Below are positions 1 through 64,000 of a DNA stretch of 64,000 bases, in pieces. Made by a program: the position numbers and the translations under genes. Every line of letters begins with the position of its first letter. The first letter of the stretch is position 1. The stretch spans positions 124,001-188,000 of the forward strand of contig NZ_JPRI01000003.1 in assembly GCF_000737765.1 (NCBI RefSeq). The letters run 5' to 3'. Origin of the DNA: Chryseobacterium vrystaatense (lineage in GTDB: Bacteria; Bacteroidota; Bacteroidia; Flavobacteriales; Weeksellaceae). The notes below the pieces were generated by a model, which was not told where the DNA came from, did not search any database, and saw only the letters and a list, made by a program, of their open reading frames with translations.

Positions 1-1912
1 CGTAGACTGGATTATCTCATTAAGCCACAGACCTTATCAGGCTGAACAGTATGTTGGAGATATTTCGACATGGGTGAGAAATAATGCAGTACCATTGTTA
101 ACGACTTCCAATAAATATCTAATGCACGTGGGAGCTCACCATCACCTGTACCACAGAGGTCAGCTTAAAGAAACCCCGAATTATCAGATCATTTCCGGAG
201 GAACGGCATGGGATCAGTATTGGGGAATGTCTAATGAACAGGATTTTGACGATGTACAGAAAACGCTTACAGACTGGACTTATCAGATCGTGGAAGTAGA
301 TGTACAAACCGGAAAAGTAGATATAGAATGCTATTCAATTGGTGGGGTATACAATAAGAAGTACAACGAATTGGTAGATACATTCCACAGGTATAAAAAT
401 CAGCCAAAACCATCGAAACCTTCTGTTACCAATACTTTTGCTGCATCGGTGACATTGCCTTTGACTCTTGACGGAAGTGCTTTCGCATCATCCAACGGAG
501 AACTTCTGAATACAACACAGTTCCAAATCAGTAAAGCAGCCAATTTTTCAGTCATTGAAAAAGAATTTTACCGTGATTACGAAAACTGGTTTGGAAAAGA
601 CGGAAACGGAACACCGGATAAAACGAAAAATTTAAATGCCGGAGTGGATATTACTAAGGCTACCATTGCTGCCAATTCTATTTCAAACGGTACTTATTAT
701 GTAAAAGTCCGTTACAGAGACAGAAACCTGGAATGGAGCGACTGGAGTGATGTAAAACAGTTTGAGGTGACCGGAAGCGTTGTTTCCAATCCTACATTTA
801 CATTAGACAAAACTGAATATACACAAGCTGAGCCTATTACCGCTACTTATACCGGAGGACCCGGAAATCAGCAGGACTGGGTAGGAATCTACAAAAAAGG
901 GCAGACGCCTACGACTACAACTTCTCAGGGCTTTATTTATACAAACGGACAGACAGCAGGAACAGCTGTGTTCACGAATGGTCTTGCCAACAAAGGACAG
1001 TATTTTGCAGGTTTCTTTGCGAATGGAGGGTATACCGAAATTACAGGTAGAAAAAACTTCTATGTAGGACCGAAAGTTCTGCTGCAGGCTACAGCAGATA
1101 CCTATCCTGTAGGAGGAACAGTTGTCGTTAACTTCAGCAACGGGCCCAATTTGGTGAAAGACTGGATCGGGATATATAAAATGGGGCAGACTCCGGGAAC
1201 CAACACCGCTATCAAATGGAGCTATGTAACGACTCCTTCAGGAACATTGAATTTTACAGGCCTTCCTAAAGGATATTATTATGCGCAGTATCTGCTTGAG
1301 GACGGATATACAGGGATTGGAGATAAAGTATTCTTTAAAGTAGGGGACATTGTAACAGATCTGTGGATCAACAAACCTGTATATACATTAGGCGAAAACA
1401 TTACCGCTTCATGGACGGATTCTCCTGGAATTATCAAAGACTGGCTGGGAATTTATCCGCAGAGTGTTCAGACTCCGGATGACAACTTCGTTTCTTATAC
1501 GTACTTTGATGGTGTTACTCAGGGAACAAAAACAATCCAGGGAACAGCACTTCCTACAACTCCGGGGAATTATTATATGGTAATGTTTACCAATGACTCT
1601 TATACAGAAGTGTCAAACAGAAAACAGTTCCAGGTAACATCCGGAACATTGGGAACCGATGAAGTGAAAAGCACAGAGAAAAATGTAGTTATCTATCCGA
1701 ATCCAACGAAACCGGGTGAGCCTACCTTCATAAAAAGTGATTATCCGATCGAGAAAATTGAGCTGTTATCAGCATCAGGACAATTGTTGTATGAATCAAA
1801 AAATATCAACAATCAACGTTTTTCTCTTGTTAATGAAAACCTTCCGAAAGGAGTATATTTCGTGAAAGTTCATACAAGAAAATTATTTACTTTAAAACTG
1901 GTGATCCAGTAA
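1..1912 (+). CDS. T9SS-exported metallophosphatase, 5'-truncated
   Basis: The frame is open to the left edge, so the true start lies outside the window; a GTG at 74 is internal. The visible protein begins in the C-terminal part of a purple-acid-phosphatase-like metallophosphoesterase, with a SLSHRPYQAEQY segment and a GAHHHLYHRGQ motif that supplies metal-binding histidines. A fibronectin-like segment follows, then three tandem domains of about 90 residues, each with a D-W-[VIL]-G-I-Y core, and a type A T9SS sorting domain (YPNP near the start, ending in KLVIQ). It is probably a secreted or surface-attached phosphoesterase. The substrate cannot be told because the N-terminal metal centre is missing. 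A strong hairpin terminator follows. Confidence 0.8.
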   Translation, partial: VDWIISLSHRPYQAEQYVGDISTWVRNNAVPLLTTSNKYLMHVGAHHHLYHRGQLKETPNYQIISGGTAWDQYWGMSNEQDFDDVQKTLTDWTYQIVEVDVQTGKVDIECYSIGGVYNKKYNELVDTFHRYKNQPKPSKPSVTNTFAASVTLPLTLDGSAFASSNGELLNTTQFQISKAANFSVIEKEFYRDYENWFGKDGNGTPDKTKNLNAGVDITKATIAANSISNGTYYVKVRYRDRNLEWSDWSDVKQFEVTGSVVSNPTFTLDKTEYTQAEPITATYTGGPGNQQDWVGIYKKGQTPTTTTSQGFIYTNGQTAGTAVFTNGLANKGQYFAGFFANGGYTEITGRKNFYVGPKVLLQATADTYPVGGTVVVNFSNGPNLVKDWIGIYKMGQTPGTNTAIKWSYVTTPSGTLNFTGLPKGYYYAQYLLEDGYTGIGDKVFFKVGDIVTDLWINKPVYTLGENITASWTDSPGIIKDWLGIYPQSVQTPDDNFVSYTYFDGVTQGTKTIQGTALPTTPGNYYMVMFTNDSYTEVSNRKQFQVTSGTLGTDEVKSTEKNVVIYPNPTKPGEPTFIKSDYPIEKIELLSASGQLLYESKNINNQRFSLVNENLPKGVYFVKVHTRKLFTLKLVIQ

Positions 1913-1931
1913 TACTCTAACAATATATTGG

Positions 1932-1962
1932 AAAAAGCGAGAAAATTATTTCTCGCTTTTTC
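1932..1962 (+). terminator. Rho-independent terminator
   Basis: A 13-bp perfect stem (1932-1944 with 1949-1961) with a four-base loop and a T-rich right arm lies 20 bases after the phosphatase stop. The A-rich left arm lets it also serve the leftward gene ending at 2020. Confidence 0.8.
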
Positions 1963-2019
1963 TATTTAATATGAACAGGAAAAGTATAATCAAAATGACA
2001 ATGATCAGCCCTTTTGTTT

Positions 2020-2706
2020 TTAGTGAGGCATGATTAAGGTCATTAAAACAGATAAAAGGATCATTGAAATACCAAATGTGAGCATTCCCAATATATAGGA
2101 AACAAGAGCTTTTAAATAGCTGCCCAGCTTGGCTTTATCAAAAAATTGCCCTACAGCCCAGGAAAAATAAATGACTACAACCCCTGCGGCAATCGGCATT
2201 AAATGATATTGTGTTATTCCTTCAAAAACAGCAAAAACAGAAAACATCAGCATTTCCATTCCAAGGATAAAGCATATCAGGATCAATATTTCAAAAAAAT
2301 TGTAATCATATTTTTTGAAAAATATCTTTAGCCAAAAAGAAATAAACCCACCCATTATTATATTGGAATACCCATAATGACCCTGAACCCAATCATTGAT
2401 TGCATTCGATTGTGGACCTTCCGCATCAAATTTGATATAGCTTTGTTCAATGTGAAAAAAATGATTGACCAGTGTATAAATGATCGATGTGACAATAATA
2501 AATATAACAGGTTTAACCAGCCTGCTTCTGTTTTCACTGATGAAATTTCTGATATTTTCTCCTGGCCTTACCAGTAATTCTCTTATGGTATATAAAATAC
2601 CTCTGTCAAAATGCAAAACGTGCTCAATTTCATGGAGTATATAATGTCCGTCTATTCTTTTCGGTTTTATATTCTGTTTACAGTTTGAGCAAAATTCTTC
2701 GTTCAT
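2020..2706 (-). CDS. DUF3667 family membrane protein
   Basis: The 228-residue protein opens with a Cys-pair knuckle (CSNCKQ, residues 6-11) followed by the DUF3667 signature region (GHYILHEIEHVLHFDRGILYT and PGENIRNFI). After that come four to five predicted membrane segments. The family is widespread in Bacteroidota and its function is unknown. The ATG at 2706 gives the expected N-terminus directly before the zinc knuckle. It stands alone between oppositely or separately terminated genes. Confidence 0.8.
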   Translation of the reverse strand: MNEEFCSNCKQNIKPKRIDGHYILHEIEHVLHFDRGILYTIRELLVRPGENIRNFISENRSRLVKPVIFIIVTSIIYTLVNHFFHIEQSYIKFDAEGPQSNAINDWVQGHYGYSNIIMGGFISFWLKIFFKKYDYNFFEILILICFILGMEMLMFSVFAVFEGITQYHLMPIAAGVVVIYFSWAVGQFFDKAKLGSYLKALVSYILGMLTFGISMILLSVLMTLIMPH

Positions 2707-2905
2707 AGCAGCTTAAGTTTTAAATGCAAAAAACGATAAATGATTTTAAATCAACTTTACACTTTTGGGTAGTTTTTGGTATTTTTATCCAATCGAAAAT
2801 GAAAGATAAATATCAGTCTGAAAATGATAATGCATCACAGCTGTTTCTTTTACAAAACGCAGCAGAACTTTTTTGTTGTAAAGAACAATCACATCTATTA
2901 AAACG

Positions 2906-2936
2906 AAAAATCGACCATTACAAACGGTCGATTTTT
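2906..2936 (-). terminator. Rho-independent terminator of the MORN-protein gene
   Basis: A perfect 11-bp stem (2906-2916 with 2926-2936) with a nine-base loop. On the minus strand it is followed by a run of five T. It lies 25 bases beyond the stop of the leftward gene at 2961. It is A/T symmetrical and could act in both directions. Confidence 0.75.
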
Positions 2937-2960
2937 TATTATTTAAATTGAAAAGATATT

Positions 2961-4484
2961 TTAGTAATCGTATAGCAGGTCATCCTCCTGTATCGTGGTA
3001 CTCATAATATTGTAAACATCCTGCTCTTCTACCTCTGCGAGAATCTTCGAATCCTGAACAAGTTTTCCTTCAGTATTATAAACCTTTAGCAGAACCCATT
3101 TTCCGCTGCGTTCCAGTTCCTTTAAACCGGATTCTGCTTTATACTTAATTTTTCCGCTTTGAAGCACTCCGTTTTTTACAACAGCCTTATTGCCGGGCTT
3201 GCCTTTTACATATTGCACGATTTGTGCGGTGAAACCGGATTCTTCTTCCAGAGGTTGGCTATAAGTGTAGACAATGGCACCTTTTTCATCATAAATAGTT
3301 GAATCGTATCCGGTCTGTTTAGTGTTCAGCTTTTTCTCTGACTTTACTTTTTCATCCTCTCTGAAGGACTTGGAAAGCACCAAAACACCATCTTTATATT
3401 GCTGTTCACTGAATTCCTCATATAAAGTGCCGCTGTAAGGCATATCCTCTTTATAAGTTAAAGTACCCTTTACTCTTCCATCCGGATAATAATACTTGAT
3501 TTCCTGTACCATCCCATCCTTCATTACTTTTTCAGAAGATAATTTTCCGTTGTCGTCGAAAGATTTGTTCAGTACAACCGATCCGCTTTTATAAACATCG
3601 ATAGCTGAAAACCCTGAAAGATCGTAGTTGAACTGGTAATCTTCACCATCCATAGGTTTATAATAATCAGATTCCTTATCGTAAGAATAGATGAGATTTC
3701 CTATTTTCTTACCCGTTTCATCATAGGTGGTTTTATATCCGTCCTTTTTGCTTTTCTTATCTTCCTGAAGAATCTTTCCGTTTTTTGAATAGATGATGCT
3801 TTCCTTTATCGTTCCATCACTTTTTTGTTTCTCAATTTTAGAGACTCTCATCGGATTATAATAATACTCTACGACGACATTATCGTCCGAACTACCGGCA
3901 TTGCTTGTGCCAATGTGTTTTCCCTTATCACCGTAATACTTCGTTTCGTACTTTCCTTTGCTGTCTGTAGTAATCTCATAACGGATCCCTTTGATGTCCT
4001 CATCATAGGCCACCGTTTTGAAATTCTCGGAATTTTCATAGGTTGTAACACTGTTATAAAAAGATGAAAGCTCCGGATCTTTGTAGCTGTACATTTTTCC
4101 TTTAAAAGTGCCGTCGGCTTTATAAATCAGTTCTTCCAAAGGTCTTCCTTTCTCATCAAACGTCTGAGCAGGGCCTATCTGTTTTCCCCCTGAAAATGTT
4201 ACTGTGTTCAAAACCTTTCCTTCAGGAGTATACCAGGTCACTTTCCCTTCATAGATCTCACTGCCTGGCGTAGTATCTGAAGCAAGGCCTTCCATTTGAA
4301 GTTTTCCGTTTTTATAGAAATCTCTGATTAAGGTAAGCTTACCTTTGGCCTCGGTTTCCCTGTAAAATTCCATCTTGTCCTGAGTGGTTTTTTCCCAGTT
4401 TTCGTCAAAATACACCTTTTCCTGTGCACCTACGCTGATGCTGAGAATCAGTGCAAGAACTGCCGACGTAAATAATTTTTTCAT
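2961..4484 (-). CDS. Secreted MORN/YwqK-type repeat protein
   Basis: The N-terminus MKKLFTSAVLALILSISVGA is a standard signal peptide. The remaining roughly 485 residues consist of repeated short units of the type 'G-x-x-x-x-Y-x-x-x-G-K-x-x-x-x', for example DKGKHIGTS, DETGKKIG, DDNGKLSSE and NTEGKLVQD. These are characteristic of the MORN-variant / YwqK antitoxin-like repeat family. The protein is probably periplasmic or outer-membrane associated. Despite the family name there is no toxin partner next to it. It is monocistronic with its own terminator. Function unknown. Confidence 0.7.
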   Translation of the reverse strand: MKKLFTSAVLALILSISVGAQEKVYFDENWEKTTQDKMEFYRETEAKGKLTLIRDFYKNGKLQMEGLASDTTPGSEIYEGKVTWYTPEGKVLNTVTFSGGKQIGPAQTFDEKGRPLEELIYKADGTFKGKMYSYKDPELSSFYNSVTTYENSENFKTVAYDEDIKGIRYEITTDSKGKYETKYYGDKGKHIGTSNAGSSDDNVVVEYYYNPMRVSKIEKQKSDGTIKESIIYSKNGKILQEDKKSKKDGYKTTYDETGKKIGNLIYSYDKESDYYKPMDGEDYQFNYDLSGFSAIDVYKSGSVVLNKSFDDNGKLSSEKVMKDGMVQEIKYYYPDGRVKGTLTYKEDMPYSGTLYEEFSEQQYKDGVLVLSKSFREDEKVKSEKKLNTKQTGYDSTIYDEKGAIVYTYSQPLEEESGFTAQIVQYVKGKPGNKAVVKNGVLQSGKIKYKAESGLKELERSGKWVLLKVYNTEGKLVQDSKILAEVEEQDVYNIMSTTIQEDDLLYDY

Positions 4485-4804
4485 GTTTTTATTAAAAGTT
4501 TAAATGATTCAGTAATGTAATATGAAGTAGGAGTGAAGTCTTCTTTAAATATATGATGGATATAGAAGAAAATTTTTTTCACATAAAATGGTGTCTGATA
4601 ATTTTTTTAATAAGATCAACAGGTAGAAATGAAAGATATTCATAACCACTGTATTGATTACGCCAAATATAAGTCAATTTACTGAGAAATAAAGAGAATT
4701 TAAAGCATAAAACCTCCGTAAAATCACGGAATTTTTTCCGGAAAATTTTACTATTACAACGGAACGAAACAATGAACTGATTGTCTTTTTACCATCAAAC
4801 GTTT
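4485..4804. other. Intergenic, no gene seen
   Basis: This is 320 bases of AT-rich DNA between two leftward genes. It should hold the 3' end of the DoxX transcript and the promoter of the MORN-protein gene. A weak stem (CCGT/ACGG around 4714-4727) precedes a short minus-strand T run and might end the DoxX message. I see no convincing coding frame or RNA gene. Confidence 0.5.
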
Positions 4805-5302
4805 CTACAGGTAAAAAAAGTCCTTTTTTTTCTTTCTGATTAATTGATCGATCCCGAAAGCCCTGTATCCATAGAAGGAAAACATTCCCAATATCATTAT
4901 AAACAGTACCTGCGGCAGGAAAAAGAAATAGGTAAGCCATGTGAAAGGATCCATTGGATGCGGTCCGGCGGCAGGGTCTACCGGAACAAGTTCGGTGGGA
5001 ATAGAATGAAGGTCTTTGGTGAATAACGCCACAAGCATGATGACAATTAATGATAGTGAACTGAGCCTCGTCAACAGCCCTAATAATAAAAGAAGCCCCC
5101 AAAATGCTTCATTAAAAGCAACAAAATTAGCCATGAACTGTGGGTTGGAGAAACCAAGATTGCTTATGGTTTTCAGCATATAACCCTGAAAAACAGGATG
5201 GAAAAGCTTGTTGAAACCAGTAATGAAAAAGAACAGCCCAATGCTTATTCTGCATATTACATAAAATAAATCTCCGGCTTTATTAACAGTATTCTTTTCC
5301 AT
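4805..5302 (-). CDS. DoxX family membrane protein
   Basis: The 165-residue protein has four hydrophobic segments in the DoxX arrangement: an N-terminal ICRISIGLFFFITGFNKL, a central GLLLLLGLLTRLSSLSL, then two C-terminal helices. It is of normal family length. DoxX proteins are small integral inner-membrane proteins, variously linked to thiosulfate:quinone oxidoreductase or redox stress; neither role can be assigned here. The C-terminus is strongly basic (RKKKKD). It lies back to back with the rightward CoA-transferase subunit A gene. Confidence 0.8.
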   Translation of the reverse strand: MEKNTVNKAGDLFYVICRISIGLFFFITGFNKLFHPVFQGYMLKTISNLGFSNPQFMANFVAFNEAFWGLLLLLGLLTRLSSLSLIVIMLVALFTKDLHSIPTELVPVDPAAGPHPMDPFTWLTYFFFLPQVLFIMILGMFSFYGYRAFGIDQLIRKKKKDFFYL

Positions 5303-5461
5303 ATGACAGTTGTTTAGTTAAAAATTTTGAGTGCTAAGGATTTAGCTTAAACTATGATGACAGAATACCTGAAAAGTTAGATCTGAATTCAAATAAATTC
5401 CTGAATAATGTAGATATGAGAAAAATGATTAAATTTAACGGACAGAAAAATCTAATATTTC

Positions 5462-6163
5462 ATGATAGATAAAAGAGTAAAAAATGCAAAGGAAGCCATC
5501 GAAGGAATTAAAGATGGAATGACTTTAATGCTGGGCGGGTTTGGTCTGTGCGGTATTCCTGAAAACTCAATAAATGCTTTGGTAGAGAGCGATGTGAAAG
5601 ACGTTACCTGTATTTCAAATAACGCTGGTGTCGATGATTTTGGACTGGGATTACTGCTTCAGAAAAGACAGATCAAAAAAATGATCTCTTCATATGTAGG
5701 AGAAAATGCTGAATTCGAAAGACAGATGCTGTCCGGAGAACTTGAAGTAGAATTGACCCCACAGGGCACTTTAGCGGAAAAATGCAGAGCAGCTCAGGCA
5801 GGAATTCCTGCTTTTTATACCCCTGCAGGGTACGGAACTGAGATTGCAGAAGGTAAGGAGGTAAAAGATTTTGATGGAAAACCTCATATTCTGGAACATG
5901 CTTTCAAAGCAGATTTTTCAATCGTTAAAGCATGGAAAGGGGATTATCTCGGAAACCTTATTTTTAAAGGTTCCGCAAGGAATTTCAACTTTCCGATGGC
6001 AGGTGCTGCCAAGATCACAATTGCTGAAGTGGAAGAACTGGTAGAGCCGGGAGAACTGGATCCTAACGAAATCCACATTCCTGGTATTATGATTCAGAGA
6101 ATCTTCCAGGGAGAAAAATTTGAAAAAAGAATCGAGCAGAGAACGGTTAGAAAAAAAGACTGA
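5462..6163 (+). CDS. scoA: 3-oxoacid CoA-transferase subunit A
   Basis: A 233-residue class I CoA-transferase alpha subunit. The nucleotide-binding loop [10 protein letters not shown] is at residues 25-34, followed by the conserved [30 protein letters not shown] and [11 protein letters not shown] blocks. With subunit B it transfers CoA from succinyl-CoA to acetoacetate or a related 3-oxoacid, serving ketone-body and short-chain acid use in the cytoplasm. The partner scoB is not adjacent: it lies at 8310, beyond a leftward ABC exporter gene. A shared terminator sits just after the stop codon. Confidence 0.9.
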
Positions 6164-6190
6164 TTCCCTTCTGAAAATATAATTTGAAAT

Positions 6191-6229
6191 AAAATAAAAG
6201 CGCTGAAATACATTCAGCGCTTTTATTTT
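6191..6229. terminator. Bidirectional terminator between scoA and the ABC exporter
   Basis: A 17-bp near-perfect stem (6191-6207 with 6213-6229), with an AGCGCTGAA/TTCAGCGCT core and A/T-rich flanks on both sides. The right arm overlaps the stop codon of the leftward ABC exporter gene. Confidence 0.85.
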
Positions 6230-8030
6230 ATTCCTGTGAAACAGGCATTTTTCTTTCTCCGATCTGTTGTCGCCACATAGCGTAGTACAATCCTTTTTCG
6301 GCAATTAAATGACTGTGTGATCCCATTTCTATAACCTGTCCTCGTTCAAGTACATAAATTCGGTCTGCATGCATGATCGTACTTAAACGGTGCGCAATGA
6401 GAACCGTAATTTGTTCCTTTTCTTCTGAAATACTTTTTATGGTGGAGGTAATTTCTTCTTCAGTGATACTGTCCAGCGCTGAAGTGGCTTCGTCAAAAAT
6501 CAGTAAATGAGGTTTTCTTAAAAGGGCACGGGCAATGGCGATTCTTTGTTTCTCTCCGCCACTCAGTTTAAGTCCGCCCTCGCCAATAACGGTTTCGATT
6601 CCTTTTTCTGCCCGTTCCAATAAAGCGGTACAGCTTGATTTCTGCAAAGCAATTTCCAGATCAGATTCTGTAGCATTGGGATTCACAAAAAGAAGGTTTT
6701 CTTTGATTGTTCCTGCAAAAAGCTGGGTGTCCTGAGTGACAAAACCAATTTGATTTCTCAGTTCGTCAAAATCAAATTCTTTTCCATTAACCTTATTGTA
6801 AAAAATATTTCCTTCCTGAGGTCTGTAAAGTCCAACCAATAATTTCACCAATGTACTTTTCCCGGAACCACTTGGTCCTACAAAAGCGATGGTTTCCCCA
6901 TTTTTTACATCAAAAGAAATATTGTTCAAAGCTTTATACTGAGCAGACTGGTGTTTGAAAGAAACGTGTCTGAATTCCAATTCTTCAATAGCTCCGATTT
7001 GTTTTGGATGAAGCGGTTTTTCTTCCACTTCCTTTTTCATTAAGAGATCAAAATTATTAAGAGAAGCTTCAGCTTCACGGTAAGAAATAATGATATTCCC
7101 GATTTCCTGCATCGGTCCGAAAATGAAGAAACCATAGAACATCAGAGACAGGTATTGTCCGGGAGTAACAATATTCTTGAAAATCAAAAGTAAAAGAGTC
7201 ATCGTAATGATCTGTTGAAGAAAATTGACCATCGTTCCCTGAATGAAACTTAAAGAACGGATGCTTTTCACCTTCCTCAATTCAAGACCAAGAATCTTGT
7301 ATGTATTATTATTTAAACGGATAACCTCCTGATTGGTTAACCCCAAACTTTTGACAATTTCTATATTTCTTAAACTCTCTGTAGTACTTCCGGCTAAAGC
7401 TGTTGTTTCAGAAACAATATTTTTCTGAATACTTTTTATTCTTTTGCTTAATAAATTGGTGATAAATGCAATCAGAAAAATCCCGCAAATGTACACAGGC
7501 ATAATAGACCAGTGTAAACGGATGGCATATACAGAAACGAAAATAATACTGACTAAAATCCCGAAGAAAATATTAATGAAACTGGTAATGAATTTTACAG
7601 TATCTTCTCTTACCTTCGTTAAAATCGACAACGTTTCACCACTCCTTTGATCCTCAAATTCCTGATAGGGAAGAGCCATAGAATGTTTTAAACCGTCTGT
7701 AAAGATTTTCGCGCCAAACTTTTGAGTAATAACGCTTACTGCATAATCCTGAAAAGCTTTAGCAATTCTGCTGATCATCGCCGTTCCGATAAGTAATCCC
7801 AGGAAATAAAAAACACCATGGAAGGCACCGTCACCATATAAATATTGGTTCAGATTTCGGGGTAAGAGTTTTTCTTTATCAAAAAAATTAGGATGCGTGA
7901 CCAACTGATCCAGGATATTCCCTGTAATGGCCGGCGCAAATAAAGAAAAAACCTGATTAATGGTTGCCAGTAACAAAGAAAGAGCAATCAACCATTGGTA
8001 AGGTTTAAGGTATCTTAAAAGTATTTTCAT
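6228..8030 (-). CDS. ABC exporter, fused permease and ATPase (MsbA-like)
   Basis: A 600-residue half-transporter of the usual length. Six membrane segments occupy about residues 1-320. An ATPase domain follows, with Walker A GPSGSGKST (385-393), Q-loop in VTQDTQLF, signature LSGGEKQ (489-495), Walker B ending FDEATSALD and switch His in AHRLS. It would act as a homodimer exporting a lipid, drug or peptide; the substrate cannot be deduced. It is inserted between the genes for the two CoA-transferase subunits on the opposite strand. A candidate promoter -7 box lies just upstream. Confidence 0.85.
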   Translation of the reverse strand: MKILLRYLKPYQWLIALSLLLATINQVFSLFAPAITGNILDQLVTHPNFFDKEKLLPRNLNQYLYGDGAFHGVFYFLGLLIGTAMISRIAKAFQDYAVSVITQKFGAKIFTDGLKHSMALPYQEFEDQRSGETLSILTKVREDTVKFITSFINIFFGILVSIIFVSVYAIRLHWSIMPVYICGIFLIAFITNLLSKRIKSIQKNIVSETTALAGSTTESLRNIEIVKSLGLTNQEVIRLNNNTYKILGLELRKVKSIRSLSFIQGTMVNFLQQIITMTLLLLIFKNIVTPGQYLSLMFYGFFIFGPMQEIGNIIISYREAEASLNNFDLLMKKEVEEKPLHPKQIGAIEELEFRHVSFKHQSAQYKALNNISFDVKNGETIAFVGPSGSGKSTLVKLLVGLYRPQEGNIFYNKVNGKEFDFDELRNQIGFVTQDTQLFAGTIKENLLFVNPNATESDLEIALQKSSCTALLERAEKGIETVIGEGGLKLSGGEKQRIAIARALLRKPHLLIFDEATSALDSITEEEITSTIKSISEEKEQITVLIAHRLSTIMHADRIYVLERGQVIEMGSHSHLIAEKGLYYAMWRQQIGERKMPVSQE

Positions 8031-8047
8031 TCTAGTAAATAATGATG

Positions 8048-8055
8048 CAAAATTA
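8048..8055 (-). promoter_or_regulatory. Candidate -7 promoter box of the ABC exporter gene
   Basis: The minus strand reads TAATTTTG, an exact match to the Bacteroidota -7 consensus TAnnTTTG, 18 bases before the start codon. No clear -33 TTTG is seen at the expected distance. Confidence 0.4.
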
Positions 8056-8309
8056 GAGATATTATTTTGACTTATGATATTAACCTGAGCCCGTGTTAAA
8101 AAAATTAATATGATTTGTCTGTAAGCTGGAATTTATGAGATGAGGATTACGGGTTTAAGAGTAGCAGTGTTTTATTTCAACCTTAATTTCGTTTCTGAAA
8201 TACTGATCCAGGCTTTCAATTTCCTGACATCAAAAAAAAGAAATGTCCGAATGACAAAGCCCTTTTGTATTCAAGGGAAAAGAATTAAATTGCAGTTTAA
8301 GTTTTTATT

Positions 8310-8963
8310 ATGCTTACAAAAGAACAAATTGCTAAAAGGATTTCAAAAGAACTGAAAGACCGTTATTATGTAAACCTGGGAATTGGGATCCCAACATTGG
8401 TGGCCAACTACGTTCCAGAGGGGATTTCCGTAGAATTCCAAAGTGAAAACGGAGTTCTGGGTATGGGACCTTTCCCTTTCGAAGGCGAAGAAGATGCAGA
8501 TATCATCAATGCCGGAAAACAGACGATCACCATTCTGCCGGGAGGTTCATTCTTCGATTCAGCATTCAGTTTCGGGATGATCCGCGGTCAGAAAGTTGAT
8601 CTTACCATCCTTGGAGCCATGGAAGTTTCAGAAAACGGAGATATTGCCAACTGGAAAATTCCGGGGAAAATGGTAAAAGGAATGGGTGGTGCAATGGACC
8701 TTGTAGCTTCTGCAGAAAATATTATCGTTGCGATGATGCACGTGAACAAAGCTGGAGAAAGCAAAATCCTGAAAAAATGTACTCTCCCGCTTACAGGGGT
8801 CAACTGTGTGAAAAGAGTAGTAACCGAACTGGCTGTGCTGGACGTAACTCCTGAAGGATTCAAACTCGTAGAAAGAGCGCCTGGCGTTTCGGTAGAACAT
8901 ATTGTAAAATCTACAGAAGCCGATCTCATCATTGAAGGCGAAATTCCTGAAATGCAATTCTAA
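8310..8963 (+). CDS. scoB: 3-oxoacid CoA-transferase subunit B
   Basis: A 217-residue class I CoA-transferase beta subunit. The catalytic glutamate is E46 in the SENGVLGMGP motif. The preceding VNLGIGIPTLV and following GGSFFDSAFSFGMIRGQ and MGGAMDLV blocks are typical of the family. It forms the active enzyme with subunit A at 5462, from which a leftward exporter gene separates it by about 2.1 kb. The start at 8310 gives the usual N-terminus MLTKEQIAKRIS. A terminator follows immediately. Confidence 0.9.
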   Translation: MLTKEQIAKRISKELKDRYYVNLGIGIPTLVANYVPEGISVEFQSENGVLGMGPFPFEGEEDADIINAGKQTITILPGGSFFDSAFSFGMIRGQKVDLTILGAMEVSENGDIANWKIPGKMVKGMGGAMDLVASAENIIVAMMHVNKAGESKILKKCTLPLTGVNCVKRVVTELAVLDVTPEGFKLVERAPGVSVEHIVKSTEADLIIEGEIPEMQF

Positions 8964-8970
8964 ATAAAAT

Positions 8971-8997
8971 AAAAACCTTGTCAATGACAAGGTTTTT
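8971..8997 (+). terminator. Rho-independent terminator of scoB
   Basis: Inverted arms AAAAACCTTGT and ACAAGGTTTTT around a short loop, followed by a T run, eight bases after the scoB stop codon. Confidence 0.85.
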
Positions 8998-9318
8998 TTA
9001 TTGAAATAATTTTTACGTTATTTTAACTGACATAGGAAATCGTAGCGTTAAAAAAAATAAAATCTGTGAACGTTAAGAAAATTCTTCTGTCTGAGTCCGG
9101 GACAGATACTGAGCTAAAACAACAATACTGAACTCGCACGAGTTTAGAATTTTTAGTGAACATAATTTATTTTTAGCGAAGAGTTCCAGGTCTTGAATTT
9201 TTGCTTCTTTTGTTTCAAGACAAAAGAAAAAATATATCAAAAATAAAATATATTTTAACCTTTGATAAAGCCTCAGGCAAAGGATTATTGACCAGATCGT
9301 AGAACTTGATTCTGATAT
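8998..9318. other. Intergenic with small palindromes
   Basis: No gene is seen. The region contains a nine-base inverted repeat TTCTTTTGT/ACAAAAGAA (9205-9228, six-base loop), a short AACTCG/CGAGTT palindrome near 9132 and a CCTTTG/CAAAGG stem (9259-9283). The last lies just downstream of the leftward DUF4197 gene and may help end its transcript, although no T run follows. Confidence 0.4.
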
Positions 9319-10137
9319 CTATTTCCCATCCTGCGCCCCAAAGACCTTCTGCAAAATAGAAGTTGTTCTCATGGCAGGAGTATTTCTGATTCCGCTTTCT
9401 TTGTCTGCCACCATTTTGAATACCCCATTGATCGTTTCGGTGGTTACATATTCATTAAGATCTGTTGTTACAGACTGTCCGGTAAATGTATTGTATTTTG
9501 AGATCAGATTTTTCCATACTGTATCTGCACCCACTTTTCCTAATGAAGCTTTTACTTTTGGCTGAAAGGTGGTAAACAATTGACTTTGGGTTTTGGTCTG
9601 TAAGTAATTGGTAGCCGCATTATCGCTGCTTAATAAAATATTTTTGGCATCTGTAATGGTCATAGAGGTAATCGCTTTGGTGAAAATAGGAGCAGCTTCT
9701 GTTACTGCATCTTCAGCAGCTCTGTTTAATAATTTCACACCTTCATCAGCAAGACTTCCCATTCCCAGAGAACGTAGTGTAGTGTCGATTTTTCTCAGTT
9801 TTTCAGGCATTAAGATTTTTACCGCTTCATTTTTCAAAAATCCATCGGTTAAAGCCAGCTTCTTAACCCCATCAGTAACCCCAATGCTTAGCGCTTCTTT
9901 TAAGCCGGAAGAAATCTGTGTTGAGGTAAGATTCCCAAGATTGATAGCTGACGTTTTGGTCGGCGTGGCTGTTGTTGCTGTTGGAGTGGTAGTACTTGTA
10001 GAACTTTTAGGTTTTGAAGGATTATCAAGATCAACACCTGTTTTGGTTTTAACAGTAGACTTGATGATATCAAAGATCTGTGCCTGTGAAGAAACTGAAA
10101 ATAATAATCCTGCGGCTAGTAAAATGCTTTTTCTCAT
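9319..10137 (-). CDS. Secreted DUF4197 protein
   Basis: MRKSILLAAGLLFSVSSQAQ is a signal peptide. A Thr/Ser/Pro-rich linker (residues 45-62, including TSTTTPTATTATPT) follows. The DUF4197 domain covers roughly residues 65-265, with the recognisable segments LKEALSIGVTDGVKKLA, FLKNEAVKILMPEKLR and ATNYLQTKT. The family is common in Gram-negative bacteria, is exported to the periplasm or outer membrane, and has no established function. The gene is monocistronic and divergent from the GH20 gene. Confidence 0.8.
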   Translation of the reverse strand: MRKSILLAAGLLFSVSSQAQIFDIIKSTVKTKTGVDLDNPSKPKSSTSTTTPTATTATPTKTSAINLGNLTSTQISSGLKEALSIGVTDGVKKLALTDGFLKNEAVKILMPEKLRKIDTTLRSLGMGSLADEGVKLLNRAAEDAVTEAAPIFTKAITSMTITDAKNILLSSDNAATNYLQTKTQSQLFTTFQPKVKASLGKVGADTVWKNLISKYNTFTGQSVTTDLNEYVTTETINGVFKMVADKESGIRNTPAMRTTSILQKVFGAQDGK

Positions 10138-10150
10138 CGTATTTTTTTTG

Positions 10151-10158
10151 CAAATTTA
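10151..10158 (-). promoter_or_regulatory. Candidate -7 promoter box of the DUF4197 gene
   Basis: The minus strand reads TAAATTTG, an exact TAnnTTTG match, 13 bases from the start codon. This would give a very short leader. No good -33 element is visible. Confidence 0.4.
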
Positions 10159-10241
10159 GATGTTTTATTATTTAATAGGTTAAAATGTCCCATAGAGTTT
10201 TGGAAAATAATTATCTTAGCTACAACCATAATCATACCTGG

Positions 10242-12509
10242 ATGACACGTTTTCTTTTTTTATTTTCCCTTGTTTTTTTTACTGCATTTCATGCTCAGAA
10301 GAAACCCAATTTAATTCCATATCCTCAAAGTGTCGAGATACAGAAAGGTAAATTTGCGATTCCTGAAATGCTGATTCTCAATGATAAACTTCCAAAAGAA
10401 GAAACAGAGTATTTCAAAAAACGACTGGGTTCTCAGTTTAAATTTCAATCGAGCAGCAGTACGGAAAAAGTTCATTTGATGCATGTTTTGATCCCACAGC
10501 CAAAAATTCCAGTTGATCCCGAAGGTGAAAAAGAAAAATATTCTATTAGTATTTCTCCAAAAGGGATTTTTATAACCTCCTACACCAAACAAGGCTATTT
10601 TCTGGCACTTCAGACCCTGCTTCAGCTTTTTGAAGAACACAGAGAAGACCGTGAAATTCCGGCTATGGATATTCAGGACCATCCAAAATTTGCATGGCGC
10701 GGGATGCATTTAGATGTCTGCCGTCACTTCTTCAGTGTTGATGAGGTCAAACAGTACATAGATTACCTTGCCATGTACAAACTGAATACCTTTCACTGGC
10801 ACCTTACAGACGATCAGGGCTGGAGAATTGAAATAAAAAAGTATCCGAAACTCACCGAAATTGGTTCAAAACGTAAAGAATCAATGATTGGTGCTTATGT
10901 TGACAATACATTTGACGGAAAACCTTACGGTCCGTATTTTTATACTCAGGAACAGATCAAAGATGTTGTGAAATATGCTCAGCAGAGACATATTACCATA
11001 GTTCCGGAAATTGAAATGCCTGGACATGCCTTAGCAGCGTTGTCAGCATATCCTGAACTGGCCTGTACGAAAGGTCCATTTGAAGCTGCCACAAAATGGG
11101 GCGTTTTTGACGATGTTTTCTGCCCGAAAGAAGAAACATTCACCTTTCTGGAAAATGTTCTTGATGAAGTCATGAAATTATTCCCGTCCCAGTACATCCA
11201 TATCGGTGGAGATGAGTGTCCGAAAACAAGATGGAAAGAATGTGCCCACTGTCAGGAACTGATTAAACAAAATAATCTGAAAGATGAGCATGGCTTGCAA
11301 AGCTACTTCATCCACAGAATTGAAAAATATGTCAACAGCAAAGGCAGGAAGATCATTGGTTGGGACGAAATCCTGGAAGGTGGCCTTGCACCCAATGCAG
11401 CTGTGATGAGCTGGACAGGGGTTAATGGAGGAATTGAAGCCGCCAAATCAGGGCATTTTGCAGTAATGACACCCGGGGCTTATTGCTATTTTGATCATTA
11501 TCAGGGAGATCCTCAGTCTGAACCCAATGCTTTTGGAGGTTTTACCCCTTTGGATAAAGTGTATTCATATAATCCGGTTCCTGCAGAATTAAACCAAGAT
11601 CAGGCCAAATATATCCTGGGTGTTCAGGCTAATTTATGGACAGAATATATCACAGACTTTAGCCAGGTACAATATATGATATTCCCAAGACTGATGGCAC
11701 TTTCTGAAGTAGGATGGGGGACCTCTGATTCCAAAAACTATAAAGAGTTTGAAAACAGAGTGATCAGCCAGTTCAAAGTTCTGGACCGAATGAAAGTTAA
11801 CTATGCAAAAAGCATCTACAATATTTCAGGAAAAGTCGTTCCTGCCAATGAAGGTATTGCCTATGAGCTTACTGTTTCACAAGATCCAAAAGGTATAAGA
11901 TATACTACAGATGGTACGGAACCTACTCTGGATTCACAGGTTTACCAGGGACCTGTAAGTGTGGCAAAATCTATGACGGTTAAATCTGCCTATTTTGAGG
12001 ACGGAAAACTGAAAAGCGCGGTTTCTTCACAGGAATTTACGGTTTCCAAAACCACAGGAAAAAAAATTACATTTGAACAGCAGCCGAGTGAAAATTATTC
12101 TTTTGGTGGTGCTTTTACCTTAGTAGACGGAATTATTGGGAATACAAGACAGCTGGGTAAAACCTGGCTGGGCTTTCAGGGTAAAGATGTTGTGGGAGCA
12201 ATTGATCTTGGCCGGAAGACAGGCTTCTCGGAAGTTTATTTTAATACCCTGGAAAATAAAGGAAGCTGGATCCATCTGGCCAAATCTGCAAAAATATTTG
12301 TTTCCGATGACGGTAAGAATTTTAAAATAATCAAAGAGATCGGAAAAGATGAAATTCAGAACCTAAAAGGAAAAATAAAACTCAATGTGGGAAATCAGAG
12401 TTCAAAATATATTAAACTTACCATAGAAAATGCAGGTATTATTCCTGCAGGAAATCCCGGAGCCGATTCAAAAGCATGGCTTTTTGTAGATGAAATAGGC
12501 GTAAATTAG
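10242..12509 (+). CDS. Beta-N-acetylhexosaminidase, GH20
   Basis: The start is placed at 10242 because MTRFLFLFSLVFFTAFHAQ is a clean signal peptide; the upstream in-frame ATG at 10185 would bury it. The 755-residue protein has an N-terminal GH20b domain, then a catalytic barrel containing HLTDDQGWRIEI, PEIEMPGH and the catalytic Asp-Glu pair in HIGGDECPKTRW (D324, E325). After the barrel come a chitobiase-type C-terminal segment (YTTDGTEPT) and a discoidin-like F5/8C domain. It removes terminal beta-linked GlcNAc or GalNAc, probably in the periplasm or at the cell surface. A Crp/Fnr gene follows after 21 bases. It fits with the glycosylasparaginase and beta-mannosidase further along. Confidence 0.9.
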   Translation: MTRFLFLFSLVFFTAFHAQKKPNLIPYPQSVEIQKGKFAIPEMLILNDKLPKEETEYFKKRLGSQFKFQSSSSTEKVHLMHVLIPQPKIPVDPEGEKEKYSISISPKGIFITSYTKQGYFLALQTLLQLFEEHREDREIPAMDIQDHPKFAWRGMHLDVCRHFFSVDEVKQYIDYLAMYKLNTFHWHLTDDQGWRIEIKKYPKLTEIGSKRKESMIGAYVDNTFDGKPYGPYFYTQEQIKDVVKYAQQRHITIVPEIEMPGHALAALSAYPELACTKGPFEAATKWGVFDDVFCPKEETFTFLENVLDEVMKLFPSQYIHIGGDECPKTRWKECAHCQELIKQNNLKDEHGLQSYFIHRIEKYVNSKGRKIIGWDEILEGGLAPNAAVMSWTGVNGGIEAAKSGHFAVMTPGAYCYFDHYQGDPQSEPNAFGGFTPLDKVYSYNPVPAELNQDQAKYILGVQANLWTEYITDFSQVQYMIFPRLMALSEVGWGTSDSKNYKEFENRVISQFKVLDRMKVNYAKSIYNISGKVVPANEGIAYELTVSQDPKGIRYTTDGTEPTLDSQVYQGPVSVAKSMTVKSAYFEDGKLKSAVSSQEFTVSKTTGKKITFEQQPSENYSFGGAFTLVDGIIGNTRQLGKTWLGFQGKDVVGAIDLGRKTGFSEVYFNTLENKGSWIHLAKSAKIFVSDDGKNFKIIKEIGKDEIQNLKGKIKLNVGNQSSKYIKLTIENAGIIPAGNPGADSKAWLFVDEIGVN

Positions 12510-12530
12510 TCCCAAAGTCGAATATATACA

Positions 12531-13154
12531 ATGCAGAACGATATCCTTTCCTCAGAATTTGCCTCTTCACCGGAACTTGTACAAAAGCTGTATCAATCCG
12601 GGATCACCAAAACCTACAGGGAAGGAGATATTATTCTGGATGAAAACAATTCCATACGTTCCATTCCAATCATTATGAAAGGAATGATCAAAGTCATCAG
12701 AACAGACGAAGACGGACGGGAAATCCTGCTCTATTATATAAAAAGTGGTGAAAGCTGCATCATGTCATTTCTGGGAGGGATGCACAGTGAGAAAAGTATA
12801 GTAAAAGCTGAAGTAGAAGAACATACAGAGATCCTTTTCCTGCCGGTAGATAAAGCTTCATTATTCATAAAAGAATATCCCGAATGGCTGGATTATATTT
12901 TTAAACTTTATCACAAACGATTTGAAGAACTGCTGGATATCATCAATGCCATTGCCTTTAAAAAAGTAGATGAGCGACTGCTGGCTCTTCTCCATAAAAA
13001 ATCTGAACTTACCGGTTCTAAAACTATTGTCACTACCCATGAACAGCTTGCTAATGAACTGGGAACAGTGAGAGTTGTAATATCAAGACTGCTGAAGCAA
13101 TTGGAAGAAGCCGGAAATTTGAAATTAGGCAGGAATAGAATTATCCTTTTATAA
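12531..13154 (+). CDS. Crp/Fnr family transcriptional regulator
   Basis: This 207-residue regulator has an N-terminal cyclic-nucleotide-binding-like barrel (REGDIILDENN to LPVDKASLF) and a C-terminal winged helix with THEQLANELGTVRVVISRLLKQLE as recognition region. There is no FNR-type cysteine cluster, so it is not an iron-sulfur oxygen sensor of that kind. It sits just after the GH20 gene and before two YeeE/YedE genes. In Bacteroidota such regulators often accompany YeeE/YedE sulfur-transport genes, so these are its likelier targets (inference). Confidence 0.85.
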   Translation: MQNDILSSEFASSPELVQKLYQSGITKTYREGDIILDENNSIRSIPIIMKGMIKVIRTDEDGREILLYYIKSGESCIMSFLGGMHSEKSIVKAEVEEHTEILFLPVDKASLFIKEYPEWLDYIFKLYHKRFEELLDIINAIAFKKVDERLLALLHKKSELTGSKTIVTTHEQLANELGTVRVVISRLLKQLEEAGNLKLGRNRIILL

Positions 13155-13159
13155 AATAA

Positions 13160-13315
13160 TATTTCTGGGCTGATGTACTCATTCCAATTGGACGGGTTGC
13201 AAATTGCATATGTGATGAAGGAATGGTTATAGAAATTAGCCGAAAAATACCTTATGTAACAAAAGTAGCTGTAGATCTTTCCAACTATCCCCATTTTTAC
13301 AAAGAATTAAATTAA
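13160..13315 (+). pseudogene. Possible gene remnant without start codon
   Basis: After an in-frame stop at 13157, this frame is open for 51 codons (beginning YFWADVLIPIGRVANC) and ends in a stop codon five bases before the YeeE start. Codon use looks like the neighbouring genes, and the C-terminal part (KVAVDLSNYPHFYKELN) reads like real protein. The only ATG would give a 30-residue peptide. I do not recognise the family. It may be the decayed end of a gene once between the Crp/Fnr and transporter genes, or chance. Confidence 0.25.
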
Positions 13316-13320
13316 AATCA

Positions 13321-13884
13321 ATGGTAGATATTTTAAAAGAACCATGGCCGTGGTATATAGCCGGACCTTTGATCGGACTTACCGTTCCTGCTTTGTTGAT
13401 TCTTGGAAATAAATCCTTCGGAATCAGTTCTTCATTACGGGATATCTGTGCGGCATGTATACCGGCCGGGATCAGCTTTTTCAAATACGACTGGAAGAAA
13501 GAGTCATGGAATTTATTCTTCGTTTTTGGAATTTTCCTGGGTGGAATGATTGCCTCGCATTTCCTTCTCAACACAGCTGAAATTATCGTTAATCCAAACT
13601 TGAAAACTGAATTGGCAGGATATGGAATTACAGATTACAGCAATTTAGTTCCCGTCCAGCTTATGAGCTTTGAAAGCATCCTGACCCTTAGAGGATTTAT
13701 CATGATGGTCGTCGGAGGGTTTTTGGTAGGTTTCGGAACCAGATATGCAGGGGGCTGCACAAGCGGACATGCGATTATGGGACTTTCCAATCTGCAGTGG
13801 CCATCATTGGTTGCTACAATTTGTTTTATGATTGGCGGTTTTATTATGGCTAATCTTATTCTGCCCATTATCCTTTCCCTTTAA
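13321..13884 (+). CDS. YeeE/YedE family sulfur transporter, first half
   Basis: A 187-residue membrane protein with about five hydrophobic segments. The family signature GFGTRYAGGCTSGHAIMG is near residues 140-157, including the conserved cysteine shown in YeeE to handle thiosulfate. It lies 21 bases before a second, related gene, and the two probably form a split transporter unit. It likely moves thiosulfate or a related sulfur compound across the inner membrane. That role rests on family knowledge; no sulfurtransferase gene is adjacent. Confidence 0.8.
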   Translation: MVDILKEPWPWYIAGPLIGLTVPALLILGNKSFGISSSLRDICAACIPAGISFFKYDWKKESWNLFFVFGIFLGGMIASHFLLNTAEIIVNPNLKTELAGYGITDYSNLVPVQLMSFESILTLRGFIMMVVGGFLVGFGTRYAGGCTSGHAIMGLSNLQWPSLVATICFMIGGFIMANLILPIILSL

Positions 13885-13905
13885 CCCGATTTTAAATACA
13901 ATGCA

Positions 13906-14391
13906 ATGATAGATCATAAAGAATCCGATATTTGTCAGCAGGACATCAGCATTAATGAAACAGTTGTGAACAAACCATGGTATTACAATCTGAAATATCT
14001 TCTGACCGGAATTATCTTCGGAATCATTTTTGTGAAAGCTGAGGTCATCAGCTGGTTCAGAATTCAGGAAATGTTTCGTTTGCAGTCTTTCCATATGTAC
14101 GGAATCATCGGCAGTGCCGTTCTTGTTGGAATGATCTCAGTATGGCTGATCAAAAAAATGAATGTGAAAACAATACATGGCGAACCGATTACCCTTTCAG
14201 CCAAAAAATTTAATAAAGGCCAGATCTATGGTGGATTGATTTTTGGTTTTGGATGGGCTATTACGGGAGCATGCCCGGGACCTCTTTTTGCACAGATCGG
14301 AACAGGCGCTTTAGCGGTGAGCATAACTCTTTTAAGTGCTGTTGCAGGAACCTGGGTATACGGTTATTTACGGGATAAACTCCCTCATTAA
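13906..14391 (+). CDS. YeeE/YedE (DUF6691-type) transporter, second half
   Basis: A 161-residue membrane protein carrying the second YeeE-type signature, GFGWAITGACPGPLFAQIG, with its conserved cysteine. Four hydrophobic segments are visible. The start gives a 30-residue hydrophilic N-terminus with two Cys/His residues. It pairs with the gene ending at 13884; together they resemble the two halves of full-length YeeE. Both are probably co-transcribed and may be under the Crp/Fnr regulator at 12531. A strong terminator follows. Confidence 0.8.
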   Translation: MIDHKESDICQQDISINETVVNKPWYYNLKYLLTGIIFGIIFVKAEVISWFRIQEMFRLQSFHMYGIIGSAVLVGMISVWLIKKMNVKTIHGEPITLSAKKFNKGQIYGGLIFGFGWAITGACPGPLFAQIGTGALAVSITLLSAVAGTWVYGYLRDKLPH

Positions 14392-14406
14392 TCACACAAA
14401 AACAAG

Positions 14407-14441
14407 AAAAAGACCACAGAGAATTGACAGTGGTCTTTTTT
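14407..14441 (+). terminator. Rho-independent terminator after the YeeE pair
   Basis: An 11-bp perfect stem AAAAAGACCAC (14407-14417) with GTGGTCTTTTT (14430-14440), followed by a T-rich tail. Confidence 0.85.
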
Positions 14442-14491
14442 CTTTTCTGCTAGCGGGAAAATTGCTAATTTGGAAGCCAAATACATCTCAC

Positions 14492-15484
14492 ATGCAAAGT
14501 AGACGAAACTTCATTAAAAAAACCGCTGCCGCTTCTCTGGCACTTGCTGTAAATCCATTGGATCTCATTGCTAAAGATCTGCCTGATCATCACAAAACAA
14601 CAGGGAAACCTATTGTTCTTTCCACATGGAATTTTGGACTGAAAGCCAATGAAGAAGCCTGGACTATTCTTGGGAAAGGTGGAAAAGCTTTGGATGCGGT
14701 GGAAAAAGGAGTTCGCCTTGTAGAATTGGATCCTGCTGAAAGAAGCGTAGGCTACGGCGGACGCCCCGACAGAGATGGAAGAGTGACCCTTGATGCCTGT
14801 ATTATGGATGAGAACTATAATATTGGTTCAGTAGCCTGTTTAGAGCATATTAAAAACCCTATTTCTGTGGCGAGATCGGTTATGGAAAAAACACCACACG
14901 TGATGCTGGTTGGAGACGGAGCTCTGCAGTTTGCTTTATCACAGGGCTTTAAAAAGGAAAACCTGCTTACTGCAGAGTCAGAGAAAGAATGGAAGGAATG
15001 GCTGAAGACCAGCGAATATAAGCCAGTTGCCAATATTGAAAATCATGATACCATAGGAATGATTGCTCTTGATGCACACGGAAACCTGTCGGGAGCCTGT
15101 ACAACGAGTGGAATGGCGTTTAAAATGCATGGCAGAGTAGGAGATTCCCCCATCATTGGTGCCGGTTTGTTTGTAGATAACGAAGTGGGGGCAGCTACCG
15201 CAACAGGTCATGGAGAGGAAGTGATCCGAACCGTAGGAACCCATCTTGTCGTTGAATTGATGAGACAGGGCAGAAATCCGCAGCAGGCCTGTAAAGAGGC
15301 AGTTGAAAGAATTGTCAATATTACTAAAAGAAGAAATAAAAATCTTAAAGATATCCAGGTTGGCTTTATCGCTTTGAATAAAAAAGGGGAGTATGGTTCT
15401 TACTGTATTCAGGATGGATTCAATTTTGCAGTTTATGATCAGAAAGGAAACAGGTTAGAAACCCCTGAATTTGCTTTAAAATAG
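14492..15484 (+). CDS. Glycosylasparaginase (N4-(beta-N-acetylglucosaminyl)-L-asparaginase)
   Basis: The start is placed at 14492, giving MQSRRNFIKKTAAASLALA, an export signal with a twin-arginine-like SRRNFIKK. A start at 14336 would run through the upstream terminator. The 330-residue protein closely resembles (from memory) the crystallised Elizabethkingia meningoseptica enzyme. The autoproteolytic site is Asp-Thr in NHDTIGM (T187), whose Thr becomes the N-terminal nucleophile. GGRPDRDGRVTLDACIM and RVGDSPIIGAGLF complete the active site. It hydrolyses the GlcNAc-Asn bond of glycoasparagines after the peptide and outer sugars are removed. A palindromic terminator follows, then cutC. Confidence 0.93.
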   Translation: MQSRRNFIKKTAAASLALAVNPLDLIAKDLPDHHKTTGKPIVLSTWNFGLKANEEAWTILGKGGKALDAVEKGVRLVELDPAERSVGYGGRPDRDGRVTLDACIMDENYNIGSVACLEHIKNPISVARSVMEKTPHVMLVGDGALQFALSQGFKKENLLTAESEKEWKEWLKTSEYKPVANIENHDTIGMIALDAHGNLSGACTTSGMAFKMHGRVGDSPIIGAGLFVDNEVGAATATGHGEEVIRTVGTHLVVELMRQGRNPQQACKEAVERIVNITKRRNKNLKDIQVGFIALNKKGEYGSYCIQDGFNFAVYDQKGNRLETPEFALK

Positions 15485-15510
15485 ATATACTTTTCTTACA
15501 ATTCACCAGG

Positions 15511-15530
15511 AACGGGCTTTAGCCCGTTTT
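15511..15530 (+). repeat. Dispersed palindrome / terminator (ACGGGCTTTAGCCCGT type)
   Basis: AACGGGCT and AGCCCGTT arms around TT, followed by TTTC. It ends the glycosylasparaginase transcript. Very similar palindromes lie at 21981, 30439 and 58911 in this window. Confidence 0.7.
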
Positions 15531-15585
15531 CAAAATTTTAATCATCCAATGGCTCTTGCCAAAATATAAAAATCAGTATCGGAAA

Positions 15586-16248
15586 ATGTCAAAAATAGAA
15601 ATAGCGTGCTTCAACCCGGAATCAGCAATCACAGCCTTCGAAAACGGAGCTGACAGAATAGAATTATGTGATGGATTAAGTGAAGGTGGAACAACTCCTG
15701 ATTTCGAAACCGTAAAAGAACTCAGAGCAAAAATAAATATTCCAATTTTTGTAATGATTCGGCCCCGGGGTGGAGATTTCACCTATTCAGATGCCGAATT
15801 TGAGCAGATGAAAAAAGAACTGGCTCAGTTGAAATCTTTAGAAGCAGATGGTTTTGTCTTTGGGATCTTAGATGAAAATAATGAAGTAAATTCAGAACAG
15901 AATACCGCATTGATCGAACTGGCCCATCCTCTTCCATGTACTTTTCACCGTGCTTTTGACAGAGCAAACGATCTTGAAGGTTCTCTGGAAAAAGTAATCA
16001 GCTGTGGTTTTAAGACCATCCTTACTTCCGGGCAGCAACCCAACGTATCAGAAGGTAAGCAAAACCTTAAAAAACTGGTTGAAATTTCTGCGGGAAGAAT
16101 TGAGATTCTGGTGGGAGGAGGACTTCGTTCTGTCAATATTGGGGAAATCAGAGAATTCACAAAGGCAGGTTATTTTCATTCTTCAGCCATTACTGATGGA
16201 GGAGCGTTTGCCAGTGCAGATGAAGTCATTGCTTTGAAAAGTAAATGA
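15586..16248 (+). CDS. cutC: CutC family protein (copper homeostasis / TIM barrel)
   Basis: The start is taken at 15586 (MSKIEIACFNPESA), the normal CutC N-terminus; the start at 15556 adds a non-conserved lysine-rich stretch. The 220-residue protein carries the family blocks GADRIELCDGLSEGGTTP, VMIRPRGGDFTYS, ADGFVFGILDENNEVN, TFHRAFD and ILTSGQQPNV. CutC was first linked to copper tolerance in E. coli, but its biochemical role is still debated. It lies directly downstream of glycosylasparaginase with only a palindrome between them. Confidence 0.88.
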   Translation: MSKIEIACFNPESAITAFENGADRIELCDGLSEGGTTPDFETVKELRAKINIPIFVMIRPRGGDFTYSDAEFEQMKKELAQLKSLEADGFVFGILDENNEVNSEQNTALIELAHPLPCTFHRAFDRANDLEGSLEKVISCGFKTILTSGQQPNVSEGKQNLKKLVEISAGRIEILVGGGLRSVNIGEIREFTKAGYFHSSAITDGGAFASADEVIALKSK

Positions 16249-16293
16249 TTTTTTTTGCAAATATTTTATTTATTGAACTCGAAATATTAGGGT

Positions 16294-16384
16294 GAAATAG
16301 ATAACACACGCTAGTCAAATCTATGCTGACTGAATTTCTTTGCAGTCTTAGATGATACAGTATAAAATAAATTTTTGTCAAAAT
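16294..16384 (+). repeat. Imperfect direct repeat, copy A
   Basis: About 90 bases running from GAAATAGATAACACACG to TTTTTGTCAAAAT. It matches copy B at 16471-16570 in a series of shared words in the same order: GAAAT-GATA-AAC, TAGTC-AATC, TTCTTTGCAG-CTTA, TATA-AATAAAT-TTTG and GTCAAAA. It is non-coding. Confidence 0.5.
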
Positions 16385-16470
16385 GCATTTTTTCATTAAA
16401 CGCAAAGTTTTTATTTAGAGGCCACTCAGTTTTAAGGGAAGCAAAGATTGCGACGACGTTGCTGATTAAG

Positions 16471-16570
16471 CGAAATGGATATAACGTGCGCTTAGTCGAA
16501 TCAATGGTAATTGATTCTCTCTTTGCAGGCTTAAAGTATACAGTTTAAGAATAAATCTTTGCGTCAAAAA
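16471..16570 (+). repeat. Imperfect direct repeat, copy B
   Basis: Second copy of the unit at 16294, from GAAATGGATATAACGTGCG to CTTTGCGTCAAAAAAAC. Together with the linker it fills the 374-base gap between cutC and the GxxExxY gene, where no coding frame is seen. Fragments with the same 'ATAAATCTTTGCG' flavour also occur near 19603-19660. Confidence 0.5.
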
Positions 16571-16622
16571 AACGGGAGAACAGAAAATAATTTGTCATGA
16601 TAATGATCAAAAACACAAATGA

Positions 16623-17009
16623 ATGACAGAAAACGAACTATCTTATAAAATAATAGGAGCTGCAATAGAAGTTCATAGAAATCTTGGTGTTGGGTTATTG
16701 GAAAATGCCTATGAATCAGCATTAGCTTATGAGTTGAAGCAACAGGGAATGAATGTAAAACAACAGATATACCTACCTTTAACGTATAAAGAAATTACAG
16801 TCGAAAAAGGATATAAAATTGACTTAATTATAGAAGACAAAGTTATTGTAGAAGTAAAAGCTGTACTGGAATTACATCCTGTTTTTTACTCCCAGGTATT
16901 GACATATCTAAAACTGACCAATATGAAATTGGGGCTTCTTATCAATTTTAACAGTGAACTCATTAAATATGGAATTCACAGAATTGTAAACAAACTTATT
17001 CATGAATAG
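16623..17009 (+). CDS. GxxExxY family protein
   Basis: A 128-residue protein with the eponymous GVGLLENAYE motif (G25-Y31 region). A PD-(D/E)XK-like core follows, YKIDLIIEDKVIVEVKA, in which D, E and K residues sit as in small nuclease-fold domains. The family (TIGR04256) is common in Bacteroidota and uncharacterised. Its last eight bases overlap the start of the beta-mannosidase gene, so the two are likely co-transcribed although functionally unrelated. It sits directly behind a degenerate repeat, which may mark it as a mobile or recently inserted gene (inference). Confidence 0.85.
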   Translation: MTENELSYKIIGAAIEVHRNLGVGLLENAYESALAYELKQQGMNVKQQIYLPLTYKEITVEKGYKIDLIIEDKVIVEVKAVLELHPVFYSQVLTYLKLTNMKLGLLINFNSELIKYGIHRIVNKLIHE

Positions 17010-19485
17010 ATCTGTCCTTTTTACTTTCCTTTTTATTCAGAATATTATGTTGGCGCAGCTGGCAGAACGAAATCTGTCTTCGGAGAAGTGGACATTTAAA
17101 AATACAAAGGAAAAAAACTGGCTTTCGGCAAAAATTCCGGGTACGGTGCATCTGGATCTGATGGATAATAAGATCATTCCCGATCCTTTTAAAGATGAAA
17201 ACGAAAAAAAGGTACAATGGATAGAAAATGAAGACTGGGAATATAAAGCAGTTTTTAAGGTGTCATCAAAAGAGTTGAGTAATGATCATATCGATCTTAT
17301 TTTTAATGGTCTTGATACCTTTTCGGACATTTATCTGAATGGAAAACTGCTGAAGAAAACAAATAATATGTTCAGGAAATGGGAAATTCCGGTAAAAGAT
17401 TTGTTGAAAGCGGGAGATAACGAACTGAAAATTAGATTCAGATCAGCAGTAAAAGAGGGAAAAGAATTCGCAGAAAAAGTGCCGTTTACCATGCCCGAAT
17501 CTCCCAGAAGCTTTGTAAGAAAAGCTCAGTATCAGTTTGGCTGGGATTGGGGACCCAGGCTGGTAACTGCCGGAATATGGAAAGATGTGAAATTGGAATT
17601 CTGGAATTCCGTAAAGATTCAGACCGTTAAGGATCATTATAACTCTTCACCAGAACTTTTGGATTTCAATTTTGAAGTGGAGATCAATGCTGAAAAGCCG
17701 GGGAGTTATACGCTGAATATTAATAAAATAAACAAAACGGTTGCTCTTAAAAAAGGGAGTAACAAAATTAAAATTCCGTATGATATCAGCGGGTTTAAAC
17801 TTTGGCAGCCCAACGGTTGGGGAGAAGCAAATCTTCACGATTTTAAAATTGAACTTTCTAAAAGCAATAAGGTATTAGATCAAAAAAATATAAGAATAGG
17901 ACTAAGGACGGTAGAGCTTGTTCAGGAAAAAGACGCACAGGGGAAATCTTTCTATTTTAAAGTCAATGGAAAACCTTTGTATGCAAAAGGAGCAAACTGG
18001 ATTCCTGCAGACAGTTTTTCACCCCGGCTCACCAGAGAAAAATATCAGAAACTTATCAAAGATGCCAAAGATGCCCACATGAATATGATCCGTATCTGGG
18101 GTGGTGGTATCTATGAAGATGATGAGTTTTACAAAGCATGTGATGAAAACGGAATTTTGGTCTGGCAGGATTTCATGTTTGCGGGTAGTTTTTATCCTGC
18201 TGATGAAGATTTTTTAACCAATGTAAAAGAAGAGGTCAAAGATCAGGTCAACAGGCTTCAGAATCATCCATCAATGGCTTTGTGGTGTGGAAATAATGAA
18301 ATTGATGAAGCCATTGTCAACTGGGGCTATCAGAAACAGTTCAAATATTCAAAAGATGATTCCCTTCAGGTTTGGAAAGACTATAAAAAGCTTTTCCATG
18401 AAGTCATTCCCAATGCATTACAGGAAAATCTTACGCCTGACAAAAATATCTACTGGCCGAGTTCGCCATCGATAGGTTGGGGGCACAAAGAAAGCCTTAC
18501 AGAAGGAGATTCTCATTATTGGGGAGTATGGTGGGGCGAACAGCCATTTGAAATCTACAACGAAAAAGTAGGCCGCTTTATGTCCGAGTATGGCTTCCAG
18601 GGCATGCCAAGCCTGCAGGCGGTACAATCTATGTTTTCCGGAAAGCCGGATCTCAACCTTCAGAATTCCACGGTAAAAGCTCATGAAAAGCATGGCCGAG
18701 GCTGGGAGATTATCAATGAATATATGAAAAGGGATTATAAAATCCCTGCAGACTTTGTACAATACAATTACATTTCCCAATTGCTGCAGGCGAGAGGAAT
18801 GAAAATTGCTGTTGAGGCCCATCGCCGTGCAAAACCGTACAATATGGGAACCTTATACTGGCAGCTGAATGACTGCTGGCCGGTGGTTTCATGGTCTTCC
18901 ATTGATTATTCAGGAAACTGGAAGGCGTTGCAGTATCAGATGAAAAGAAGCTTTGAACAACAGGTTATTCTAACTGATGAAAAAGATGGGAATTTACATT
19001 TTTACGCTGTTAATGATGGAATTAAGAATTTTATAGATGTCAATGTAGAGATTAAAGTTATAAATTTTGATGGAAAGGTTGTAAAAGAAACAAAGGCTTT
19101 TTCAAAAGAAAAAACATTGGAAAGTATTTTACATTTTGATCCCATTGAAACTCAAAATATAATAGCTGAATCCGACAGAAATACAACCTTTTTACAGGTT
19201 ATATTAAAAGACACAGAAGGAAAAACGATCGCTGTCAATAATCATTTTTTCGCCAAACCTAAAGATCTGCAGCTGAAAAAGCCTACTATAAAGATTAAAA
19301 GAACGGCAGCAGACGAGATTGAAATTTCCACAGATGTATTGGCAAAAGATGTTTATCTGATTGGAGACATCCATTTCAGTGATAATTTCTTCGATCTTCT
19401 TCCCAATACTTCAAAAAGGATCAAACTGTCAAAACCTCTGAAAAATATTGAAGTAATGAGTCTTTGGGATACATTACAGAATTAA
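17002..19485 (+). CDS. Beta-mannosidase, GH2
   Basis: An 827-residue exported enzyme with signal peptide MNRSVLFTFLFIQNIMLA. The domains follow in order: a jelly-roll sugar-binding domain, an Ig-like domain, the (beta/alpha)8 catalytic domain and C-terminal Ig-like domains. The acid/base is E433 in WCGNNEIDEA and the nucleophile is E529 in FMSEYGFQGMPS; NMIRIWGGGIYED precedes them. It releases beta-linked mannose, such as the core mannose of N-glycans or ends of mannans. It overlaps the GxxExxY gene by eight bases. With the GH20 and glycosylasparaginase genes nearby it suggests stepwise N-glycan core breakdown. Confidence 0.9.
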   Translation: MNRSVLFTFLFIQNIMLAQLAERNLSSEKWTFKNTKEKNWLSAKIPGTVHLDLMDNKIIPDPFKDENEKKVQWIENEDWEYKAVFKVSSKELSNDHIDLIFNGLDTFSDIYLNGKLLKKTNNMFRKWEIPVKDLLKAGDNELKIRFRSAVKEGKEFAEKVPFTMPESPRSFVRKAQYQFGWDWGPRLVTAGIWKDVKLEFWNSVKIQTVKDHYNSSPELLDFNFEVEINAEKPGSYTLNINKINKTVALKKGSNKIKIPYDISGFKLWQPNGWGEANLHDFKIELSKSNKVLDQKNIRIGLRTVELVQEKDAQGKSFYFKVNGKPLYAKGANWIPADSFSPRLTREKYQKLIKDAKDAHMNMIRIWGGGIYEDDEFYKACDENGILVWQDFMFAGSFYPADEDFLTNVKEEVKDQVNRLQNHPSMALWCGNNEIDEAIVNWGYQKQFKYSKDDSLQVWKDYKKLFHEVIPNALQENLTPDKNIYWPSSPSIGWGHKESLTEGDSHYWGVWWGEQPFEIYNEKVGRFMSEYGFQGMPSLQAVQSMFSGKPDLNLQNSTVKAHEKHGRGWEIINEYMKRDYKIPADFVQYNYISQLLQARGMKIAVEAHRRAKPYNMGTLYWQLNDCWPVVSWSSIDYSGNWKALQYQMKRSFEQQVILTDEKDGNLHFYAVNDGIKNFIDVNVEIKVINFDGKVVKETKAFSKEKTLESILHFDPIETQNIIAESDRNTTFLQVILKDTEGKTIAVNNHFFAKPKDLQLKKPTIKIKRTAADEIEISTDVLAKDVYLIGDIHFSDNFFDLLPNTSKRIKLSKPLKNIEVMSLWDTLQN

Positions 19486-19666
19486 ATCAGAAATACAAAT
19501 CAACAAATATGCATCAGCGTCTGAATTTGCAACAGACAAAACCTACGAGATTTCCAGTATTAAACATCCCATAGCAGCAATCTCATGCATAAAATTTCAT
19601 CGAAAATAAATCCCTGCGCATTATAACATAAAGCAGAAAAGAATAGAGTCTTTGCGACATTCCAAC

Positions 19667-19700
19667 AAAAAAGCCTTCCGTAATGATTGGAAGGCTTCTT
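19667..19700 (-). terminator. Rho-independent terminator of the papain-like gene
   Basis: Stem AAGCCTTCC/GGAAGGCTT (19671-19679 with 19689-19697). On the minus strand a run of six T follows. It lies 30 bases beyond the stop codon at 19730. Confidence 0.8.
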
Positions 19701-19729
19701 TCTATATAGGATAATGTGGTGCTGGTTGA

Positions 19730-20605
19730 TTACTGAACATAGGCTACATAACACTCATTAATGGCTCCGTTTGAGGTTTTGGCAAAGAATGAATAGTCGA
19801 TCCAGAAATGTCCGCTGCTTCCCCATGATGATCCCCATGAATTCTGAACTTTAAATGCCTGCTTACTGTCATCATACCCGATAACGCAGATCGCATGTCC
19901 TCCATAGTTCTGACCGGAATGGGCTCTCCATACCCATCCTGTGCTTCCCATATTGTAAAAGCTGTCATCCACACTTACCGCAATGATAATAGGAAGGTTC
20001 ATGCTTAAAAGATTTTTCACACCGGTAATATCCGTTTTATTCACTGTTCCCCAGCTGGTAAATTTGTGTGTACTTGCTGCACTTTTTTGTGTTGCATTGG
20101 GTTGGGTAGAACATCCGGCATCCGTATATGGCATCTCATTCCAGCTGCAGACTCCCTGATTTTTAATCAGGTTGAGTCCTGCTGTAACATATGCTCCCTG
20201 TGCACAGGTACCTACTTTTATCTGGTTGTACACATACTCCGGGCTTCTGCTTTGCGTCACCCCTTTGAAATTAAGTTCAAGTGAACTCGCTGCCGCATAA
20301 GCTGTAGCCCACGCAACGCAGGAACCTTCGGAACCCTGATTGCCAACTGTTGAACTTGGAATAAAATAACTGCTTGGAAGCGTGTTTTTGGCAGCTTCAG
20401 AACTTTTACCTTTAAATTTCAGAGTAAGGGCGTTTACATCTGCCTTTTCATAGGAATTAAAGGTTTGCTCATCCACAAGCTTAGCTCCCAAAGAATACTG
20501 CTGTTGAGGGCTTTTTTCCGGATTTTCATTAGAGATGTCCTCATTGGAATTACAGGACGAAAGAAATAGCACGCTAAGTGCTAAAGACATTAATTTACTT
20601 TTCAT
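19730..20605 (-). CDS. Papain-like (C1A) cysteine peptidase lipoprotein
   Basis: The start is taken at 20605 because MKSKLMSLALSVLFLSSC is a lipoprotein signal with the acylated cysteine at C18; the longer frame from 20689 adds a non-signal stretch. The 291-residue protein has the C1 peptidase triad: C96 in GSEGSCVAWA, H237 in GGHAICVIGYDD and N255 in VQNSWGSSWG. A propeptide-like segment lies between the lipobox and the catalytic domain. It is probably attached to the outer membrane and degrades external protein. Extra cysteines (C134, C153, C165) may form disulfides. Confidence 0.88.
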   Translation of the reverse strand: MKSKLMSLALSVLFLSSCNSNEDISNENPEKSPQQQYSLGAKLVDEQTFNSYEKADVNALTLKFKGKSSEAAKNTLPSSYFIPSSTVGNQGSEGSCVAWATAYAAASSLELNFKGVTQSRSPEYVYNQIKVGTCAQGAYVTAGLNLIKNQGVCSWNEMPYTDAGCSTQPNATQKSAASTHKFTSWGTVNKTDITGVKNLLSMNLPIIIAVSVDDSFYNMGSTGWVWRAHSGQNYGGHAICVIGYDDSKQAFKVQNSWGSSWGSSGHFWIDYSFFAKTSNGAINECYVAYVQ

Positions 20606-20852
20606 ATTAAATATTTTTGTGGTTTGTAAATGTAATACTTTATTCAATATTTTGTGATTTATTTTGTAAAAAATATTGAAATTTAACACAAGTCCTTTAT
20701 CTTATCGGATGATTAGATTGGAATAGAACATTCTGAAAGCTTGATGATTATTAGTTTGATCTCTCCAAATACATTTTTAAATGGTTGCAGAAAAAAATAA
20801 ATATTTGTGCTTAAAAATTAATTTTTTACAGCAAAAACTGAAAAATCAGCCG

Positions 20853-20860
20853 TAACTTTG
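20853..20860 (+). promoter_or_regulatory. Candidate -7 promoter box of the AEC transporter gene
   Basis: TAACTTTG matches TAnnTTTG exactly, 20 bases before the start codon. A T-rich stretch sits roughly where the -33 element should be, but there is no exact TTTG. Confidence 0.5.
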
Positions 20861-20880
20861 CCTCTCATTTAATAAACATT

Positions 20881-21789
20881 ATGGTAAATTTTGTTCTGAT
20901 TGCAGTGTGCATTATCGCAGGAATGGTATTCAAAGCAACAAAATCTATCCATCCAGATGCTCACAAAGGTATCAATACCTGGATTCTTTATCTTGCCCTA
21001 CCTGCAGTTTCCTTTAAGTATCTGCCTAAAGTGAAATGGACCACAGAAATGCTCTTTCCGATTGCAGCTACCTTTCTGATCTCTGTTTTCTGTTTCTTCT
21101 TTATCATGTTTTACAGTAAAAGCAAAGGCTATTCAAGACGTTCAAGAAGTACCCTGGAATTGACAAGCGGATACAGCAACACCTCTTTCATAGGTTTTCC
21201 CCTAATCAGTGCTTTCTATGGTGAAAGCCTCTTAAGTATAGCCATTATCTGTGATCAGACTATGTTTTTTGCCCTTTCTACATTAGGAATTATTGCAGCA
21301 GTGAAAGGTGGAAGCAGATCCGGAAAAGTAAGTGCTCTGTTTATTTTGAAAAGACTGATTACTTTCCCTCCATTAATCGGGTGTATTGCAGCTTTGGTAC
21401 TGTCGCAGTTCATTGACTTCACTGCCGCAGAGCCCTTTTTCGATAAACTGGCTGCGACGGTAAGTCCATTGGCTTTATTCTCAGTAGGACTTCAGCTGAA
21501 ATTCAACGGATGGAAAAAACTGATTCCACAGATGTCTGCTTCCATGCTGTACAAATTGATCTTAGCTCCGGCTATTGTTTTGGGATTGGCTTTACTTTTT
21601 AATATTAAAGGAGATGTAGCAAAAATTACGGTATTTGAAGCTGCTATGCCCACGGTTGTTACTTCAAGCATCATTGCAGAACAGTTCAGGTTAAATACCA
21701 AACTCACCAATCTCATCATAGGTTTCAGTATTCTCGTAGGATTCATGACCTCTGCTGTCTGGTATCAGATCACCGAATGGCTTTTCTAA
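20881..21789 (+). CDS. AEC family transporter (auxin efflux carrier type)
   Basis: A 302-residue inner-membrane carrier with ten hydrophobic segments in the AEC 5+5 layout. Conserved features include YLALPAVSFKYLP in the first half and the GYSNTSFIGFPL motif, together with AAMPTVVTSSIIAEQF in the second half. Relatives export malonate, malate or other organic acids, or are auxin carriers in plants; the substrate here cannot be deduced. The gene is monocistronic. Confidence 0.85.
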   Translation: MVNFVLIAVCIIAGMVFKATKSIHPDAHKGINTWILYLALPAVSFKYLPKVKWTTEMLFPIAATFLISVFCFFFIMFYSKSKGYSRRSRSTLELTSGYSNTSFIGFPLISAFYGESLLSIAIICDQTMFFALSTLGIIAAVKGGSRSGKVSALFILKRLITFPPLIGCIAALVLSQFIDFTAAEPFFDKLAATVSPLALFSVGLQLKFNGWKKLIPQMSASMLYKLILAPAIVLGLALLFNIKGDVAKITVFEAAMPTVVTSSIIAEQFRLNTKLTNLIIGFSILVGFMTSAVWYQITEWLF

Positions 21790-22136
21790 ATTAATGGACT
21801 GAACTTTACCAAACAGACCAGGGAACAGTCTCCAGCCAAATGAGTGCCTTTAAAAAACCACATCATATTATATCTGAAGTGACCTTTCACCGATGAATGG
21901 TTAATTTTCTCCATCTGAATGAGATCTTCATCCACATTTTGTTGTCCCGAGACCGTAGGTAAAACAAATCTATTCAATAGAAACGGGCTAAAACCCGTTT
22001 AATTTTTAATAATAAAGAAAACGGCTTTAACCAGGTTTAAATTTCATCACAGATCCTCACAAAAGCAAAAGACAATCTCAATAAAAAATTGCAGTTCTCT
22101 AAAGAAAAATCTAATTTTACACTTTAAATATTTCCC
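21790..22136. other. Intergenic with palindrome and an antisense open frame
   Basis: This is 347 bases between the AEC gene and priA. It contains the palindrome at 21981 and a weaker related word at 22020. A minus-strand frame of 63 codons (21977 to 21786) has protein-like composition but no recognisable family. Its start falls inside the palindrome flank, so I do not call it as a gene. Confidence 0.4.
21981..22000. repeat. Dispersed palindrome (AAACGGGCTAAAACCCGTTT)
   Basis: Arms AAACGGG and CCCGTTT around CTAAAA, related to the palindromes at 15511, 30439 and 58911. Here it is not directly behind a stop codon. Confidence 0.6.
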
Positions 22137-24584
22137 TTGCAGTACGCCCAAATCGTTTTACCGTTGAACTTAAAAGGATCTTTTACATATAAAGTTCCTG
22201 AAGAACTGATGTCTGATATAAAGACAGGAATGAGGGTGCTGGTGCCTTTCGGGGGCAAGAAAATTTATACAGGAATTGTTTTTGAACTTCATGACAATGC
22301 TCCTGAAAATTTTTCAGCAAAAGAAGTCATCAGTATTTTGGATGACCAGCCGATACTGCCGGAAGAGCAGATCGATTTCTGGAACTGGCTCTCAGATTAT
22401 TATCTTTGTAAGCTGGGTGAAATCTACCGTTTTGCATTTCCTTCCTCCTTAAAACTGGAAAGTGAAACCTATTTAAAATTAAAGCCTAATACAACAGTTG
22501 ATTTCGAGAATCTTGACGTTAATGAAATGTACCTTATTCAGGCGCTGGAAGTACGTCAACTGATCAATCTTACGGATATAGAAGCATTTATTCCTAAAAA
22601 AGATATCATCAAAACGATCAATTCCCTGATCGATCTGCAGTATATCGAAATTGACGAAAAAATAGCTGAAAAATATAAGGCCAAAGAAGTAGCCTATGTA
22701 AAAATCAATGATGAGGTTTTGGGAAATCAGAATCTTACAGAGATTCTTGTGAGACTCAACAGATCCTCGAAGCAGAAAGATCTGTTCCTGGCTATTTTGG
22801 AAAAACAGACCGAACATCCTGAAGTTCCTATCAGGAAAGCAGAACTTTTTGAAGACGGATATTTCGGAAGTTCACATTTTAAGGGACTGGCAGATAAGGG
22901 TCTCGTCGAAGAATACCTGATGCAAAAGGATAGGATCGAAAGTTATGAAGGCGAAATTGAAGAGCTTGAGGAACTTACCGAACAGCAGAAGGAAGCAAAA
23001 AATGAAATCGATGAAGCCTTTGAAGAAGGGAAAAACGTTCTGCTTCATGGCGTGACTTCCTCTGGAAAAACCCATATTTATTTAGAGAAGATAGATGAAT
23101 GCATACAGGAAGGGAAAAATGTTCTGTTCCTGCTTCCTGAAATTTCTCTCACCAAACAGATTACCCAAAGATTAGAAAAAAAATATGGCAGGCAGCTCGG
23201 TTTCTATCATCAGAAACTGACTGATTTTGAGCGGGTAGAAGTATGGAGAAGAATTAAGCATAATGATATCAAAATACTTATAGGGACGCGTAATGCGATG
23301 TTTCTTCCATACAGGAATCTTGGACTTATTGTAGTAGATGAAGAACATGATTCTGCGTACAGACCGAGAGAAGCATCTCCTAATTTTAATGCAAAAGATG
23401 CTGCGCTTGTTTTGGGAAATATGTACGGAGCCGGAGTGATTCTGGGATCAGCAACTCCCTCTGTAGAAAGTTATTACAATGCCAGAAAAGATAAAATAAA
23501 ATATGTTTTCCTGAATGAAAGATTTGGGAATGTGAATCTTCCGGAATATGAACTGATCAATTTTAAAGAAGCTCAGGAATCTAAAAAAGTTTCGGGAAAC
23601 TTCTCCTTACATCTGATTGATGAGATCAAGAAAACCCTGGATGAAAAAAATCAGGCTATTGTCCTTCACAACCGCCGTGGCTATGCCAATGTTATAGAAT
23701 GCGAAAGCTGTGGCTATGTCAATTACTGTTCAAACTGTGATGTGGTTATGACCTATCACAAGGCTGCCAATGAAATGAAATGCCACTATTGCGGGCAGAG
23801 AGCCTCAAAACCGAGAAGCTGTCCGAAGTGTCAATCCGAAAAACTGAATGAAAGGGGAGTGGGCGTGGAGCAGATCCATGAAGAAGTGTCCAAGCTGTTT
23901 CCCGATCATGTTGTAGACCGGATGGATGTAGATTCTATGCGTAAAAAATTTGCATACGAAAAACTCTATGAAAAGATTGAAGATGGTGAAACAGACATCG
24001 TTGTCGGAACTCAGATGATATCTAAAGGACTTGATTTTGACCATATCGAACTGGTGACTATTCCCAAAGCAGATTCCTTACTGTATGTACAGGATTTCAG
24101 GGCAGAGGAAAGAGCCTATCAGCTCATTACACAAGTGTCAGGAAGAGCAGGAAGAGTTTCAGGGAAAGGACGAATTCTGATTCAGACGTACAACCCTGAT
24201 CATTCCGTTTTTCAGCTGATCAAGATGAATAACCCGGCGAAAATCTATAAATATATCCTTACTGAGCGTCAAAAATTCCATTATCCGCCATTTACCAAGC
24301 TGATCATGATCGAGCTGAAACACAGGAAAGAAGATAAAGTAAACAGGGCTTCTCAGTTTTTAGGCTCTATTCTGAGGAAATATCTTCCTGAAGAATGTGT
24401 TTTGGGACCCGAAAGAGCTCCGATTGCAAGGCTCAATAATTTGTATCAGTTCCAGATTATGCTCAAACTTCCACGCGGAAAAAAGTATGATGAATTCAAA
24501 AAAATGGTTTTGCTGAGTTTGAATGAATTTGATGAAATCACTGCTTATCAAAGTATTAAAAAAGATGTTTTAGTGGATTTTTAA
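22137..24584 (+). CDS. priA: Primosomal protein N', replication restart helicase PriA
   Basis: The start codon is a TTG at 22137: the conserved PriA N-terminus (YAQIVLPLNLKGSFTYKVPE, then GMRVLVPFGGKKIYTG) begins immediately, and no ATG precedes it. The 815-residue protein has the 3' DNA-binding and winged-helix regions, Walker A GVTSSGKTH (305-313) and helicase box DEEH (401-404). Eight zinc-binding cysteines follow between about residues 522 and 562 (CESCGYVNYCSNC, then CHYCG and CPKC). The helicase C-terminal motifs are also present. PriA recognises stalled forks and loads the replisome. Confidence 0.93.
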   Translation: MQYAQIVLPLNLKGSFTYKVPEELMSDIKTGMRVLVPFGGKKIYTGIVFELHDNAPENFSAKEVISILDDQPILPEEQIDFWNWLSDYYLCKLGEIYRFAFPSSLKLESETYLKLKPNTTVDFENLDVNEMYLIQALEVRQLINLTDIEAFIPKKDIIKTINSLIDLQYIEIDEKIAEKYKAKEVAYVKINDEVLGNQNLTEILVRLNRSSKQKDLFLAILEKQTEHPEVPIRKAELFEDGYFGSSHFKGLADKGLVEEYLMQKDRIESYEGEIEELEELTEQQKEAKNEIDEAFEEGKNVLLHGVTSSGKTHIYLEKIDECIQEGKNVLFLLPEISLTKQITQRLEKKYGRQLGFYHQKLTDFERVEVWRRIKHNDIKILIGTRNAMFLPYRNLGLIVVDEEHDSAYRPREASPNFNAKDAALVLGNMYGAGVILGSATPSVESYYNARKDKIKYVFLNERFGNVNLPEYELINFKEAQESKKVSGNFSLHLIDEIKKTLDEKNQAIVLHNRRGYANVIECESCGYVNYCSNCDVVMTYHKAANEMKCHYCGQRASKPRSCPKCQSEKLNERGVGVEQIHEEVSKLFPDHVVDRMDVDSMRKKFAYEKLYEKIEDGETDIVVGTQMISKGLDFDHIELVTIPKADSLLYVQDFRAEERAYQLITQVSGRAGRVSGKGRILIQTYNPDHSVFQLIKMNNPAKIYKYILTERQKFHYPPFTKLIMIELKHRKEDKVNRASQFLGSILRKYLPEECVLGPERAPIARLNNLYQFQIMLKLPRGKKYDEFKKMVLLSLNEFDEITAYQSIKKDVLVDF

Positions 24585-24743
24585 CATTTTTTAACAAACT
24601 TTAGGCTCTTTTATAAGACATCTGTAGCCCTTTATCTGACAATAATTTCTACTTTTGGTCGTTGATTAAGTGTTTGGCTCTTTAATTGGATGATTTAACT
24701 TATCATTTTTTATAGCGTCAAACTATAGAACAAAAAAAGATAG

Positions 24744-26213
24744 ATGGTAAATTACAGAAAATATATTTCAAGTGCAGCGGTATTGGCTTCTGGGTTTTTC
24801 CTTGCTCAATCTACCGTTTCTACAGTTCTTTACTCACAGGCATACGACAGTCAAAGAAGTACTTTGAATCTGCCTTCTCCGGTTACTTCAGTAGCAGAGA
24901 GGACTATTTTGTCAGCCAAAGAGCTTGTAGACATTAATGTAAACACAATGATGGCGGATCCTGTGCTGAAAAATGCAACGTGGGGATTCGTAGTGTATGA
25001 CCCGAAAACGAAGAAGGTAATCTCTTCGTACAATGAAAACACTCCCTTAGTACCAGCTTCAACTACCAAATTGTTAACAACGGAAACAGCATTAAACCTT
25101 TTAGGTGAAAACTACCGTTGGATGACGCAGCTGGAATATTCAGGGACTGTTGATGAGAATGGAGTTTTAAATGGAAATTTGTATCTGATAGGCAGCGGAG
25201 ACCCTTCTTTAGGAACCAATAAAGCAGGAGCGTGGTCTTACAGAGACATTATTTCAGACTTCATGGGTGGACTTTCACGCGAGGGAATCAGAAAGGTAAA
25301 TGGTGATATTATCATACAGACAGCGCTTTTCAAAGGCAATATTGCAGTGCTTCCGGAAAATGTTGTATGGCTTGAAAACAATAATTATTATCTGCCCGTA
25401 GGAACTACCCGCGAGATCAATCCGGCTAATGAAAAGCTGATCGTAAAAAAATCGGGATTTTCTTCCGACAAAAAATATTTCTATGTTTCGCCTTATGTAA
25501 AACAGATGGTATATGCAGAAAAGTATGAAGGAGATGGGACTTTGACAACAAAACTTCCTGATGCTCCGGCTTATCTCGCCAATACTTTCAGAACAACATT
25601 GGTAAAAAGCGGAATTGGAGTGACAGGAAAGGTAATCCCAAAAATGACAGATGCAGCTCCTGAAGCCAGAAAACTGGTAGCAGCATATAAGTCTCCTACA
25701 TTGGGTGATATTGTATTCTACACGAACCAGCACAGTGATAATTCTCTCGCAGAAGCTTTATTGAAAACAGCTGGTTTCCAGAAAATGGGAGATCAGACTT
25801 CAGAATCCGGAAGGATGGTCGTAACAGAACACCTTAGGAATGAAAGCTTCGATATGATGGGGCTGAATTATATGGATGGAAGCGGACTTTCAAGAAGTAA
25901 TAATGTAACACCGATTTCACAGGTGAAGTTTTTGACTTCTCTAATGGATGAGAAATATTACAAAACGTATTTCACTTCACTTCCGGTAGGCGGACAGTCA
26001 GGGACACTGAAAAGGATGTTCATCGGTACCGGAAACGGACAGGTTTTTGCAAAAACAGGAACTTTAAACAAAGTTAAAACCTTAGCAGGATACCTTAAAA
26101 CCAATTCAGGAAAAACACTGGTGTTCTCTTTAATGGTCAACAACTATTCAGGATCTGTAGACATGGTTAAGAAAAGAATGGAAAAAATTCTTGAGCCTGC
26201 TCTCGATCTTTAA
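24744..26213 (+). CDS. dacB: D-alanyl-D-alanine carboxypeptidase/endopeptidase, PBP4 type
   Basis: A 489-residue peptidase S13 protein with an N-terminal export signal. The penicillin-binding motifs are present: SXXK as STTK (S106-K109), SXN as SDN in NQHSDNSLAEALLK, and KTG in AKTGTLNKVKTLAGY. It trims or hydrolyses peptidoglycan cross-links in the periplasm. It stands alone, about 160 bases behind priA, with its own terminator at 26234. Confidence 0.9.
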   Translation: MVNYRKYISSAAVLASGFFLAQSTVSTVLYSQAYDSQRSTLNLPSPVTSVAERTILSAKELVDINVNTMMADPVLKNATWGFVVYDPKTKKVISSYNENTPLVPASTTKLLTTETALNLLGENYRWMTQLEYSGTVDENGVLNGNLYLIGSGDPSLGTNKAGAWSYRDIISDFMGGLSREGIRKVNGDIIIQTALFKGNIAVLPENVVWLENNNYYLPVGTTREINPANEKLIVKKSGFSSDKKYFYVSPYVKQMVYAEKYEGDGTLTTKLPDAPAYLANTFRTTLVKSGIGVTGKVIPKMTDAAPEARKLVAAYKSPTLGDIVFYTNQHSDNSLAEALLKTAGFQKMGDQTSESGRMVVTEHLRNESFDMMGLNYMDGSGLSRSNNVTPISQVKFLTSLMDEKYYKTYFTSLPVGGQSGTLKRMFIGTGNGQVFAKTGTLNKVKTLAGYLKTNSGKTLVFSLMVNNYSGSVDMVKKRMEKILEPALDL

Positions 26214-26233
26214 ACAATATTTATTTTAATTCT

Positions 26234-26268
26234 AAAAACCTTTTAATCAATGATTAGAAGGTTTTTTT
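26234..26268 (+). terminator. Rho-independent terminator of dacB
   Basis: A long stem of AAAAACCTT/AAGGTTTTT extended by TTAATCA/TGATTAG, with a T run. A nearly identical hairpin lies at 28414 in front of the second M1 peptidase gene. Confidence 0.85.
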
Positions 26269-26297
26269 TATCTTTGGTTATATCTAATATACTGTGT

Positions 26298-28223
26298 ATG
26301 AGAAAATTTTATCTTCTAATTCTGGGCTTTTTGATCTTCCAGCCATTCCATAGCCAGGTACAGGAACAAAATATTGAAATGAAAGGACTCATCACAAAAG
26401 AGATGAATGCCTTTTCAAAGAAAATGATCACCTATAACACCAATCCCAATACTTTAAATTATGATCTTCAGTATCAGAGGATGAATGTTAGTTTAGATCC
26501 TGCAGTATACAATATTTCAGGTTCTGTCACTTCTCATTTTAAACCCAATCAGAGTATGGGCAGCATTTATTTTGATCTGTCTGATATTCTGGTGGTATCT
26601 CAGGTGGAGTACCACGGAACTAATCTGATATTCCAGCAGCTTCCTACCAAAGAGATTAAAATAGATTTTCCGGCCTCAATTCCAGCCAATACCCTGGATT
26701 CGCTAACGATCCATTACTCAGGTGCTCCTTCTGCTGGAAATGCTTTTACCACAACCACCCAGAGCGGAACACCTATTTTGTGTACGTTAAGTGAGCCTTA
26801 CGGTGCGCAGGATTGGTTTCCCACAAAACAGAGCATGAATGATAAGATCGAAAGATTTGATTTTAAAATCACCACACCATCACAATATAATGTGGCTGCC
26901 AACGGAAAACTGATGTCTGAAACAACACTTCCGGGTAGTCAGAAACTAACATTTTGGAGAACGGCCTATCCTACAGCGGCTTATCTGATCGCGCTTTCTA
27001 TCACCAATTTTGTGAAACTCAATGATACGATGGGTAATCCTCCGTTTCCATTTGTGAATTATATTTATCCTTCCACACAGGCGAATGCAGCAAGTATGGC
27101 TAATATCGAATGGACCAAGCAGATCATGAATACTTTCGAAACCTATTTTGGACCTTATCCTTTCCGGAATGAAAAGTACGGACATATGGAGTTCAAGTTC
27201 AACGGAGGAATGGAACATCAGACCATGTCTTCTATGGGAAGCTGGAGCAAAGGACTGATCGCCCATGAGCTGGCCCATCAGTGGTTTGGGGACAAGGTGA
27301 CCTGTGGTGCATGGAACGATATATGGCTGAATGAAGGATTCGCCACATTCGGAGCTGGTCTTGCCAATGAGAAATTACTCATGACCCCTGCGGAATTTAA
27401 GAATTTTCTCTTGGGAGAAATCAACAATATTACCTCTGCTTCGGATGGTTCTACCTATGTGCCTGATTCAGAACTTGCCAGCGTAAGCAGGATATTCAGT
27501 AACAGGCTTACCTACGCAAAAGGAGCCTATATTTTGAGAATGATCAAGTGGATCCTGGGTGATGATGCCTTTTATCAGGCGGTAAGAGATTATCATGGGA
27601 GACCCAATTTAGCATACAGCTATGCGAGAACGGCAGATTTTAATGCCTCACTCCTTCAGTCTACAGGAAAAGATTTTACGGGATTTTTTAATGACTGGCT
27701 TTATGGTGAAGGTTATCCAACTTATACCACCAAATGGAAACAGACCGGAAATAATATTTTTTTCAAAGTTTCACAGACGCAGAGCAATGCTTCAGTAAGC
27801 TTTTTTGAAATGCCATTACCGGTTAAAGTAAATGGAGCAGGGGGGCAGACTGCTTATTTTGTGTTGAATAATACTTCCAACAATCAGGGTTTTTTAGAAG
27901 CTGTTTCCTTTCCTGTTACCAGCGTTGAATTCAATTATGATTATCAAATCCTGGAAAAAAATTCAATAGTTGTTCAGGATAATACGTTAAGCGTATCTTC
28001 TGTGGAGAAGGATGATTTTGCTTTATATCCAAACCCTGCAAAAAATGAACTCTATTTAAAAGGTGTTGACAGGTCTGTAGACTATTCAATTCATGCTGTA
28101 GATGGTAAACTGGTAAGAAAAGACAAATATGTGCCAGGAAAAGCAATCGGAATTTCAGAACTGGTTCCCGGCACCTATATTTTTTCAGTTAAAGAACAAT
28201 CTGTTAAATTTATAAAACACTAA
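26298..28223 (+). CDS. M1 family aminopeptidase with T9SS sorting domain, copy 1
   Basis: The start is placed at 26298 (MRKFYLLILGFLIFQPFHSQ, signal peptide); a start at 26250 would lie inside the dacB terminator. The 641-residue zinc metallopeptidase has the exopeptidase motif GGMEH in place of the usual GAMEN. The zinc site is HELAH (323-327) plus the glutamate in WLNEGFATF. A T9SS type A domain (YPNPAKNELYLKG, then GTYIFSVKEQ) closes the protein. It is probably secreted or attached to the cell surface and feeds on peptides. The neighbouring gene at 28478 is a close tandem copy. Confidence 0.9.
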   Translation: MRKFYLLILGFLIFQPFHSQVQEQNIEMKGLITKEMNAFSKKMITYNTNPNTLNYDLQYQRMNVSLDPAVYNISGSVTSHFKPNQSMGSIYFDLSDILVVSQVEYHGTNLIFQQLPTKEIKIDFPASIPANTLDSLTIHYSGAPSAGNAFTTTTQSGTPILCTLSEPYGAQDWFPTKQSMNDKIERFDFKITTPSQYNVAANGKLMSETTLPGSQKLTFWRTAYPTAAYLIALSITNFVKLNDTMGNPPFPFVNYIYPSTQANAASMANIEWTKQIMNTFETYFGPYPFRNEKYGHMEFKFNGGMEHQTMSSMGSWSKGLIAHELAHQWFGDKVTCGAWNDIWLNEGFATFGAGLANEKLLMTPAEFKNFLLGEINNITSASDGSTYVPDSELASVSRIFSNRLTYAKGAYILRMIKWILGDDAFYQAVRDYHGRPNLAYSYARTADFNASLLQSTGKDFTGFFNDWLYGEGYPTYTTKWKQTGNNIFFKVSQTQSNASVSFFEMPLPVKVNGAGGQTAYFVLNNTSNNQGFLEAVSFPVTSVEFNYDYQILEKNSIVVQDNTLSVSSVEKDDFALYPNPAKNELYLKGVDRSVDYSIHAVDGKLVRKDKYVPGKAIGISELVPGTYIFSVKEQSVKFIKH

Positions 28224-28413
28224 ATAAATACATTAATTATGTATTTATTTTTAATAAAATGCATAAATAGATTTTAAATTGTTAAAATAAAACATATTTT
28301 GTTCTTGCTTATGATTAAATAAAATGATGTATTATTTGAAATAACATGAATTAAATATTATAATATATCACAAATTGATACTATTTTTTAGGTAAATATA
28401 ATTGTTTATGAAA

Positions 28414-28446
28414 AAAAACCTTTTAATCAATGATTGAAAGGTTTTT
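28414..28446 (+). terminator. Hairpin terminator between the two M1 genes
   Basis: Arms AAAAACCTTT (28414-28423) and AAAGGTTTTT (28437-28446) around AATCAATGATTG. It is nearly the same sequence as the hairpin at 26234, so it appears to have been duplicated with the gene. Confidence 0.75.
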
Positions 28447-28477
28447 GTTTATATTTATGCGCATAATTTTACCGTAA

Positions 28478-30415
28478 ATGAAAACACTTTATCTTTTGAT
28501 TCTGAGTCTGTTGCTTCCGCAGGTAGTTTACAGCCAGAATAACCACGATCATAATATTGAGAAGAAAGGATTGGTTGCACAGGAAATGAAATCCTTTGCA
28601 AAAAAAATGATCACTTACAACGTGAATCCCAATACTTCAAACTATGATCTTCAATACCAGAGGATGGATATTGCTCTTGATCCTGCAGTCTACAATATTT
28701 CAGGGTCTGTGACTTCTCATTTCAAACCAAATCAGATGATGAGCAGTATTTACTTTGATCTTACAGATGATCTTACCGTCTCTCAGGTGAAGTACCACGG
28801 AGCAGATTTAACGTTTCAACAGCTCCCTACAAAAGAAGTAAAAATAGATTTTCCAGCTTCTCTTCCGGCCAATACACTGGATTCTCTGACGATTAATTAT
28901 TCAGGGGCTCCTGCTACTACTTATAATGCTTTTTTTAATGGTAATCAAGGCACACAGCAAACACCAGTTCTTTCTACATTAAGTGAGCCTTATGGCGCGC
29001 AGGATTGGTTCCCAACCAAACAGAGTCTTAATGATAAAATTGAAAGATTTGATTTTAAAATCACAACTCCATCACAATATAACGTAGCAGCGAATGGTAA
29101 GCTGATGTCCGAAACGACACTTCCGGGAGGAAAGAAACTGACTTTCTGGAGAACGGCTTATCCTACAGCAGCGTATCTTATCGCACTTTCTATTACCAAC
29201 TTTACAAAATTAAACAGCACCATTGGAAATCCGCCTTTTCCGTTTGTGAATTATGTATTCCCTTCTACGAATTCCAATGCTGCAAAAATGGCCAATATAG
29301 AATGGACGAAACAGATCATGACCATATTTGAAGAGTACTTAGGACCTTATCCGTTCCGTAACGAAAAATACGGACATATGGAATTCCAGTGGGGAGGCGG
29401 TATGGAACATCAGACCATGTCTTCTATGGGTACCTGGGGAAGGGATATTATTGCCCACGAACTGGCTCATCAGTGGTTTGGAGACAAAGTAACCTGTAAA
29501 ACCTGGAATGATATCTGGCTGAATGAAGGTTTTGCAACGTTTGGAGAACATTTGGCAAACGAAAAACTGTTGATGACGAATGCTCAGTTTATGAATTATT
29601 TGGTTGGTGAGAAAAGCACAATTACAAGTAATCCGGGAGGAAGTACCTATGTTTCAGATGCTGAACTGTCCAATTCAAACACGATCTTCAGCAGCAGACT
29701 TTCGTATGCCAAAGGAGGGTATATTGTAAGAATGATCAAATGGATCTTAGGAGATGCAGCTTTCTATCAGGCGGTAAAAGACTATCATGCAAGACCGAAT
29801 CTGGCCTATGGATATGCAAGTACGGCAGATTTTAAGGCTTCATTTCTACAGTCCAGCGGAAAAGACCTTACCGAATTTTTCAATGACTGGCTTTATGGAC
29901 AGGGATACCCTACCTATAACATCAAATGGAGACAGACCGGAAACCAGATCTTCTTTAAGGCCGGACAGACACAAAGTAACGCTTCAGTAAGCTTTTTTGA
30001 AATGCCGTTACCGATCAAAGTAAACGGAACAGGAGGTCAGGTTGCTTATTATGTTTTGAACCACACCACAAATAATCAGGGTTTCCTTGAAACAGTACCT
30101 TTCCCTGTTGCCAGCGTTCAATTCAATTATGAGCATCAGATTTTAGATAAAAATTCAACGGTGGTTCAGGATAATACGTTGAGCGTATCTTCTGTTGAGA
30201 AAGACGATTTTGCACTGTATCCGAATCCTGCTACAAATGAATTGTATTTGAAAGGACTTGACAAGCAAGCTGAATATTCAATCCATTCTATTGATGGGAA
30301 ACTGATCAGGACAGATGTATATCAGCCAGGAAAATCAGTTGGAATTTCAGACCTTGTGCCGGGGACGTATATCTTTACGGTTCAGGAGAAAAATATTAAA
30401 TTTTTAAAACATTAA
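28478..30415 (+). CDS. M1 family aminopeptidase with T9SS sorting domain, copy 2
   Basis: A 645-residue paralogue of the preceding gene, similar over its whole length; I estimate roughly three-quarters identity by eye. It has signal peptide MKTLYLLILSLLLPQVVYS, GGMEH (307-311), zinc site HELAH (327-331) with E350 in WLNEGFATFGEHL, and a T9SS domain (YPNPATNELYLKG). It differs by a short insertion rich in Asn/Gln near residues 147-162. Both copies keep all catalytic residues, so they may differ in specificity or expression. A terminator follows at 30439. Confidence 0.9.
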   Translation: MKTLYLLILSLLLPQVVYSQNNHDHNIEKKGLVAQEMKSFAKKMITYNVNPNTSNYDLQYQRMDIALDPAVYNISGSVTSHFKPNQMMSSIYFDLTDDLTVSQVKYHGADLTFQQLPTKEVKIDFPASLPANTLDSLTINYSGAPATTYNAFFNGNQGTQQTPVLSTLSEPYGAQDWFPTKQSLNDKIERFDFKITTPSQYNVAANGKLMSETTLPGGKKLTFWRTAYPTAAYLIALSITNFTKLNSTIGNPPFPFVNYVFPSTNSNAAKMANIEWTKQIMTIFEEYLGPYPFRNEKYGHMEFQWGGGMEHQTMSSMGTWGRDIIAHELAHQWFGDKVTCKTWNDIWLNEGFATFGEHLANEKLLMTNAQFMNYLVGEKSTITSNPGGSTYVSDAELSNSNTIFSSRLSYAKGGYIVRMIKWILGDAAFYQAVKDYHARPNLAYGYASTADFKASFLQSSGKDLTEFFNDWLYGQGYPTYNIKWRQTGNQIFFKAGQTQSNASVSFFEMPLPIKVNGTGGQVAYYVLNHTTNNQGFLETVPFPVASVQFNYEHQILDKNSTVVQDNTLSVSSVEKDDFALYPNPATNELYLKGLDKQAEYSIHSIDGKLIRTDVYQPGKSVGISDLVPGTYIFTVQEKNIKFLKH

Positions 30416-30438
30416 AAAATATTTTAAATAATTAATGG

Positions 30439-30461
30439 AAACGGACTTTAAGTCCGTTTTT
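30439..30461 (+). terminator. Terminator / dispersed palindrome after the M1 pair
   Basis: AAACGGACTT and AAGTCCGTTT arms around one base, with a T run. It belongs to the same palindrome family as 15511 and 58911, with A in place of G at the variable position. Confidence 0.8.
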
Positions 30462-30508
30462 GTTATTTTGAAATTAAAACTTTAAACCTATTACAAAAAC
30501 TAAAATCC

Positions 30509-31081
30509 ATGAAAATCTTACTTGCTTTTTGTCTTTTTGGAAGCACAATGCTGTTCTCGCAACTGGAGAATTGTAATCTGGAAAAATCTGAATTTATAGA
30601 TGTCCGTGCAGTTGATAAAAATGATATCCTGTGTATTGCTAAAAATTCCGGAAAACCCAATACCGTCTTTTATACGCTGGCCAGCTGGTGTAAACCTTGT
30701 ATAGAACATTTGCCTGATGCACTGAAACTTGAAAATGATTTCAATACTCAGGTATATATAGTTTTGGTAGAATCTGAAGACAATATGAAAGTGAAATTGG
30801 CTATGAGCATTGTTAAAAAAAGATCTGAACTGGCTAATATGTTGGTTTTAAAAAATACAGTGTATGGAGACGCTGTAAAAAAGCGGAACAAAATTTTTGC
30901 AAAACAAATTACTCCGCCAAACTTTGAAACCATTCCTGATTTTTCAAAATTTATTGTAGTGAACAATCAGGGAGAGGTAAAGATGGTCACCAACTGGAAA
31001 GATTATAGAAAATTGGATAATAAAAATAAGGAGGGTGTTCAGGAGATGCTATCACATACAGTAATTCCATTGTTAAAATAA
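30509..31081 (+). CDS. Secreted thioredoxin-fold protein
   Basis: A 190-residue protein with signal peptide MKILLAFCLFGSTMLFSQ. Its thioredoxin-like core has the redox pair in ASWCKPC (C61, C64), preceded by VFYTL and followed by FIVVNNQGEVK in the position of the cis-Pro/beta-hairpin part. It resembles periplasmic TlpA/ResA-type oxidoreductases of Bacteroidota. The partner protein is not evident from the neighbours. It converges with the cupin gene at a shared terminator. Confidence 0.75.
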   Translation: MKILLAFCLFGSTMLFSQLENCNLEKSEFIDVRAVDKNDILCIAKNSGKPNTVFYTLASWCKPCIEHLPDALKLENDFNTQVYIVLVESEDNMKVKLAMSIVKKRSELANMLVLKNTVYGDAVKKRNKIFAKQITPPNFETIPDFSKFIVVNNQGEVKMVTNWKDYRKLDNKNKEGVQEMLSHTVIPLLK

Positions 31082-31107
31082 TTTTAAGATTAAACGTATA
31101 ATGAATC

Positions 31108-31132
31108 AGCTTTCAGATCAGAAAGCTTTTTT
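31108..31132. terminator. Terminator between convergent genes
   Basis: Stem AGCTTTC (31108-31114) with GAAAGCT (31121-31127) and a T run on the plus strand. It overlaps the stop codon of the leftward cupin gene. Confidence 0.65.
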
Positions 31133-31991
31133 GTTTTCTTACTGCGCGGGCAGCTCTTACTCTCGCGGTTTTTGCTTTATATCTGAACCACCTTTCCTTG
31201 AAGATTCTGCGCATGATATTATCAAAATTGCGTGTGACCACCATATTTTTGAAGCCCCGCCATTTTTCAAGAAGACTGGATGGAAGCGCTCTTACAGAAA
31301 CAGAATATCCTTCAGTTTCATATTGTATATAATGCCACCATCCGGAAGGGATATAAAGGGTTTCGCCAGGCTTTAGTACAGCTTCGTAACCATCTAAATA
31401 GAGCAGGGCAGGGAATTCTCTGTAATCAGGATCTTTGATATTAGGGAGACTGTGAAAGTTGTAGGGTAGTTTATACATCAGATCCGACTGTTCCCAGGGG
31501 AAAAGCCAGATTCTTTTGATTCCGTGGAACTGGGTGATAAAAACATGGGACATATCAATATCAATATGATTTCTGGTGATGGAACCTTCACCCCCGAAAA
31601 ACATGAAAGGAAGCCATTTTAGTATTTTTCCATTCGTAACATCATTATAATAAAGGTCTTCTTTAAGTTCCGGTTTTATGGTAAGCAGATTGAATAAAAA
31701 AAGGCGGTGTTCCGTTGGAGCTGTGCTTATCAGATCCAGATATTCTGAAAATGTAGTCTGTCCGACAGGACTGCTTGCCACTTTATCAAGAGATTCCAGC
31801 TCGCTTCCGTAGATATTCACTTTATGATTGCCTGCGATTTCCTTGAAATACTCATAATTCCATTTTTTGAAAGCAGGACTTTCCGGATCTACAAAATCTT
31901 CCATAATAACGGGAAGGCGCGGTTTCATATGTTTACTGATAAAGTTTCTGGAACTTATTCTGTTTACTTTTTCTATCGGAGTCAGTCTCAT
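31113..31991 (-). CDS. Cupin-like (JmjC/Cupin_8) dioxygenase-type protein
   Basis: The start is taken at the ATG at 31991 (MRLTPIEKVNRISSRNF). A possible TTG at 32012 falls inside the promoter -7 box. The 292-residue protein has the Fe(II) facial triad H142-x-D144 in RNHIDIDMSH and H220 in IPSGWWHYIQY, as in JmjC/FIH-type 2-oxoglutarate oxygenases. Bacterial members are thought to hydroxylate proteins or small molecules; the substrate is unknown. The C-terminus is unusually basic (KTARVRAARAVRKQK). The gene is monocistronic and divergent from kbl. Confidence 0.82.
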   Translation of the reverse strand: MRLTPIEKVNRISSRNFISKHMKPRLPVIMEDFVDPESPAFKKWNYEYFKEIAGNHKVNIYGSELESLDKVASSPVGQTTFSEYLDLISTAPTEHRLFLFNLLTIKPELKEDLYYNDVTNGKILKWLPFMFFGGEGSITRNHIDIDMSHVFITQFHGIKRIWLFPWEQSDLMYKLPYNFHSLPNIKDPDYREFPALLYLDGYEAVLKPGETLYIPSGWWHYIQYETEGYSVSVRALPSSLLEKWRGFKNMVVTRNFDNIMRRIFKERWFRYKAKTARVRAARAVRKQKSFLI

Positions 31992-32009
31992 ATTCCTCAG
32001 TTTAAAAAG

Positions 32010-32017
32010 CAAATATA
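32010..32017 (-). promoter_or_regulatory. Candidate -7 promoter box of the cupin gene
   Basis: The minus strand reads TATATTTG, an exact TAnnTTTG match, 19 bases before the ATG at 31991. Its position argues against the upstream TTG as start. Confidence 0.5.
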
Positions 32018-32151
32018 AATAATATCCTACTAAATCAGTAGACTAATAGTGTTAAAACTGAATTTGAATTCTATTTTTAGAATAAAACTTTTAAAAGCTG
32101 ATATTTTACCGCCTTTTTATTAAATTAGCGCATCTAAAAATTTACTAAAAA

Positions 32152-33348
32152 ATGATCTCTGAAAAATATCTTCAACATTTACAGAACGAACTGCAAAACA
32201 TTGAAAATGACGGTCTTTATAAAAGAGAAAGAATCATCACTTCCCAGCAGAGTGCAGAAATAGAAGCGAACGGAAAAAAACTTCTGAACTTCTGTGCCAA
32301 TAATTATCTGGGTCTGTCCAACAATCCGGAGGTGATGAAAGCATCTCAGGACATGATAGCATCTCACGGATACGGAATGTCATCTGTACGTTTTATCTGC
32401 GGGACACAGGATATCCACAAGCAGTTAGAGAAAAAGATTGCTGATTTCTTAGGCCTTGAAGACACCATTTTGTATGCTGCGTGTTTTGATGCAAACGGAG
32501 GGGTTTTTGAACCTTTGTTTACAGAAGAAGATGCGATTATTTCAGACGAACTGAATCATGCTTCAATCATCGATGGGGTACGTCTATGTAAATCGGCAAG
32601 ATACCGTTACAAAAACAATAATATGGCAGATCTTGAAGCTCAGTTAATAGCTGCTTCTGAAAAAGATCACCGTTTCAAAATCATCGTTACAGACGGAGTT
32701 TTCTCTATGGATGGTATTGTAGCTGATCTGAAAGGTGTATGTGACCTTGCAGATAAATACAATGCTCTGGTAATGGTGGATGACTCTCATGCAACAGGTT
32801 TCATCGGGAAAACAGGCCGTGGAACTCATGAAGCCAATGAAGTAATGGGTAGAGTAGATATTATTACTTCTACATTAGGAAAAGCTTTAGGTGGTGCTTT
32901 GGGAGGATTTACATCCGGTAAAAAAGAAATCATCGATATGCTGAGACAGCGTTCCCGTCCTTATTTATTCTCCAATTCATTAGCGCCGGGTATTGTAGGT
33001 GCTGCCCTGAAAGTATTGGATATGATCTCTGATGATACATCACTTCGTGATCAGGTGATGGAAAATGCAGAGTATTTCAGAAAAGAGATGGTGGCTAAAG
33101 GATTTGATATTCCTGAAGGTGATGCTGCGATTGTTCCGGTAATGCTGTATGATGCTCCTCTTGCTCAGAAAATGGCTGAAAAGCTTATGCATGAAGGTAT
33201 CTACGTGATCGGGTTCTTCTATCCGGTGGTACCGAAAGGAAAAGCCAGAATCAGAGTACAGCTTTCTGCTGCCCATACAAGAGCACACCTTGATAAGGCT
33301 ATTGTTGCTTTTGAAAAAGTAGGAAAAGAGCTTGGTGTTATCTCTTAA
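32152..33348 (+). CDS. kbl: Glycine C-acetyltransferase (2-amino-3-ketobutyrate CoA ligase)
   Basis: A 398-residue PLP enzyme of the alpha-oxoamine synthase family, full length. The PLP lysine is K244 in [11 protein letters not shown]210 and H213 in VDDSHATG hold the cofactor, and the N-terminal [14 protein letters not shown] block is typical of Kbl. It cleaves 2-amino-3-ketobutyrate with CoA to glycine and acetyl-CoA in threonine breakdown. The threonine dehydrogenase partner is not adjacent. It may be followed by read-through into the small secreted protein 31 bases on. Confidence 0.92.
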
Positions 33349-33379
33349 TTAAAACCATAAAATTATTTAAAACAGGTTT

Positions 33380-33901
33380 ATGAAAAAAATACTTCTGATT
33401 ATAGGTTTTGTATGTTTTCAAAGTTTCTCTGCACAGAGCATTATGGATTTCGATCTTAAAAATGTGGAATTGCAGGGGATGAAACCTGCTACAATAAATA
33501 AAGAAATGAAAGATATCGGGATTACAAAGACCCCTTTTGTGACTGATAATCCCGATATTATTTCAAAAATTGAAGGCCCGGAAACAGCGGCTACCATAAA
33601 AAATTTCTACACCTTTACATATAATAATACAAGAAGAAATGATGGCGGGGTGATGGTTTATGAGTTTAAAACAAAAAATGATCTGGATGCATTTCTTGGC
33701 AAAAACTTTGAGCAGTCCAATTCCAGAACTTTAGTAAAAGGTCTGTTCTGCATTACTGTCTGGAGCGATTATGGCCGGCAGATAAAAGGTGAGGAGACCA
33801 GCGAAGACCACCTGAATAAACTGGAAAAATACTACGTTAATCTGGGTGCAAAAAAGGTAAAGCTGCAAGAAATGGAGCCTGTGGAGGCTACCGACCAATA
33901 A
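33380..33901 (+). CDS. Secreted protein of unknown function
   Basis: A 173-residue protein with signal peptide MKKILLIIGFVCFQSFSAQ. The mature part has no recognised domain. It contains a TFTYNNTRRNDGGVMVYEF strand-rich core and a charged C-terminus. It lies between kbl and the HemJ-like gene with short gaps (31 and 16 bases) on the same strand, so it is probably transcribed with them. Confidence 0.65.
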   Translation: MKKILLIIGFVCFQSFSAQSIMDFDLKNVELQGMKPATINKEMKDIGITKTPFVTDNPDIISKIEGPETAATIKNFYTFTYNNTRRNDGGVMVYEFKTKNDLDAFLGKNFEQSNSRTLVKGLFCITVWSDYGRQIKGEETSEDHLNKLEKYYVNLGAKKVKLQEMEPVEATDQ

Positions 33902-33917
33902 TTTTTTATATCTACTG

Positions 33918-34469
33918 ATGCTTTATACAATAATCAAAGCACTGCATATCATCTTTATGGTAAGCTATTTTGCGGGAATTTTTTATCTCGTTAGAATTTT
34001 CGTTTACTACAAGGACACGGATGAATTTGCTGACGAAAAAAAGAAGATACTCAGAGAACAGTATACTTTCATGGCCAGAAGACTGTGGAACATTATAACG
34101 GTTCCTGCCGGTGTGATTATGGCGGTTTGTGGAATTGTGATGATCTTTCTGAATACCGGACTGATGAAGATGCCGTGGTTTCATCTCAAGCTGACGTTCC
34201 TGATTGGTCTGGCTATTTATCATTACTGGTGCTGGAAGAAAGTACTGAAACTGAAAGAACTGAACGGCGAAACGATAGAAACCCCCAATATCAAATTGAG
34301 GCAGGCCAACGAGATCGCAACATTCATTCTGTTTCTTGTCGTGTTCACAGTGATTCTGAAATCTTCAGTAATTGAGTATTGGTGGCAATTAATCGGAGGA
34401 TTTTTCGTTCTTGTATTTCTGATCATGATGACCGTAAAATTGGTTAATAAGAATAAAAAAAACAAATAA
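33918..34469 (+). CDS. HemJ-like / CopD family membrane protein
   Basis: A 183-residue protein with about five hydrophobic segments. The N-terminal motif KALHIIFMVSYFAGIFYLVR carries a conserved His and Arg, and a later WFHLKLTFLIGLAIYHYW carries His and Lys. This is the pattern of HemJ, the membrane protoporphyrinogen IX oxidase of many Gram-negative bacteria lacking HemG and HemY, often annotated as CopD family in Bacteroidota. It would act in the penultimate haem-synthesis step. The assignment rests on motif pattern only. Confidence 0.6.
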   Translation: MLYTIIKALHIIFMVSYFAGIFYLVRIFVYYKDTDEFADEKKKILREQYTFMARRLWNIITVPAGVIMAVCGIVMIFLNTGLMKMPWFHLKLTFLIGLAIYHYWCWKKVLKLKELNGETIETPNIKLRQANEIATFILFLVVFTVILKSSVIEYWWQLIGGFFVLVFLIMMTVKLVNKNKKNK

Positions 34470-34529
34470 TTGTGAAACGTAGAGTGTAGACATGAATACA
34501 TTCTGCTTTTTACATTGTACTAAAAAACT

Positions 34530-35258
34530 ATGATTGCAATTTTAAAGAAGGAACTTTGGAGTTACTTTGGAAACTGGAGCGCGTGGATAATTATCGGTGC
34601 ATTCAGTCTGATAACAGCTCTTTTCCTGTTTTTTTTCGAAAATGATTCTAATATTTTCGATATCGGGATGGCCTCTCTTCAGAGCTATTTCGTATTGGTT
34701 CCGTGGCTGCTGATGTTTATTATTCCTGCACTTTCTATGAAGACTTTTGCGGAAGAACAGCAGACGGGAACGCTAAACTGGCTATTTTCACAACCTTTAA
34801 AAGTTTCAGACCTCGTAGCGGGTAAGTTTCTTTCGGTATGGATTGTTGGGGTTTTATGCCTTATCCCATCGCTTATTTATCTTTATACCGTATATGTTTT
34901 AGGCGTTCCTGCTGGTAATATTGACCTGGGAATGACCTTCGGCAGTTATATTGGTCTGATCGTATTAATTGCTGCTTTCTCAGGAGTTGGGATATTGGCT
35001 TCTTCACTGTCTCAGAACCAGATCATGGCTTACCTTTTGGGGGTTTTCATGTGTTTTATCATGTATTTCGGAATCGAGCAGCTGGCCAGCTATAAGCTGT
35101 TGGGAGGTGCAGATTTTATTCTTCAGAATATAGGTTTTTATCAGCATTTTCTAGGCTTTACCAGAGGTCTTATTGACCTTAAAGATGTTGCTTATTTTAT
35201 TCTGATCATTGGTGCTACGTTATTATTGTCTAACCATTTTATCACTAAAAAGAAGTAG
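34530..35258 (+). CDS. gldF: Gliding motility ABC permease GldF
   Basis: A 242-residue ABC-2 type permease with six hydrophobic segments. The GldF-typical start MIAILKKELWSYFGNWSAWI and the SMKTFAEEQQTGTLNWLFSQPL motif between the first helices are both present. With GldG, and with the ATPase GldA encoded elsewhere, it forms the transporter first found as necessary for gliding in Flavobacterium johnsoniae. The gldG gene follows four bases later. Flavobacteria that do not visibly glide also keep these genes. Confidence 0.9.
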   Translation: MIAILKKELWSYFGNWSAWIIIGAFSLITALFLFFFENDSNIFDIGMASLQSYFVLVPWLLMFIIPALSMKTFAEEQQTGTLNWLFSQPLKVSDLVAGKFLSVWIVGVLCLIPSLIYLYTVYVLGVPAGNIDLGMTFGSYIGLIVLIAAFSGVGILASSLSQNQIMAYLLGVFMCFIMYFGIEQLASYKLLGGADFILQNIGFYQHFLGFTRGLIDLKDVAYFILIIGATLLLSNHFITKKK

Positions 35259-35262
35259 CATT

Positions 35263-36933
35263 ATGAAGAAGTTCAATTTTAAGTCTCCATTAGGAATTTT
35301 CTTAATTGCCGTGGTACCTTTGGTTATTCTGCTTACGTATTCCGGAATCAGATTGGATTTAACCAAGGAGAAGCGATATACCCTTTCGGAAAGTACGGTA
35401 AAAGTACTGGAATCGGTGAAAAAGCCGCTGACAGTAGATGTTTATCTTGAAGGTGATTTCCCGGCAAGCTTTAAACAGCTTCAGAATGAAACCAGATTTA
35501 TGCTGGAAGAATTCAGGAAGATCAATCCGAAGATCGATTTCAAATTCATCGATCCTATTAAAACAAAAATGTCTCAGGATACCCTGATGGCAATGGGTAT
35601 GCAGCCTTCTGTTCTTCCGGATGTCAAAGATGGAAAGATCTCACAGATTACGCTTTTCCCTTATGCCGTGATAAAATATGATAAAAGAGGGGTTTCTATT
35701 CCGCTGGTCGTACAGCAGGCAGGAATAGATGCGGACCAGCAGCTGACCAGATCCATAGAAGGACTGGAGTACAGTCTTGTTTCTAACATAAAGAATATTG
35801 CAGCCAACAAGAGAAAGAAAGTAGGAATTCTTGTAAACCATGACGAACTGAGCCCTGAAGAGTTTCATGGGTTTGTACAGCTGGCTATGGAAAACTACGA
35901 TGCGGGTCCTGTGATCCCAAAAAATCAGACAGAACTTACATTGGAAGATCTGCCTTTGCTGAAGCAGATGAGTGCTTTGGTGATTGCAAAACCAAGAAAA
36001 GCATTTACCGATAATGAAAAAGTAATTCTTGATCAGTTCATTATGAATGGCGGAAAAACACTTTGGATGATAGATGCCGTCAATGCTGAAATGGATACGC
36101 TGACAAGATCACAGAAAGTAATGCCTTTCCCGGTAGATATCAATATGACGGATTTCTTTTTCAATTACGGAATCAGAATCAATCCGGCTTTGGTGAAAGA
36201 TGTAAAGAAATTTGCATTATTGAAACTTGTAACCGGTGAAGTAGGAGGGAACCCTCAGTATACAAGTCTTCCATGGCCATATTTTCCACTTGGAATAGCT
36301 GAGAACAATAATCCGATTACGAAAAACATCAACCCTGTAAAATTTGAATTCCCAACGTCCATCGATACTTTGGGTGGAAGAAAAAATATCAAAACGCAGG
36401 TTCTTTTTGAATCCAGCGAAAGAACACTTCTAAAGCAGGTGCCAAATTACGTGGATCTTAAAGAAATCGCCAGCGTAGACAGCCTTGGTCAGATGGAAAA
36501 ACCAAGCATGCCGAAGATTTTTGCGGTTGCTTTGGAAGGGAAATTTAATTCTGCGTATGCATCAAGAATTGAAAGAAAGGGATATCCGGGCTTCAAAAGC
36601 CAGAGCCCTGAGAACAAAATGATCGTCATTGCTGACGGTGATGTCGGAAGAAATAAAATGCACAAAGGCGAGCCCCTTCCTATGGGAATTGACCGCCTGA
36701 CCAATCAGGAGTTCGGAAACGAACAGTTCCTGAGGAATGCACTGGATTATCTTCTCGATGACAGCAATCTGATGGCACTCCGAAACAGAAACATCGAAGA
36801 AAGACTTCTGGACAGAAACCGTATCACAGAAGAGAAAGCAAACTGGCAATGGCTGAATTTACTGTTACCTTTAGTAGTAATTGGCTTGCTGGGAGGATTG
36901 TTCTTCTGGATGAGGAAAAGGAAGTTTGGATAA
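35263..36933 (+). CDS. gldG: Gliding motility ABC substrate-binding-type protein GldG
   Basis: The start is at 35263 (MKKFNFKSPLGIFLIAVVPL), four bases after the gldF stop; the longer frame from 35209 overlaps gldF. The 556-residue protein has an N-terminal membrane helix. A large extracytoplasmic region follows (RLDLTKEKRYTLSESTVKVL, then KISQITLFPYAVIKYD), and a C-terminal helix (WLNLLLPLVVIGLLGGLFFW) precedes RKRK. This is the GldG/ABC-type uncharacterised architecture. A terminator lies just beyond the stop. Confidence 0.9.
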   Translation: MKKFNFKSPLGIFLIAVVPLVILLTYSGIRLDLTKEKRYTLSESTVKVLESVKKPLTVDVYLEGDFPASFKQLQNETRFMLEEFRKINPKIDFKFIDPIKTKMSQDTLMAMGMQPSVLPDVKDGKISQITLFPYAVIKYDKRGVSIPLVVQQAGIDADQQLTRSIEGLEYSLVSNIKNIAANKRKKVGILVNHDELSPEEFHGFVQLAMENYDAGPVIPKNQTELTLEDLPLLKQMSALVIAKPRKAFTDNEKVILDQFIMNGGKTLWMIDAVNAEMDTLTRSQKVMPFPVDINMTDFFFNYGIRINPALVKDVKKFALLKLVTGEVGGNPQYTSLPWPYFPLGIAENNNPITKNINPVKFEFPTSIDTLGGRKNIKTQVLFESSERTLLKQVPNYVDLKEIASVDSLGQMEKPSMPKIFAVALEGKFNSAYASRIERKGYPGFKSQSPENKMIVIADGDVGRNKMHKGEPLPMGIDRLTNQEFGNEQFLRNALDYLLDDSNLMALRNRNIEERLLDRNRITEEKANWQWLNLLLPLVVIGLLGGLFFWMRKRKFG

Positions 36934-36940
36934 AATATAT

Positions 36941-36970
36941 AAACCACTGCTGAAAGCGGTGGTTTATTAT
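36941..36970 (+). terminator. Terminator of the gldFG operon
   Basis: AAACCAC/GTGGTTT stem extended with one mismatch (36941-36950 with 36957-36966), followed by ATTATTT. It lies seven bases after the gldG stop. Confidence 0.6.
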
Positions 36971-36998
36971 TTATTGGGGCATGGAGCTGTTTATATTT

Positions 36999-37232
36999 TT
37001 ATCTCCCAGAGTTTAATTTCTTATTTCCGTCCTTTAAAGCTATCTGCTCTTTTAAAACCTTGGTATAATCCTGAAGATTGTTCAGGACAGCATCATCTGG
37101 AATATTAGATTGCTGATTGTAGAAATTAGCAGCATTGGCACGATGTACAAAGCCTGACTTTTTATCCTCTTTTATTTCCTGTACCTGAACATCAAGAGGC
37201 TTGGCTCCAAATGACACACTATAAAATAACAT
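36999..37232 (-). pseudogene. Possible frameshifted or truncated exported protein
   Basis: A 77-codon frame with gene-like codon use. It begins MLFYSVSFGAKPLDVQ and ends NKKLNSGR. Reading upstream in the same frame gives KKNQFRFW before the Met, so the whole looks like a signal peptide (basic, then hydrophobic, then SFGA) that has lost its start codon. It overlaps the end of the upstream gene at a run of eight A (about 37250-37257), where a one-base slip would join the two frames. Either a remnant of a separate secreted protein or a frameshift product. Confidence 0.35.
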
Positions 37233-37239
37233 CCAGAAT

Positions 37240-38028
37240 CTAAATTGATTTTTTTTGAAGACGCAGCCTGTTTTTAAATTTTACACCAGTCATTTCCAGG
37301 CTTAATAAAATTTTTGATGTATTATTTTCTTTCATAGCAGGTTTGATATTCTGATCAATAACTAAAGAAAATTCTAAAAACTCATGGACTCTTTGTATAG
37401 GAATACCAATGTCTGTGAAATATTGGGAGGATATGTTTGACTCCAGCCATTGTACATCACTTTGCAGGTCCTGATATTGATAAAGTCTCTTCATCCTTTT
37501 GGAATCACCACTTACTACTTTGTATACATCCTCCAGACAAATGTTGGCTCCAAGTAATGGAATAATAACATCTTTCATAAGTTCCGGTGGCCTTTCTCTC
37601 GGTTTTTCCGGTGACTTTGGCAAACCAATATCATCCTGTAATTTTTTTATTTTATCATTACTTTTAAATTGTAAAACATCTTTTTTTAGATTTCCCGATA
37701 TTTTAATCTGTGAAATTTCAACTTCAGGGATAAGATGTACAGAAGTGCGTAAAATAACTTTAAAATTTTGGATGTGGTTTGAGGTGATATTTATCCTTAT
37801 CACGTCATAGCCGGTTTTTAGAAATGTAATTTCTGACTCAGCCTCTGCTTCAATACTGAATATACCTTCTGAATTGCTATATGATTTGAGGATCCCATTT
37901 TGAAAAATGGAGACATCTCCTAACGCTCTTCCTTCTTCAGTGATTATAACGCCACCTAGCTTAACCTGAGCCTTACAAAAACTAAAGACAAGAAGTATTG
38001 AAAAATATAGTAATCTGGTGCAGTTCAA
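37240..38028 (-). CDS. Exported carboxypeptidase-regulatory-like (transthyretin-fold) protein
   Basis: A 262-residue protein with signal peptide MNCTRLLYFSILLVFSFCKA. An N-terminal beta-sandwich of the CarboxypepD_reg type follows, recognisable from KLGGVIITEEGRALGDVSI and SEGIFSIEA. A longer charged region with EKPRERPPE makes up the rest. Such proteins in Bacteroidota are periplasmic or surface proteins related to the plug-proximal domain of TonB receptors. It lies 15 bases after another protein of the same kind on the same strand. Its stop codon coincides with an A8 tract next to the odd frame at 36999. Confidence 0.6.
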   Translation of the reverse strand: MNCTRLLYFSILLVFSFCKAQVKLGGVIITEEGRALGDVSIFQNGILKSYSNSEGIFSIEAEAESEITFLKTGYDVIRINITSNHIQNFKVILRTSVHLIPEVEISQIKISGNLKKDVLQFKSNDKIKKLQDDIGLPKSPEKPRERPPELMKDVIIPLLGANICLEDVYKVVSGDSKRMKRLYQYQDLQSDVQWLESNISSQYFTDIGIPIQRVHEFLEFSLVIDQNIKPAMKENNTSKILLSLEMTGVKFKNRLRLQKKSI

Positions 38029-38043
38029 TATAAAATAATGTTA

Positions 38044-38874
38044 TTATTGTGCTACGGTAACATATATAGACATCGTAAGTCCTTTTTTAGTTTGCCATTT
38101 TCCTAAACTCGCATTTCTGGTAATCGACTTTCCAAATAATTTTCCGCTATACCTGAAAGGTTCTGGTTCACCCGGAATCTGCGGAATATATTCTATTGAT
38201 ATAAAAATAGGCTTGTCATATACCAGATGATAGGAACTCACATCGAAAGTATTCCATCCATTTTGCAATTTTTGATCAATAATAATATTCTCTGTATTGA
38301 TCTTATTATTTGGGAGACCATCTTTTATATCATAAATATTAACTCTAAAGTTTCTTTTATCGGATTCAATAACATTAAAAAGATTCATATGAATGTCCTT
38401 AATCTTGGAAGGTTTCTTAATATTAAGTTCTTTTGCAAATTCCTGAATATCTTTATTTTTATCATTATTAACACGGACGTATCCAGCCACCATAGTACTG
38501 TAAGAGGTCGTTCCTAATTTTACATCCTGTGTGTTTTTCAGAGTTATGATTACTTCAGGGATCTTTATAGTTTTTGAACTTAACAGGAATTTTCTGTCTT
38601 TTGTCTCATCAATATCATTGATCCTGACTTGATAATTCTCAAAGCCAGGTGACGAAAATGTCAAAAGGTGATTAAGTTTGTCGTTATCAATATTAATCTT
38701 AAAATAACCGTTAATGTCTGAAACTGTGCCTGTATTTTCATTAATTATACCGATGTTGACATAGCTTATAGGTTCATTGTGTTCAGACAAAACTTGTCCT
38801 TCCACTATTTTTTGAGATAATGACCAGTTAAATGCAAGTAGCATTAAGCCTAAAATTAAATTCGAAGATTTCAT
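38044..38874 (-). CDS. Exported carboxypeptidase-regulatory-like protein
   Basis: A 276-residue protein with signal peptide MKSSNLILGLMLLAFNWSLS. A CarboxypepD_reg-like domain at about residues 22-100 carries VEGQVLSEHNEPISYVNIGI and GTVSDINGYFKI. The C-terminal strand-rich domain contains FRVNIYDIKDGLPNNKI and GWNTFDVSSYHL. The latter part resembles proteins of Flavobacteria annotated only by the N-terminal fold. It heads a two-gene leftward unit with the gene at 37240. Confidence 0.65.
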   Translation of the reverse strand: MKSSNLILGLMLLAFNWSLSQKIVEGQVLSEHNEPISYVNIGIINENTGTVSDINGYFKINIDNDKLNHLLTFSSPGFENYQVRINDIDETKDRKFLLSSKTIKIPEVIITLKNTQDVKLGTTSYSTMVAGYVRVNNDKNKDIQEFAKELNIKKPSKIKDIHMNLFNVIESDKRNFRVNIYDIKDGLPNNKINTENIIIDQKLQNGWNTFDVSSYHLVYDKPIFISIEYIPQIPGEPEPFRYSGKLFGKSITRNASLGKWQTKKGLTMSIYVTVAQ

Positions 38875-39015
38875 ACATTATATTTTAAAGGAGAAAACTT
38901 TTATCCCATCTACCAGCTTCGTTGGTTAAAATAGATTGTAGTGTCAATCATATTCCTATCAATGCGTATTTACCATTTGACAAAAATTAGATGCAAATAA
39001 GAATCCATTACTACT

Positions 39016-39930
39016 TTAATTGAACATTTTCCTAAACTCCACCGGCGACTGATTCGTCTTCTGCTTAAACAGTTTACTGAAAGACTGTGGATGTTCAAAC
39101 CCCAGTTCATAGGCAATTTCACTTACCGAAAGGTGAGTGGTGCTAAGGCGTTCTTTGGCTCTGTCGATGAGTTTATTCTGGATATGCTGCTGGGTATTTT
39201 GCCGGGTATGGATGCGAAGTAAAGATCCTAGATAGTTGGGGGAAATATTCATCTCTCCAGCAATGGTTTTTACAGAGGGAATTCCGTTTTCTACAAGATC
39301 TCCGCTGTCAAAATAGCGTGAAAGTACTTCTTCAAATCTTTCCAGAAGCTCATGACTGGATTTCTTACGGGTAAAAAACTGTCTTTCATAAAACCGTTCA
39401 GAATAGATAAGAAGGAGTTCGACCTGCGCGGCAATCAGTTCCTGAGAGAATTTATCAATATTCGATTGGTATTCACGTTCTATATTTTTCAGAATATCGA
39501 GGATAATTTTTTCTTCTCTGTCCGAAAGGAAGAGTGCCTCACTGACATCATATTTGAAAAAGTCGTATGATTTTATCTTTTTGGCAAATGGCGTATTCCA
39601 CAGGAAATCAGGATGAATCACCAGCAGCCAGCCTGTAGGCTCTACAACAACCTCCGGTTTTATTTCGAGTTTCAGGAACTGAAGTGGCGAAACAAAGCAC
39701 AACACTCCGGAATCAAAATCATATTCCTGCTGACCATAATTGAACTTGGCATTCACATTACGCTTCAGGCCAATGGAATAAAAATTCTGAATCCATTTCA
39801 GCTCACTGTCGTCCGTAGGGTAGTTGACCTTACTGTAATCAATCAGGCTGATCAGAGGGTGATCAGGATTTGGAAGATTACAGAAGGCATGAAATTCAGA
39901 AATAGAATTGAAGCGGAAGGGAGGTTTCAT
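39016..39930 (-). CDS. AraC family transcriptional regulator
   Basis: A 304-residue regulator. The N-terminal ligand-sensing domain includes a cupin-like FDSGVLCFVSPLQFL. The C-terminal AraC DNA-binding domain has two helix-turn-helix units (SVKTIAGEMNISPNYLGSLL and SVSEIAYELGFEHPQSFSKLFK) and ends QSPVEFRKMFN. It lies about 225 bases downstream of an SDR gene on the same strand, a common regulator-target pairing in this group, so the SDR is a likely target (inference). Confidence 0.88.
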   Translation of the reverse strand: MKPPFRFNSISEFHAFCNLPNPDHPLISLIDYSKVNYPTDDSELKWIQNFYSIGLKRNVNAKFNYGQQEYDFDSGVLCFVSPLQFLKLEIKPEVVVEPTGWLLVIHPDFLWNTPFAKKIKSYDFFKYDVSEALFLSDREEKIILDILKNIEREYQSNIDKFSQELIAAQVELLLIYSERFYERQFFTRKKSSHELLERFEEVLSRYFDSGDLVENGIPSVKTIAGEMNISPNYLGSLLRIHTRQNTQQHIQNKLIDRAKERLSTTHLSVSEIAYELGFEHPQSFSKLFKQKTNQSPVEFRKMFN

Positions 39931-39967
39931 AATGCTAATTTAATTTTTTTTGTAAAATGGACAATAT

Positions 39968-40050
39968 GAGGTAGTGCAATGTAAAATGTAAAAAGTATAA
40001 CGTAAAAAGTATAATGTATAATTTAAAAAGTACGATGTCTGAAGTATGAT
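39968..40050. repeat. Low-complexity degenerate tandem repeat
   Basis: Repeated words of the form GTAAAA(A)GTATAA, seen four to five times with variation (AATGTAAAAAGTATAACG, then AAAAAGTATAATG). It is non-coding and lies between the SDR gene and the AraC regulator gene. Confidence 0.55.
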
Positions 40051-40075
40051 GATTGATGAATTACCCTGTTTCGCA

Positions 40076-40125
40076 AAGCTTCGACTGCACTCAACCTTAC
40101 AGATAATTCTGAGTGCAGTCAAAGG
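40076..40125. repeat. Hairpin repeat (TTCGACTGCACTCA / TGAGTGCAGTC)
   Basis: Perfect 11-bp arms GACTGCACTCA (40083-40093) and TGAGTGCAGTC (40110-40120) with a 16-base loop. It is a degenerate example of the CTTCGACT-CGCTCAG type extragenic palindromes common in Flavobacteriia. It lies downstream of the leftward SDR gene and may affect the end of its transcript. Confidence 0.6.
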
Positions 40126-40155
40126 GTTTTGATTTTGGGGCAGATCAACGGATGC

Positions 40156-40995
40156 TTATATCACTGTAGACAGCGTGAGTGTTTCCCATTGTTTGGCATC
40201 ATCGGTAATGATTTTAATTTTATCATTAAGAAAATCAGAAGTACCGCTTCCCAGTAAGAAGTGGACAGGAGGGTTCTGTTCTTCACTGATGGCAATAATC
40301 GCTGCTGCACCTTTTTCGGGATCATTAGGCTGATTTCCGTTAATCTCCTGAAGATGCGCCTGCTCGGAATTTCTGGCTGTTTCATAAACCTGAAGTGGCT
40401 TTTCCGGTGTTTTTACTGAATCTTTACTTAGAAAATCTGTGCGGAAATATCCTGGGTAAACAACGGTTGCATGAACTCCGAATTCTTTGATTTCTTCAGC
40501 CAGAGATTCAGTCAATCCGGCTACCGCAAACTTTGTGGAACAATAGATTCCCCAACCCGGAAAGTTTCCGGAATACCCTCCGATAGAAGAAATGTTGAAT
40601 ATATGACCTGATTTTTGCTCACGGAGATAAGGAACTGCATTCCTGATCACATTCAGGGTGCCAAATACATTGACATCAAAATTGGCTCTGGCTTCGTGGT
40701 CTGTAAGCTCTTCCAAAGTACCTATCTGTCCATATCCTGCATTGTTGACCACCACATCAAGCTTCCCGAAATGATCAATGGTTCTTGATACCGCTGATTG
40801 TACATCTCCATTATCTGTTAAATTAAGTTCAATCGGTAAAAAGGATTCAGATTGTTCTCCAATCTCAGCAATTAAAGACTGTGCATTTCTTGTTGCTGCC
40901 GCTACACGGTAGTTTTTTTCTAATAATTTTTTTACTAAGGCCAATCCCAGACCTTTTGAGGCTCCTGTTACGAACCATACTTTCTTTGTTTCCAT
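40156..40995 (-). CDS. Short-chain dehydrogenase/reductase
   Basis: The start is at 40995 (METKKVWFVTGASKGLG), the normal SDR N-terminus; a longer frame from 41061 adds 22 unconserved residues. The 279-residue classical SDR has TGASKGLG as nucleotide-binding loop, NNAGYG, a catalytic serine in NISSIGG, and Y-x-x-x-K in YCSTK. The C-terminal extension (HFLLGSGTSDFL) is like ketoreductases of unknown substrate. Its neighbour on the same strand is an AraC regulator gene. Confidence 0.88.
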   Translation of the reverse strand: METKKVWFVTGASKGLGLALVKKLLEKNYRVAAATRNAQSLIAEIGEQSESFLPIELNLTDNGDVQSAVSRTIDHFGKLDVVVNNAGYGQIGTLEELTDHEARANFDVNVFGTLNVIRNAVPYLREQKSGHIFNISSIGGYSGNFPGWGIYCSTKFAVAGLTESLAEEIKEFGVHATVVYPGYFRTDFLSKDSVKTPEKPLQVYETARNSEQAHLQEINGNQPNDPEKGAAAIIAISEEQNPPVHFLLGSGTSDFLNDKIKIITDDAKQWETLTLSTVI

Positions 40996-41221
40996 TTTTG
41001 TTGGGTTTAAATGATGGTACAAAGATCGTAGCATATCAAATGGTGCACGTAGTCCAATCAACGAATGATGTAACCATATCGTGAATTTGGATAAAAGTAA
41101 ACTGAAAGTTTTGTAAGAAATTTAGATGGAAAAAATGATACATCATTAGCTTGATACGGTTTTTTTAGCTCTGGGTTTCATACATTTGCTGGTTGATCAA
41201 TGGTTCACATGAACTACCATA

Positions 41222-42604
41222 ATGTATTCTATGAAAAATAAAATTCTGCCTTTTATACTTTTGTTTCTGACCACTTTTGTATGGGGACAAAAGATCACTT
41301 TCTATATTAAATACTCCGAACAGCTGGCGGTGTTTGTTTTTATGCAGAACCTTTCTGAAAATTATCCTGAAAATGTTTTTAAGACTGAATTTGAAAAGTC
41401 AAAGTACAATAATGAGACGTATAAAAACCTGATCTCAAAATTTGATAAACTGGCTCTTGATTACAGTTATCAATTCGAAGAATTTCCTTATGCTTCCAAA
41501 ACACCGATGCAGACCAGAGATATCCTGAAAAAAAATCTCATTGAAACAGATAATCTTAATGATTTTAAGCTTCGGTCAGTTGGCATTGTTCCAAATAATA
41601 TTTTGAATGAGCTGACCGTATATATTTCAAAGTTGACACCCATTTATAGAGAACTGATTTATCAGCCTAATAAAGAAAAATTTGAACAGCAGTTAAAAGA
41701 AATTACCGATTATTCCCAGCAACATCAGATCCAAAGCTATTTTGAAACTGGGTTAACATTTTATAATTCAAGCTGGGACCAGTCGATTCCGTTTGAGATT
41801 GCCTTTTATCCTTTACCCAATTCAGATTATTTTACGGCACAGGCATTTTATAATAATTTCATAAGTGCTATTCAGACCAACTTAAGAGATTATAAGGACC
41901 TGTTCAGTGTGATGCTCCATGAGACCTACCATATTATTTACAACGAGCAATCTCTTGAAGTAAAAACCCAAATCGATGAGAGTTTCAAAAAAAGCCGATC
42001 CAAATACAGCAACTATGCCTATCTGCTCTTGAATGAAGTATTGGCCACAGCATTAGGAAACGGCTATGTGTATGAAAATTTAAATGGGAAACCAGAAACC
42101 AATAGCTGGTATTTTCATCAGTATATTGATCTGATGGCCCGAAAAATATACCCTTTGGTGAAAGAATATATTGCAGAAAAGAAATCGATTGATAAAAATT
42201 TTGTGGATCAGTACATTAATCTTTATGAAACCAATTTTCCCAATTGGATCAATGAACCGGAGAATATCATGACCTACAGGTATGTGATTTCTGAAAACGA
42301 AATCGATTTTTCTACCCTGCGAAAAAAGTTCCGCTACCGGTCTATCGAAGAGAATGATACGGAAATCTCTGTGAACAGTATGGCGAAAATGAAGAAAATG
42401 CCTCTGACTAAAGTAATCATTGTATCCAAAAACAATCAGCAAAAGCTGAGTATCATCAAAAAAGAATTTTCGGAATTGAAAAACTGGAAATCTACTCCGG
42501 ATAAGGAGTTTGTCTATAAAATTCTTTTAGAGGATAAAAGCCAGTTAATTATTATCAACCAGAAGAAATCGCCTCTGGAAAAACTTCTTGAATCTTTAAA
42601 ATAA
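41222..42604 (+). CDS. Exported protein with HExxH metallopeptidase-like motif
   Basis: A 460-residue protein; the start could equally be the ATG at 41231 (MKNKILPFILLFLTTFVWG, signal peptide). At residues 233-237 it has HETYH inside a hydrophobic-helix setting (LFSVMLHETYHIIYNEQ). At 271-275 it has NEVLA, placing E272 as a possible third zinc ligand in the manner of gluzincins. I recognise no named family. The rest is mostly helical and charged. Probably a periplasmic zinc peptidase, on motif evidence only. The gene is monocistronic. Confidence 0.6.
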   Translation: MYSMKNKILPFILLFLTTFVWGQKITFYIKYSEQLAVFVFMQNLSENYPENVFKTEFEKSKYNNETYKNLISKFDKLALDYSYQFEEFPYASKTPMQTRDILKKNLIETDNLNDFKLRSVGIVPNNILNELTVYISKLTPIYRELIYQPNKEKFEQQLKEITDYSQQHQIQSYFETGLTFYNSSWDQSIPFEIAFYPLPNSDYFTAQAFYNNFISAIQTNLRDYKDLFSVMLHETYHIIYNEQSLEVKTQIDESFKKSRSKYSNYAYLLLNEVLATALGNGYVYENLNGKPETNSWYFHQYIDLMARKIYPLVKEYIAEKKSIDKNFVDQYINLYETNFPNWINEPENIMTYRYVISENEIDFSTLRKKFRYRSIEENDTEISVNSMAKMKKMPLTKVIIVSKNNQQKLSIIKKEFSELKNWKSTPDKEFVYKILLEDKSQLIIINQKKSPLEKLLESLK

Positions 42605-42702
42605 AGAGGGGATAAGTAGTTACATAGAAATTCGTTTTTTTTCTATCAGTTTAATTACCTCAATTGTTTATCTCCAAAAATCTTAATGAGAATGGGTATT
42701 CA

Positions 42703-42825
42703 TTAATATGGTGGAATATTATCGGGAGGTGCTATTATATCTCTGATAAATATATAAGATAGTAGTAAAATGATAAACAGGCCAAACAGTCCTATGAAAT
42801 AAAGAGGGATAAGTGAAATTTTCAT
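42703..42825 (-). CDS. Candidate small single-span membrane protein
   Basis: A 40-codon frame beginning MKISLIPLYFIGLFGLFIIL and ending RDIIAPPDNIPPY. It has one strongly hydrophobic segment (residues 4-28) and a proline-rich polar tail, as expected of a small membrane protein. It lies in a 395-base gap with no other gene, downstream of the DUF2314-ankyrin gene on the same strand but beyond that gene's terminator. No family is recognised; conservation would be needed to be sure. Confidence 0.4.
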   Translation of the reverse strand: MKISLIPLYFIGLFGLFIILLLSYIFIRDIIAPPDNIPPY

Positions 42826-42938
42826 ATTTCTTTTATCACCCCGACTTTTGCTTATGCTGAAGTTCAATGTTGAAATGCCCAGACGAATTAATCATTGCAT
42901 AGAAAATACTTGCAACAGTAAGATAGAATTAAAGGGAA

Positions 42939-42976
42939 TAAAAAAGAGAGAAATTTCAATTCCTCTCTTTATTTTT
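42939..42976 (-). terminator. Terminator of the DUF2314-ankyrin gene
   Basis: AAAGAGAG (42943-42950) with CTCTCTTT (42963-42970) and A/T tracts on both sides, about 25 bases beyond the leftward stop codon at 43000. Confidence 0.65.
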
Positions 42977-42999
42977 TGTTCTTAGTTCCTCTCCCTAAT

Positions 43000-43818
43000 T
43001 TATCCTTCCAAAACCGGGATCAGATGCTCCCAGTTCAGCTGTTTCGCATAGTCCAGAGCAGATTTTCCGTTATTTGATTTTATATTTTTGTCAGCGCCGG
43101 CTTCCAGAATGACCTTTACGGATGTAAGATTTCCTGCAATGGTTTCCTTATGAAGAAGAGTAAGTCCCTTTTCATCAGCATTCGTCAGTTCGTCCGGATA
43201 TTCCTGAAGAAACTTGATGAATTCGTCCTTCATATTTTTACTCATCGGATGTTCCACAAGATTTTCCGGTTTTTCTTTCTGCTCATTTACCACCAGAATA
43301 TCATTGAAGTCCCCGAAATCCAGCTGCCATGCATCATCATGTTCTTTTCTTTCATCTTCCGGCATATCGGCACGCATTTTTTGAATCGTGTATCCACCGT
43401 AAGCTTTCGGTATTAGTTGTTCCTGGGAAGAAAATAGTTTAGAAAGTCCTTTCGGTTTCTTTTCAAGAGGCGTGATGGCAAAAAGCCAGTCGCTGATCTC
43501 GTGAAGTGGAATTTCAAAATAATCTCCGGCCTGTATGTTGGTTAGTGCATTAGGTTCATTGATCAGGAATCCGCTCACGGTATCTCCGTCAAAATCGACT
43601 TCATTGATCCACATATGCTCTACAGTTTCTTCTCCTGTTTCGGGATCTTCCTGGCTGAATGAAGCTTTTACGCAGGCAAGATCGAGCCCCGGTATAATTC
43701 TTCTGTTTTCCCAGGACTGCTCCCGCCAGAAATATTTAAAGGTTTCTCTTGCTTTTTCATACGCTGCGACCATTTTTGGGTCTTTTCCATCAGTAAAGAT
43801 AAACGAATTCTCTTCCAT
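43000..43818 (-). CDS. DUF2314 and ankyrin-repeat protein
   Basis: A 272-residue cytoplasmic protein. The N-terminal two-thirds match the DUF2314 (YegJ-like) pattern: EHMWINEVDFDGDTVSGFLINEPNAL, then GDYFEIPLHEISDWLF and YGGYTIQKMRADMP. The C-terminal third carries ankyrin units (GLTLLHKETIAGNLTSVKVILEAGADKN, then GKSALDYAKQ). DUF2314-ankyrin fusions are of unknown role; similar proteins sometimes occur as immunity-like partners in polymorphic toxin loci, but no toxin is seen here. The 5' leader contains a strong hairpin. Confidence 0.8.
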   Translation of the reverse strand: MEENSFIFTDGKDPKMVAAYEKARETFKYFWREQSWENRRIIPGLDLACVKASFSQEDPETGEETVEHMWINEVDFDGDTVSGFLINEPNALTNIQAGDYFEIPLHEISDWLFAITPLEKKPKGLSKLFSSQEQLIPKAYGGYTIQKMRADMPEDERKEHDDAWQLDFGDFNDILVVNEQKEKPENLVEHPMSKNMKDEFIKFLQEYPDELTNADEKGLTLLHKETIAGNLTSVKVILEAGADKNIKSNNGKSALDYAKQLNWEHLIPVLEG

Positions 43819-43853
43819 TGTGACTGGTTGTTAAAAGTTGATATTCGATACAG

Positions 43854-43908
43854 ATGCCGGCTCTAAAAGTGCCCGTAAACACTTTTAAATCCGGCATTTT
43901 TTTATTTT
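43854..43908. other. Strong hairpin in leader, terminator-like on the plus strand
   Basis: ATGCCGG plus an inner AAAAGTG pair with CACTTTT plus CCGGCAT (43854-43871 with 43880-43897), an 18-base stem with two mismatches and an eight-base loop. On the plus strand a T7ATTTT run follows. Both neighbouring genes are leftward, so it lies in the leader of the gene at 43818 and points against it. Confidence 0.6.
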
Positions 43909-43967
43909 GATTAAAAATACAAAAAATATAAACAAATGTTTGATTTTCTGCAGGGATTTTTAATAAT

Positions 43968-44609
43968 TTAGGATTCCTTATTGGATGTTTTAGGAAGCAG
44001 TACAGCTGTTTTGTAATAGCTTATATCTGTCGGGATCTGGCTCTGAAGATTCTTAAAAGTAGAATATTCATATTGTTCCCATTCCATATCATTGTCCGGA
44101 TTGGGAGTTTTGTCAATGGCCAGCTCAAGTTTTCCGTCTTCCTGATAGCTGAATTCTATTGCGGCATATTTTTCTCCGTTTTCATCTGAAGCATACCAGC
44201 ATTTTGTTGTTCTTTCCGGTATAGGCTCAAGTGTTTCATTATCCAGAATCTGCGAACAGATAAAGTTTTCGGGATCGTCCTGGTAAAAAACTGTTTTTGA
44301 AATCAAAGGTTGTTCATCTACGGCCAGTGAATACATTTTGTTGGTTGCAATAATGAATTTCCCGGCTGATTCTCTTTTTTCAATGTCAAAAAGATCAGAT
44401 TTCTCTTTCAGATAGTTCACGATTTGCTCTTCATTTTCATCGTGGCTCATAAAATAATTGATGCTGTATATTTCATCTTCAGTGAGAAATTCGATTTCTT
44501 TCAGGACATCAGAATCTTTCTCATAATAATACAAATGATAGTCGTCTAGCTTCTCAGCAGCTGCTTTTGAAATAACTTCTCCAAAAATGTTTTTGTATAC
44601 CTTTTTCAT
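43968..44609 (-). CDS. Hypothetical cytoplasmic protein
   Basis: The start is taken at 44609 (MKKVYKNIFGEVISKAAAEK); an upstream ATG at 44642 adds eleven unlikely residues. The 213-residue acidic protein has no signal peptide or membrane segment and no recognised domain. It is rich in Asp, Glu and aromatic residues, and ends YKTAVLLPKTSNKES. The next gene on the strand is the DUF2314-ankyrin protein. Composition and context resemble small immunity or SMI1-like proteins, but nothing specific supports that. Confidence 0.6.
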   Translation of the reverse strand: MKKVYKNIFGEVISKAAAEKLDDYHLYYYEKDSDVLKEIEFLTEDEIYSINYFMSHDENEEQIVNYLKEKSDLFDIEKRESAGKFIIATNKMYSLAVDEQPLISKTVFYQDDPENFICSQILDNETLEPIPERTTKCWYASDENGEKYAAIEFSYQEDGKLELAIDKTPNPDNDMEWEQYEYSTFKNLQSQIPTDISYYKTAVLLPKTSNKES

Positions 44610-44882
44610 GTTTAGTCGTTTAGTGTGTGTTGTGTTGATCATTGTGTCTGTGTTAAAGAGGAGGTTGAGAATATGTTACACATTCTGAAATCCGCGGCTT
44701 TTAGATAGAAATCTTATGCTTTGGTTAAGTTGGCTTTGGGAATTTTATGCAATTTGTGCCGTGTTTTTTTCAGGATCATTATTCCTGAACTTTAAAGCCG
44801 TTTTGTATTTACAGTTGTGTAGAAATTCGTTAATAGTGTAACATGCATATATATTGGACGGAATTTTCATCCGCTGCATGAG

Positions 44883-44993
44883 TTATTGGATTTTCATTCT
44901 GGTTGTCTGAATGACATACCATTTGTACTTTTTCCCATAGGCATGAACGCTGTCCACGAGTTTAAAATTCCCACCTCTGTATTCGGTTTTCAT
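44883..44993 (-). CDS. Candidate small protein, 36 residues
   Basis: The frame starts MKTEYRGGNFKLVDSVHAYG and continues with KKYKWYVIQTTRMKIQ. It has the basic, aromatic composition of a real beta-rich peptide and usual codon choice. It lies in a gap of about 540 bases (44610-45146) where nothing else is convincing; a second 44-codon frame follows it immediately (start near 44879). It could be a remnant of a longer gene. No family is recognised. Confidence 0.3.
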   Translation of the reverse strand: MKTEYRGGNFKLVDSVHAYGKKYKWYVIQTTRMKIQ

Positions 44994-45146
44994 GGTTCAG
45001 TTTTTTTGTGTCTTCAAATATATTTAAAATCAGAGAATTAAGAAATCAAATCTGCATTTTTATCATAAGGATTTTTTACTAAGAAAAGAGGGGAATATCC
45101 TGACAATGGGATAGATGAAAAATATTTTTGATTATACAATTAATGC

Positions 45147-45575
45147 TTAAACATCCTTAATGAAATCTTCATATTCATAATAAAATCTTTCAAACCCATC
45201 CATTTTGTTCCAGAAAAATTCGAAAATTTCCTGCCATGAATTTTTGTTAAAAATTGAAATTCCGTGCTTTTCGATCCAAATTTTACTAATTACTTTCCCA
45301 TTTTCAAGGGTAAAATATTCTTCTTTTTGAAAATCTCCAATGAAATCTTTCAAAATATCTTCCAAAGACCATATCTTTTCATAATACGCATTCCTGAAAA
45401 TTTCATCTTTCATTTCTATATCCAATGAGACCTCTGCCTTTTTATTATCTGCATGAAATTTAAATGAAAAATCCTTCACTTTGGTATCATAGAGGATCCA
45501 TTTTCTGGGAAAAGACTTTCCAAAAGCCGTCCAAAATTCCTTTTTTAGCTGTTGTGCTTCTTGTTTGCTGAACAT
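45147..45575 (-). CDS. DUF4268 family protein
   Basis: A 142-residue protein with the family N-terminus MFSKQEAQQLKKEFWTAFGK. The conserved FSFKFHADNKKAEVSLDIE strand pair and the C-terminal aromatic FERFYYEYEDFIKD are also present. Members occur in many Bacteroidota, have a fold related to restriction-like domains, and have no assigned role. It stands alone with a rather AT-rich composition, divergent from the Rrf2 regulator gene. Confidence 0.78.
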   Translation of the reverse strand: MFSKQEAQQLKKEFWTAFGKSFPRKWILYDTKVKDFSFKFHADNKKAEVSLDIEMKDEIFRNAYYEKIWSLEDILKDFIGDFQKEEYFTLENGKVISKIWIEKHGISIFNKNSWQEIFEFFWNKMDGFERFYYEYEDFIKDV

Positions 45576-45694
45576 GTGAGCAAACTTAAGAATTTAATGG
45601 GAAAAGGACAACGTTATGAAGGCTAATGTATCAATTGGAGATTTTAGCTTTTTACGATCATCAATCTCCATTTATATAATTCAAACTATTTTCT

Positions 45695-45702
45695 TATTTT
45701 TG
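45695..45702 (+). promoter_or_regulatory. Candidate -7 promoter box of the Rrf2 gene
   Basis: TATTTTTG matches TAnnTTTG and ends five bases before the start codon. If it is real, the transcript would be nearly leaderless. Confidence 0.45.
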
Positions 45703-45707
45703 CTGTA

Positions 45708-46115
45708 ATGCTTTCAAAAAAATCTCAATATGCTTTTAAAGCGCTTTCATACCTTGTAGAAAAAAGGAATGATGGCCCGGTCCTTATTTCTGAAATTGCG
45801 GAACATAAGAAGATCCCTTTAAAGTTTTTAGAAAATATTCTGCTGGAATTAAAAAAGGCGGATATCCTTGACAGTAAAAAAGGGAAGGGAGGAGGATACT
45901 TCCTTAGAGAAAATCCTGAAAATGTGAAACTTGCCAAGATCATCCGTCTAGTGAATGGTCCCATCGCCATGCTTCCATGTGTGAGTTTAAATTTCTATGA
46001 AAAATGTGAAGACTGCAATGAAGACCACTGCGGGCTGCACGATGTACTCATTGAAGTCCGGGACGCATCGCTGAATATTCTTGAGAAAAAAACTTTGATG
46101 GATCTGGTCGACTGA
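45708..46115 (+). CDS. Rrf2 family transcriptional regulator
   Basis: A 135-residue winged-helix regulator of the Rrf2 family: MLSKKSQYAFKALSYL, IAEHKKIPLKFLENIL and the wing KGKGGGYFL. Four cysteines lie in a C-terminal cluster (PCVSLNFYEKCEDCNEDHCGLHD). Rrf2 proteins such as IscR and NsrR bind an Fe-S cluster with three cysteines here, while CymR types do not. The spacing allows cluster binding but does not prove it. The gene is followed after 200 bases by a TauE/SafE exporter gene, suggesting a role in sulfur control. Confidence 0.85.
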   Translation: MLSKKSQYAFKALSYLVEKRNDGPVLISEIAEHKKIPLKFLENILLELKKADILDSKKGKGGGYFLRENPENVKLAKIIRLVNGPIAMLPCVSLNFYEKCEDCNEDHCGLHDVLIEVRDASLNILEKKTLMDLVD

Positions 46116-46150
46116 CCTGATCCTTTTTTTTTGAATAATTAGTCTACTTT

Positions 46151-46182
46151 TTTGGTAGGATAATATTTTTATTTGATATTTG
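46151..46182 (+). promoter_or_regulatory. Candidate promoter of the TauE/SafE gene
   Basis: A -33 TTTG at 46151-46154 and GATATTTG at 46175-46182 (one mismatch to TAnnTTTG), separated by 20 bases. The leader of about 130 bases that follows contains short stems (CTGC/GCAG near 46212) but no riboswitch I can recognise. Confidence 0.35.
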
Positions 46183-46314
46183 CATCAGCCCGAATCATTC
46201 AATTTTATTAAAACTGCTGCGGGGCAGATTTTAAAAGTTCTGATATCAGCCCATATAAAGTTGCTGATTGGCGAAGCTGAAGTTGTAGAGTAGGAGCGGT
46301 AATGATTGTAAAAT

Positions 46315-47202
46315 ATGGTAATTTCAAGAAAAATTCAGATAAGACTTAATGTATTCTTTGTCACAGCTGCCATCCTGCTGGTTACAGTTTTATCCATGTA
46401 CGAATTGGGCTATATGGATGAGCTGCTTAATATTTTGGCAAAGGACCATTATATTTTTTACTGGATGCTTCTCGTGGGTGTCATTGCAGAGATTGTAGCC
46501 GGATCAATGGGAATGGGCTATGGTGTGATTTGCACAACAACACTTTTGTTCCTGAATATTCCACCTCATATTGTGAGTGCCAGTATTCATTCTGCCGAAA
46601 GTTTTACGACTGCTGCGGGAAGTATCAGCCATATCAAACTTAAAAATGTAAGCAAGAGCCTTGTTAAAAAACTGGCGATTCCGGCGGTCATCGGAGCCGT
46701 GATCGGAGCCGTAAGTCTTACCTACCTCGGGGAGTATTATGCTAAAATTACAAAAACAGTGATTGCTTTTTATACGCTCTATCTCGGTATTCAAATCCTG
46801 TCCAATGCTTTTAAAGAAAAACAGAACCGGGCTATGAAAAGAAAAACCAATCTGACAAGACTGGGGATAATCGGAGGTTTCATTGACTCTTTTGCGGGAG
46901 GTGGCTGGGGCCCTTTAGTGACCGGAACACTGATCAAAAATGCTTTTACGCCAAGATTTGCGGTCGGAAGTTCTACCGTAGCTAAATTTATACTGACTCT
47001 CACTGCAGCAATTACTTTCTTTCTTACACTCGGTATCCAGCATTGGAATATTATTCTCGGCCTTCTGATAGGAGGAATCATTACAGCCCCTTTTTCGGCG
47101 ATGCTTACAGCAAAGCTTCCTGTGAAAAAAATGTTCGTGGTAATAGGAAGTCTTGTGATCATCATGAGCTGCATAACTATTTACAAATCAGTTTTCAATT
47201 AG
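46315..47202 (+). CDS. TauE/SafE family exporter
   Basis: A 295-residue membrane protein with eight or so hydrophobic segments. It carries the two TauE/SafE repeats: AGSMGMGYGVICTTTLLF and SAESFTTAAGSISHIK in the first half, GGFIDSFAGGGWGPLVTGTL and VGSSTVAKFILTL in the second. Family members export sulfite, sulfoacetate or other sulfur anions. With the Rrf2-type regulator gene upstream, a role in sulfur metabolism is the best guess. The ATG at 46315 leaves a short basic N-terminus before the first helix. Confidence 0.85.
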   Translation: MVISRKIQIRLNVFFVTAAILLVTVLSMYELGYMDELLNILAKDHYIFYWMLLVGVIAEIVAGSMGMGYGVICTTTLLFLNIPPHIVSASIHSAESFTTAAGSISHIKLKNVSKSLVKKLAIPAVIGAVIGAVSLTYLGEYYAKITKTVIAFYTLYLGIQILSNAFKEKQNRAMKRKTNLTRLGIIGGFIDSFAGGGWGPLVTGTLIKNAFTPRFAVGSSTVAKFILTLTAAITFFLTLGIQHWNIILGLLIGGIITAPFSAMLTAKLPVKKMFVVIGSLVIIMSCITIYKSVFN

Positions 47203-47290
47203 ATTTTGCGTACCTGATAGAAAAATAAATGCTTCAAAAACATTTTTGGGTTTGAAAATATTCTACTTTTACAGCACTAAATAATAGAAA

Positions 47291-47581
47291 ATGAATTTGC
47301 ATATAGTAGCGCTTTTTAAGTTTAACGAAAACTATCTGATGGATGCCGTTGAACTTTTCCAAAACCTTGTCAAAGAAACAAGAAAAGAGGAAGGATGTCT
47401 TCAGTATGATCTTATTGAAGACAAGGATAATAAAGGAACTTTCTTTCTGATTGAGCTTTGGGAAACTGTTGAACACCATAGCAGACACCTTGGACAGGAC
47501 CACCTTCTGGATTTCCGCAAGGATGCTTCAAAAATGATGGAAAGTTCTGCGGAAGTTTTTAAAGGGTTTAAGATTTATTGA
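47291..47581 (+). CDS. Antibiotic biosynthesis monooxygenase (ABM) domain protein
   Basis: A 96-residue ferredoxin-like ABM domain protein. The blocks KEEGCLQYDLIEDKDNKGTFFLIELWET and HHSRHLGQDHL are typical of YgiN-like putative quinol monooxygenases and some haem-degrading relatives (IsdG type). It lies just before the haem-uptake region, but IsdG-type activity needs specific Asn-Trp-His residues that I cannot place. I therefore keep the general name. Confidence 0.8.
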   Translation: MNLHIVALFKFNENYLMDAVELFQNLVKETRKEEGCLQYDLIEDKDNKGTFFLIELWETVEHHSRHLGQDHLLDFRKDASKMMESSAEVFKGFKIY

Positions 47582-47683
47582 TTTTAAAGATGTAAGAATT
47601 TGAAAATTCCCGGATGCAGAAAGGTGAATTGCATTCTGTATGAATATTTAAATTTTTTATCCTTCAATTAAAAAGCAACATAT

Positions 47684-47717
47684 AAAAGGCGGCCTTAGAG
47701 TACTAAAGCCGCCTTTT
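47684..47717. terminator. Bidirectional terminator
   Basis: AAAAGGCGGC (47684-47693) with GCCGCCTTTT (47708-47717), extended inward by CTTAG/CTAAAG. It lies between the ABM gene and the leftward HmuY-like gene, and is the natural end of the latter. Confidence 0.8.
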
Positions 47718-47752
47718 GATTAGAAAAAATAGAAAGTATTAAAATTTTGAGT

Positions 47753-49045
47753 TTATTTTACGATAAGTTTTTTGGTTTCTGTGCTTCCTCCGAACGTAAT
47801 TTTTACCAGATAATTTCCGGAAGTCAGGTGAGATAAGTTCATATCCTGCTTATAGAAACCTGCCTGATTGGTAAGCTCTGCAGTGTATACTTTTTTGCCT
47901 GTAAGATCATAAACTTCTATGCTTCCTTTATTGTCGGTTTTTTCTTTAACATCAAAAAGAACAGTAACTTTTTTGTCAGCCGTTGTAGGGTTTGGATAGA
48001 TCCCGAAAGATGCCTTTTTGCTAACTTCTGTTATTCCTAAAGTAGCGGTGATCTTTTTGTATTTAAAGAACATATCTCCGGTAGTAGCACCTCCATTAGT
48101 AGTGAAGTACATTCTATAGTAATCATTGCCTTTTTTAACGTAATAAACAACATCATTATTGACTGTACTGATCCCTTTCCACGAATGACCAATTGTGGTA
48201 AGATTGGAAGAGAAGTTGGTATCTGCCGGTTTCGTGAATGTAGCGGTTGCCTGTGTTTCCTGTACTTTTGCCACTTTTACACTTGGCCCCTGAATGGCTC
48301 CGGTAAGCGGATACATCATCATGTTATTGTAGAATGTATAGTATTTGGTAAACATTAAATCCCATGCACTTTTGGATGGTTCCATATTAGGAACTTTAGC
48401 TCCTGTTGTGAATGAGAAATAGTTGAAGTAGGCATCATCTGTTCCATTAGCAATGGTTCTTGTTTCAGTAGGTCCCCATGCGGATCCGTCCCATTTGGAG
48501 TACTTAAACGTATATCCTGCAAAAGCATCTTCAATGGCAAACTTCACATAGGTATCGGAAGTAGTATATTTTAATACAAAAATTGCTTTTCCTTCAATAT
48601 GATGACTCATATAGTCATATGTTCCCCAACCAGTTGCCGGAATATTGGGATTTGATGATGTAATTGGGCCCTGTTCAAAAGCTCCCTGACTTATATCAGT
48701 AGTTTGATCCGGGTTATATAGTGGTTCGCCCCAACTTGCGATATTACTGATATTAATATTATCCCAATCTGACAAAGTGGTAGAAGCTGCATATACTTCA
48801 ATACTCATCGCATCATTAATTCTTGTTCCAAATGCAAAATTGGAATTTCTGTAAAAAGCAACATCCCAGGTTTTAGCTGGCTGTGATACAATATTACCAT
48901 CGGCAATGTTAAAAAACACACGATTTTGGTAGGATGGTCCCATCGTCATATTAGCCTGCGTGTATCCCAGTGCATCAGTTTGTGCAAGAACTGTCTGTTG
49001 AACAGAAAGAGCAAGTACCGATGCCAATAATAGTTTTGTTTTCAT
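47753..49045 (-). CDS. HmuY-like protein exported by T9SS
   Basis: A 430-residue protein with signal peptide MKTKLLLASVLALSVQQTVLAQ. The body resembles the HmuY lipoprotein encoded at 52271: KTWDVAFYRNS here against TDWDLGFYSGD there, and FNYFSFTTGAK...SAWDLMFTKY here against FNFFSFTAGST...KNWDLAFTTF there. A type A T9SS sorting domain follows (IYPNPTTADKK to TKKLIVK). HmuY proteins take haem from host haemoproteins. This one would be released or displayed on the surface through T9SS instead of being lipid-anchored. The promoter is overlapped by two Fur-like palindromes. Confidence 0.75.
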   Translation of the reverse strand: MKTKLLLASVLALSVQQTVLAQTDALGYTQANMTMGPSYQNRVFFNIADGNIVSQPAKTWDVAFYRNSNFAFGTRINDAMSIEVYAASTTLSDWDNINISNIASWGEPLYNPDQTTDISQGAFEQGPITSSNPNIPATGWGTYDYMSHHIEGKAIFVLKYTTSDTYVKFAIEDAFAGYTFKYSKWDGSAWGPTETRTIANGTDDAYFNYFSFTTGAKVPNMEPSKSAWDLMFTKYYTFYNNMMMYPLTGAIQGPSVKVAKVQETQATATFTKPADTNFSSNLTTIGHSWKGISTVNNDVVYYVKKGNDYYRMYFTTNGGATTGDMFFKYKKITATLGITEVSKKASFGIYPNPTTADKKVTVLFDVKEKTDNKGSIEVYDLTGKKVYTAELTNQAGFYKQDMNLSHLTSGNYLVKITFGGSTETKKLIVK

Positions 49046-49065
49046 AACTGATTTTTTAAATTCTT

Positions 49066-49084
49066 ATTTAGAATGATTCCACAA
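49066..49084. promoter_or_regulatory. Candidate Fur-type operator
   Basis: ATTTAGAAT (9 of 9), centre G, then ATTCCACAA (6 of 9 against ATTCTAAAT). It overlaps the -7 box and likely start of transcription of the HmuY-like gene at 49045. Confidence 0.5.
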
Positions 49085-49089
49085 AAGTA
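49082..49089 (-). promoter_or_regulatory. -7 promoter box of the T9SS HmuY-like gene
   Basis: The minus strand reads TACTTTTG, exact to TAnnTTTG. TTTAG, the likely -33, lies 20 bases upstream inside the palindrome at 49097-49115. Confidence 0.55.
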
Positions 49090-49096
49090 TATAATT

Positions 49097-49115
49097 ATTT
49101 TTAATCATTCTAAAT
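49097..49115. promoter_or_regulatory. Candidate Fur-type operator
   Basis: ATTTTTAAT (7 of 9 to ATTTAGAAT), centre C, then ATTCTAAAT (9 of 9). It covers the -33 region of the HmuY-like gene promoter. Confidence 0.55.
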
Positions 49116-49180
49116 AAAAACATGATTTTTATCGTGTTTACTTTAATTCTGCTTTATTTGCAGGTCTTATAGGGGATAGA

Positions 49181-49213
49181 AAAAAGCCGGCTGGAAATTT
49201 TCCAGCCGGCTTT
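49181..49213 (-). terminator. Terminator of the T9SS protein gene at 49241
   Basis: A 15-bp perfect stem, arms AAAGCCGGCTGGAAA and TTTCCAGCCGGCTTT, followed on the minus strand by T residues. Confidence 0.85.
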
Positions 49214-49240
49214 GTAAAGGTATACTGTCTAATAAACCTC

Positions 49241-50059
49241 TTATTTTTTAATAAACTTAGATTTAACTGTTGAACCTTCTGCAGTTTCAACAAGTAGATA
49301 GTAAGCTCCTGTGTGAAGTCCACTGATGTCAAATTTCTGTCCTTTTAATTTTCCTTCTGCAACTTTTTGCCCTGAAGCGGAGTAAACCTCGATATTTTTA
49401 GGTTCTGTTCTTGTGATGAATTCCAAGGCTGTATTATCTGCATTGATAGCAAATTTTAAGTTTTCCTTTGTTTTAGAAGTATCATTAACTCCTAAAGATG
49501 TAGAAGTATTATACACTACATCGTCAACCTGGATGGCTACGTGAGTTGCAGTTGGCGTAAATTTGAAAACAAGGTAAGAACCTGTAGATGCAGGGATATT
49601 AACACTTATGTTTTGGACTACACCAATTGTACTTACCGTAATAGGATTCCCAACAGGAACAAAAGTCGACATATCTGTAGTACTTGTAGATACTCCGATC
49701 TGAATAGTCCCAGGTCCCGGAGAAGGAGATACTAAGGTAGTTTTAAACGTTAAAGTTTTATTTCCTGCCGGAGCTTCGATCTGTGGTGAAATTAAATAAG
49801 AAGGAGCTGTTGCATTATTACCAGCATAAGATTGAATAAATCTCTGTGAATTATCAGTATCTAGAGCAGCTACAATCATTCTAGGCGGTACTGGAGGAAA
49901 TGTACCGGTAATTGGTGCAACTACAGAAGACCAGCCTCCTTGCGGAAAGGTCGTATTTCCAAGAGTAAAATTGTTGAAATTCTCATTAAGCGTCGCTACT
50001 TGTGCATTCGCTGTAAAAGCCGTAAACATTAATGTTGCTAAAAGTAGTTTTAATTTCAT
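49241..50059 (-). CDS. T9SS-exported protein with adhesin-like beta domain
   Basis: A 272-residue protein with signal peptide MKLKLLLATLMFTAFTANAQ. A beta-sandwich follows that looks like the cleaved-adhesin / choice-of-anchor-J type: an ENFNNFTLGNTTFPQGGW start, PSYLISPQIEAPAGNKTLTF and VAIQVDDVVY. A type A T9SS domain closes it (EPKNIEVYSASGQKVAEG to SKFIKK). Its promoter region shares a duplicated module with the HmuY-like gene at 47753 and is divergent from the haem receptor gene, so it is probably iron-regulated too. A direct role in haem capture is possible but unproven. Confidence 0.72.
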   Translation of the reverse strand: MKLKLLLATLMFTAFTANAQVATLNENFNNFTLGNTTFPQGGWSSVVAPITGTFPPVPPRMIVAALDTDNSQRFIQSYAGNNATAPSYLISPQIEAPAGNKTLTFKTTLVSPSPGPGTIQIGVSTSTTDMSTFVPVGNPITVSTIGVVQNISVNIPASTGSYLVFKFTPTATHVAIQVDDVVYNTSTSLGVNDTSKTKENLKFAINADNTALEFITRTEPKNIEVYSASGQKVAEGKLKGQKFDISGLHTGAYYLLVETAEGSTVKSKFIKK

Positions 50060-50071
50060 AACGTTATTTTT

Positions 50072-50090
50072 ATTTAGAATTGTTCCACAA
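50072..50090. promoter_or_regulatory. Candidate Fur-type operator
   Basis: ATTTAGAAT (9 of 9), centre T, then GTTCCACAA (5 of 9). It sits over the -7 box of the leftward gene at 50059, at the same place as the site at 49066 in the neighbouring promoter. Confidence 0.45.
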
Positions 50091-50095
50091 AAATA
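50088..50095 (-). promoter_or_regulatory. -7 promoter box of the T9SS gene at 50059
   Basis: The minus strand reads TATTTTTG, exact to TAnnTTTG. Confidence 0.5.
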
Positions 50096-50102
50096 AGTAT
50101 TT

Positions 50103-50121
50103 ATTTTTAACTATTCTAAAT
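50103..50121. promoter_or_regulatory. Candidate Fur-type operator shared by divergent promoters
   Basis: ATTTTTAAC (6 of 9), centre T, then ATTCTAAAT (9 of 9). It lies between the -33 and -7 regions of the rightward haem receptor promoter and over the -33 region of the leftward one. Confidence 0.55.
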
Positions 50122-50128
50122 AAAGCAT

Positions 50129-50136
50129 TATATTTG
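50129..50136 (+). promoter_or_regulatory. -7 promoter box of the haem operon
   Basis: TATATTTG, exact to TAnnTTTG, 16 bases before the receptor start codon. The candidate operator at 50103-50121 lies immediately upstream. Confidence 0.55.
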
Positions 50137-50152
50137 CCAAAATTTTTACTCT

Positions 50153-52255
50153 ATGAAGAAGAAGGTGCTTTCCGTTCTATCATTATCCATAGCATTTTGG
50201 ATGAACGCACAAGAAAAAGATTCTCTTAATAAAAACAAAATAGAGGAAGTTGTAATTACAGGACAATACACACAGCAGTCAATTAACAAATCGATATATA
50301 AGGTTGAGGTGATTGATGCTGAGCAGATAAAAAATATGGCGGCTACTAATGCAGCTGACGTCCTTAATCAGACTCTTAATATACAAATCACGCCTAATAC
50401 CAATTCCGGTAATTCTACAGCGAATATTATGGGTCTTGGTGGTAACTATGTAAAAATATTAATCGACAATATTCCTGTGGTAGGGGATACTGGTTTAGGA
50501 AGTAATATCGATCTTACTAAGATCAGCTTAAGTAACATCGAAAGAATTGAGATTGTGAAAGGAAGCATGGGAGTTGAGTATGGAAATGGTGCACTTGCAG
50601 GAGTGATTAATATCATTACTAAAAAAAATAGCAGTAAGAAATTAAGCATCAGGGCTGCCGTACAGGAAGAAACCGTTAGAGACGGTTATAATATTAAGAA
50701 AAAAGGAAAAGGAAGACATATTCAAAACCTGAATGTAGGATATAATCTGGATGATCACTGGTTTACTAATATCAGCTTCAATCATAACCAGTTTATGGGA
50801 TACGAAGGAGAGAAAGCCGGATATAAATACTTCGGAGAGAAACAAATAAGAGGGTACGAATGGAATCCTAAAGACCAATACGAAGCTACTGCATTGGTGA
50901 GATACACTAAAGATAAGACTTCATTTTTTTATAAAGTATCTTATCTGAACGAAAAATTTAATTTTTATAACCCTGTATCAATTCGGGAACCTCTTAATGA
51001 CGGGCAGGGAGGTGCTACTTATTTGGCATCGGACAGAGAATATAATACAAACAGATGGCTTCATCAATTTAATATTCAGACGAATCTGGGGCATATACGC
51101 TATATGGGAGATTTTTCTTACCAGAAGCAGGATAGAAAATTTTTTGACTATAGCTATGATATTCCTAACAGAACTACACTTAGCGAAAAACCTGAAAATT
51201 CATATTACAAAACAGATGTAATCTATTCAAGAGGGATGTTCAGTAACTTTTTGGATAGCAAAAAATTTGATTTCCAGTTAGGATATGAATTAGACTATAC
51301 CAATGGTTATGCTTCGCTTATTGCGGGAAATTTTTTTGAAAAAAGTTTAAAGAGAAAGATTTTTACTTATGGTACATTTCTATCTGCCGAATGGAATGTT
51401 TCTGATAAATTTTCCTTAAGACCTGGTGCAAGATTGTCAGTGAGTGAAAATTTTGACAATCAATTCAATTATTCACTTTCCGCCAGGTTGAAAACGTCTG
51501 AAAACTCTAATTTAAGAGGAGTTTTCGGAACGGCAAACCGTTACCCGACTTATGATGAATTATATACATATTTTGTTAATCTGAATCATGATATTCAAGG
51601 GAATCCTGACTTAAAACCTGAAAACGGATATTCTTTGGGAGTTTTCTGGGACCAAGGATTTTCAATCGGAGACGGATGGAAATTCAATTATAATCTTGAA
51701 GCTTTATATGTTGATTTAAAGGACAAAATAGAGATGGTAATGATTCAAAGGCCTTCAACTTACAAATACATGAATATTGATCAGTACAGAAGTCTTTTAT
51801 TTGGCGCCAATGCAAACATTGTTAAAGACCAGTTTACATTTGGGCTTAGAACTTCGTTAAACGGAATCTCCGTTTCAAAACAGGATATGGATATTAAATC
51901 CCCGACAGATTTTCAATATAATTTTCAGGCAGGAGCCAATGTTTCTTATAAATTGAAGAATATCAATACAGGCTTCAACCTTTATTATAAATATACAGGT
52001 CCTTCGAGACTGTACGTATTGGAGGCTGATGGTTTCCAGCTTGGAAAAAATGATGGCTTCCATATGATGGATTTCATTGTAAGTCAACCATTTTGGAAAG
52101 ATCGTTTAGAGCTTTCTGTGGGAGTTAAGAACATTTTTGATGTCACTTCTATCAATAGTTCTACTAATGCAGGGAATGCCCATACTGCAGGAAGCGATCG
52201 TCTGAACCTGTACTATGGAAGAAGTTATTTTGCAAGATTAATGTATCAATTCTAA
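50153..52255 (+). CDS. hmuR: TonB-dependent haem receptor (HmuR-like)
   Basis: A 700-residue outer-membrane receptor. After signal peptide MKKKVLSVLSLSIAFWMNA come a TonB-box-like EEVVITG (residues 32-38) and a plug domain (AADVLNQTLNIQITPN, then IERIEIVKGSMGVEYGNGALAGVINIITKK, split). The beta-barrel then ends in LMYQF with terminal Phe. The region ANRYPTYDELY followed by NPDLKPENG corresponds to the FRAP and NPNL boxes of haem receptors. There is no N-terminal carboxypeptidase-like extension. It heads the haem operon, 15 bases before the HmuY gene. Substrate inferred from the operon. Confidence 0.85.
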   Translation: MKKKVLSVLSLSIAFWMNAQEKDSLNKNKIEEVVITGQYTQQSINKSIYKVEVIDAEQIKNMAATNAADVLNQTLNIQITPNTNSGNSTANIMGLGGNYVKILIDNIPVVGDTGLGSNIDLTKISLSNIERIEIVKGSMGVEYGNGALAGVINIITKKNSSKKLSIRAAVQEETVRDGYNIKKKGKGRHIQNLNVGYNLDDHWFTNISFNHNQFMGYEGEKAGYKYFGEKQIRGYEWNPKDQYEATALVRYTKDKTSFFYKVSYLNEKFNFYNPVSIREPLNDGQGGATYLASDREYNTNRWLHQFNIQTNLGHIRYMGDFSYQKQDRKFFDYSYDIPNRTTLSEKPENSYYKTDVIYSRGMFSNFLDSKKFDFQLGYELDYTNGYASLIAGNFFEKSLKRKIFTYGTFLSAEWNVSDKFSLRPGARLSVSENFDNQFNYSLSARLKTSENSNLRGVFGTANRYPTYDELYTYFVNLNHDIQGNPDLKPENGYSLGVFWDQGFSIGDGWKFNYNLEALYVDLKDKIEMVMIQRPSTYKYMNIDQYRSLLFGANANIVKDQFTFGLRTSLNGISVSKQDMDIKSPTDFQYNFQAGANVSYKLKNINTGFNLYYKYTGPSRLYVLEADGFQLGKNDGFHMMDFIVSQPFWKDRLELSVGVKNIFDVTSINSSTNAGNAHTAGSDRLNLYYGRSYFARLMYQF

Positions 52256-52270
52256 AACAATAAATATATC

Positions 52271-53401
52271 ATGAAGTATTTAAAGATATTTTCATTTCTA
52301 TTCATAGTTGCGGCTGTACAGTCATGTATTTCTGCTGATGAAGATCCTGTATCGGTACCTCCCTTCACTGGTTCTGTATCGGATCCTGCGGTGGATGGAG
52401 CTACACAGCCTAATCAGGTTTGGATTGACTTAAGTGATGTGAATCCAGATACGAAAAAAGTCAATCAGGCTATTAATAAAAGAACAGACTGGGATCTTGG
52501 GTTTTATTCAGGAGATGATTACCGTGTGGTTCTTAACGGATCAATTGCAATGGCGGTGAGTAAAATACCCAATGCAACCAATATCAATAACGTGAAGGAA
52601 GCAGATGTTAGCAGTCTTATGAATCAGGTTGTGGTAGGACCTTTCGGAACATCTGTATTACAGTATGTTGATAATCCCAACGGTAATTTTCTGACACAGA
52701 CAACGGGAATCGCCCCTATTAAGGAAAATGATGCAGATAATCCTGTATATTTACTTAGCCTGGGGAAAAATATAGGATCTGCCACAAATGTTTCTCCTGG
52801 ATCTGTCTCTTTATCAGGAAGTTCCAGAGGGTGGAAGAAAATTCAGATTTTAAGAGCTCCAAACGGATATAAAATCCGATATGCAAACTTGAATGATACC
52901 ACTTTTAAGGAATATATCATCACAAAAGACGCAGAATATACTTTTAACTTTTTCAGCTTCACTGCAGGTTCAACTCTTCAGATTCAGCCAAAGAAAAAAA
53001 ATTGGGATCTGGCTTTTACCACTTTTACCAATGAAGTAGTAGACCCTTCAACCGGAGTGAGTGCAGGAAGCTATTTCTTTGCAGATTTTGTATTAACAAA
53101 TACAGCGAATGGAGTAGGTGCTTATCAGGTAAATGCTGTAGGTAATTTAGACCAGGCTTATAAATCATTCAAATTGAGTGATGTGGATGCAAGTAAATTA
53201 ATTTCAAATGATCAAAGAGCTATAGGAGATAAATGGAGAACGACAACAGGAACTACTGAGGTGGATGGAGCATTTGTTTACGCAAATCGGTTTTTTGTTC
53301 TAAAAGATGCTGAAGGGTTTTATTTTAAACTAAGATTTAACAAAATGAAAAACCAGGATGGGGAACGTGGTCATCCTAACTTCGAATTCGAACCTTTATA
53401 A
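52271..53401 (+). CDS. hmuY: HmuY family haem-binding lipoprotein
   Basis: A 376-residue lipoprotein; the signal ends VAAVQSC with C19 as the likely acylated residue. The HmuY pattern is present: TDWDLGFYSGDDYRVVLNGSI near the start, FNFFSF...KKNWDLAFTTF in the middle, and FFVLKDAEGFYFKLRF at the end. HmuY proteins sit on the outer-membrane surface and hand haem to HmuR. It is longer than the Porphyromonas prototype. The gene is in the operon between hmuR and hmuT. Confidence 0.85.
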   Translation: MKYLKIFSFLFIVAAVQSCISADEDPVSVPPFTGSVSDPAVDGATQPNQVWIDLSDVNPDTKKVNQAINKRTDWDLGFYSGDDYRVVLNGSIAMAVSKIPNATNINNVKEADVSSLMNQVVVGPFGTSVLQYVDNPNGNFLTQTTGIAPIKENDADNPVYLLSLGKNIGSATNVSPGSVSLSGSSRGWKKIQILRAPNGYKIRYANLNDTTFKEYIITKDAEYTFNFFSFTAGSTLQIQPKKKNWDLAFTTFTNEVVDPSTGVSAGSYFFADFVLTNTANGVGAYQVNAVGNLDQAYKSFKLSDVDASKLISNDQRAIGDKWRTTTGTTEVDGAFVYANRFFVLKDAEGFYFKLRFNKMKNQDGERGHPNFEFEPL

Positions 53402-53423
53402 TAAATCAAATAAATAGTATATC

Positions 53424-54302
53424 ATGAAAAAAATAATTCTTGCAGCTTCTATTCTGATGGCAGTATATTCTTGCAAAAAAGAAGAAGGCGCTAAAAAAGA
53501 AAATACAACAGAAACATCTGCTGAAACTCCAAAAAGCAACAATAAAATTGTGACCCTAAGCGGTGGCGTTACAGAGATTGTAAGTGCGCTGGGCCACGAA
53601 AAGGAAATCGTTGGAACTGATGTTACAAGTACCTATCCTGAAACATTAAAGGCTACGGCTAAAGATTTGGGACACGTAAGATCAATGACCATAGAGCCAA
53701 TCATGGCGGTAAGTCCTACTTTGATTTTGGCTTCAGAAAAAGATATCAATCCGGAATTGATGACGAAGATCAAAGCTTCAGGAATCAAAACTGAGGTTTT
53801 CAAACAGGAATACACTGTAGAAGGAACTAAAAAACTGATTGCTGACGTAGCAAAAGCTATTGGAAATACAGATTATCAAAAATTAAATGATAAAATTGAT
53901 GCTGATCTGAAGCAGGTACAGCCAATTGCTAAAAAACCTAAAGTATTATTCATCTACGCAAGAGGAAATATGCTGATGGTTTCAGGTAAAAATACTCCAA
54001 TGGCTTCACTTATCGCTCTTGCAGGTGGAGAAAATGCAGTGAATGATTTCGAAGATTTCAAACCATTGACACCGGAAGCAGTAGTAAAAGCTAATCCGGA
54101 TATTTTATTCTTCTTCTCAACTGGACTTCAGGGTGCAGGAGGAAACGAAGGAGCTCTTAAAATGCCCGGCGTAGCACAGACTAACGCAGGTAAAAATAAA
54201 AAGATCATCGCAATGGATGGAGGGTTAGTTTCAGGTTTCGGACCTAGACTAGGAGAAGCAGCAGTAGGATTAAACAAACTTTTAATTGAGAACACAAAGT
54301 AA
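53424..54302 (+). CDS. hmuT: Haem ABC transporter substrate-binding protein
   Basis: A 292-residue lipoprotein (MKKIILAASILMAVYSC, C17). A class III periplasmic binding fold follows, with KIVTLSGGVTEIVSALG as first strand-helix and ATAKDLGHVRSMTIEPIMAVSP, MLMVSGKNTPMASLIALAGG and FGPRLGEAAVGL (split here) further on. It captures haem in the periplasm and delivers it to HmuU. Its last 17 bases overlap the permease gene. Confidence 0.88.
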   Translation: MKKIILAASILMAVYSCKKEEGAKKENTTETSAETPKSNNKIVTLSGGVTEIVSALGHEKEIVGTDVTSTYPETLKATAKDLGHVRSMTIEPIMAVSPTLILASEKDINPELMTKIKASGIKTEVFKQEYTVEGTKKLIADVAKAIGNTDYQKLNDKIDADLKQVQPIAKKPKVLFIYARGNMLMVSGKNTPMASLIALAGGENAVNDFEDFKPLTPEAVVKANPDILFFFSTGLQGAGGNEGALKMPGVAQTNAGKNKKIIAMDGGLVSGFGPRLGEAAVGLNKLLIENTK

Positions 54303-55326
54303 ACTATACTTTTATCTAACTATAGGTGCCGTACTGCTTGTCATTATAGCAGTACTGGCACTTAATACAGGAGTCTATGACTTTGGAGGAACATCACCCT
54401 TCAAAGTTTTATGGCAATATATAAAAGGTGACCCGGGATTATCATTAAGTGATCAATATGTAATTTGGGATGTAAGAACATCCAGGATTATCATGGCCAT
54501 TTTAATAGGAAGCATGCTGGCTGTTTCAGGGACAAGCCTGCAAGGGCTGTTCAAAAATCCCCTGGCAACCGGAGAAGCGATAGGTTTAACTTCCGGCGCG
54601 ACATTACTTGCCGCCATTGCCATTGTTTTAGGAGGGCATTTCAAACAATATCTTCCTGAAGTAGTGCAGTTTTCACTGGTAGGTATTTCTGCTTTTGCTG
54701 GAGCTTTATTAGCTATGATGCTGGTGTATAGAATTTCTACAAGCGCAGGAAAAACGAATGTTGTCATGATGCTTTTGAGCGGTGTTGCCATTACATCCAT
54801 CGGATTTTCAATTACAGGATTTCTTATTTATATTTCGAAGGATGAACAGTTAAGAGATCTTACCTTCTGGAATATGGGAAGTCTTGCAGCTGCAACCTGG
54901 ACAAAGAATATTGTTTTAACGGTTGTTTTAATCATTTCTTACATAATTTTGCTTCCGAAAGGAAAAGCATTGAATGCGATGATGTTAGGAGAAAGAGATG
55001 CTCAGCATTTGGGAATAAATGTTGAGAAACTGAAAAAGCAGATTGTGATCATCACTTCTTTAATGGTGGGAACATGTGTTGCATTTTCAGGAACAATTGG
55101 TTTTGTAGGTCTTATCGTACCTTATATTTTAAGGCTTTTATTTAAATCAAATTACGTTTTCATCTTACCGTTGTCGGCTGTTTTGGGGAGTGTTTTACTT
55201 TTGATTGCTGATACATTCAGCAGAAGTATTGTAGCACCGTCAGAATTGCCAATAGGTATTTTGACCTCCCTGATCGGAGGACCTATCTTTATCGCTATTT
55301 TAATTAAATTTAAAAAATCACTCTAA
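54286..55326 (+). CDS. hmuU: FecCD/HmuU family haem permease
   Basis: A 346-residue permease with about ten membrane helices. The FecCD blocks are present: WDVRTSRIIMAILIGSMLAVSGTSLQG, then FKNPLATGEAIGLTSGA and TIGFVGLIVPYILRLL. The start must be the TTG at 54286: the codon before it is an in-frame stop and no ATG or GTG exists before the first helix. It overlaps hmuT by 17 bases and shares one base with hmuV, which points to translational coupling. Confidence 0.9.
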   Translation: MRTQSKLYFYLTIGAVLLVIIAVLALNTGVYDFGGTSPFKVLWQYIKGDPGLSLSDQYVIWDVRTSRIIMAILIGSMLAVSGTSLQGLFKNPLATGEAIGLTSGATLLAAIAIVLGGHFKQYLPEVVQFSLVGISAFAGALLAMMLVYRISTSAGKTNVVMMLLSGVAITSIGFSITGFLIYISKDEQLRDLTFWNMGSLAAATWTKNIVLTVVLIISYIILLPKGKALNAMMLGERDAQHLGINVEKLKKQIVIITSLMVGTCVAFSGTIGFVGLIVPYILRLLFKSNYVFILPLSAVLGSVLLLIADTFSRSIVAPSELPIGILTSLIGGPIFIAILIKFKKSL

Positions 55327-56099
55327 TGATAAAAGCGAATCAGATCAATTATCTTCACAAGAATTTCCATATTCTTGAGGGCGTTGATGTCTCTTTAGAT
55401 TATGGTGAGTTTTTAGCGATTGTCGGACCCAACGGAGCTGGGAAATCCAGCCTTCTCAGTGTTTTGGCGAATGAAATAAAACAGGGCAAACAGGAAATTT
55501 TATTTAAAGACAAATCCATTGCAGACTGGGAAGTAAGGGAATTATCCCAGCATAAATCAAAATTTTCTCAGCATAATTCCAACGAAATTCCTTTGGATGT
55601 AAAAGATGTTGTTATGATGGGGCGGTATCCTTATTTCGATTCGCAGCCACGTCAGGAAGATTTTGAAGCGATGAATAAGATGATGTATGAAACAGATGTT
55701 TATCACCTGAAAGACAGAGAATACAATACACTTTCCGGAGGAGAAAAGCAGCGGGTTCACTTATCAAGAGTAATGGCCCAACTGGAAAATGAAATTGCAC
55801 ACAAAGTCGTTTTTCTGGATGAACCTCTTAATAACTTAGACATTAAGCATCAGTATAAAGCTCTGGAAATTATCAAGAACTTTACTAAAAAAGCAAACAG
55901 TGCTATCGTTGTGTTACATGACCTAAATCTGGCAGCACAGTTTGCAGACAAAATTTTATTAATGAAATCAGGAAAGGTTTCTGCATACGGAACTCCGCAG
56001 GAAGTATTCACGGCTGAAACGATCAGTCAGGCATACAATTTTCCGTGCACCATATGCGGACACCCTATTACCAATAACCCAATGATCATTTTTGGATAA
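55326..56099 (+). CDS. hmuV: Haem ABC transporter ATP-binding protein
   Basis: A 257-residue ATPase with Walker A GPNGAGKS (34-41), signature LSGGEKQRV (136-144), Walker B VVFLDEP (161-167) and switch histidine in VVLHDLNLA. Its start overlaps the hmuU stop codon (TAATG). It powers haem import through HmuU. The C-terminal tail contains two cysteines and a histidine (FPCTICGHP), a detail seen in some haem ATPases. Confidence 0.92.
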   Translation: MIKANQINYLHKNFHILEGVDVSLDYGEFLAIVGPNGAGKSSLLSVLANEIKQGKQEILFKDKSIADWEVRELSQHKSKFSQHNSNEIPLDVKDVVMMGRYPYFDSQPRQEDFEAMNKMMYETDVYHLKDREYNTLSGGEKQRVHLSRVMAQLENEIAHKVVFLDEPLNNLDIKHQYKALEIIKNFTKKANSAIVVLHDLNLAAQFADKILLMKSGKVSAYGTPQEVFTAETISQAYNFPCTICGHPITNNPMIIFG

Positions 56100-56101
56100 C
56101 C

Positions 56102-56752
56102 ATGGAAAAAGATGAATTAAAAATCCTCGCCCAAAACCTTGCCAATCCACAGGGCGAAAAAGGAATTGAAATTGGCGAAATGATGAATGCTACCAACATC
56201 AGCATGACATTGGAAAGCATTAAAACGCTTTTAATAGAAGATGATGAGCACATCCTTGAAATAGGACATGGTAATGCTGCACATCTGAAAAATATTTTAA
56301 GCAGAGCCCAAAATCTAAAATATACAGGAGTGGATATTTCCGAAACCATGTATAATGAAGCCAGAAAGCTGAACAAAAAATTTGAAGGCCAGGCCGATTT
56401 TGTACTGTATGAAGGAAAAAAACTTCCCTTTGAAGATAAAGCCTTTGACAAAATATTTACCGTCAATACCGTGTATTTCTGGGAGAATCCGGTAGAGTTT
56501 CTGAATGAAATCTATAGAGTTTTGAAAAAAGAAGGAACCTTCGTTCTGACGTTCGGACAAAGAGAGTTCATGGAAAAACTCCCTTTTACAGAATATGATT
56601 TTACCCTGTACAGCAATAGCGAAATGGAAGAAATCGTTTCTGAAAGCCAATTCAAGAGAATGAAAATTTCTGAAAAAGAAGAAGATATACCAAGCAAATC
56701 CGGAAACGAAACCATCCATAGAGTTTATACAGTTTTAACCATAAAAAAATAA
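56102..56752 (+). CDS. Class I SAM-dependent methyltransferase in the haem operon
   Basis: A 216-residue cytoplasmic methyltransferase with motif I LEIGHGNAAH (52-61), acidic motif II in YTGVDISETMYNEA (D78) and post-motif LYEGKKLPFEDKAFDKIFTVNTVYFW (split), as in Methyltransf_11 proteins. It starts two bases after the hmuV stop and ends four bases before the HemS-type gene, so it is firmly inside the operon. Its substrate is unknown. It is unrelated to the radical-SAM haem methyltransferases (ChuW/HutW) that open haem anaerobically. Link to haem handling is inferred from position only. Confidence 0.85.
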   Translation: MEKDELKILAQNLANPQGEKGIEIGEMMNATNISMTLESIKTLLIEDDEHILEIGHGNAAHLKNILSRAQNLKYTGVDISETMYNEARKLNKKFEGQADFVLYEGKKLPFEDKAFDKIFTVNTVYFWENPVEFLNEIYRVLKKEGTFVLTFGQREFMEKLPFTEYDFTLYSNSEMEEIVSESQFKRMKISEKEEDIPSKSGNETIHRVYTVLTIKK

Positions 56753-56756
56753 AATA

Positions 56757-57785
56757 ATGAGCACGTTAGTTAATGATCTAAAGGAAAAATGGGAGGCTCT
56801 GAAAGCAGAAAATCCGCATATAAGAATAAGAAATGCTGCCGCACAGTTAGAAGTAAGCGAAGCTGAGTTATTGGCAACAAACATAGGAGAAGGTGTAACA
56901 GTTCTTAATCCTGAATTTCCGGCCATCCTTACCGAAGCTGAAAAACTGGGAAAAGTAATGGCACTTACCCGTAATGACGAATGCGTACATGAAAGAAAAG
57001 GAATCTATCAGAATGGTGATTTCAGCAGTCCTCATGCACAGCTTTTTGTAGGAGAAGATATTGACCTTAGAATATTCCTTAACCATTGGAAATCTGCATT
57101 TGCAGTCGTAGAAGGAGATAAAAAAAGCCTTCAGTTTTTTGGAAAAGACGGACTTGCTCTTCATAAAATCTATCTGACAAAAAACAGTGATGAAGCAGCT
57201 TTTGATGCTATTACGGAAAAATTCAGAGCAGAAGATCAGAATTCAGTCTTAACTGTTGAAGCAGTGGCTCCTAAAGCTCCTGAGAAAGCAGATTCTGAAA
57301 TTGATGCTGAAGGATTCAAAAAGGCATGGACAGAATTGAAAGATACTCATGATTTCTTCATGATGACCAGAAAGTTCGGAGTAAGCAGAACGCAGGCATT
57401 AAGATTGGCACCGGAAGGATTTGCTAAAAAAATTGACAATGCAAAAGTGGTCAATGTTCTTGAAGATGCTTCAGAAAAGAATATCCCGATCATGGTATTT
57501 GTTGGAAACAGAGGAATTATTCAGATCCATACCGGAAACGTAAAGAAAACACTTTGGCATCAGCAGTGGTTCAACGTAATGGATCCAGATTTCAATTTAC
57601 ACCTGGATGTTACTAAAATTGCGGAGGCATGGATCGTAAAGAAACCTACCGAAGATGGAGAAGTAACGGCGATTGAAGTATTCAATAAAGAAGGAGATTT
57701 CATTGTTCAGTTTTTTGGAAAGAGAAAACCTGGAATCCCTGAATTACAGGAATGGAAAGATCTTGTTGCAGAATTAGAGAAATAA
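56757..57785 (+). CDS. hmuS: Haem-handling protein, HemS/HmuS family
   Basis: A 342-residue protein made of two homologous halves. H198 in KDTHDFFMMTRKFGVSR corresponds by position to the haem-coordinating histidine of Yersinia HemS; the first half has TRNDECVHERKGIY (H78). RRGIIQIHTG-like strands (residues near 258) and the final FFGKRKPGIPELQEW block are typical. HemS proteins carry or degrade imported haem in the cytoplasm. It is the last gene of the haem operon, followed by a terminator. Confidence 0.9.
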   Translation: MSTLVNDLKEKWEALKAENPHIRIRNAAAQLEVSEAELLATNIGEGVTVLNPEFPAILTEAEKLGKVMALTRNDECVHERKGIYQNGDFSSPHAQLFVGEDIDLRIFLNHWKSAFAVVEGDKKSLQFFGKDGLALHKIYLTKNSDEAAFDAITEKFRAEDQNSVLTVEAVAPKAPEKADSEIDAEGFKKAWTELKDTHDFFMMTRKFGVSRTQALRLAPEGFAKKIDNAKVVNVLEDASEKNIPIMVFVGNRGIIQIHTGNVKKTLWHQQWFNVMDPDFNLHLDVTKIAEAWIVKKPTEDGEVTAIEVFNKEGDFIVQFFGKRKPGIPELQEWKDLVAELEK

Positions 57786-57803
57786 TAATTAGATGATTTT
57801 GAA

Positions 57804-57846
57804 TGGACCGTTTTGCTTTTTTTAAATCAAGGCGGTCTTTTTTTTA
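57804..57846 (+). terminator. Terminator of the haem operon
   Basis: GACCG (57806-57810) with CGGTC (57833-57837), a T-rich loop, and a following run of eight or more T. It lies 20 bases after the stop codon. Confidence 0.6.
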
Positions 57847-58028
57847 AAGCAGATTGGTAGATTTACAGAAGAATAAATAAACTGCAATTTTTTTTCGATA
57901 AAAGTCATTAAAGCTTTTGAGACGAAGTTTTTAAATCAATACAAGTCTTTTGCGGTTTAGAATCAACGTGGAAATTTGTGATATTTGTAAAGAATCATTA
58001 AGGTAATTTGTATTTAAATAAAATAAAA

Positions 58029-58901
58029 ATGAAGAATATTTTCATAGCCGTTTTACTGGCAGGTTTCTGCTCTCTAAGCGGGCAGGATTTTAAAGCTTAC
58101 CAGTTTTATGATAAGAAGGGAAAAGAAGTAAAGACAGACAAACTGATTAAAGAGCTGGCTGAATATGATGTTGTTTTCTTTGGCGAAAATCATAACAGTT
58201 CTATCAATCACTGGTTGCAGCTGAAAGTGACCGAAGGTTTGTTTCAAAAGAAAAACGGGCAGATCATTCTTGGGGCAGAGATGTTTGAGAGAGACAATCA
58301 GGCGCAGCTGAATCAATATTTAGAAGGGAAATTTGATGCTAAAACATTGAAGGATTCAGCCCGTTTATGGACCAATTATCCGACCGATTATAAACCGCTT
58401 GTTGATTTTGCTAAAACAAAAAAGGTGGGTTTCATTGCGACCAATATTCCAAGGAGATATGCTTCCCAAACTTCAAAAGAAGGACTGGAATCTTTAAATA
58501 AACTGAGTGAGAAAGATAAAAGCTATATAGCACAGCTTCCGATCAAAGTAACACTCGATACTCCCGGATATCAGGAAATGAAAGCCATGATGGGGGATCA
58601 TGCAGAAGGAACGAAAGTCATGAATTTTATTTCAGCGCAGGCTACCAAAGATGCTACGATGGCAGAATCTATCCTCAAAAGTATGCAGGCTGGGAAAACT
58701 TTTATCCATTACAATGGAAACTATCACAGCAAAGAATTTGGTGGAATCTACTGGTACATCAAGCAGAAGAACCCGAATCTTAAAATGGCGGTGATCTCTG
58801 TTTTTGAATCTGAAGATCCAGAGCTGAAAGTACCGGCAAAAGATTATATCCCGACAGATTTCAATCTGATCATTCCGGCAGATATGACGAAAACATTTTA
58901 A
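58029..58901 (+). CDS. ChaN family haem-binding-type exported protein
   Basis: The start is at 58029 (MKNIFIAVLLAGFCSLSG, signal peptide); an in-frame TTG at 58008 is less likely. The 290-residue protein has the ChaN/DUF399 pattern: DVVFFGENHNSSINHWLQLKV near the start, ILGAEMFERDNQ, and PRRYA, TFIHYNGNYHSKEFGG near the end. Campylobacter ChaN binds cofacial haems and is associated with iron uptake. It follows the haem operon on the same strand. The 80 bases upstream include GTTTAGAATCAAC, a half match to the Fur-like sites. Confidence 0.82.
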   Translation: MKNIFIAVLLAGFCSLSGQDFKAYQFYDKKGKEVKTDKLIKELAEYDVVFFGENHNSSINHWLQLKVTEGLFQKKNGQIILGAEMFERDNQAQLNQYLEGKFDAKTLKDSARLWTNYPTDYKPLVDFAKTKKVGFIATNIPRRYASQTSKEGLESLNKLSEKDKSYIAQLPIKVTLDTPGYQEMKAMMGDHAEGTKVMNFISAQATKDATMAESILKSMQAGKTFIHYNGNYHSKEFGGIYWYIKQKNPNLKMAVISVFESEDPELKVPAKDYIPTDFNLIIPADMTKTF

Positions 58902-58910
58902 AATCTATAA

Positions 58911-58934
58911 GACGGGCTTTAGCCCGTTTTTTTG
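58911..58934 (+). terminator. Terminator / dispersed palindrome after the ChaN gene
   Basis: GACGGGCTTTAGCCCGTTTT, with ACGGGCT/AGCCCGT arms and a T run. The same palindrome family occurs at 15511. Confidence 0.8.
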
Positions 58935-58987
58935 ATAATGCCATTCAAATAGACTTTAGCCCAATTATCTATTTGAAATACAATATC

Positions 58988-58995
58988 TATCTTTG
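58988..58995 (+). promoter_or_regulatory. Candidate -7 box of the deformylase-like gene
   Basis: TATCTTTG, exact to TAnnTTTG, 17 bases before the start codon; a TTTG occurs upstream but at a short spacing. Confidence 0.45.
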
Positions 58996-59012
58996 CATTA
59001 CAAATAATAAAA

Positions 59013-59642
59013 ATGAAAAAAATACCTTTTCTGTTCATCTTTTTTATCAGCCTTATCCACGCACAGAAGCTCACATCTGCTGAGATTTCACTCATCAATA
59101 AAGGAGATGTCAATACAGCGCTTCCCATTTATCAGACCACAGATGACAGTCAGCATAAAACCTTGCTGAATTTATCTTCAGAAATCAACCCCACCGATTC
59201 TCATACGGCTGTCCTGGTAAAAAGAATGAAAGAATCTCTTCTTTCAACAGATGGGGGAGTAGGAATTGCCGCACCACAGGTTGGAATCAACAGAAAAGTA
59301 ATCTGGGTACAGCGTTTTGATAAAGAAGGAAATCCAATAGAGTACTTCATCAATCCTGTGATTGTCTGGAGATCAGAATTACAGAATCTTGGTCCGGAAG
59401 GTGATTTATCCATTCCTGAATTCAGGGATCAGTTTTACAGAAGTAAAGTGATTCAATTGGAATATGTTGACTTGAAAGGACAGAAATATTCAGAAATCGT
59501 AGAAGGCTTTACCGCCGTTATTTTCCAGCATGAAATCGACCATCTCTTTGGAATTTTGATTTCAGATAAAAAGGAAAAAGAAAAGAATGATTCTTATAAA
59601 CCGGTAGACGCTTTTAAAAGGAGTGATTCTACAACGAGATAA
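59013..59642 (+). CDS. Exported peptide-deformylase-like protein
   Basis: A 209-residue protein with a clear signal peptide, MKKIPFLFIFFISLIHAQ, which is unusual for deformylase. Motif 1 GVGIAAPQVG (82-91) and motif 3 QHEIDH (172-177) are intact. Motif 2, normally EGCLS, reads EGDLS, so the metal-binding cysteine is Asp131. Cytoplasmic deformylase removes formyl groups from nascent proteins; this paralogue would act outside the cytoplasm or not as a classical deformylase. The C-terminus is lysine-rich. Housekeeping def is presumably elsewhere. Confidence 0.82.
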   Translation: MKKIPFLFIFFISLIHAQKLTSAEISLINKGDVNTALPIYQTTDDSQHKTLLNLSSEINPTDSHTAVLVKRMKESLLSTDGGVGIAAPQVGINRKVIWVQRFDKEGNPIEYFINPVIVWRSELQNLGPEGDLSIPEFRDQFYRSKVIQLEYVDLKGQKYSEIVEGFTAVIFQHEIDHLFGILISDKKEKEKNDSYKPVDAFKRSDSTTR

Positions 59643-59727
59643 TGGCTTCTTACAGATAACTTTTTAACTTATGCAGTTAATGTAACACTACCTTTGGATT
59701 TTTGTAATGCTGTTTTTAATAGAATGG

Positions 59728-60450
59728 TTACTTTTTATTTCTGGTATATTTACATCTGGGAAAATTATTACAGCCAAAAAAAATTCCATATTTACCATTT
59801 CTCTCAATAATATTTCCACCACAGTTTGGGCATGAAATATTATGATTCTTGATAGAATTAACCCTTAGTGCTTTATCTTTATTTCGACTGTTTGTTTTTG
59901 CCGTTAGAATTATTGAGACAATTTCGTTCTTCGTTTGTTCGTTAATGTGATACGAATCATATTGTTTAATTGTTTTGACTAATTTATTGATATAAACAAC
60001 ATCAGTATATGTTTTAGTTTTAAGCGTTGCTCTTTTTGTAAATGTAATTATTGAATAATATCTCAAATATTTATAATTTTTCAATAGGTGTTTTAAAGCG
60101 TAAATATGACCTTGGTTTTGTAAAATAGGGTTATAAAACTTACGCTTGTATCTATAAATAGACTGGACCCAGGATTGATCTTTTTCATAGCCAAAAATCC
60201 AACCTTTGTAATTCTTGGTTTCGATAACAAATATTCCATAATTTGAAACAATGATATGATCTATCTGTGAAGAGGAGCCTTTAATATTTAATTCAATATT
60301 ATTTAAGACAGTATATTTTTCATTATTTAGTCTTTTTAAAGCTTTTGAAGCTTTATTCTCACCAATAAATCCTTTTATTTTTGGAGTATAGTATTTAATT
60401 AATAAGATCGCCAGAACTAATAGAAAGATAATTAAAAAACTATTATCCAT
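59728..60450 (-). CDS. Membrane-anchored NERD-domain protein with zinc ribbon
   Basis: A 240-residue protein: an N-terminal membrane helix (FLIIFLLVLAILLI), a NERD nuclease-related domain with D64 in SSQIDHIIVSNYG and E77-x-K79 in FVIETKNYKG, and a C-terminal topoisomerase-type zinc ribbon (CPNCGG, then GCNNFPRC). The residues match a PD-(D/E)XK active site, so nuclease activity is plausible. The role is unknown. It is more AT-rich than its neighbours and stands alone between a convergent gene and the ohr unit. Confidence 0.85.
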   Translation of the reverse strand: MDNSFLIIFLLVLAILLIKYYTPKIKGFIGENKASKALKRLNNEKYTVLNNIELNIKGSSSQIDHIIVSNYGIFVIETKNYKGWIFGYEKDQSWVQSIYRYKRKFYNPILQNQGHIYALKHLLKNYKYLRYYSIITFTKRATLKTKTYTDVVYINKLVKTIKQYDSYHINEQTKNEIVSIILTAKTNSRNKDKALRVNSIKNHNISCPNCGGNIIERNGKYGIFFGCNNFPRCKYTRNKK

Positions 60451-60500
60451 GATATATGTATACTGTTTCTGTTAATGTTTTTGGTTTTCGATTAGTTTAA

Positions 60501-60534
60501 AAAAAATCTGTCTCCAAAGAAACAGATTTTTTAT
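60501..60534 (-). terminator. Terminator of the nitroreductase-ohrR-ohr operon
   Basis: AAAAAATCTGT (60501-60511) with ACAGATTTTTT (60522-60532), ten-base loop. It lies 17 bases beyond the ohr stop codon and is T-rich in both directions. Confidence 0.8.
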
Positions 60535-60550
60535 TAAAAAACAATTCATC

Positions 60551-60973
60551 TTAGTTATTCGTCACTGCAATCTTCACTTCAATATTGCCTCTTGTCGCAT
60601 TAGAATATGGACAGATCTGGTGAGCCTGATCCGTTAATGCCTGAGCTTCTTCAATAGATATGCCCGGTATATTTACATCCAGTTCCGCAGCCAAACCAAA
60701 GCCTCCGTTTTCAATCTGGCCAATGCTTATTTTTGCGGTCACAGTAGTTTCACCTGTTTTTGCTTTTGATAAGCTGATCACTCTGTTAAGGGCACTGTCA
60801 AAGCATGCCGAATATCCGGCTGCGAAAAGCATTTCAGGATTGGCAAAATCATCATTACCACCACCTAAAGCTTTAGGCATCCTTACTTCAACATCCAAAA
60901 CCCCGTTTTCACTTTTTACATGGCCGTTTCTTCCGCCCTGTGCTGTCACTTTTGTTGTATATAACGTTTTCAT
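60551..60973 (-). CDS. ohr: Organic hydroperoxide resistance protein
   Basis: A 140-residue OsmC/Ohr protein. The catalytic cysteine pair is C57 in AAGYSACFDSAL and C121 in AHQICPYSNATRGN, and the conserved arginine comes from the VRMPKALGG region. It reduces organic hydroperoxides with lipoylated or thiol partners in the cytoplasm. The stop codon of ohrR touches its start with no spacer, so the two are translationally linked. It is the last gene of a three-gene leftward operon. Confidence 0.93.
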   Translation of the reverse strand: MKTLYTTKVTAQGGRNGHVKSENGVLDVEVRMPKALGGGNDDFANPEMLFAAGYSACFDSALNRVISLSKAKTGETTVTAKISIGQIENGGFGLAAELDVNIPGISIEEAQALTDQAHQICPYSNATRGNIEVKIAVTNN

Positions 60974-61408
60974 TTATTTTTCTATTTTGTTTAATATTTT
61001 TTGGATAGTTTCTTTGAGATGAATAAGATCTTCTGTTTCCACTCCGATTTTATTCTGGATTTTTCCGGGAATTTCACAAGCCTTCTTTTGAAGTTGCTTC
61101 CCAGCTTCTGTTAAAAAGACTTCAACGACTCTTTCATCCTCTTTTTTTCGTTTTCTGTCAATAATTCCCTTAGTCTCCAGCCTCTTTAAAAGGGGGGTTA
61201 AAGTTCCACTGTCCAAGAAAAGTTTTTCTCCTATATGGCTGACTCCAAGACCATCGTTTTCCCACAGTACCATCAGGACAAGATATTGCGGATAGGTAAT
61301 ATCGATCTCATCCAGAAATGGGCGGTAAAGTCCGGTGATTTCTTTCGCAATCACATAAAGCGGAAAGCAGATCTGGTTGTCTAATTGTAACGATTTTGAA
61401 TTTTCCAT
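60974..61408 (-). CDS. ohrR: MarR family peroxide-sensing repressor OhrR
   Basis: A 144-residue MarR-type regulator. The peroxide-sensing cysteine is C14 in LDNQICFPLYV, corresponding to C15 of Bacillus subtilis OhrR. The winged helix contains LDSGTLTPLLKRLETKG and RKKEDERVVEVFLTE. Reduced OhrR represses; oxidation of the cysteine by organic peroxide releases it. Its target operator is visible at 62158 upstream of the operon's first gene. It sits between nitroreductase and ohr. Confidence 0.9.
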   Translation of the reverse strand: MENSKSLQLDNQICFPLYVIAKEITGLYRPFLDEIDITYPQYLVLMVLWENDGLGVSHIGEKLFLDSGTLTPLLKRLETKGIIDRKRKKEDERVVEVFLTEAGKQLQKKACEIPGKIQNKIGVETEDLIHLKETIQKILNKIEK

Positions 61409-61440
61409 AAAGGTGAATGTGAAAGATTGTAGTGAATATA

Positions 61441-62073
61441 TTATTTTTTGATGATGAATTCCTCCATAGGAACTCTTACTTTTTTCATCGTTGAAAGCCA
61501 GTCATTTGCTGAGTCTCTGTACCCAAGATATAAAAGACTTACACTTTTTAATCCCAATTCCTTAAGATTAAGAATTTGATCAACAGCTTCATTACTGAAA
61601 CCTTCTGCAGGAGTACTGTCGATCTTTAATTCAGCAGCCTGAGCCATTGCAAGGCCTAATGCGATATACGTTTGACGGGCGGTGTGGGCAAAATGTTCTT
61701 CAGGAGTTTGTGCTCCGTACATTTCTTTGATTTTATCCGTATAGCTGCTAAAACGTCCTCTTGGTAATTCTCTTACATCAGTATGATGATCGTAAACTTT
61801 ATCAATTTTTTCATTAGAATAACTGTCCCACGCAGCAAATACCAAAACATGGGAAGAGTCTCTCATGACTTCCGGATTTAAAGCTCCTGCAGTCATTTTT
61901 TCTTTTAATTCCTGATTTTCTACAACAATGATGCGGAAAGGCTGAAGGCCTGATGAAGTAGGAGCAAGTCTGGCTGCTTCCAAAATTGTATTAAGATCTT
62001 CCTGTGATACTTTTTTTGACGGATCATAAGCTTTAACTGCATGTCTCCATTGTAAATCTTCTATTAATGACAT
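61441..62073 (-). CDS. Nitroreductase family NAD(P)H-dependent oxidoreductase
   Basis: A 210-residue FMN-dependent nitroreductase of the NfsB type. N-terminal WRHAVKAYDPSKKVS and LEAARLAPTSSGLQPFRIIVVEN bind FMN; HTARQTYIALGLAMAQAAEL and STPAEGF follow. It reduces quinones or nitro compounds with NAD(P)H. As first gene of the OhrR-controlled operon it would be induced by organic peroxides along with ohr, perhaps to clear reactive quinones or supply reducing power (inference). Confidence 0.9.
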   Translation of the reverse strand: MSLIEDLQWRHAVKAYDPSKKVSQEDLNTILEAARLAPTSSGLQPFRIIVVENQELKEKMTAGALNPEVMRDSSHVLVFAAWDSYSNEKIDKVYDHHTDVRELPRGRFSSYTDKIKEMYGAQTPEEHFAHTARQTYIALGLAMAQAAELKIDSTPAEGFSNEAVDQILNLKELGLKSVSLLYLGYRDSANDWLSTMKKVRVPMEEFIIKK

Positions 62074-62144
62074 TTCTATTATTTTAAATTATACTTTTTT
62101 TATTTTGGATCATCCTGAAAAATTTCAGTGATGAATTTCTAATG

Positions 62145-62174
62145 CAAATGTACACTCAATTAAATTGTGTACAA
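62145..62174 (-). promoter_or_regulatory. Promoter of the nitroreductase-ohrR-ohr operon
   Basis: On the minus strand: -33 element ATTG (TTG at 62174-62172), a 19-base spacer, then -7 TACATTTG (62152-62145), exact to TAnnTTTG. This is the best-formed Bacteroidota promoter in the window. Confidence 0.7.
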
Positions 62175-62181
62175 TTTAATT
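62158..62181. promoter_or_regulatory. OhrR-type operator
   Basis: A 24-base inverted repeat: AATTAAATTG, centre TGTA, CAATTTAATT, with only the two central bases unpaired. It resembles the Bacillus OhrR operator type as I recall it. It covers the -33 element of the promoter, so binding would block transcription. Confidence 0.75.
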
Positions 62182-62315
62182 TTGATAGATTTAATTTATG
62201 ACGATTTTAGAAGAAAGCTAAATAGCGGTGAGGAAAGTAAATTCAGCAGGAATCAGATTTTGTAAGAAATCCTTTAATTGAAACTTTGCAGTAGAATTTT
62301 AAACAAAAAAAGACA

Positions 62316-63068
62316 ATGCAGAGATTTAAAAACAAAGTAGCAGTGATCACTGGCGGAACCAATGGAATGGGATTCGCAACAGCGCAGCGGTTCATCAATG
62401 ATGGCGGATATGTGATTATCACAGGCCGAAGCGAAGAGACTTTACGTCAGGCTTTAGAAAAATTGGGCGATCGGGCTTCCGGGATCGTTTCTGACGCTGG
62501 CTGTATGAAAGATATAATGAACCTTCAGCATGAAGTGAAAAAATATACAGAAACCATCGATCTCCTTTTTGCCAATGCAGGGTATGGAAAATTTTTCCCT
62601 ATTGAACAGGTAGATGAAAATCATTTTGATGAACTTTTCAATATGCTTGTAAAAGGACCTTTCTTTACCGTCCAGCAGATGCTGCCGTTGATGGGAAAAG
62701 GAAGCTCCGTTATTTTCAACACCTCCGTGGCCACTGAGATCGCCATGCCTAATTTTTCAATTTATTCTGCTGCAAAATCATCTGTACAATCCTTTATCAA
62801 GACGTTCGCTGTAGAACTCACAGAACGCGGAATACGGGTAAACGGCATTAGTCCGGGTCACATTAAAACCAATATTTTTAATAACACAGGATTGAATGCA
62901 GAACAAATTGAGCGTGCAGTTCTTGATATTATCCCCACTATTCCTTTTAAAAGACAGGGAGAGCCTGAGGAAATTGCAAGTACAGTTTTATTCCTGGCTT
63001 CTGAAGAGGCTTCTTACATTCATGGAGCCGAAATTAAAGTCGATGCAGGAATTTCTGTGATACGATAA
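62316..63068 (+). CDS. Short-chain dehydrogenase/reductase
   Basis: A 250-residue classical SDR with TGGTNGMG as nucleotide loop, NAGYG, a catalytic serine in NTSVATE and Y-x-x-x-K in YSAAK. The PGHIKTN and HGAEIKVDAG C-terminal blocks are also typical. It is divergent from the OhrR operon and could share its control region, although the operator lies about 130 bases from the start. The substrate cannot be deduced. A terminator follows. Confidence 0.9.
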   Translation: MQRFKNKVAVITGGTNGMGFATAQRFINDGGYVIITGRSEETLRQALEKLGDRASGIVSDAGCMKDIMNLQHEVKKYTETIDLLFANAGYGKFFPIEQVDENHFDELFNMLVKGPFFTVQQMLPLMGKGSSVIFNTSVATEIAMPNFSIYSAAKSSVQSFIKTFAVELTERGIRVNGISPGHIKTNIFNNTGLNAEQIERAVLDIIPTIPFKRQGEPEEIASTVLFLASEEASYIHGAEIKVDAGISVIR

Positions 63069-63070
63069 GC

Positions 63071-63106
63071 CAAAATCCCCATTATCATTGATAATGGGGG
63101 ATTTTG
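63071..63106 (+). terminator. Rho-independent terminator of the SDR gene
   Basis: CAAAATCCCC-ATTATCA paired with TGATAAT-GGGGG-ATTTTG, a 17-base stem with one bulged G, directly after the stop codon. The T tail is short. Confidence 0.7.
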
Positions 63107-63180
63107 AAGGAAGTAATAATTTTTTTCATCGGCCTGCTTTCAGGTGCAGTATGCTGAGCAAAAAGAAAAATTAATTCAGA

Positions 63181-63492
63181 TCATTGAATTTCATTGACCT
63201 GTTTGATAATATTGGTCTTGTTTTCAATACCTATATTATAGGATTTTCCTTTTTTGTGGCTCTGGGTTGTTTTCTCCAGAAGCCCTTTATAATCTGCTGA
63301 TTTTTTAGACAGGTAAAAGATCTGTGGACTTATTCCGATAGATACACGGGTGAATTCTTCCGGTTTTTCCGGATCTTCAGCGACATTCGTAATGACTGAG
63401 TTATTATACCAGGTCAGGTTCTGTGAACTTGAGCTGCCGGAACAGGATGTGATCATAAATAATACTAATAATAGGTAAGTCCAGATTTTCAT
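63181..63492 (-). CDS. Small lipoprotein downstream of the protein-glutaminase
   Basis: A 103-residue protein with lipoprotein signal MKIWTYLLLVLFMITSC (C17), a serine-rich spacer (SGSSSSQ) and an uncharacterised C-terminal part ending NIIKQVNEIQ. No domain is recognised. It lies 68 bases downstream of the protein-glutaminase gene on the same strand, with a hairpin between them. It may be co-expressed with that enzyme, for instance as chaperone, anchor or inhibitor, but nothing in its sequence shows this. Confidence 0.6.
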   Translation of the reverse strand: MKIWTYLLLVLFMITSCSGSSSSQNLTWYNNSVITNVAEDPEKPEEFTRVSIGISPQIFYLSKKSADYKGLLEKTTQSHKKGKSYNIGIENKTNIIKQVNEIQ

Positions 63493-63508
63493 AGAAAAAA
63501 TATTTAGG

Positions 63509-63550
63509 CAACTCCTGCAATTTAGTGATTATCAGACATTGCAGGAGTTG
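63509..63550 (-). terminator. Hairpin between protein-glutaminase and lipoprotein genes
   Basis: Perfect 13-bp arms CAACTCCTGCAAT (63509-63521) and ATTGCAGGAGTTG (63538-63550) with a 16-base loop, ten bases after the enzyme's stop codon. No T run follows on the minus strand, so termination may be incomplete. Confidence 0.55.
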
Positions 63551-63560
63551 TATAAGTTAA

Positions 63561-64000
63561 TTAGAATCCACAGCCTCCAACATTTGGTGCTGGTGACGGA
63601 GAACATCCTGAAAGTGAAGAGAATATGGTAAGAACACAATTGGTATTCACTAAATTATTGTCATACAGATAAGAGGCACTGGGGCTTCTGTAGTATACGT
63701 TTCCTGCCGTATTCGCATAAGTGGATACCGATGCAGATCCACAGCTGGTATTGATACATGCATTTCTCCAGGCAGTATCTGTAACTGGTCCGCTTGGGAA
63801 CAGAGATGGATCGATGATTCTTTTTTCTGTAACACCTGCAGCATTTTTATAGCTTACAAGGATCGCAACGTGATAACTCCAGGCAACGCAGCAGGTGCCG
63901 GTTGATGCTTTTAAGTTTCCATATACGAACTGTTTTTCACAGTCATAGCCATTGTTGATCAGAATTTGTCTCATTTTGTGAGCTCTTGCATAGCATCCGT
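63561..64000 (-). CDS. Protein-glutaminase, 5'-truncated by the window
   Basis: The frame is open to the right edge; the ATG at 63974 is internal. The visible 145 residues begin GCYARAHKM and closely resemble, from memory, the C-terminal part of protein-glutaminase from Chryseobacterium proteolyticum. The catalytic triad is complete: Cys in GCYARAH (codon 63993-63995), His in WSYHVAI (63870-63872) and Asp in IIDPSLF (63810-63812). Several cysteines fit the disulfides of that secreted enzyme. It deamidates glutamine side chains in proteins to glutamate, releasing ammonia. The signal and propeptide lie outside the window. Confidence 0.92.
   Translation of the reverse strand, partial: GCYARAHKMRQILINNGYDCEKQFVYGNLKASTGTCCVAWSYHVAILVSYKNAAGVTEKRIIDPSLFPSGPVTDTAWRNACINTSCGSASVSTYANTAGNVYYRSPSASYLYDNNLVNTNCVLTIFSSLSGCSPSPAPNVGGCGF

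Follow-up and report, generated by a model that had tools for sequence, protein, structure and literature searches.

Among the haemophores of its phylum, HmuY has been studied best, and it is known chiefly as a lipid-anchored protein that accompanies a single receptor. The HmuY/HmuR pair of Porphyromonas gingivalis and the HmuY-type proteins Tfo, PinO, Bvu, BfrB and BfrC follow this scheme, and the locus described here likewise has an HmuY lipoprotein beside a TonB-dependent receptor. In the accessible parts of the respective reports, Flavobacterium psychrophilum has an iron-controlled receptor, HfpR, with the haem-binding HmuY-type protein HfpY (PMC9331221), and in Riemerella anatipestifer an exported haemophore, RhuH, acts beside the HmuY-type protein RhuA and the receptor RhuR (PMC11967795). 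RhuH, which is also reported in outer-membrane vesicles, strips haemoglobin, whereas RhuA binds haem and does not strip haemoglobin (PMC11967795, same parts of the text). The HmuY-type gene of this Riemerella locus, B739_1417, has been called HmuY-like in the portion of the report consulted (PMC5429918). The HmuY of Flavobacterium columnare, C6N29_01035, combines an HmuY domain with a Por_Secre_tail; it is stated to be secreted by the T9SS, a finding credited to Thunes et al. 2022, and deletion of this T9SS-type hmuY left growth and virulence unimpaired in the conditions of that study (PMC9618737, accessible text). In that same text, the word 'hmuR' does not occur and no lipoprotein partner is named (PMC9618737). 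The word 'HmuY' is absent from the text of an Elizabethkingia iron-response paper, and among the matches listed from the open-access literature none described a T9SS-borne and a lipid-anchored HmuY in one locus.

The window analysed here is a stretch of 64,000 nucleotides from Chryseobacterium vrystaatense (contig NZ_JPRI01000003.1, positions 124,001 to 188,000 of the forward strand). A preliminary description had placed two forms of HmuY in one haem locus of this window, and both genes lie at the coordinates and on the strands that it gave. The product of 47753–49045 is called T9Y in the following, and the product of 52271–53401 the HmuY lipoprotein. In window positions, the locus comprises the following features.

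47753–49045, minus strand: T9Y, an HmuY-related protein of 430 residues with a signal peptide, two HmuY-like repeats and a T9SS type-A sorting domain
48983–49045, minus strand: signal peptide of T9Y, residues 1–21, expected mature start Gln22 (read from the sequence)
48437–48979, minus strand: first HmuY-like repeat of T9Y, residues 23–203 (hhalign)
48602–48604, minus strand: codon of His148, candidate haem ligand of T9Y (column conservation and a weak alignment)
48047–48436, minus strand: second HmuY-like repeat of T9Y, residues 204–333 (hhalign)
47756–48001, minus strand: C-terminal T9SS sorting domain of T9Y, residues 349–430 (PF18962, 55.4 bits; TIGR04183, 58 bits)
49066–49115, no strand assigned: paired half-site ATTTAGAAT-N32-ATTCTAAAT upstream of T9Y
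49241–50059, minus strand: second T9SS cargo of the locus, with a choice-of-anchor-J / cleaved-adhesin-like domain (NF038128, 55.9 bits; TIGR04183, 34 bits)
50072–50121, no strand assigned: paired half-site ATTTAGAAT-N32-ATTCTAAAT between the 49241 gene and hmuR
50153–52255, plus strand: TonB-dependent receptor called HmuR (PF07715, PF00593)
52271–53401, plus strand: HmuY lipoprotein, 376 residues (PF14064, 83.9 bits, two stretches)
52325–52327, plus strand: lipobox Cys19 of the HmuY lipoprotein, followed by acidic DED
53424–54302, plus strand: ABC transporter substrate-binding protein, HmuT-like (PF01497, 105.5 bits)
54286–55326, plus strand: ABC permease, HmuU-like (PF01032, 279 bits)
55326–56099, plus strand: ABC ATPase, HmuV-like (NF010068 heme ABC ATPase, 276.9 bits, cut-off 261)
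56757–57785, plus strand: HemS/ChuX-type haem protein (PF05171, 259 bits)

The receptor is named HmuR because of its position before hmuY; the haemin-receptor model TIGR01785 gave it only 96 bits against a cut-off of 317. The haem locus carries two T9SS cargos, T9Y and the product of 49241–50059, and the latter, which the preliminary description does not mention, has a profile match with an E-value of 7e-4 to 3m1h, an adhesin domain of Lys-gingipain.

T9Y and the HmuY lipoprotein are homologous. The spaced blocks on which the preliminary description had based this claim are present in both proteins, with WDVAFY at residue 60, FNYFSFT at 207 and WDLMFT 21 residues later in T9Y, and WDLGFY at 74, FNFFSFT at 225 and WDLAFT 20 residues later in the lipoprotein. 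The claim holds by BLASTP, which aligned the two proteins with an E-value of 8e-6 (21% over 271 residues), and by hhalign, where the T9Y family of 46 sequences matched the lipoprotein family of 41 sequences over 313 columns with a probability of 98 and an E-value of 2.4e-13; these alignments, which include the proteins of the window, were chosen from 60 and 57 loci having such a gene. Wider families with distant members improved the E-value to 9.1e-39, whereas a control with one family reversed gave 0.17. When the 116 open reading frames of the window and their 116 reversals were searched, the HmuY-family profile scored T9Y at 74.6 bits (next reading frame, 9.5) and the T9Y-family profile scored HmuY at 55.7 bits (next sequence, 4.7). 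A PF14064 search, however, divided the pair: the lipoprotein is a clear member (83.9 bits, cut-off 27), whereas T9Y alone had no match at E<=1 and is for that reason termed HmuY-related and not a PF14064 member. Of the 46 aligned T9Y sequences, T9Y included, seven match PF14064 at the lax threshold of E<=10, the best with 6.2e-12. The lack of a PF14064 match for T9Y by itself would favour a chance likeness, with the shared blocks arising from the compositional bias of beta-rich exported proteins. This is vanishingly improbable and is ruled out by the family matches in hhalign, their contrast with the reversed control, and the scores among the window reading frames, where each other's profile clearly finds only T9Y and HmuY.

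The homology extends to the internal organization of the proteins. The two repeats of T9Y match each other in hhalign (E 1.3e-7), and each also matches its counterpart in the lipoprotein, repeat 1 the first half (E 5.3e-17) and repeat 2 the second (E 2.5e-29); T9Y and the lipoprotein are therefore collinear, as if one duplicated protein had been given two exits. The lipoprotein shows its repeat less plainly than T9Y does, the two halves aligning over 25 columns only (E 4.7e-5), and in two distant lipoproteins PF14064 covers a single stretch of about 300 and 270 residues. The lipoprotein may consist of a single HmuY fold carrying a long insert or of two interleaved repeats. Its AF2 model (pLDDT 80.9) agrees with the earlier designation as HmuY: the first eight structure matches have Z scores of 10.5–13.1 and rmsd values of 2.1–4.1 over 128–156 residues, and the next one has a Z score of 3.2. 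Four of the eight are HmuY or HmuY-like by title, and the other four (PinO, BfrB, BfrC and BF2707) are HmuY-type proteins as well. HmuY-type chains also came first in Foldseek, but only with E-values of 1e-3 to 1e-2. Because the structure matches span residues 31–376 of the model, the fold may extend across both halves. For the complete T9Y model (pLDDT 75.4, pTM 0.64), the matches were dominated by the Ig-like tail, VIA rows sitting almost wholly on residues 337–430, and no HmuY chain was among the best 50 of each list. By eye, eleven strands in residues 165–332 of T9Y match the order of eleven strands in the lipoprotein model.

As the preliminary description had read it, T9Y ends in a T9SS sorting domain (TIGR04183, 58 bits with a cut-off of 23; PF18962, 55.4 bits with a cut-off of 27), and this domain was found in 37 of 39 wider T9Y proteins. 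The expected mature start, Gln22, is kept in 96% of 46 sequences. The lipobox assigned to the 52271 product is likewise present (QSC19), its cysteine being conserved in 97% of 37 sequences, and the acidic stretch following the cysteine is a putative surface-export signal. The genome also encodes the T9SS translocon protein SprA (TIGR04189, 2045 bits). From these sequence features, T9Y is predicted to be displayed on the cell or released from it via the T9SS.

A single histidine stands out as a candidate haem ligand in T9Y. His148 in repeat 1, preceded by a conserved G-W-G-x-Y, is kept in 42 of the 46 T9Y proteins, which come from several families, and is the only column with histidine in at least 50%. 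In a weak alignment of repeat 1 with a P. gingivalis HmuY fragment (probability 35, E 4e-4), His148 falls on His166, one of the two known haem ligands of that protein, and the position of His134 is a gap. His287 was set aside, as it is histidine in 13 and tyrosine in 25 of the 46 sequences. No second conserved histidine or methionine ligand was seen among the 46 T9Y sequences, and the lipoprotein has no conserved histidine among 37 sequences. Characterised HmuY proteins have His/His or Met/Met ligand pairs in the available text of PMC11967795. T9Y has one conserved candidate, and if it binds haem, repeat 1 with His148 would be the likely site.

The pairing of T9Y with the lipoprotein is conserved. 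Of 60 Chryseobacterium-type loci, 59 have T9Y and hmuR in divergent orientation, 57 have the lipoprotein gene after hmuR and 55 have a 49241-type gene in between; the exceptions are two short contigs (L039 and L046) and one locus with T9Y but without the operon (L016). Of 40 wider loci, which belong to other genera both within the family and beyond it, 31 have T9Y, receptor and lipoprotein, in the order T9Y-receptor-lipoprotein (17), receptor-lipoprotein-T9Y (10) or divergently (4). This is not an unbiased rate, because three of the loci come from one genome (G002) and some were picked for a nearby second weak match. The remaining wider loci have T9Y and receptor (2), T9Y with neither receptor nor lipoprotein in the examined stretch (6), or no T9Y (L121). 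Across 197 genomes of the family, T9Y occurs in 78, the lipoprotein in 101 and both in 77 (Fisher p 7e-32, not corrected for kinship), and 24 of the 119 genomes without T9Y have the lipoprotein. Only matches reaching beyond the sorting domain were counted as T9Y; with tail-only matches included, 171 of 197 would count at E<=1e-3. A T9Y match above 180 bits was found in 17 of 395 genomes across the phylum. Because 24 of the 101 lipoprotein-bearing family genomes are without T9Y and some T9Y genes are broken or cut short, T9Y is dispensable. The recurrence of the pairing in relatives suggests a two-step collection of haem from the surroundings.

T9Y and hmuR also share a promoter module, with one copy before each. 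The exact half-site pair with a spacer of 30–34 occurs at only two places in the 5,487,842 bases of the genome, before T9Y and before hmuR; the reversed pattern was found nowhere in the same search, and a spacer of 32 with up to two mismatches adds one further place. The pair upstream of T9Y is kept in 57 of 59 orthologs, or in 58 of 60 loci if up to two mismatches are allowed, and the second copy, on the hmuR side, in 53 of 60 loci. Each half anchors a box resembling those printed for Riemerella Fur in the part of the report at hand (PMC5609570). The best box of each half scores 16 of 19, a value reached by 1 of 300 shuffles. Genome-wide, single Fur-like boxes within two mismatches occur at 13 places, compared with 2 in the control, and the reading frames next to these 13 form no obvious iron set. 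In lipoprotein loci without T9Y, of which 20 among 24 such genomes were examined, the hmuR copy of the half-site is kept in 12, and one of the T9Y-less loci (L159) has a second copy at the would-be start of T9Y, as if left over from a lost T9Y gene. From the sequence of the module we infer control of both promoters by Fur; given the resemblance to Fur boxes, expression at low iron would be expected.

The receptor and lipoprotein genes move as a unit, and T9Y is often left behind. Two allele classes of hmuR-hmuY exist. A single change of class is seen on each of the HmuR and HmuY trees, compared with 9 on the T9Y tree, 11 on the tree of the neighbouring 46315 product, 14 on that of HmuT and 13 on that of HmuU, with a mean of about 17 for shuffled assignments. 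The value for T9Y lies below all 100 shuffles (minimum 10), as does that for 46315 (minimum 13), so that kinship still shows. Between two of the loci, L032 and L049, T9Y is 98% identical, HmuR 59% and HmuY 49%. The identity matrices of HmuR and HmuY correlate with 0.86, those of T9Y and HmuR with 0.36, and those of T9Y and the unrelated neighbour 46315 with 0.53. The identities were taken over 54 of the 60 loci, the correlations over 51 and the trees over 54 or 51, the remainder having no full-length gene, and the allele class of one locus (L057) was assigned by hand. The relay from a displayed or released haemophore to the lipoprotein and then to HmuR, as the preliminary description suggested it, is a hypothesis. 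If such a relay depended on protein contacts matched to one another, the exchange of hmuR-hmuY beside an almost unchanged T9Y would count against it. Passive transfer of haem is compatible with the exchange, and the pattern fits delivery of haem by T9Y to no particular partner.

The explanation that we favour, with moderate confidence, is that T9Y is an exported sister of HmuY that captures haem outside the cell and feeds HmuR, either directly or via the lipoprotein. One double-length HmuY-type ancestor would have given rise to the lipoprotein beside HmuR and to T9Y, in which a T9SS tail would replace the lipid anchor, so that the protein may be displayed on the cell or released. At low iron both promoters would be released, probably by Fur. 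T9Y would most likely capture extracellular haem, with the first repeat and His148 as the likely site, and haem would pass to HmuR, directly or through the lipoprotein, and from there onward to HmuTUV and HemS. Counted in favour of this explanation are the homology, the T9SS tail together with SprA, the gene linkage, the shared half-sites, His148 and the RhuH precedent in Riemerella as given in the accessible part of PMC11967795. It is weakened by the weak match of His148 to His166 with a gap at the place of His134, the structure matches of T9Y that fall on its tail, the single Fur-like boxes elsewhere that mark no obvious iron set, the 9 class changes, the dispensability of T9Y and the F. columnare deletion without a defect (PMC9618737, in the text available).

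A stricter form of this explanation is doubtful. It would have T9Y take haem from haemoglobin and dock on HmuY, which in turn docks on HmuR. The gene linkage and the fact that T9Y depends on the lipoprotein gene but not the reverse are consistent with it, as are the class changes on the T9Y tree, fewer than in every shuffle, so that some joint inheritance remains, and the RhuH/RhuA/RhuR precedent (PMC11967795, as far as its accessible text goes). However, hmuR-hmuY pairs have been swapped without T9Y, as L032 and L049 show (98% identity for T9Y, 59% for HmuR, 49% for HmuY), and T9Y correlates less with HmuR (0.36) than with 46315 (0.53) or than HmuR does with HmuY (0.86). It is unlikely, too, that T9Y keeps the HmuY scaffold and binds another ligand, for example haemoglobin itself, a tetrapyrrole other than haem or a host surface. 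The paired ligands of characterised HmuY proteins (PMC11967795, consulted part) would point that way, given a T9Y without a second conserved histidine or methionine and a lipoprotein without a conserved histidine, but His148 is kept in 42 of 46 T9Y proteins and the HmuY-type proteins HfpY and RhuA bind haem (PMC9331221 and PMC11967795, in their accessible texts). Improbable as well is a surface-held store that buffers haem toxicity and does not scavenge for the receptor. Such a role would suit a type-A T9SS cargo, a group described as covalently surface-held in the available text of PMC9143113; the Fur-like half-sites, on the other hand, would lead one to expect expression at low iron, the condition in which a buffer is needed least.

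If the favoured explanation of T9Y as an exported, haem-capturing sister is extended to relatives, a two-layer HmuY system in Flavobacteriales and some other Bacteroidota can be tentatively pictured, although we consider it rather speculative. T9Y would strip or collect haem away from the receptor and the lipoprotein would receive it at HmuR; in Chryseobacterium-type bacteria the 49241-type cargo would hold haemoglobin nearby, and a locus without gingipains would thereby do what P. gingivalis does with gingipain adhesins and HmuY. If many relatives have the exported sister as a regular third component of the system, access to protein-held haem could be tested by single-gene deletions in one locus. 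The proposal also offers a candidate role for a set of proteins with T9SS tails, of which the Pfam HmuY model misses many (7 of 46 matched).

One of the closest known systems is that of RhuH, which belongs to PF20311/DUF6607, unlike T9Y. No RhuH match was found in the C. vrystaatense genome, T9Y had no match to PF20311 at E<=1, and neither T9Y nor its profile matched RhuH (8xjc) up to E 10, whereas a true RhuH relative matches 8xjc with an E-value of 6e-95; T9Y was therefore rejected as a RhuH relative. RhuH exceeds the cut-off in 16 of the 197 family genomes, and in one genome (G025) a locus with T9Y also has a RhuH gene, placed after that of the lipoprotein. Since 8 of the 197 genomes have both, T9Y and RhuH are not mutually exclusive alternatives. 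The gene arrangement is alike: in the accessible text of PMC11967795, the exported-haemophore gene is divergent from the receptor and HmuY-type genes, as T9Y is from hmuR and the lipoprotein gene. There, a Fur box lies in the shared promoter and Fur controls the locus, whereas the Fur-like half-sites of the T9Y locus are read from its sequence. The HfpR/HfpY operon, from the part of its description seen, has one HmuY-type protein, with a DoxX-family gene in between, whereas the T9Y locus has two HmuY relatives. Solved HmuY-type chains comprise 175–200 residues; T9Y and the 52271 product are about twice as long, T9Y with a T9SS tail in addition. F. columnare HmuY, as presented in the available text, resembles T9Y in joining an HmuY domain to a T9SS tail. 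A T9SS-borne HmuY has already been reported from F. columnare, and the pair of T9Y and lipoprotein belongs with the Hmu system as one of its variants and does not represent a new kind.

The haem locus of the window encodes a second T9SS cargo, besides T9Y, the HmuY-related protein with a T9SS tail. The features are as follows.

49241-50059, minus strand, second T9SS cargo of the haem locus, promoter common with the receptor gene hmuR
47291-47581, plus strand, ABM-domain protein (PF03992), convergent with T9Y
56102, plus strand, methyltransferase-like ORF, named from its look only
56757, plus strand, HemS/ChuX protein
58008, plus strand, ChaN-type haem-binding protein

With a 12-member profile, the family of the second cargo matched the adhesin domains of Lys-gingipain (3m1h, E 7e-4; 4itc, E 0.009), and a long relative in one related locus (L158) scored 24.0 bits with PF07675 (Cleaved_Adhesin), for which the cut-off is 21.4. 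No gingipain was found among the phmmer matches of this long relative. The model for T9SS surface endonucleases gave 50 bits with the 49241 product, far under its cut-off of 260. In 14 of the 20 loci that carry the HmuY lipoprotein gene without T9Y, a gene of this type lies directly upstream of hmuR. Binding of both haem and haemoglobin is described for the adhesin domains of gingipains (PMC10100897).

The ABM-domain gene adjoins T9Y in many of the loci examined; the ABM fold family includes some haem-degrading monooxygenases. The haem locus extends further by the three ORFs at 56102-58901 (plus strand).

The T9Y gene can be lost, as indicated by the stops that interrupt it in genome G136 (contig C2) and by its shortened form of 341 residues in L051 (8001-9023). 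In L159 a second paired Fur-like half-site is present at position 10594 where T9Y is absent, and is likely a remnant left by loss of the gene. For the T9Y gene of L131 (genome G384, 7666-8973) no receptor was found within the 16 kb fetched; a paired half-site with a spacer of 33 and one mismatch lies 70 bases upstream of it.

Among close strains (50153-53401 of the window and L003-L062), hmuR-hmuY alleles are swapped as one unit while the flanking genes remain, as if the surface receptor were under pressure to vary.

In two other loci (L168 and L171), hmuY is adjoined by DUF6607 (PF20311) genes related to RhuH, the exported haemophore of Riemerella anatipestifer. The L171 protein matched RhuH (8xjc) with an E-value of 6e-95, and this kinship points to a likely role for PF20311, a Pfam family of unknown function.
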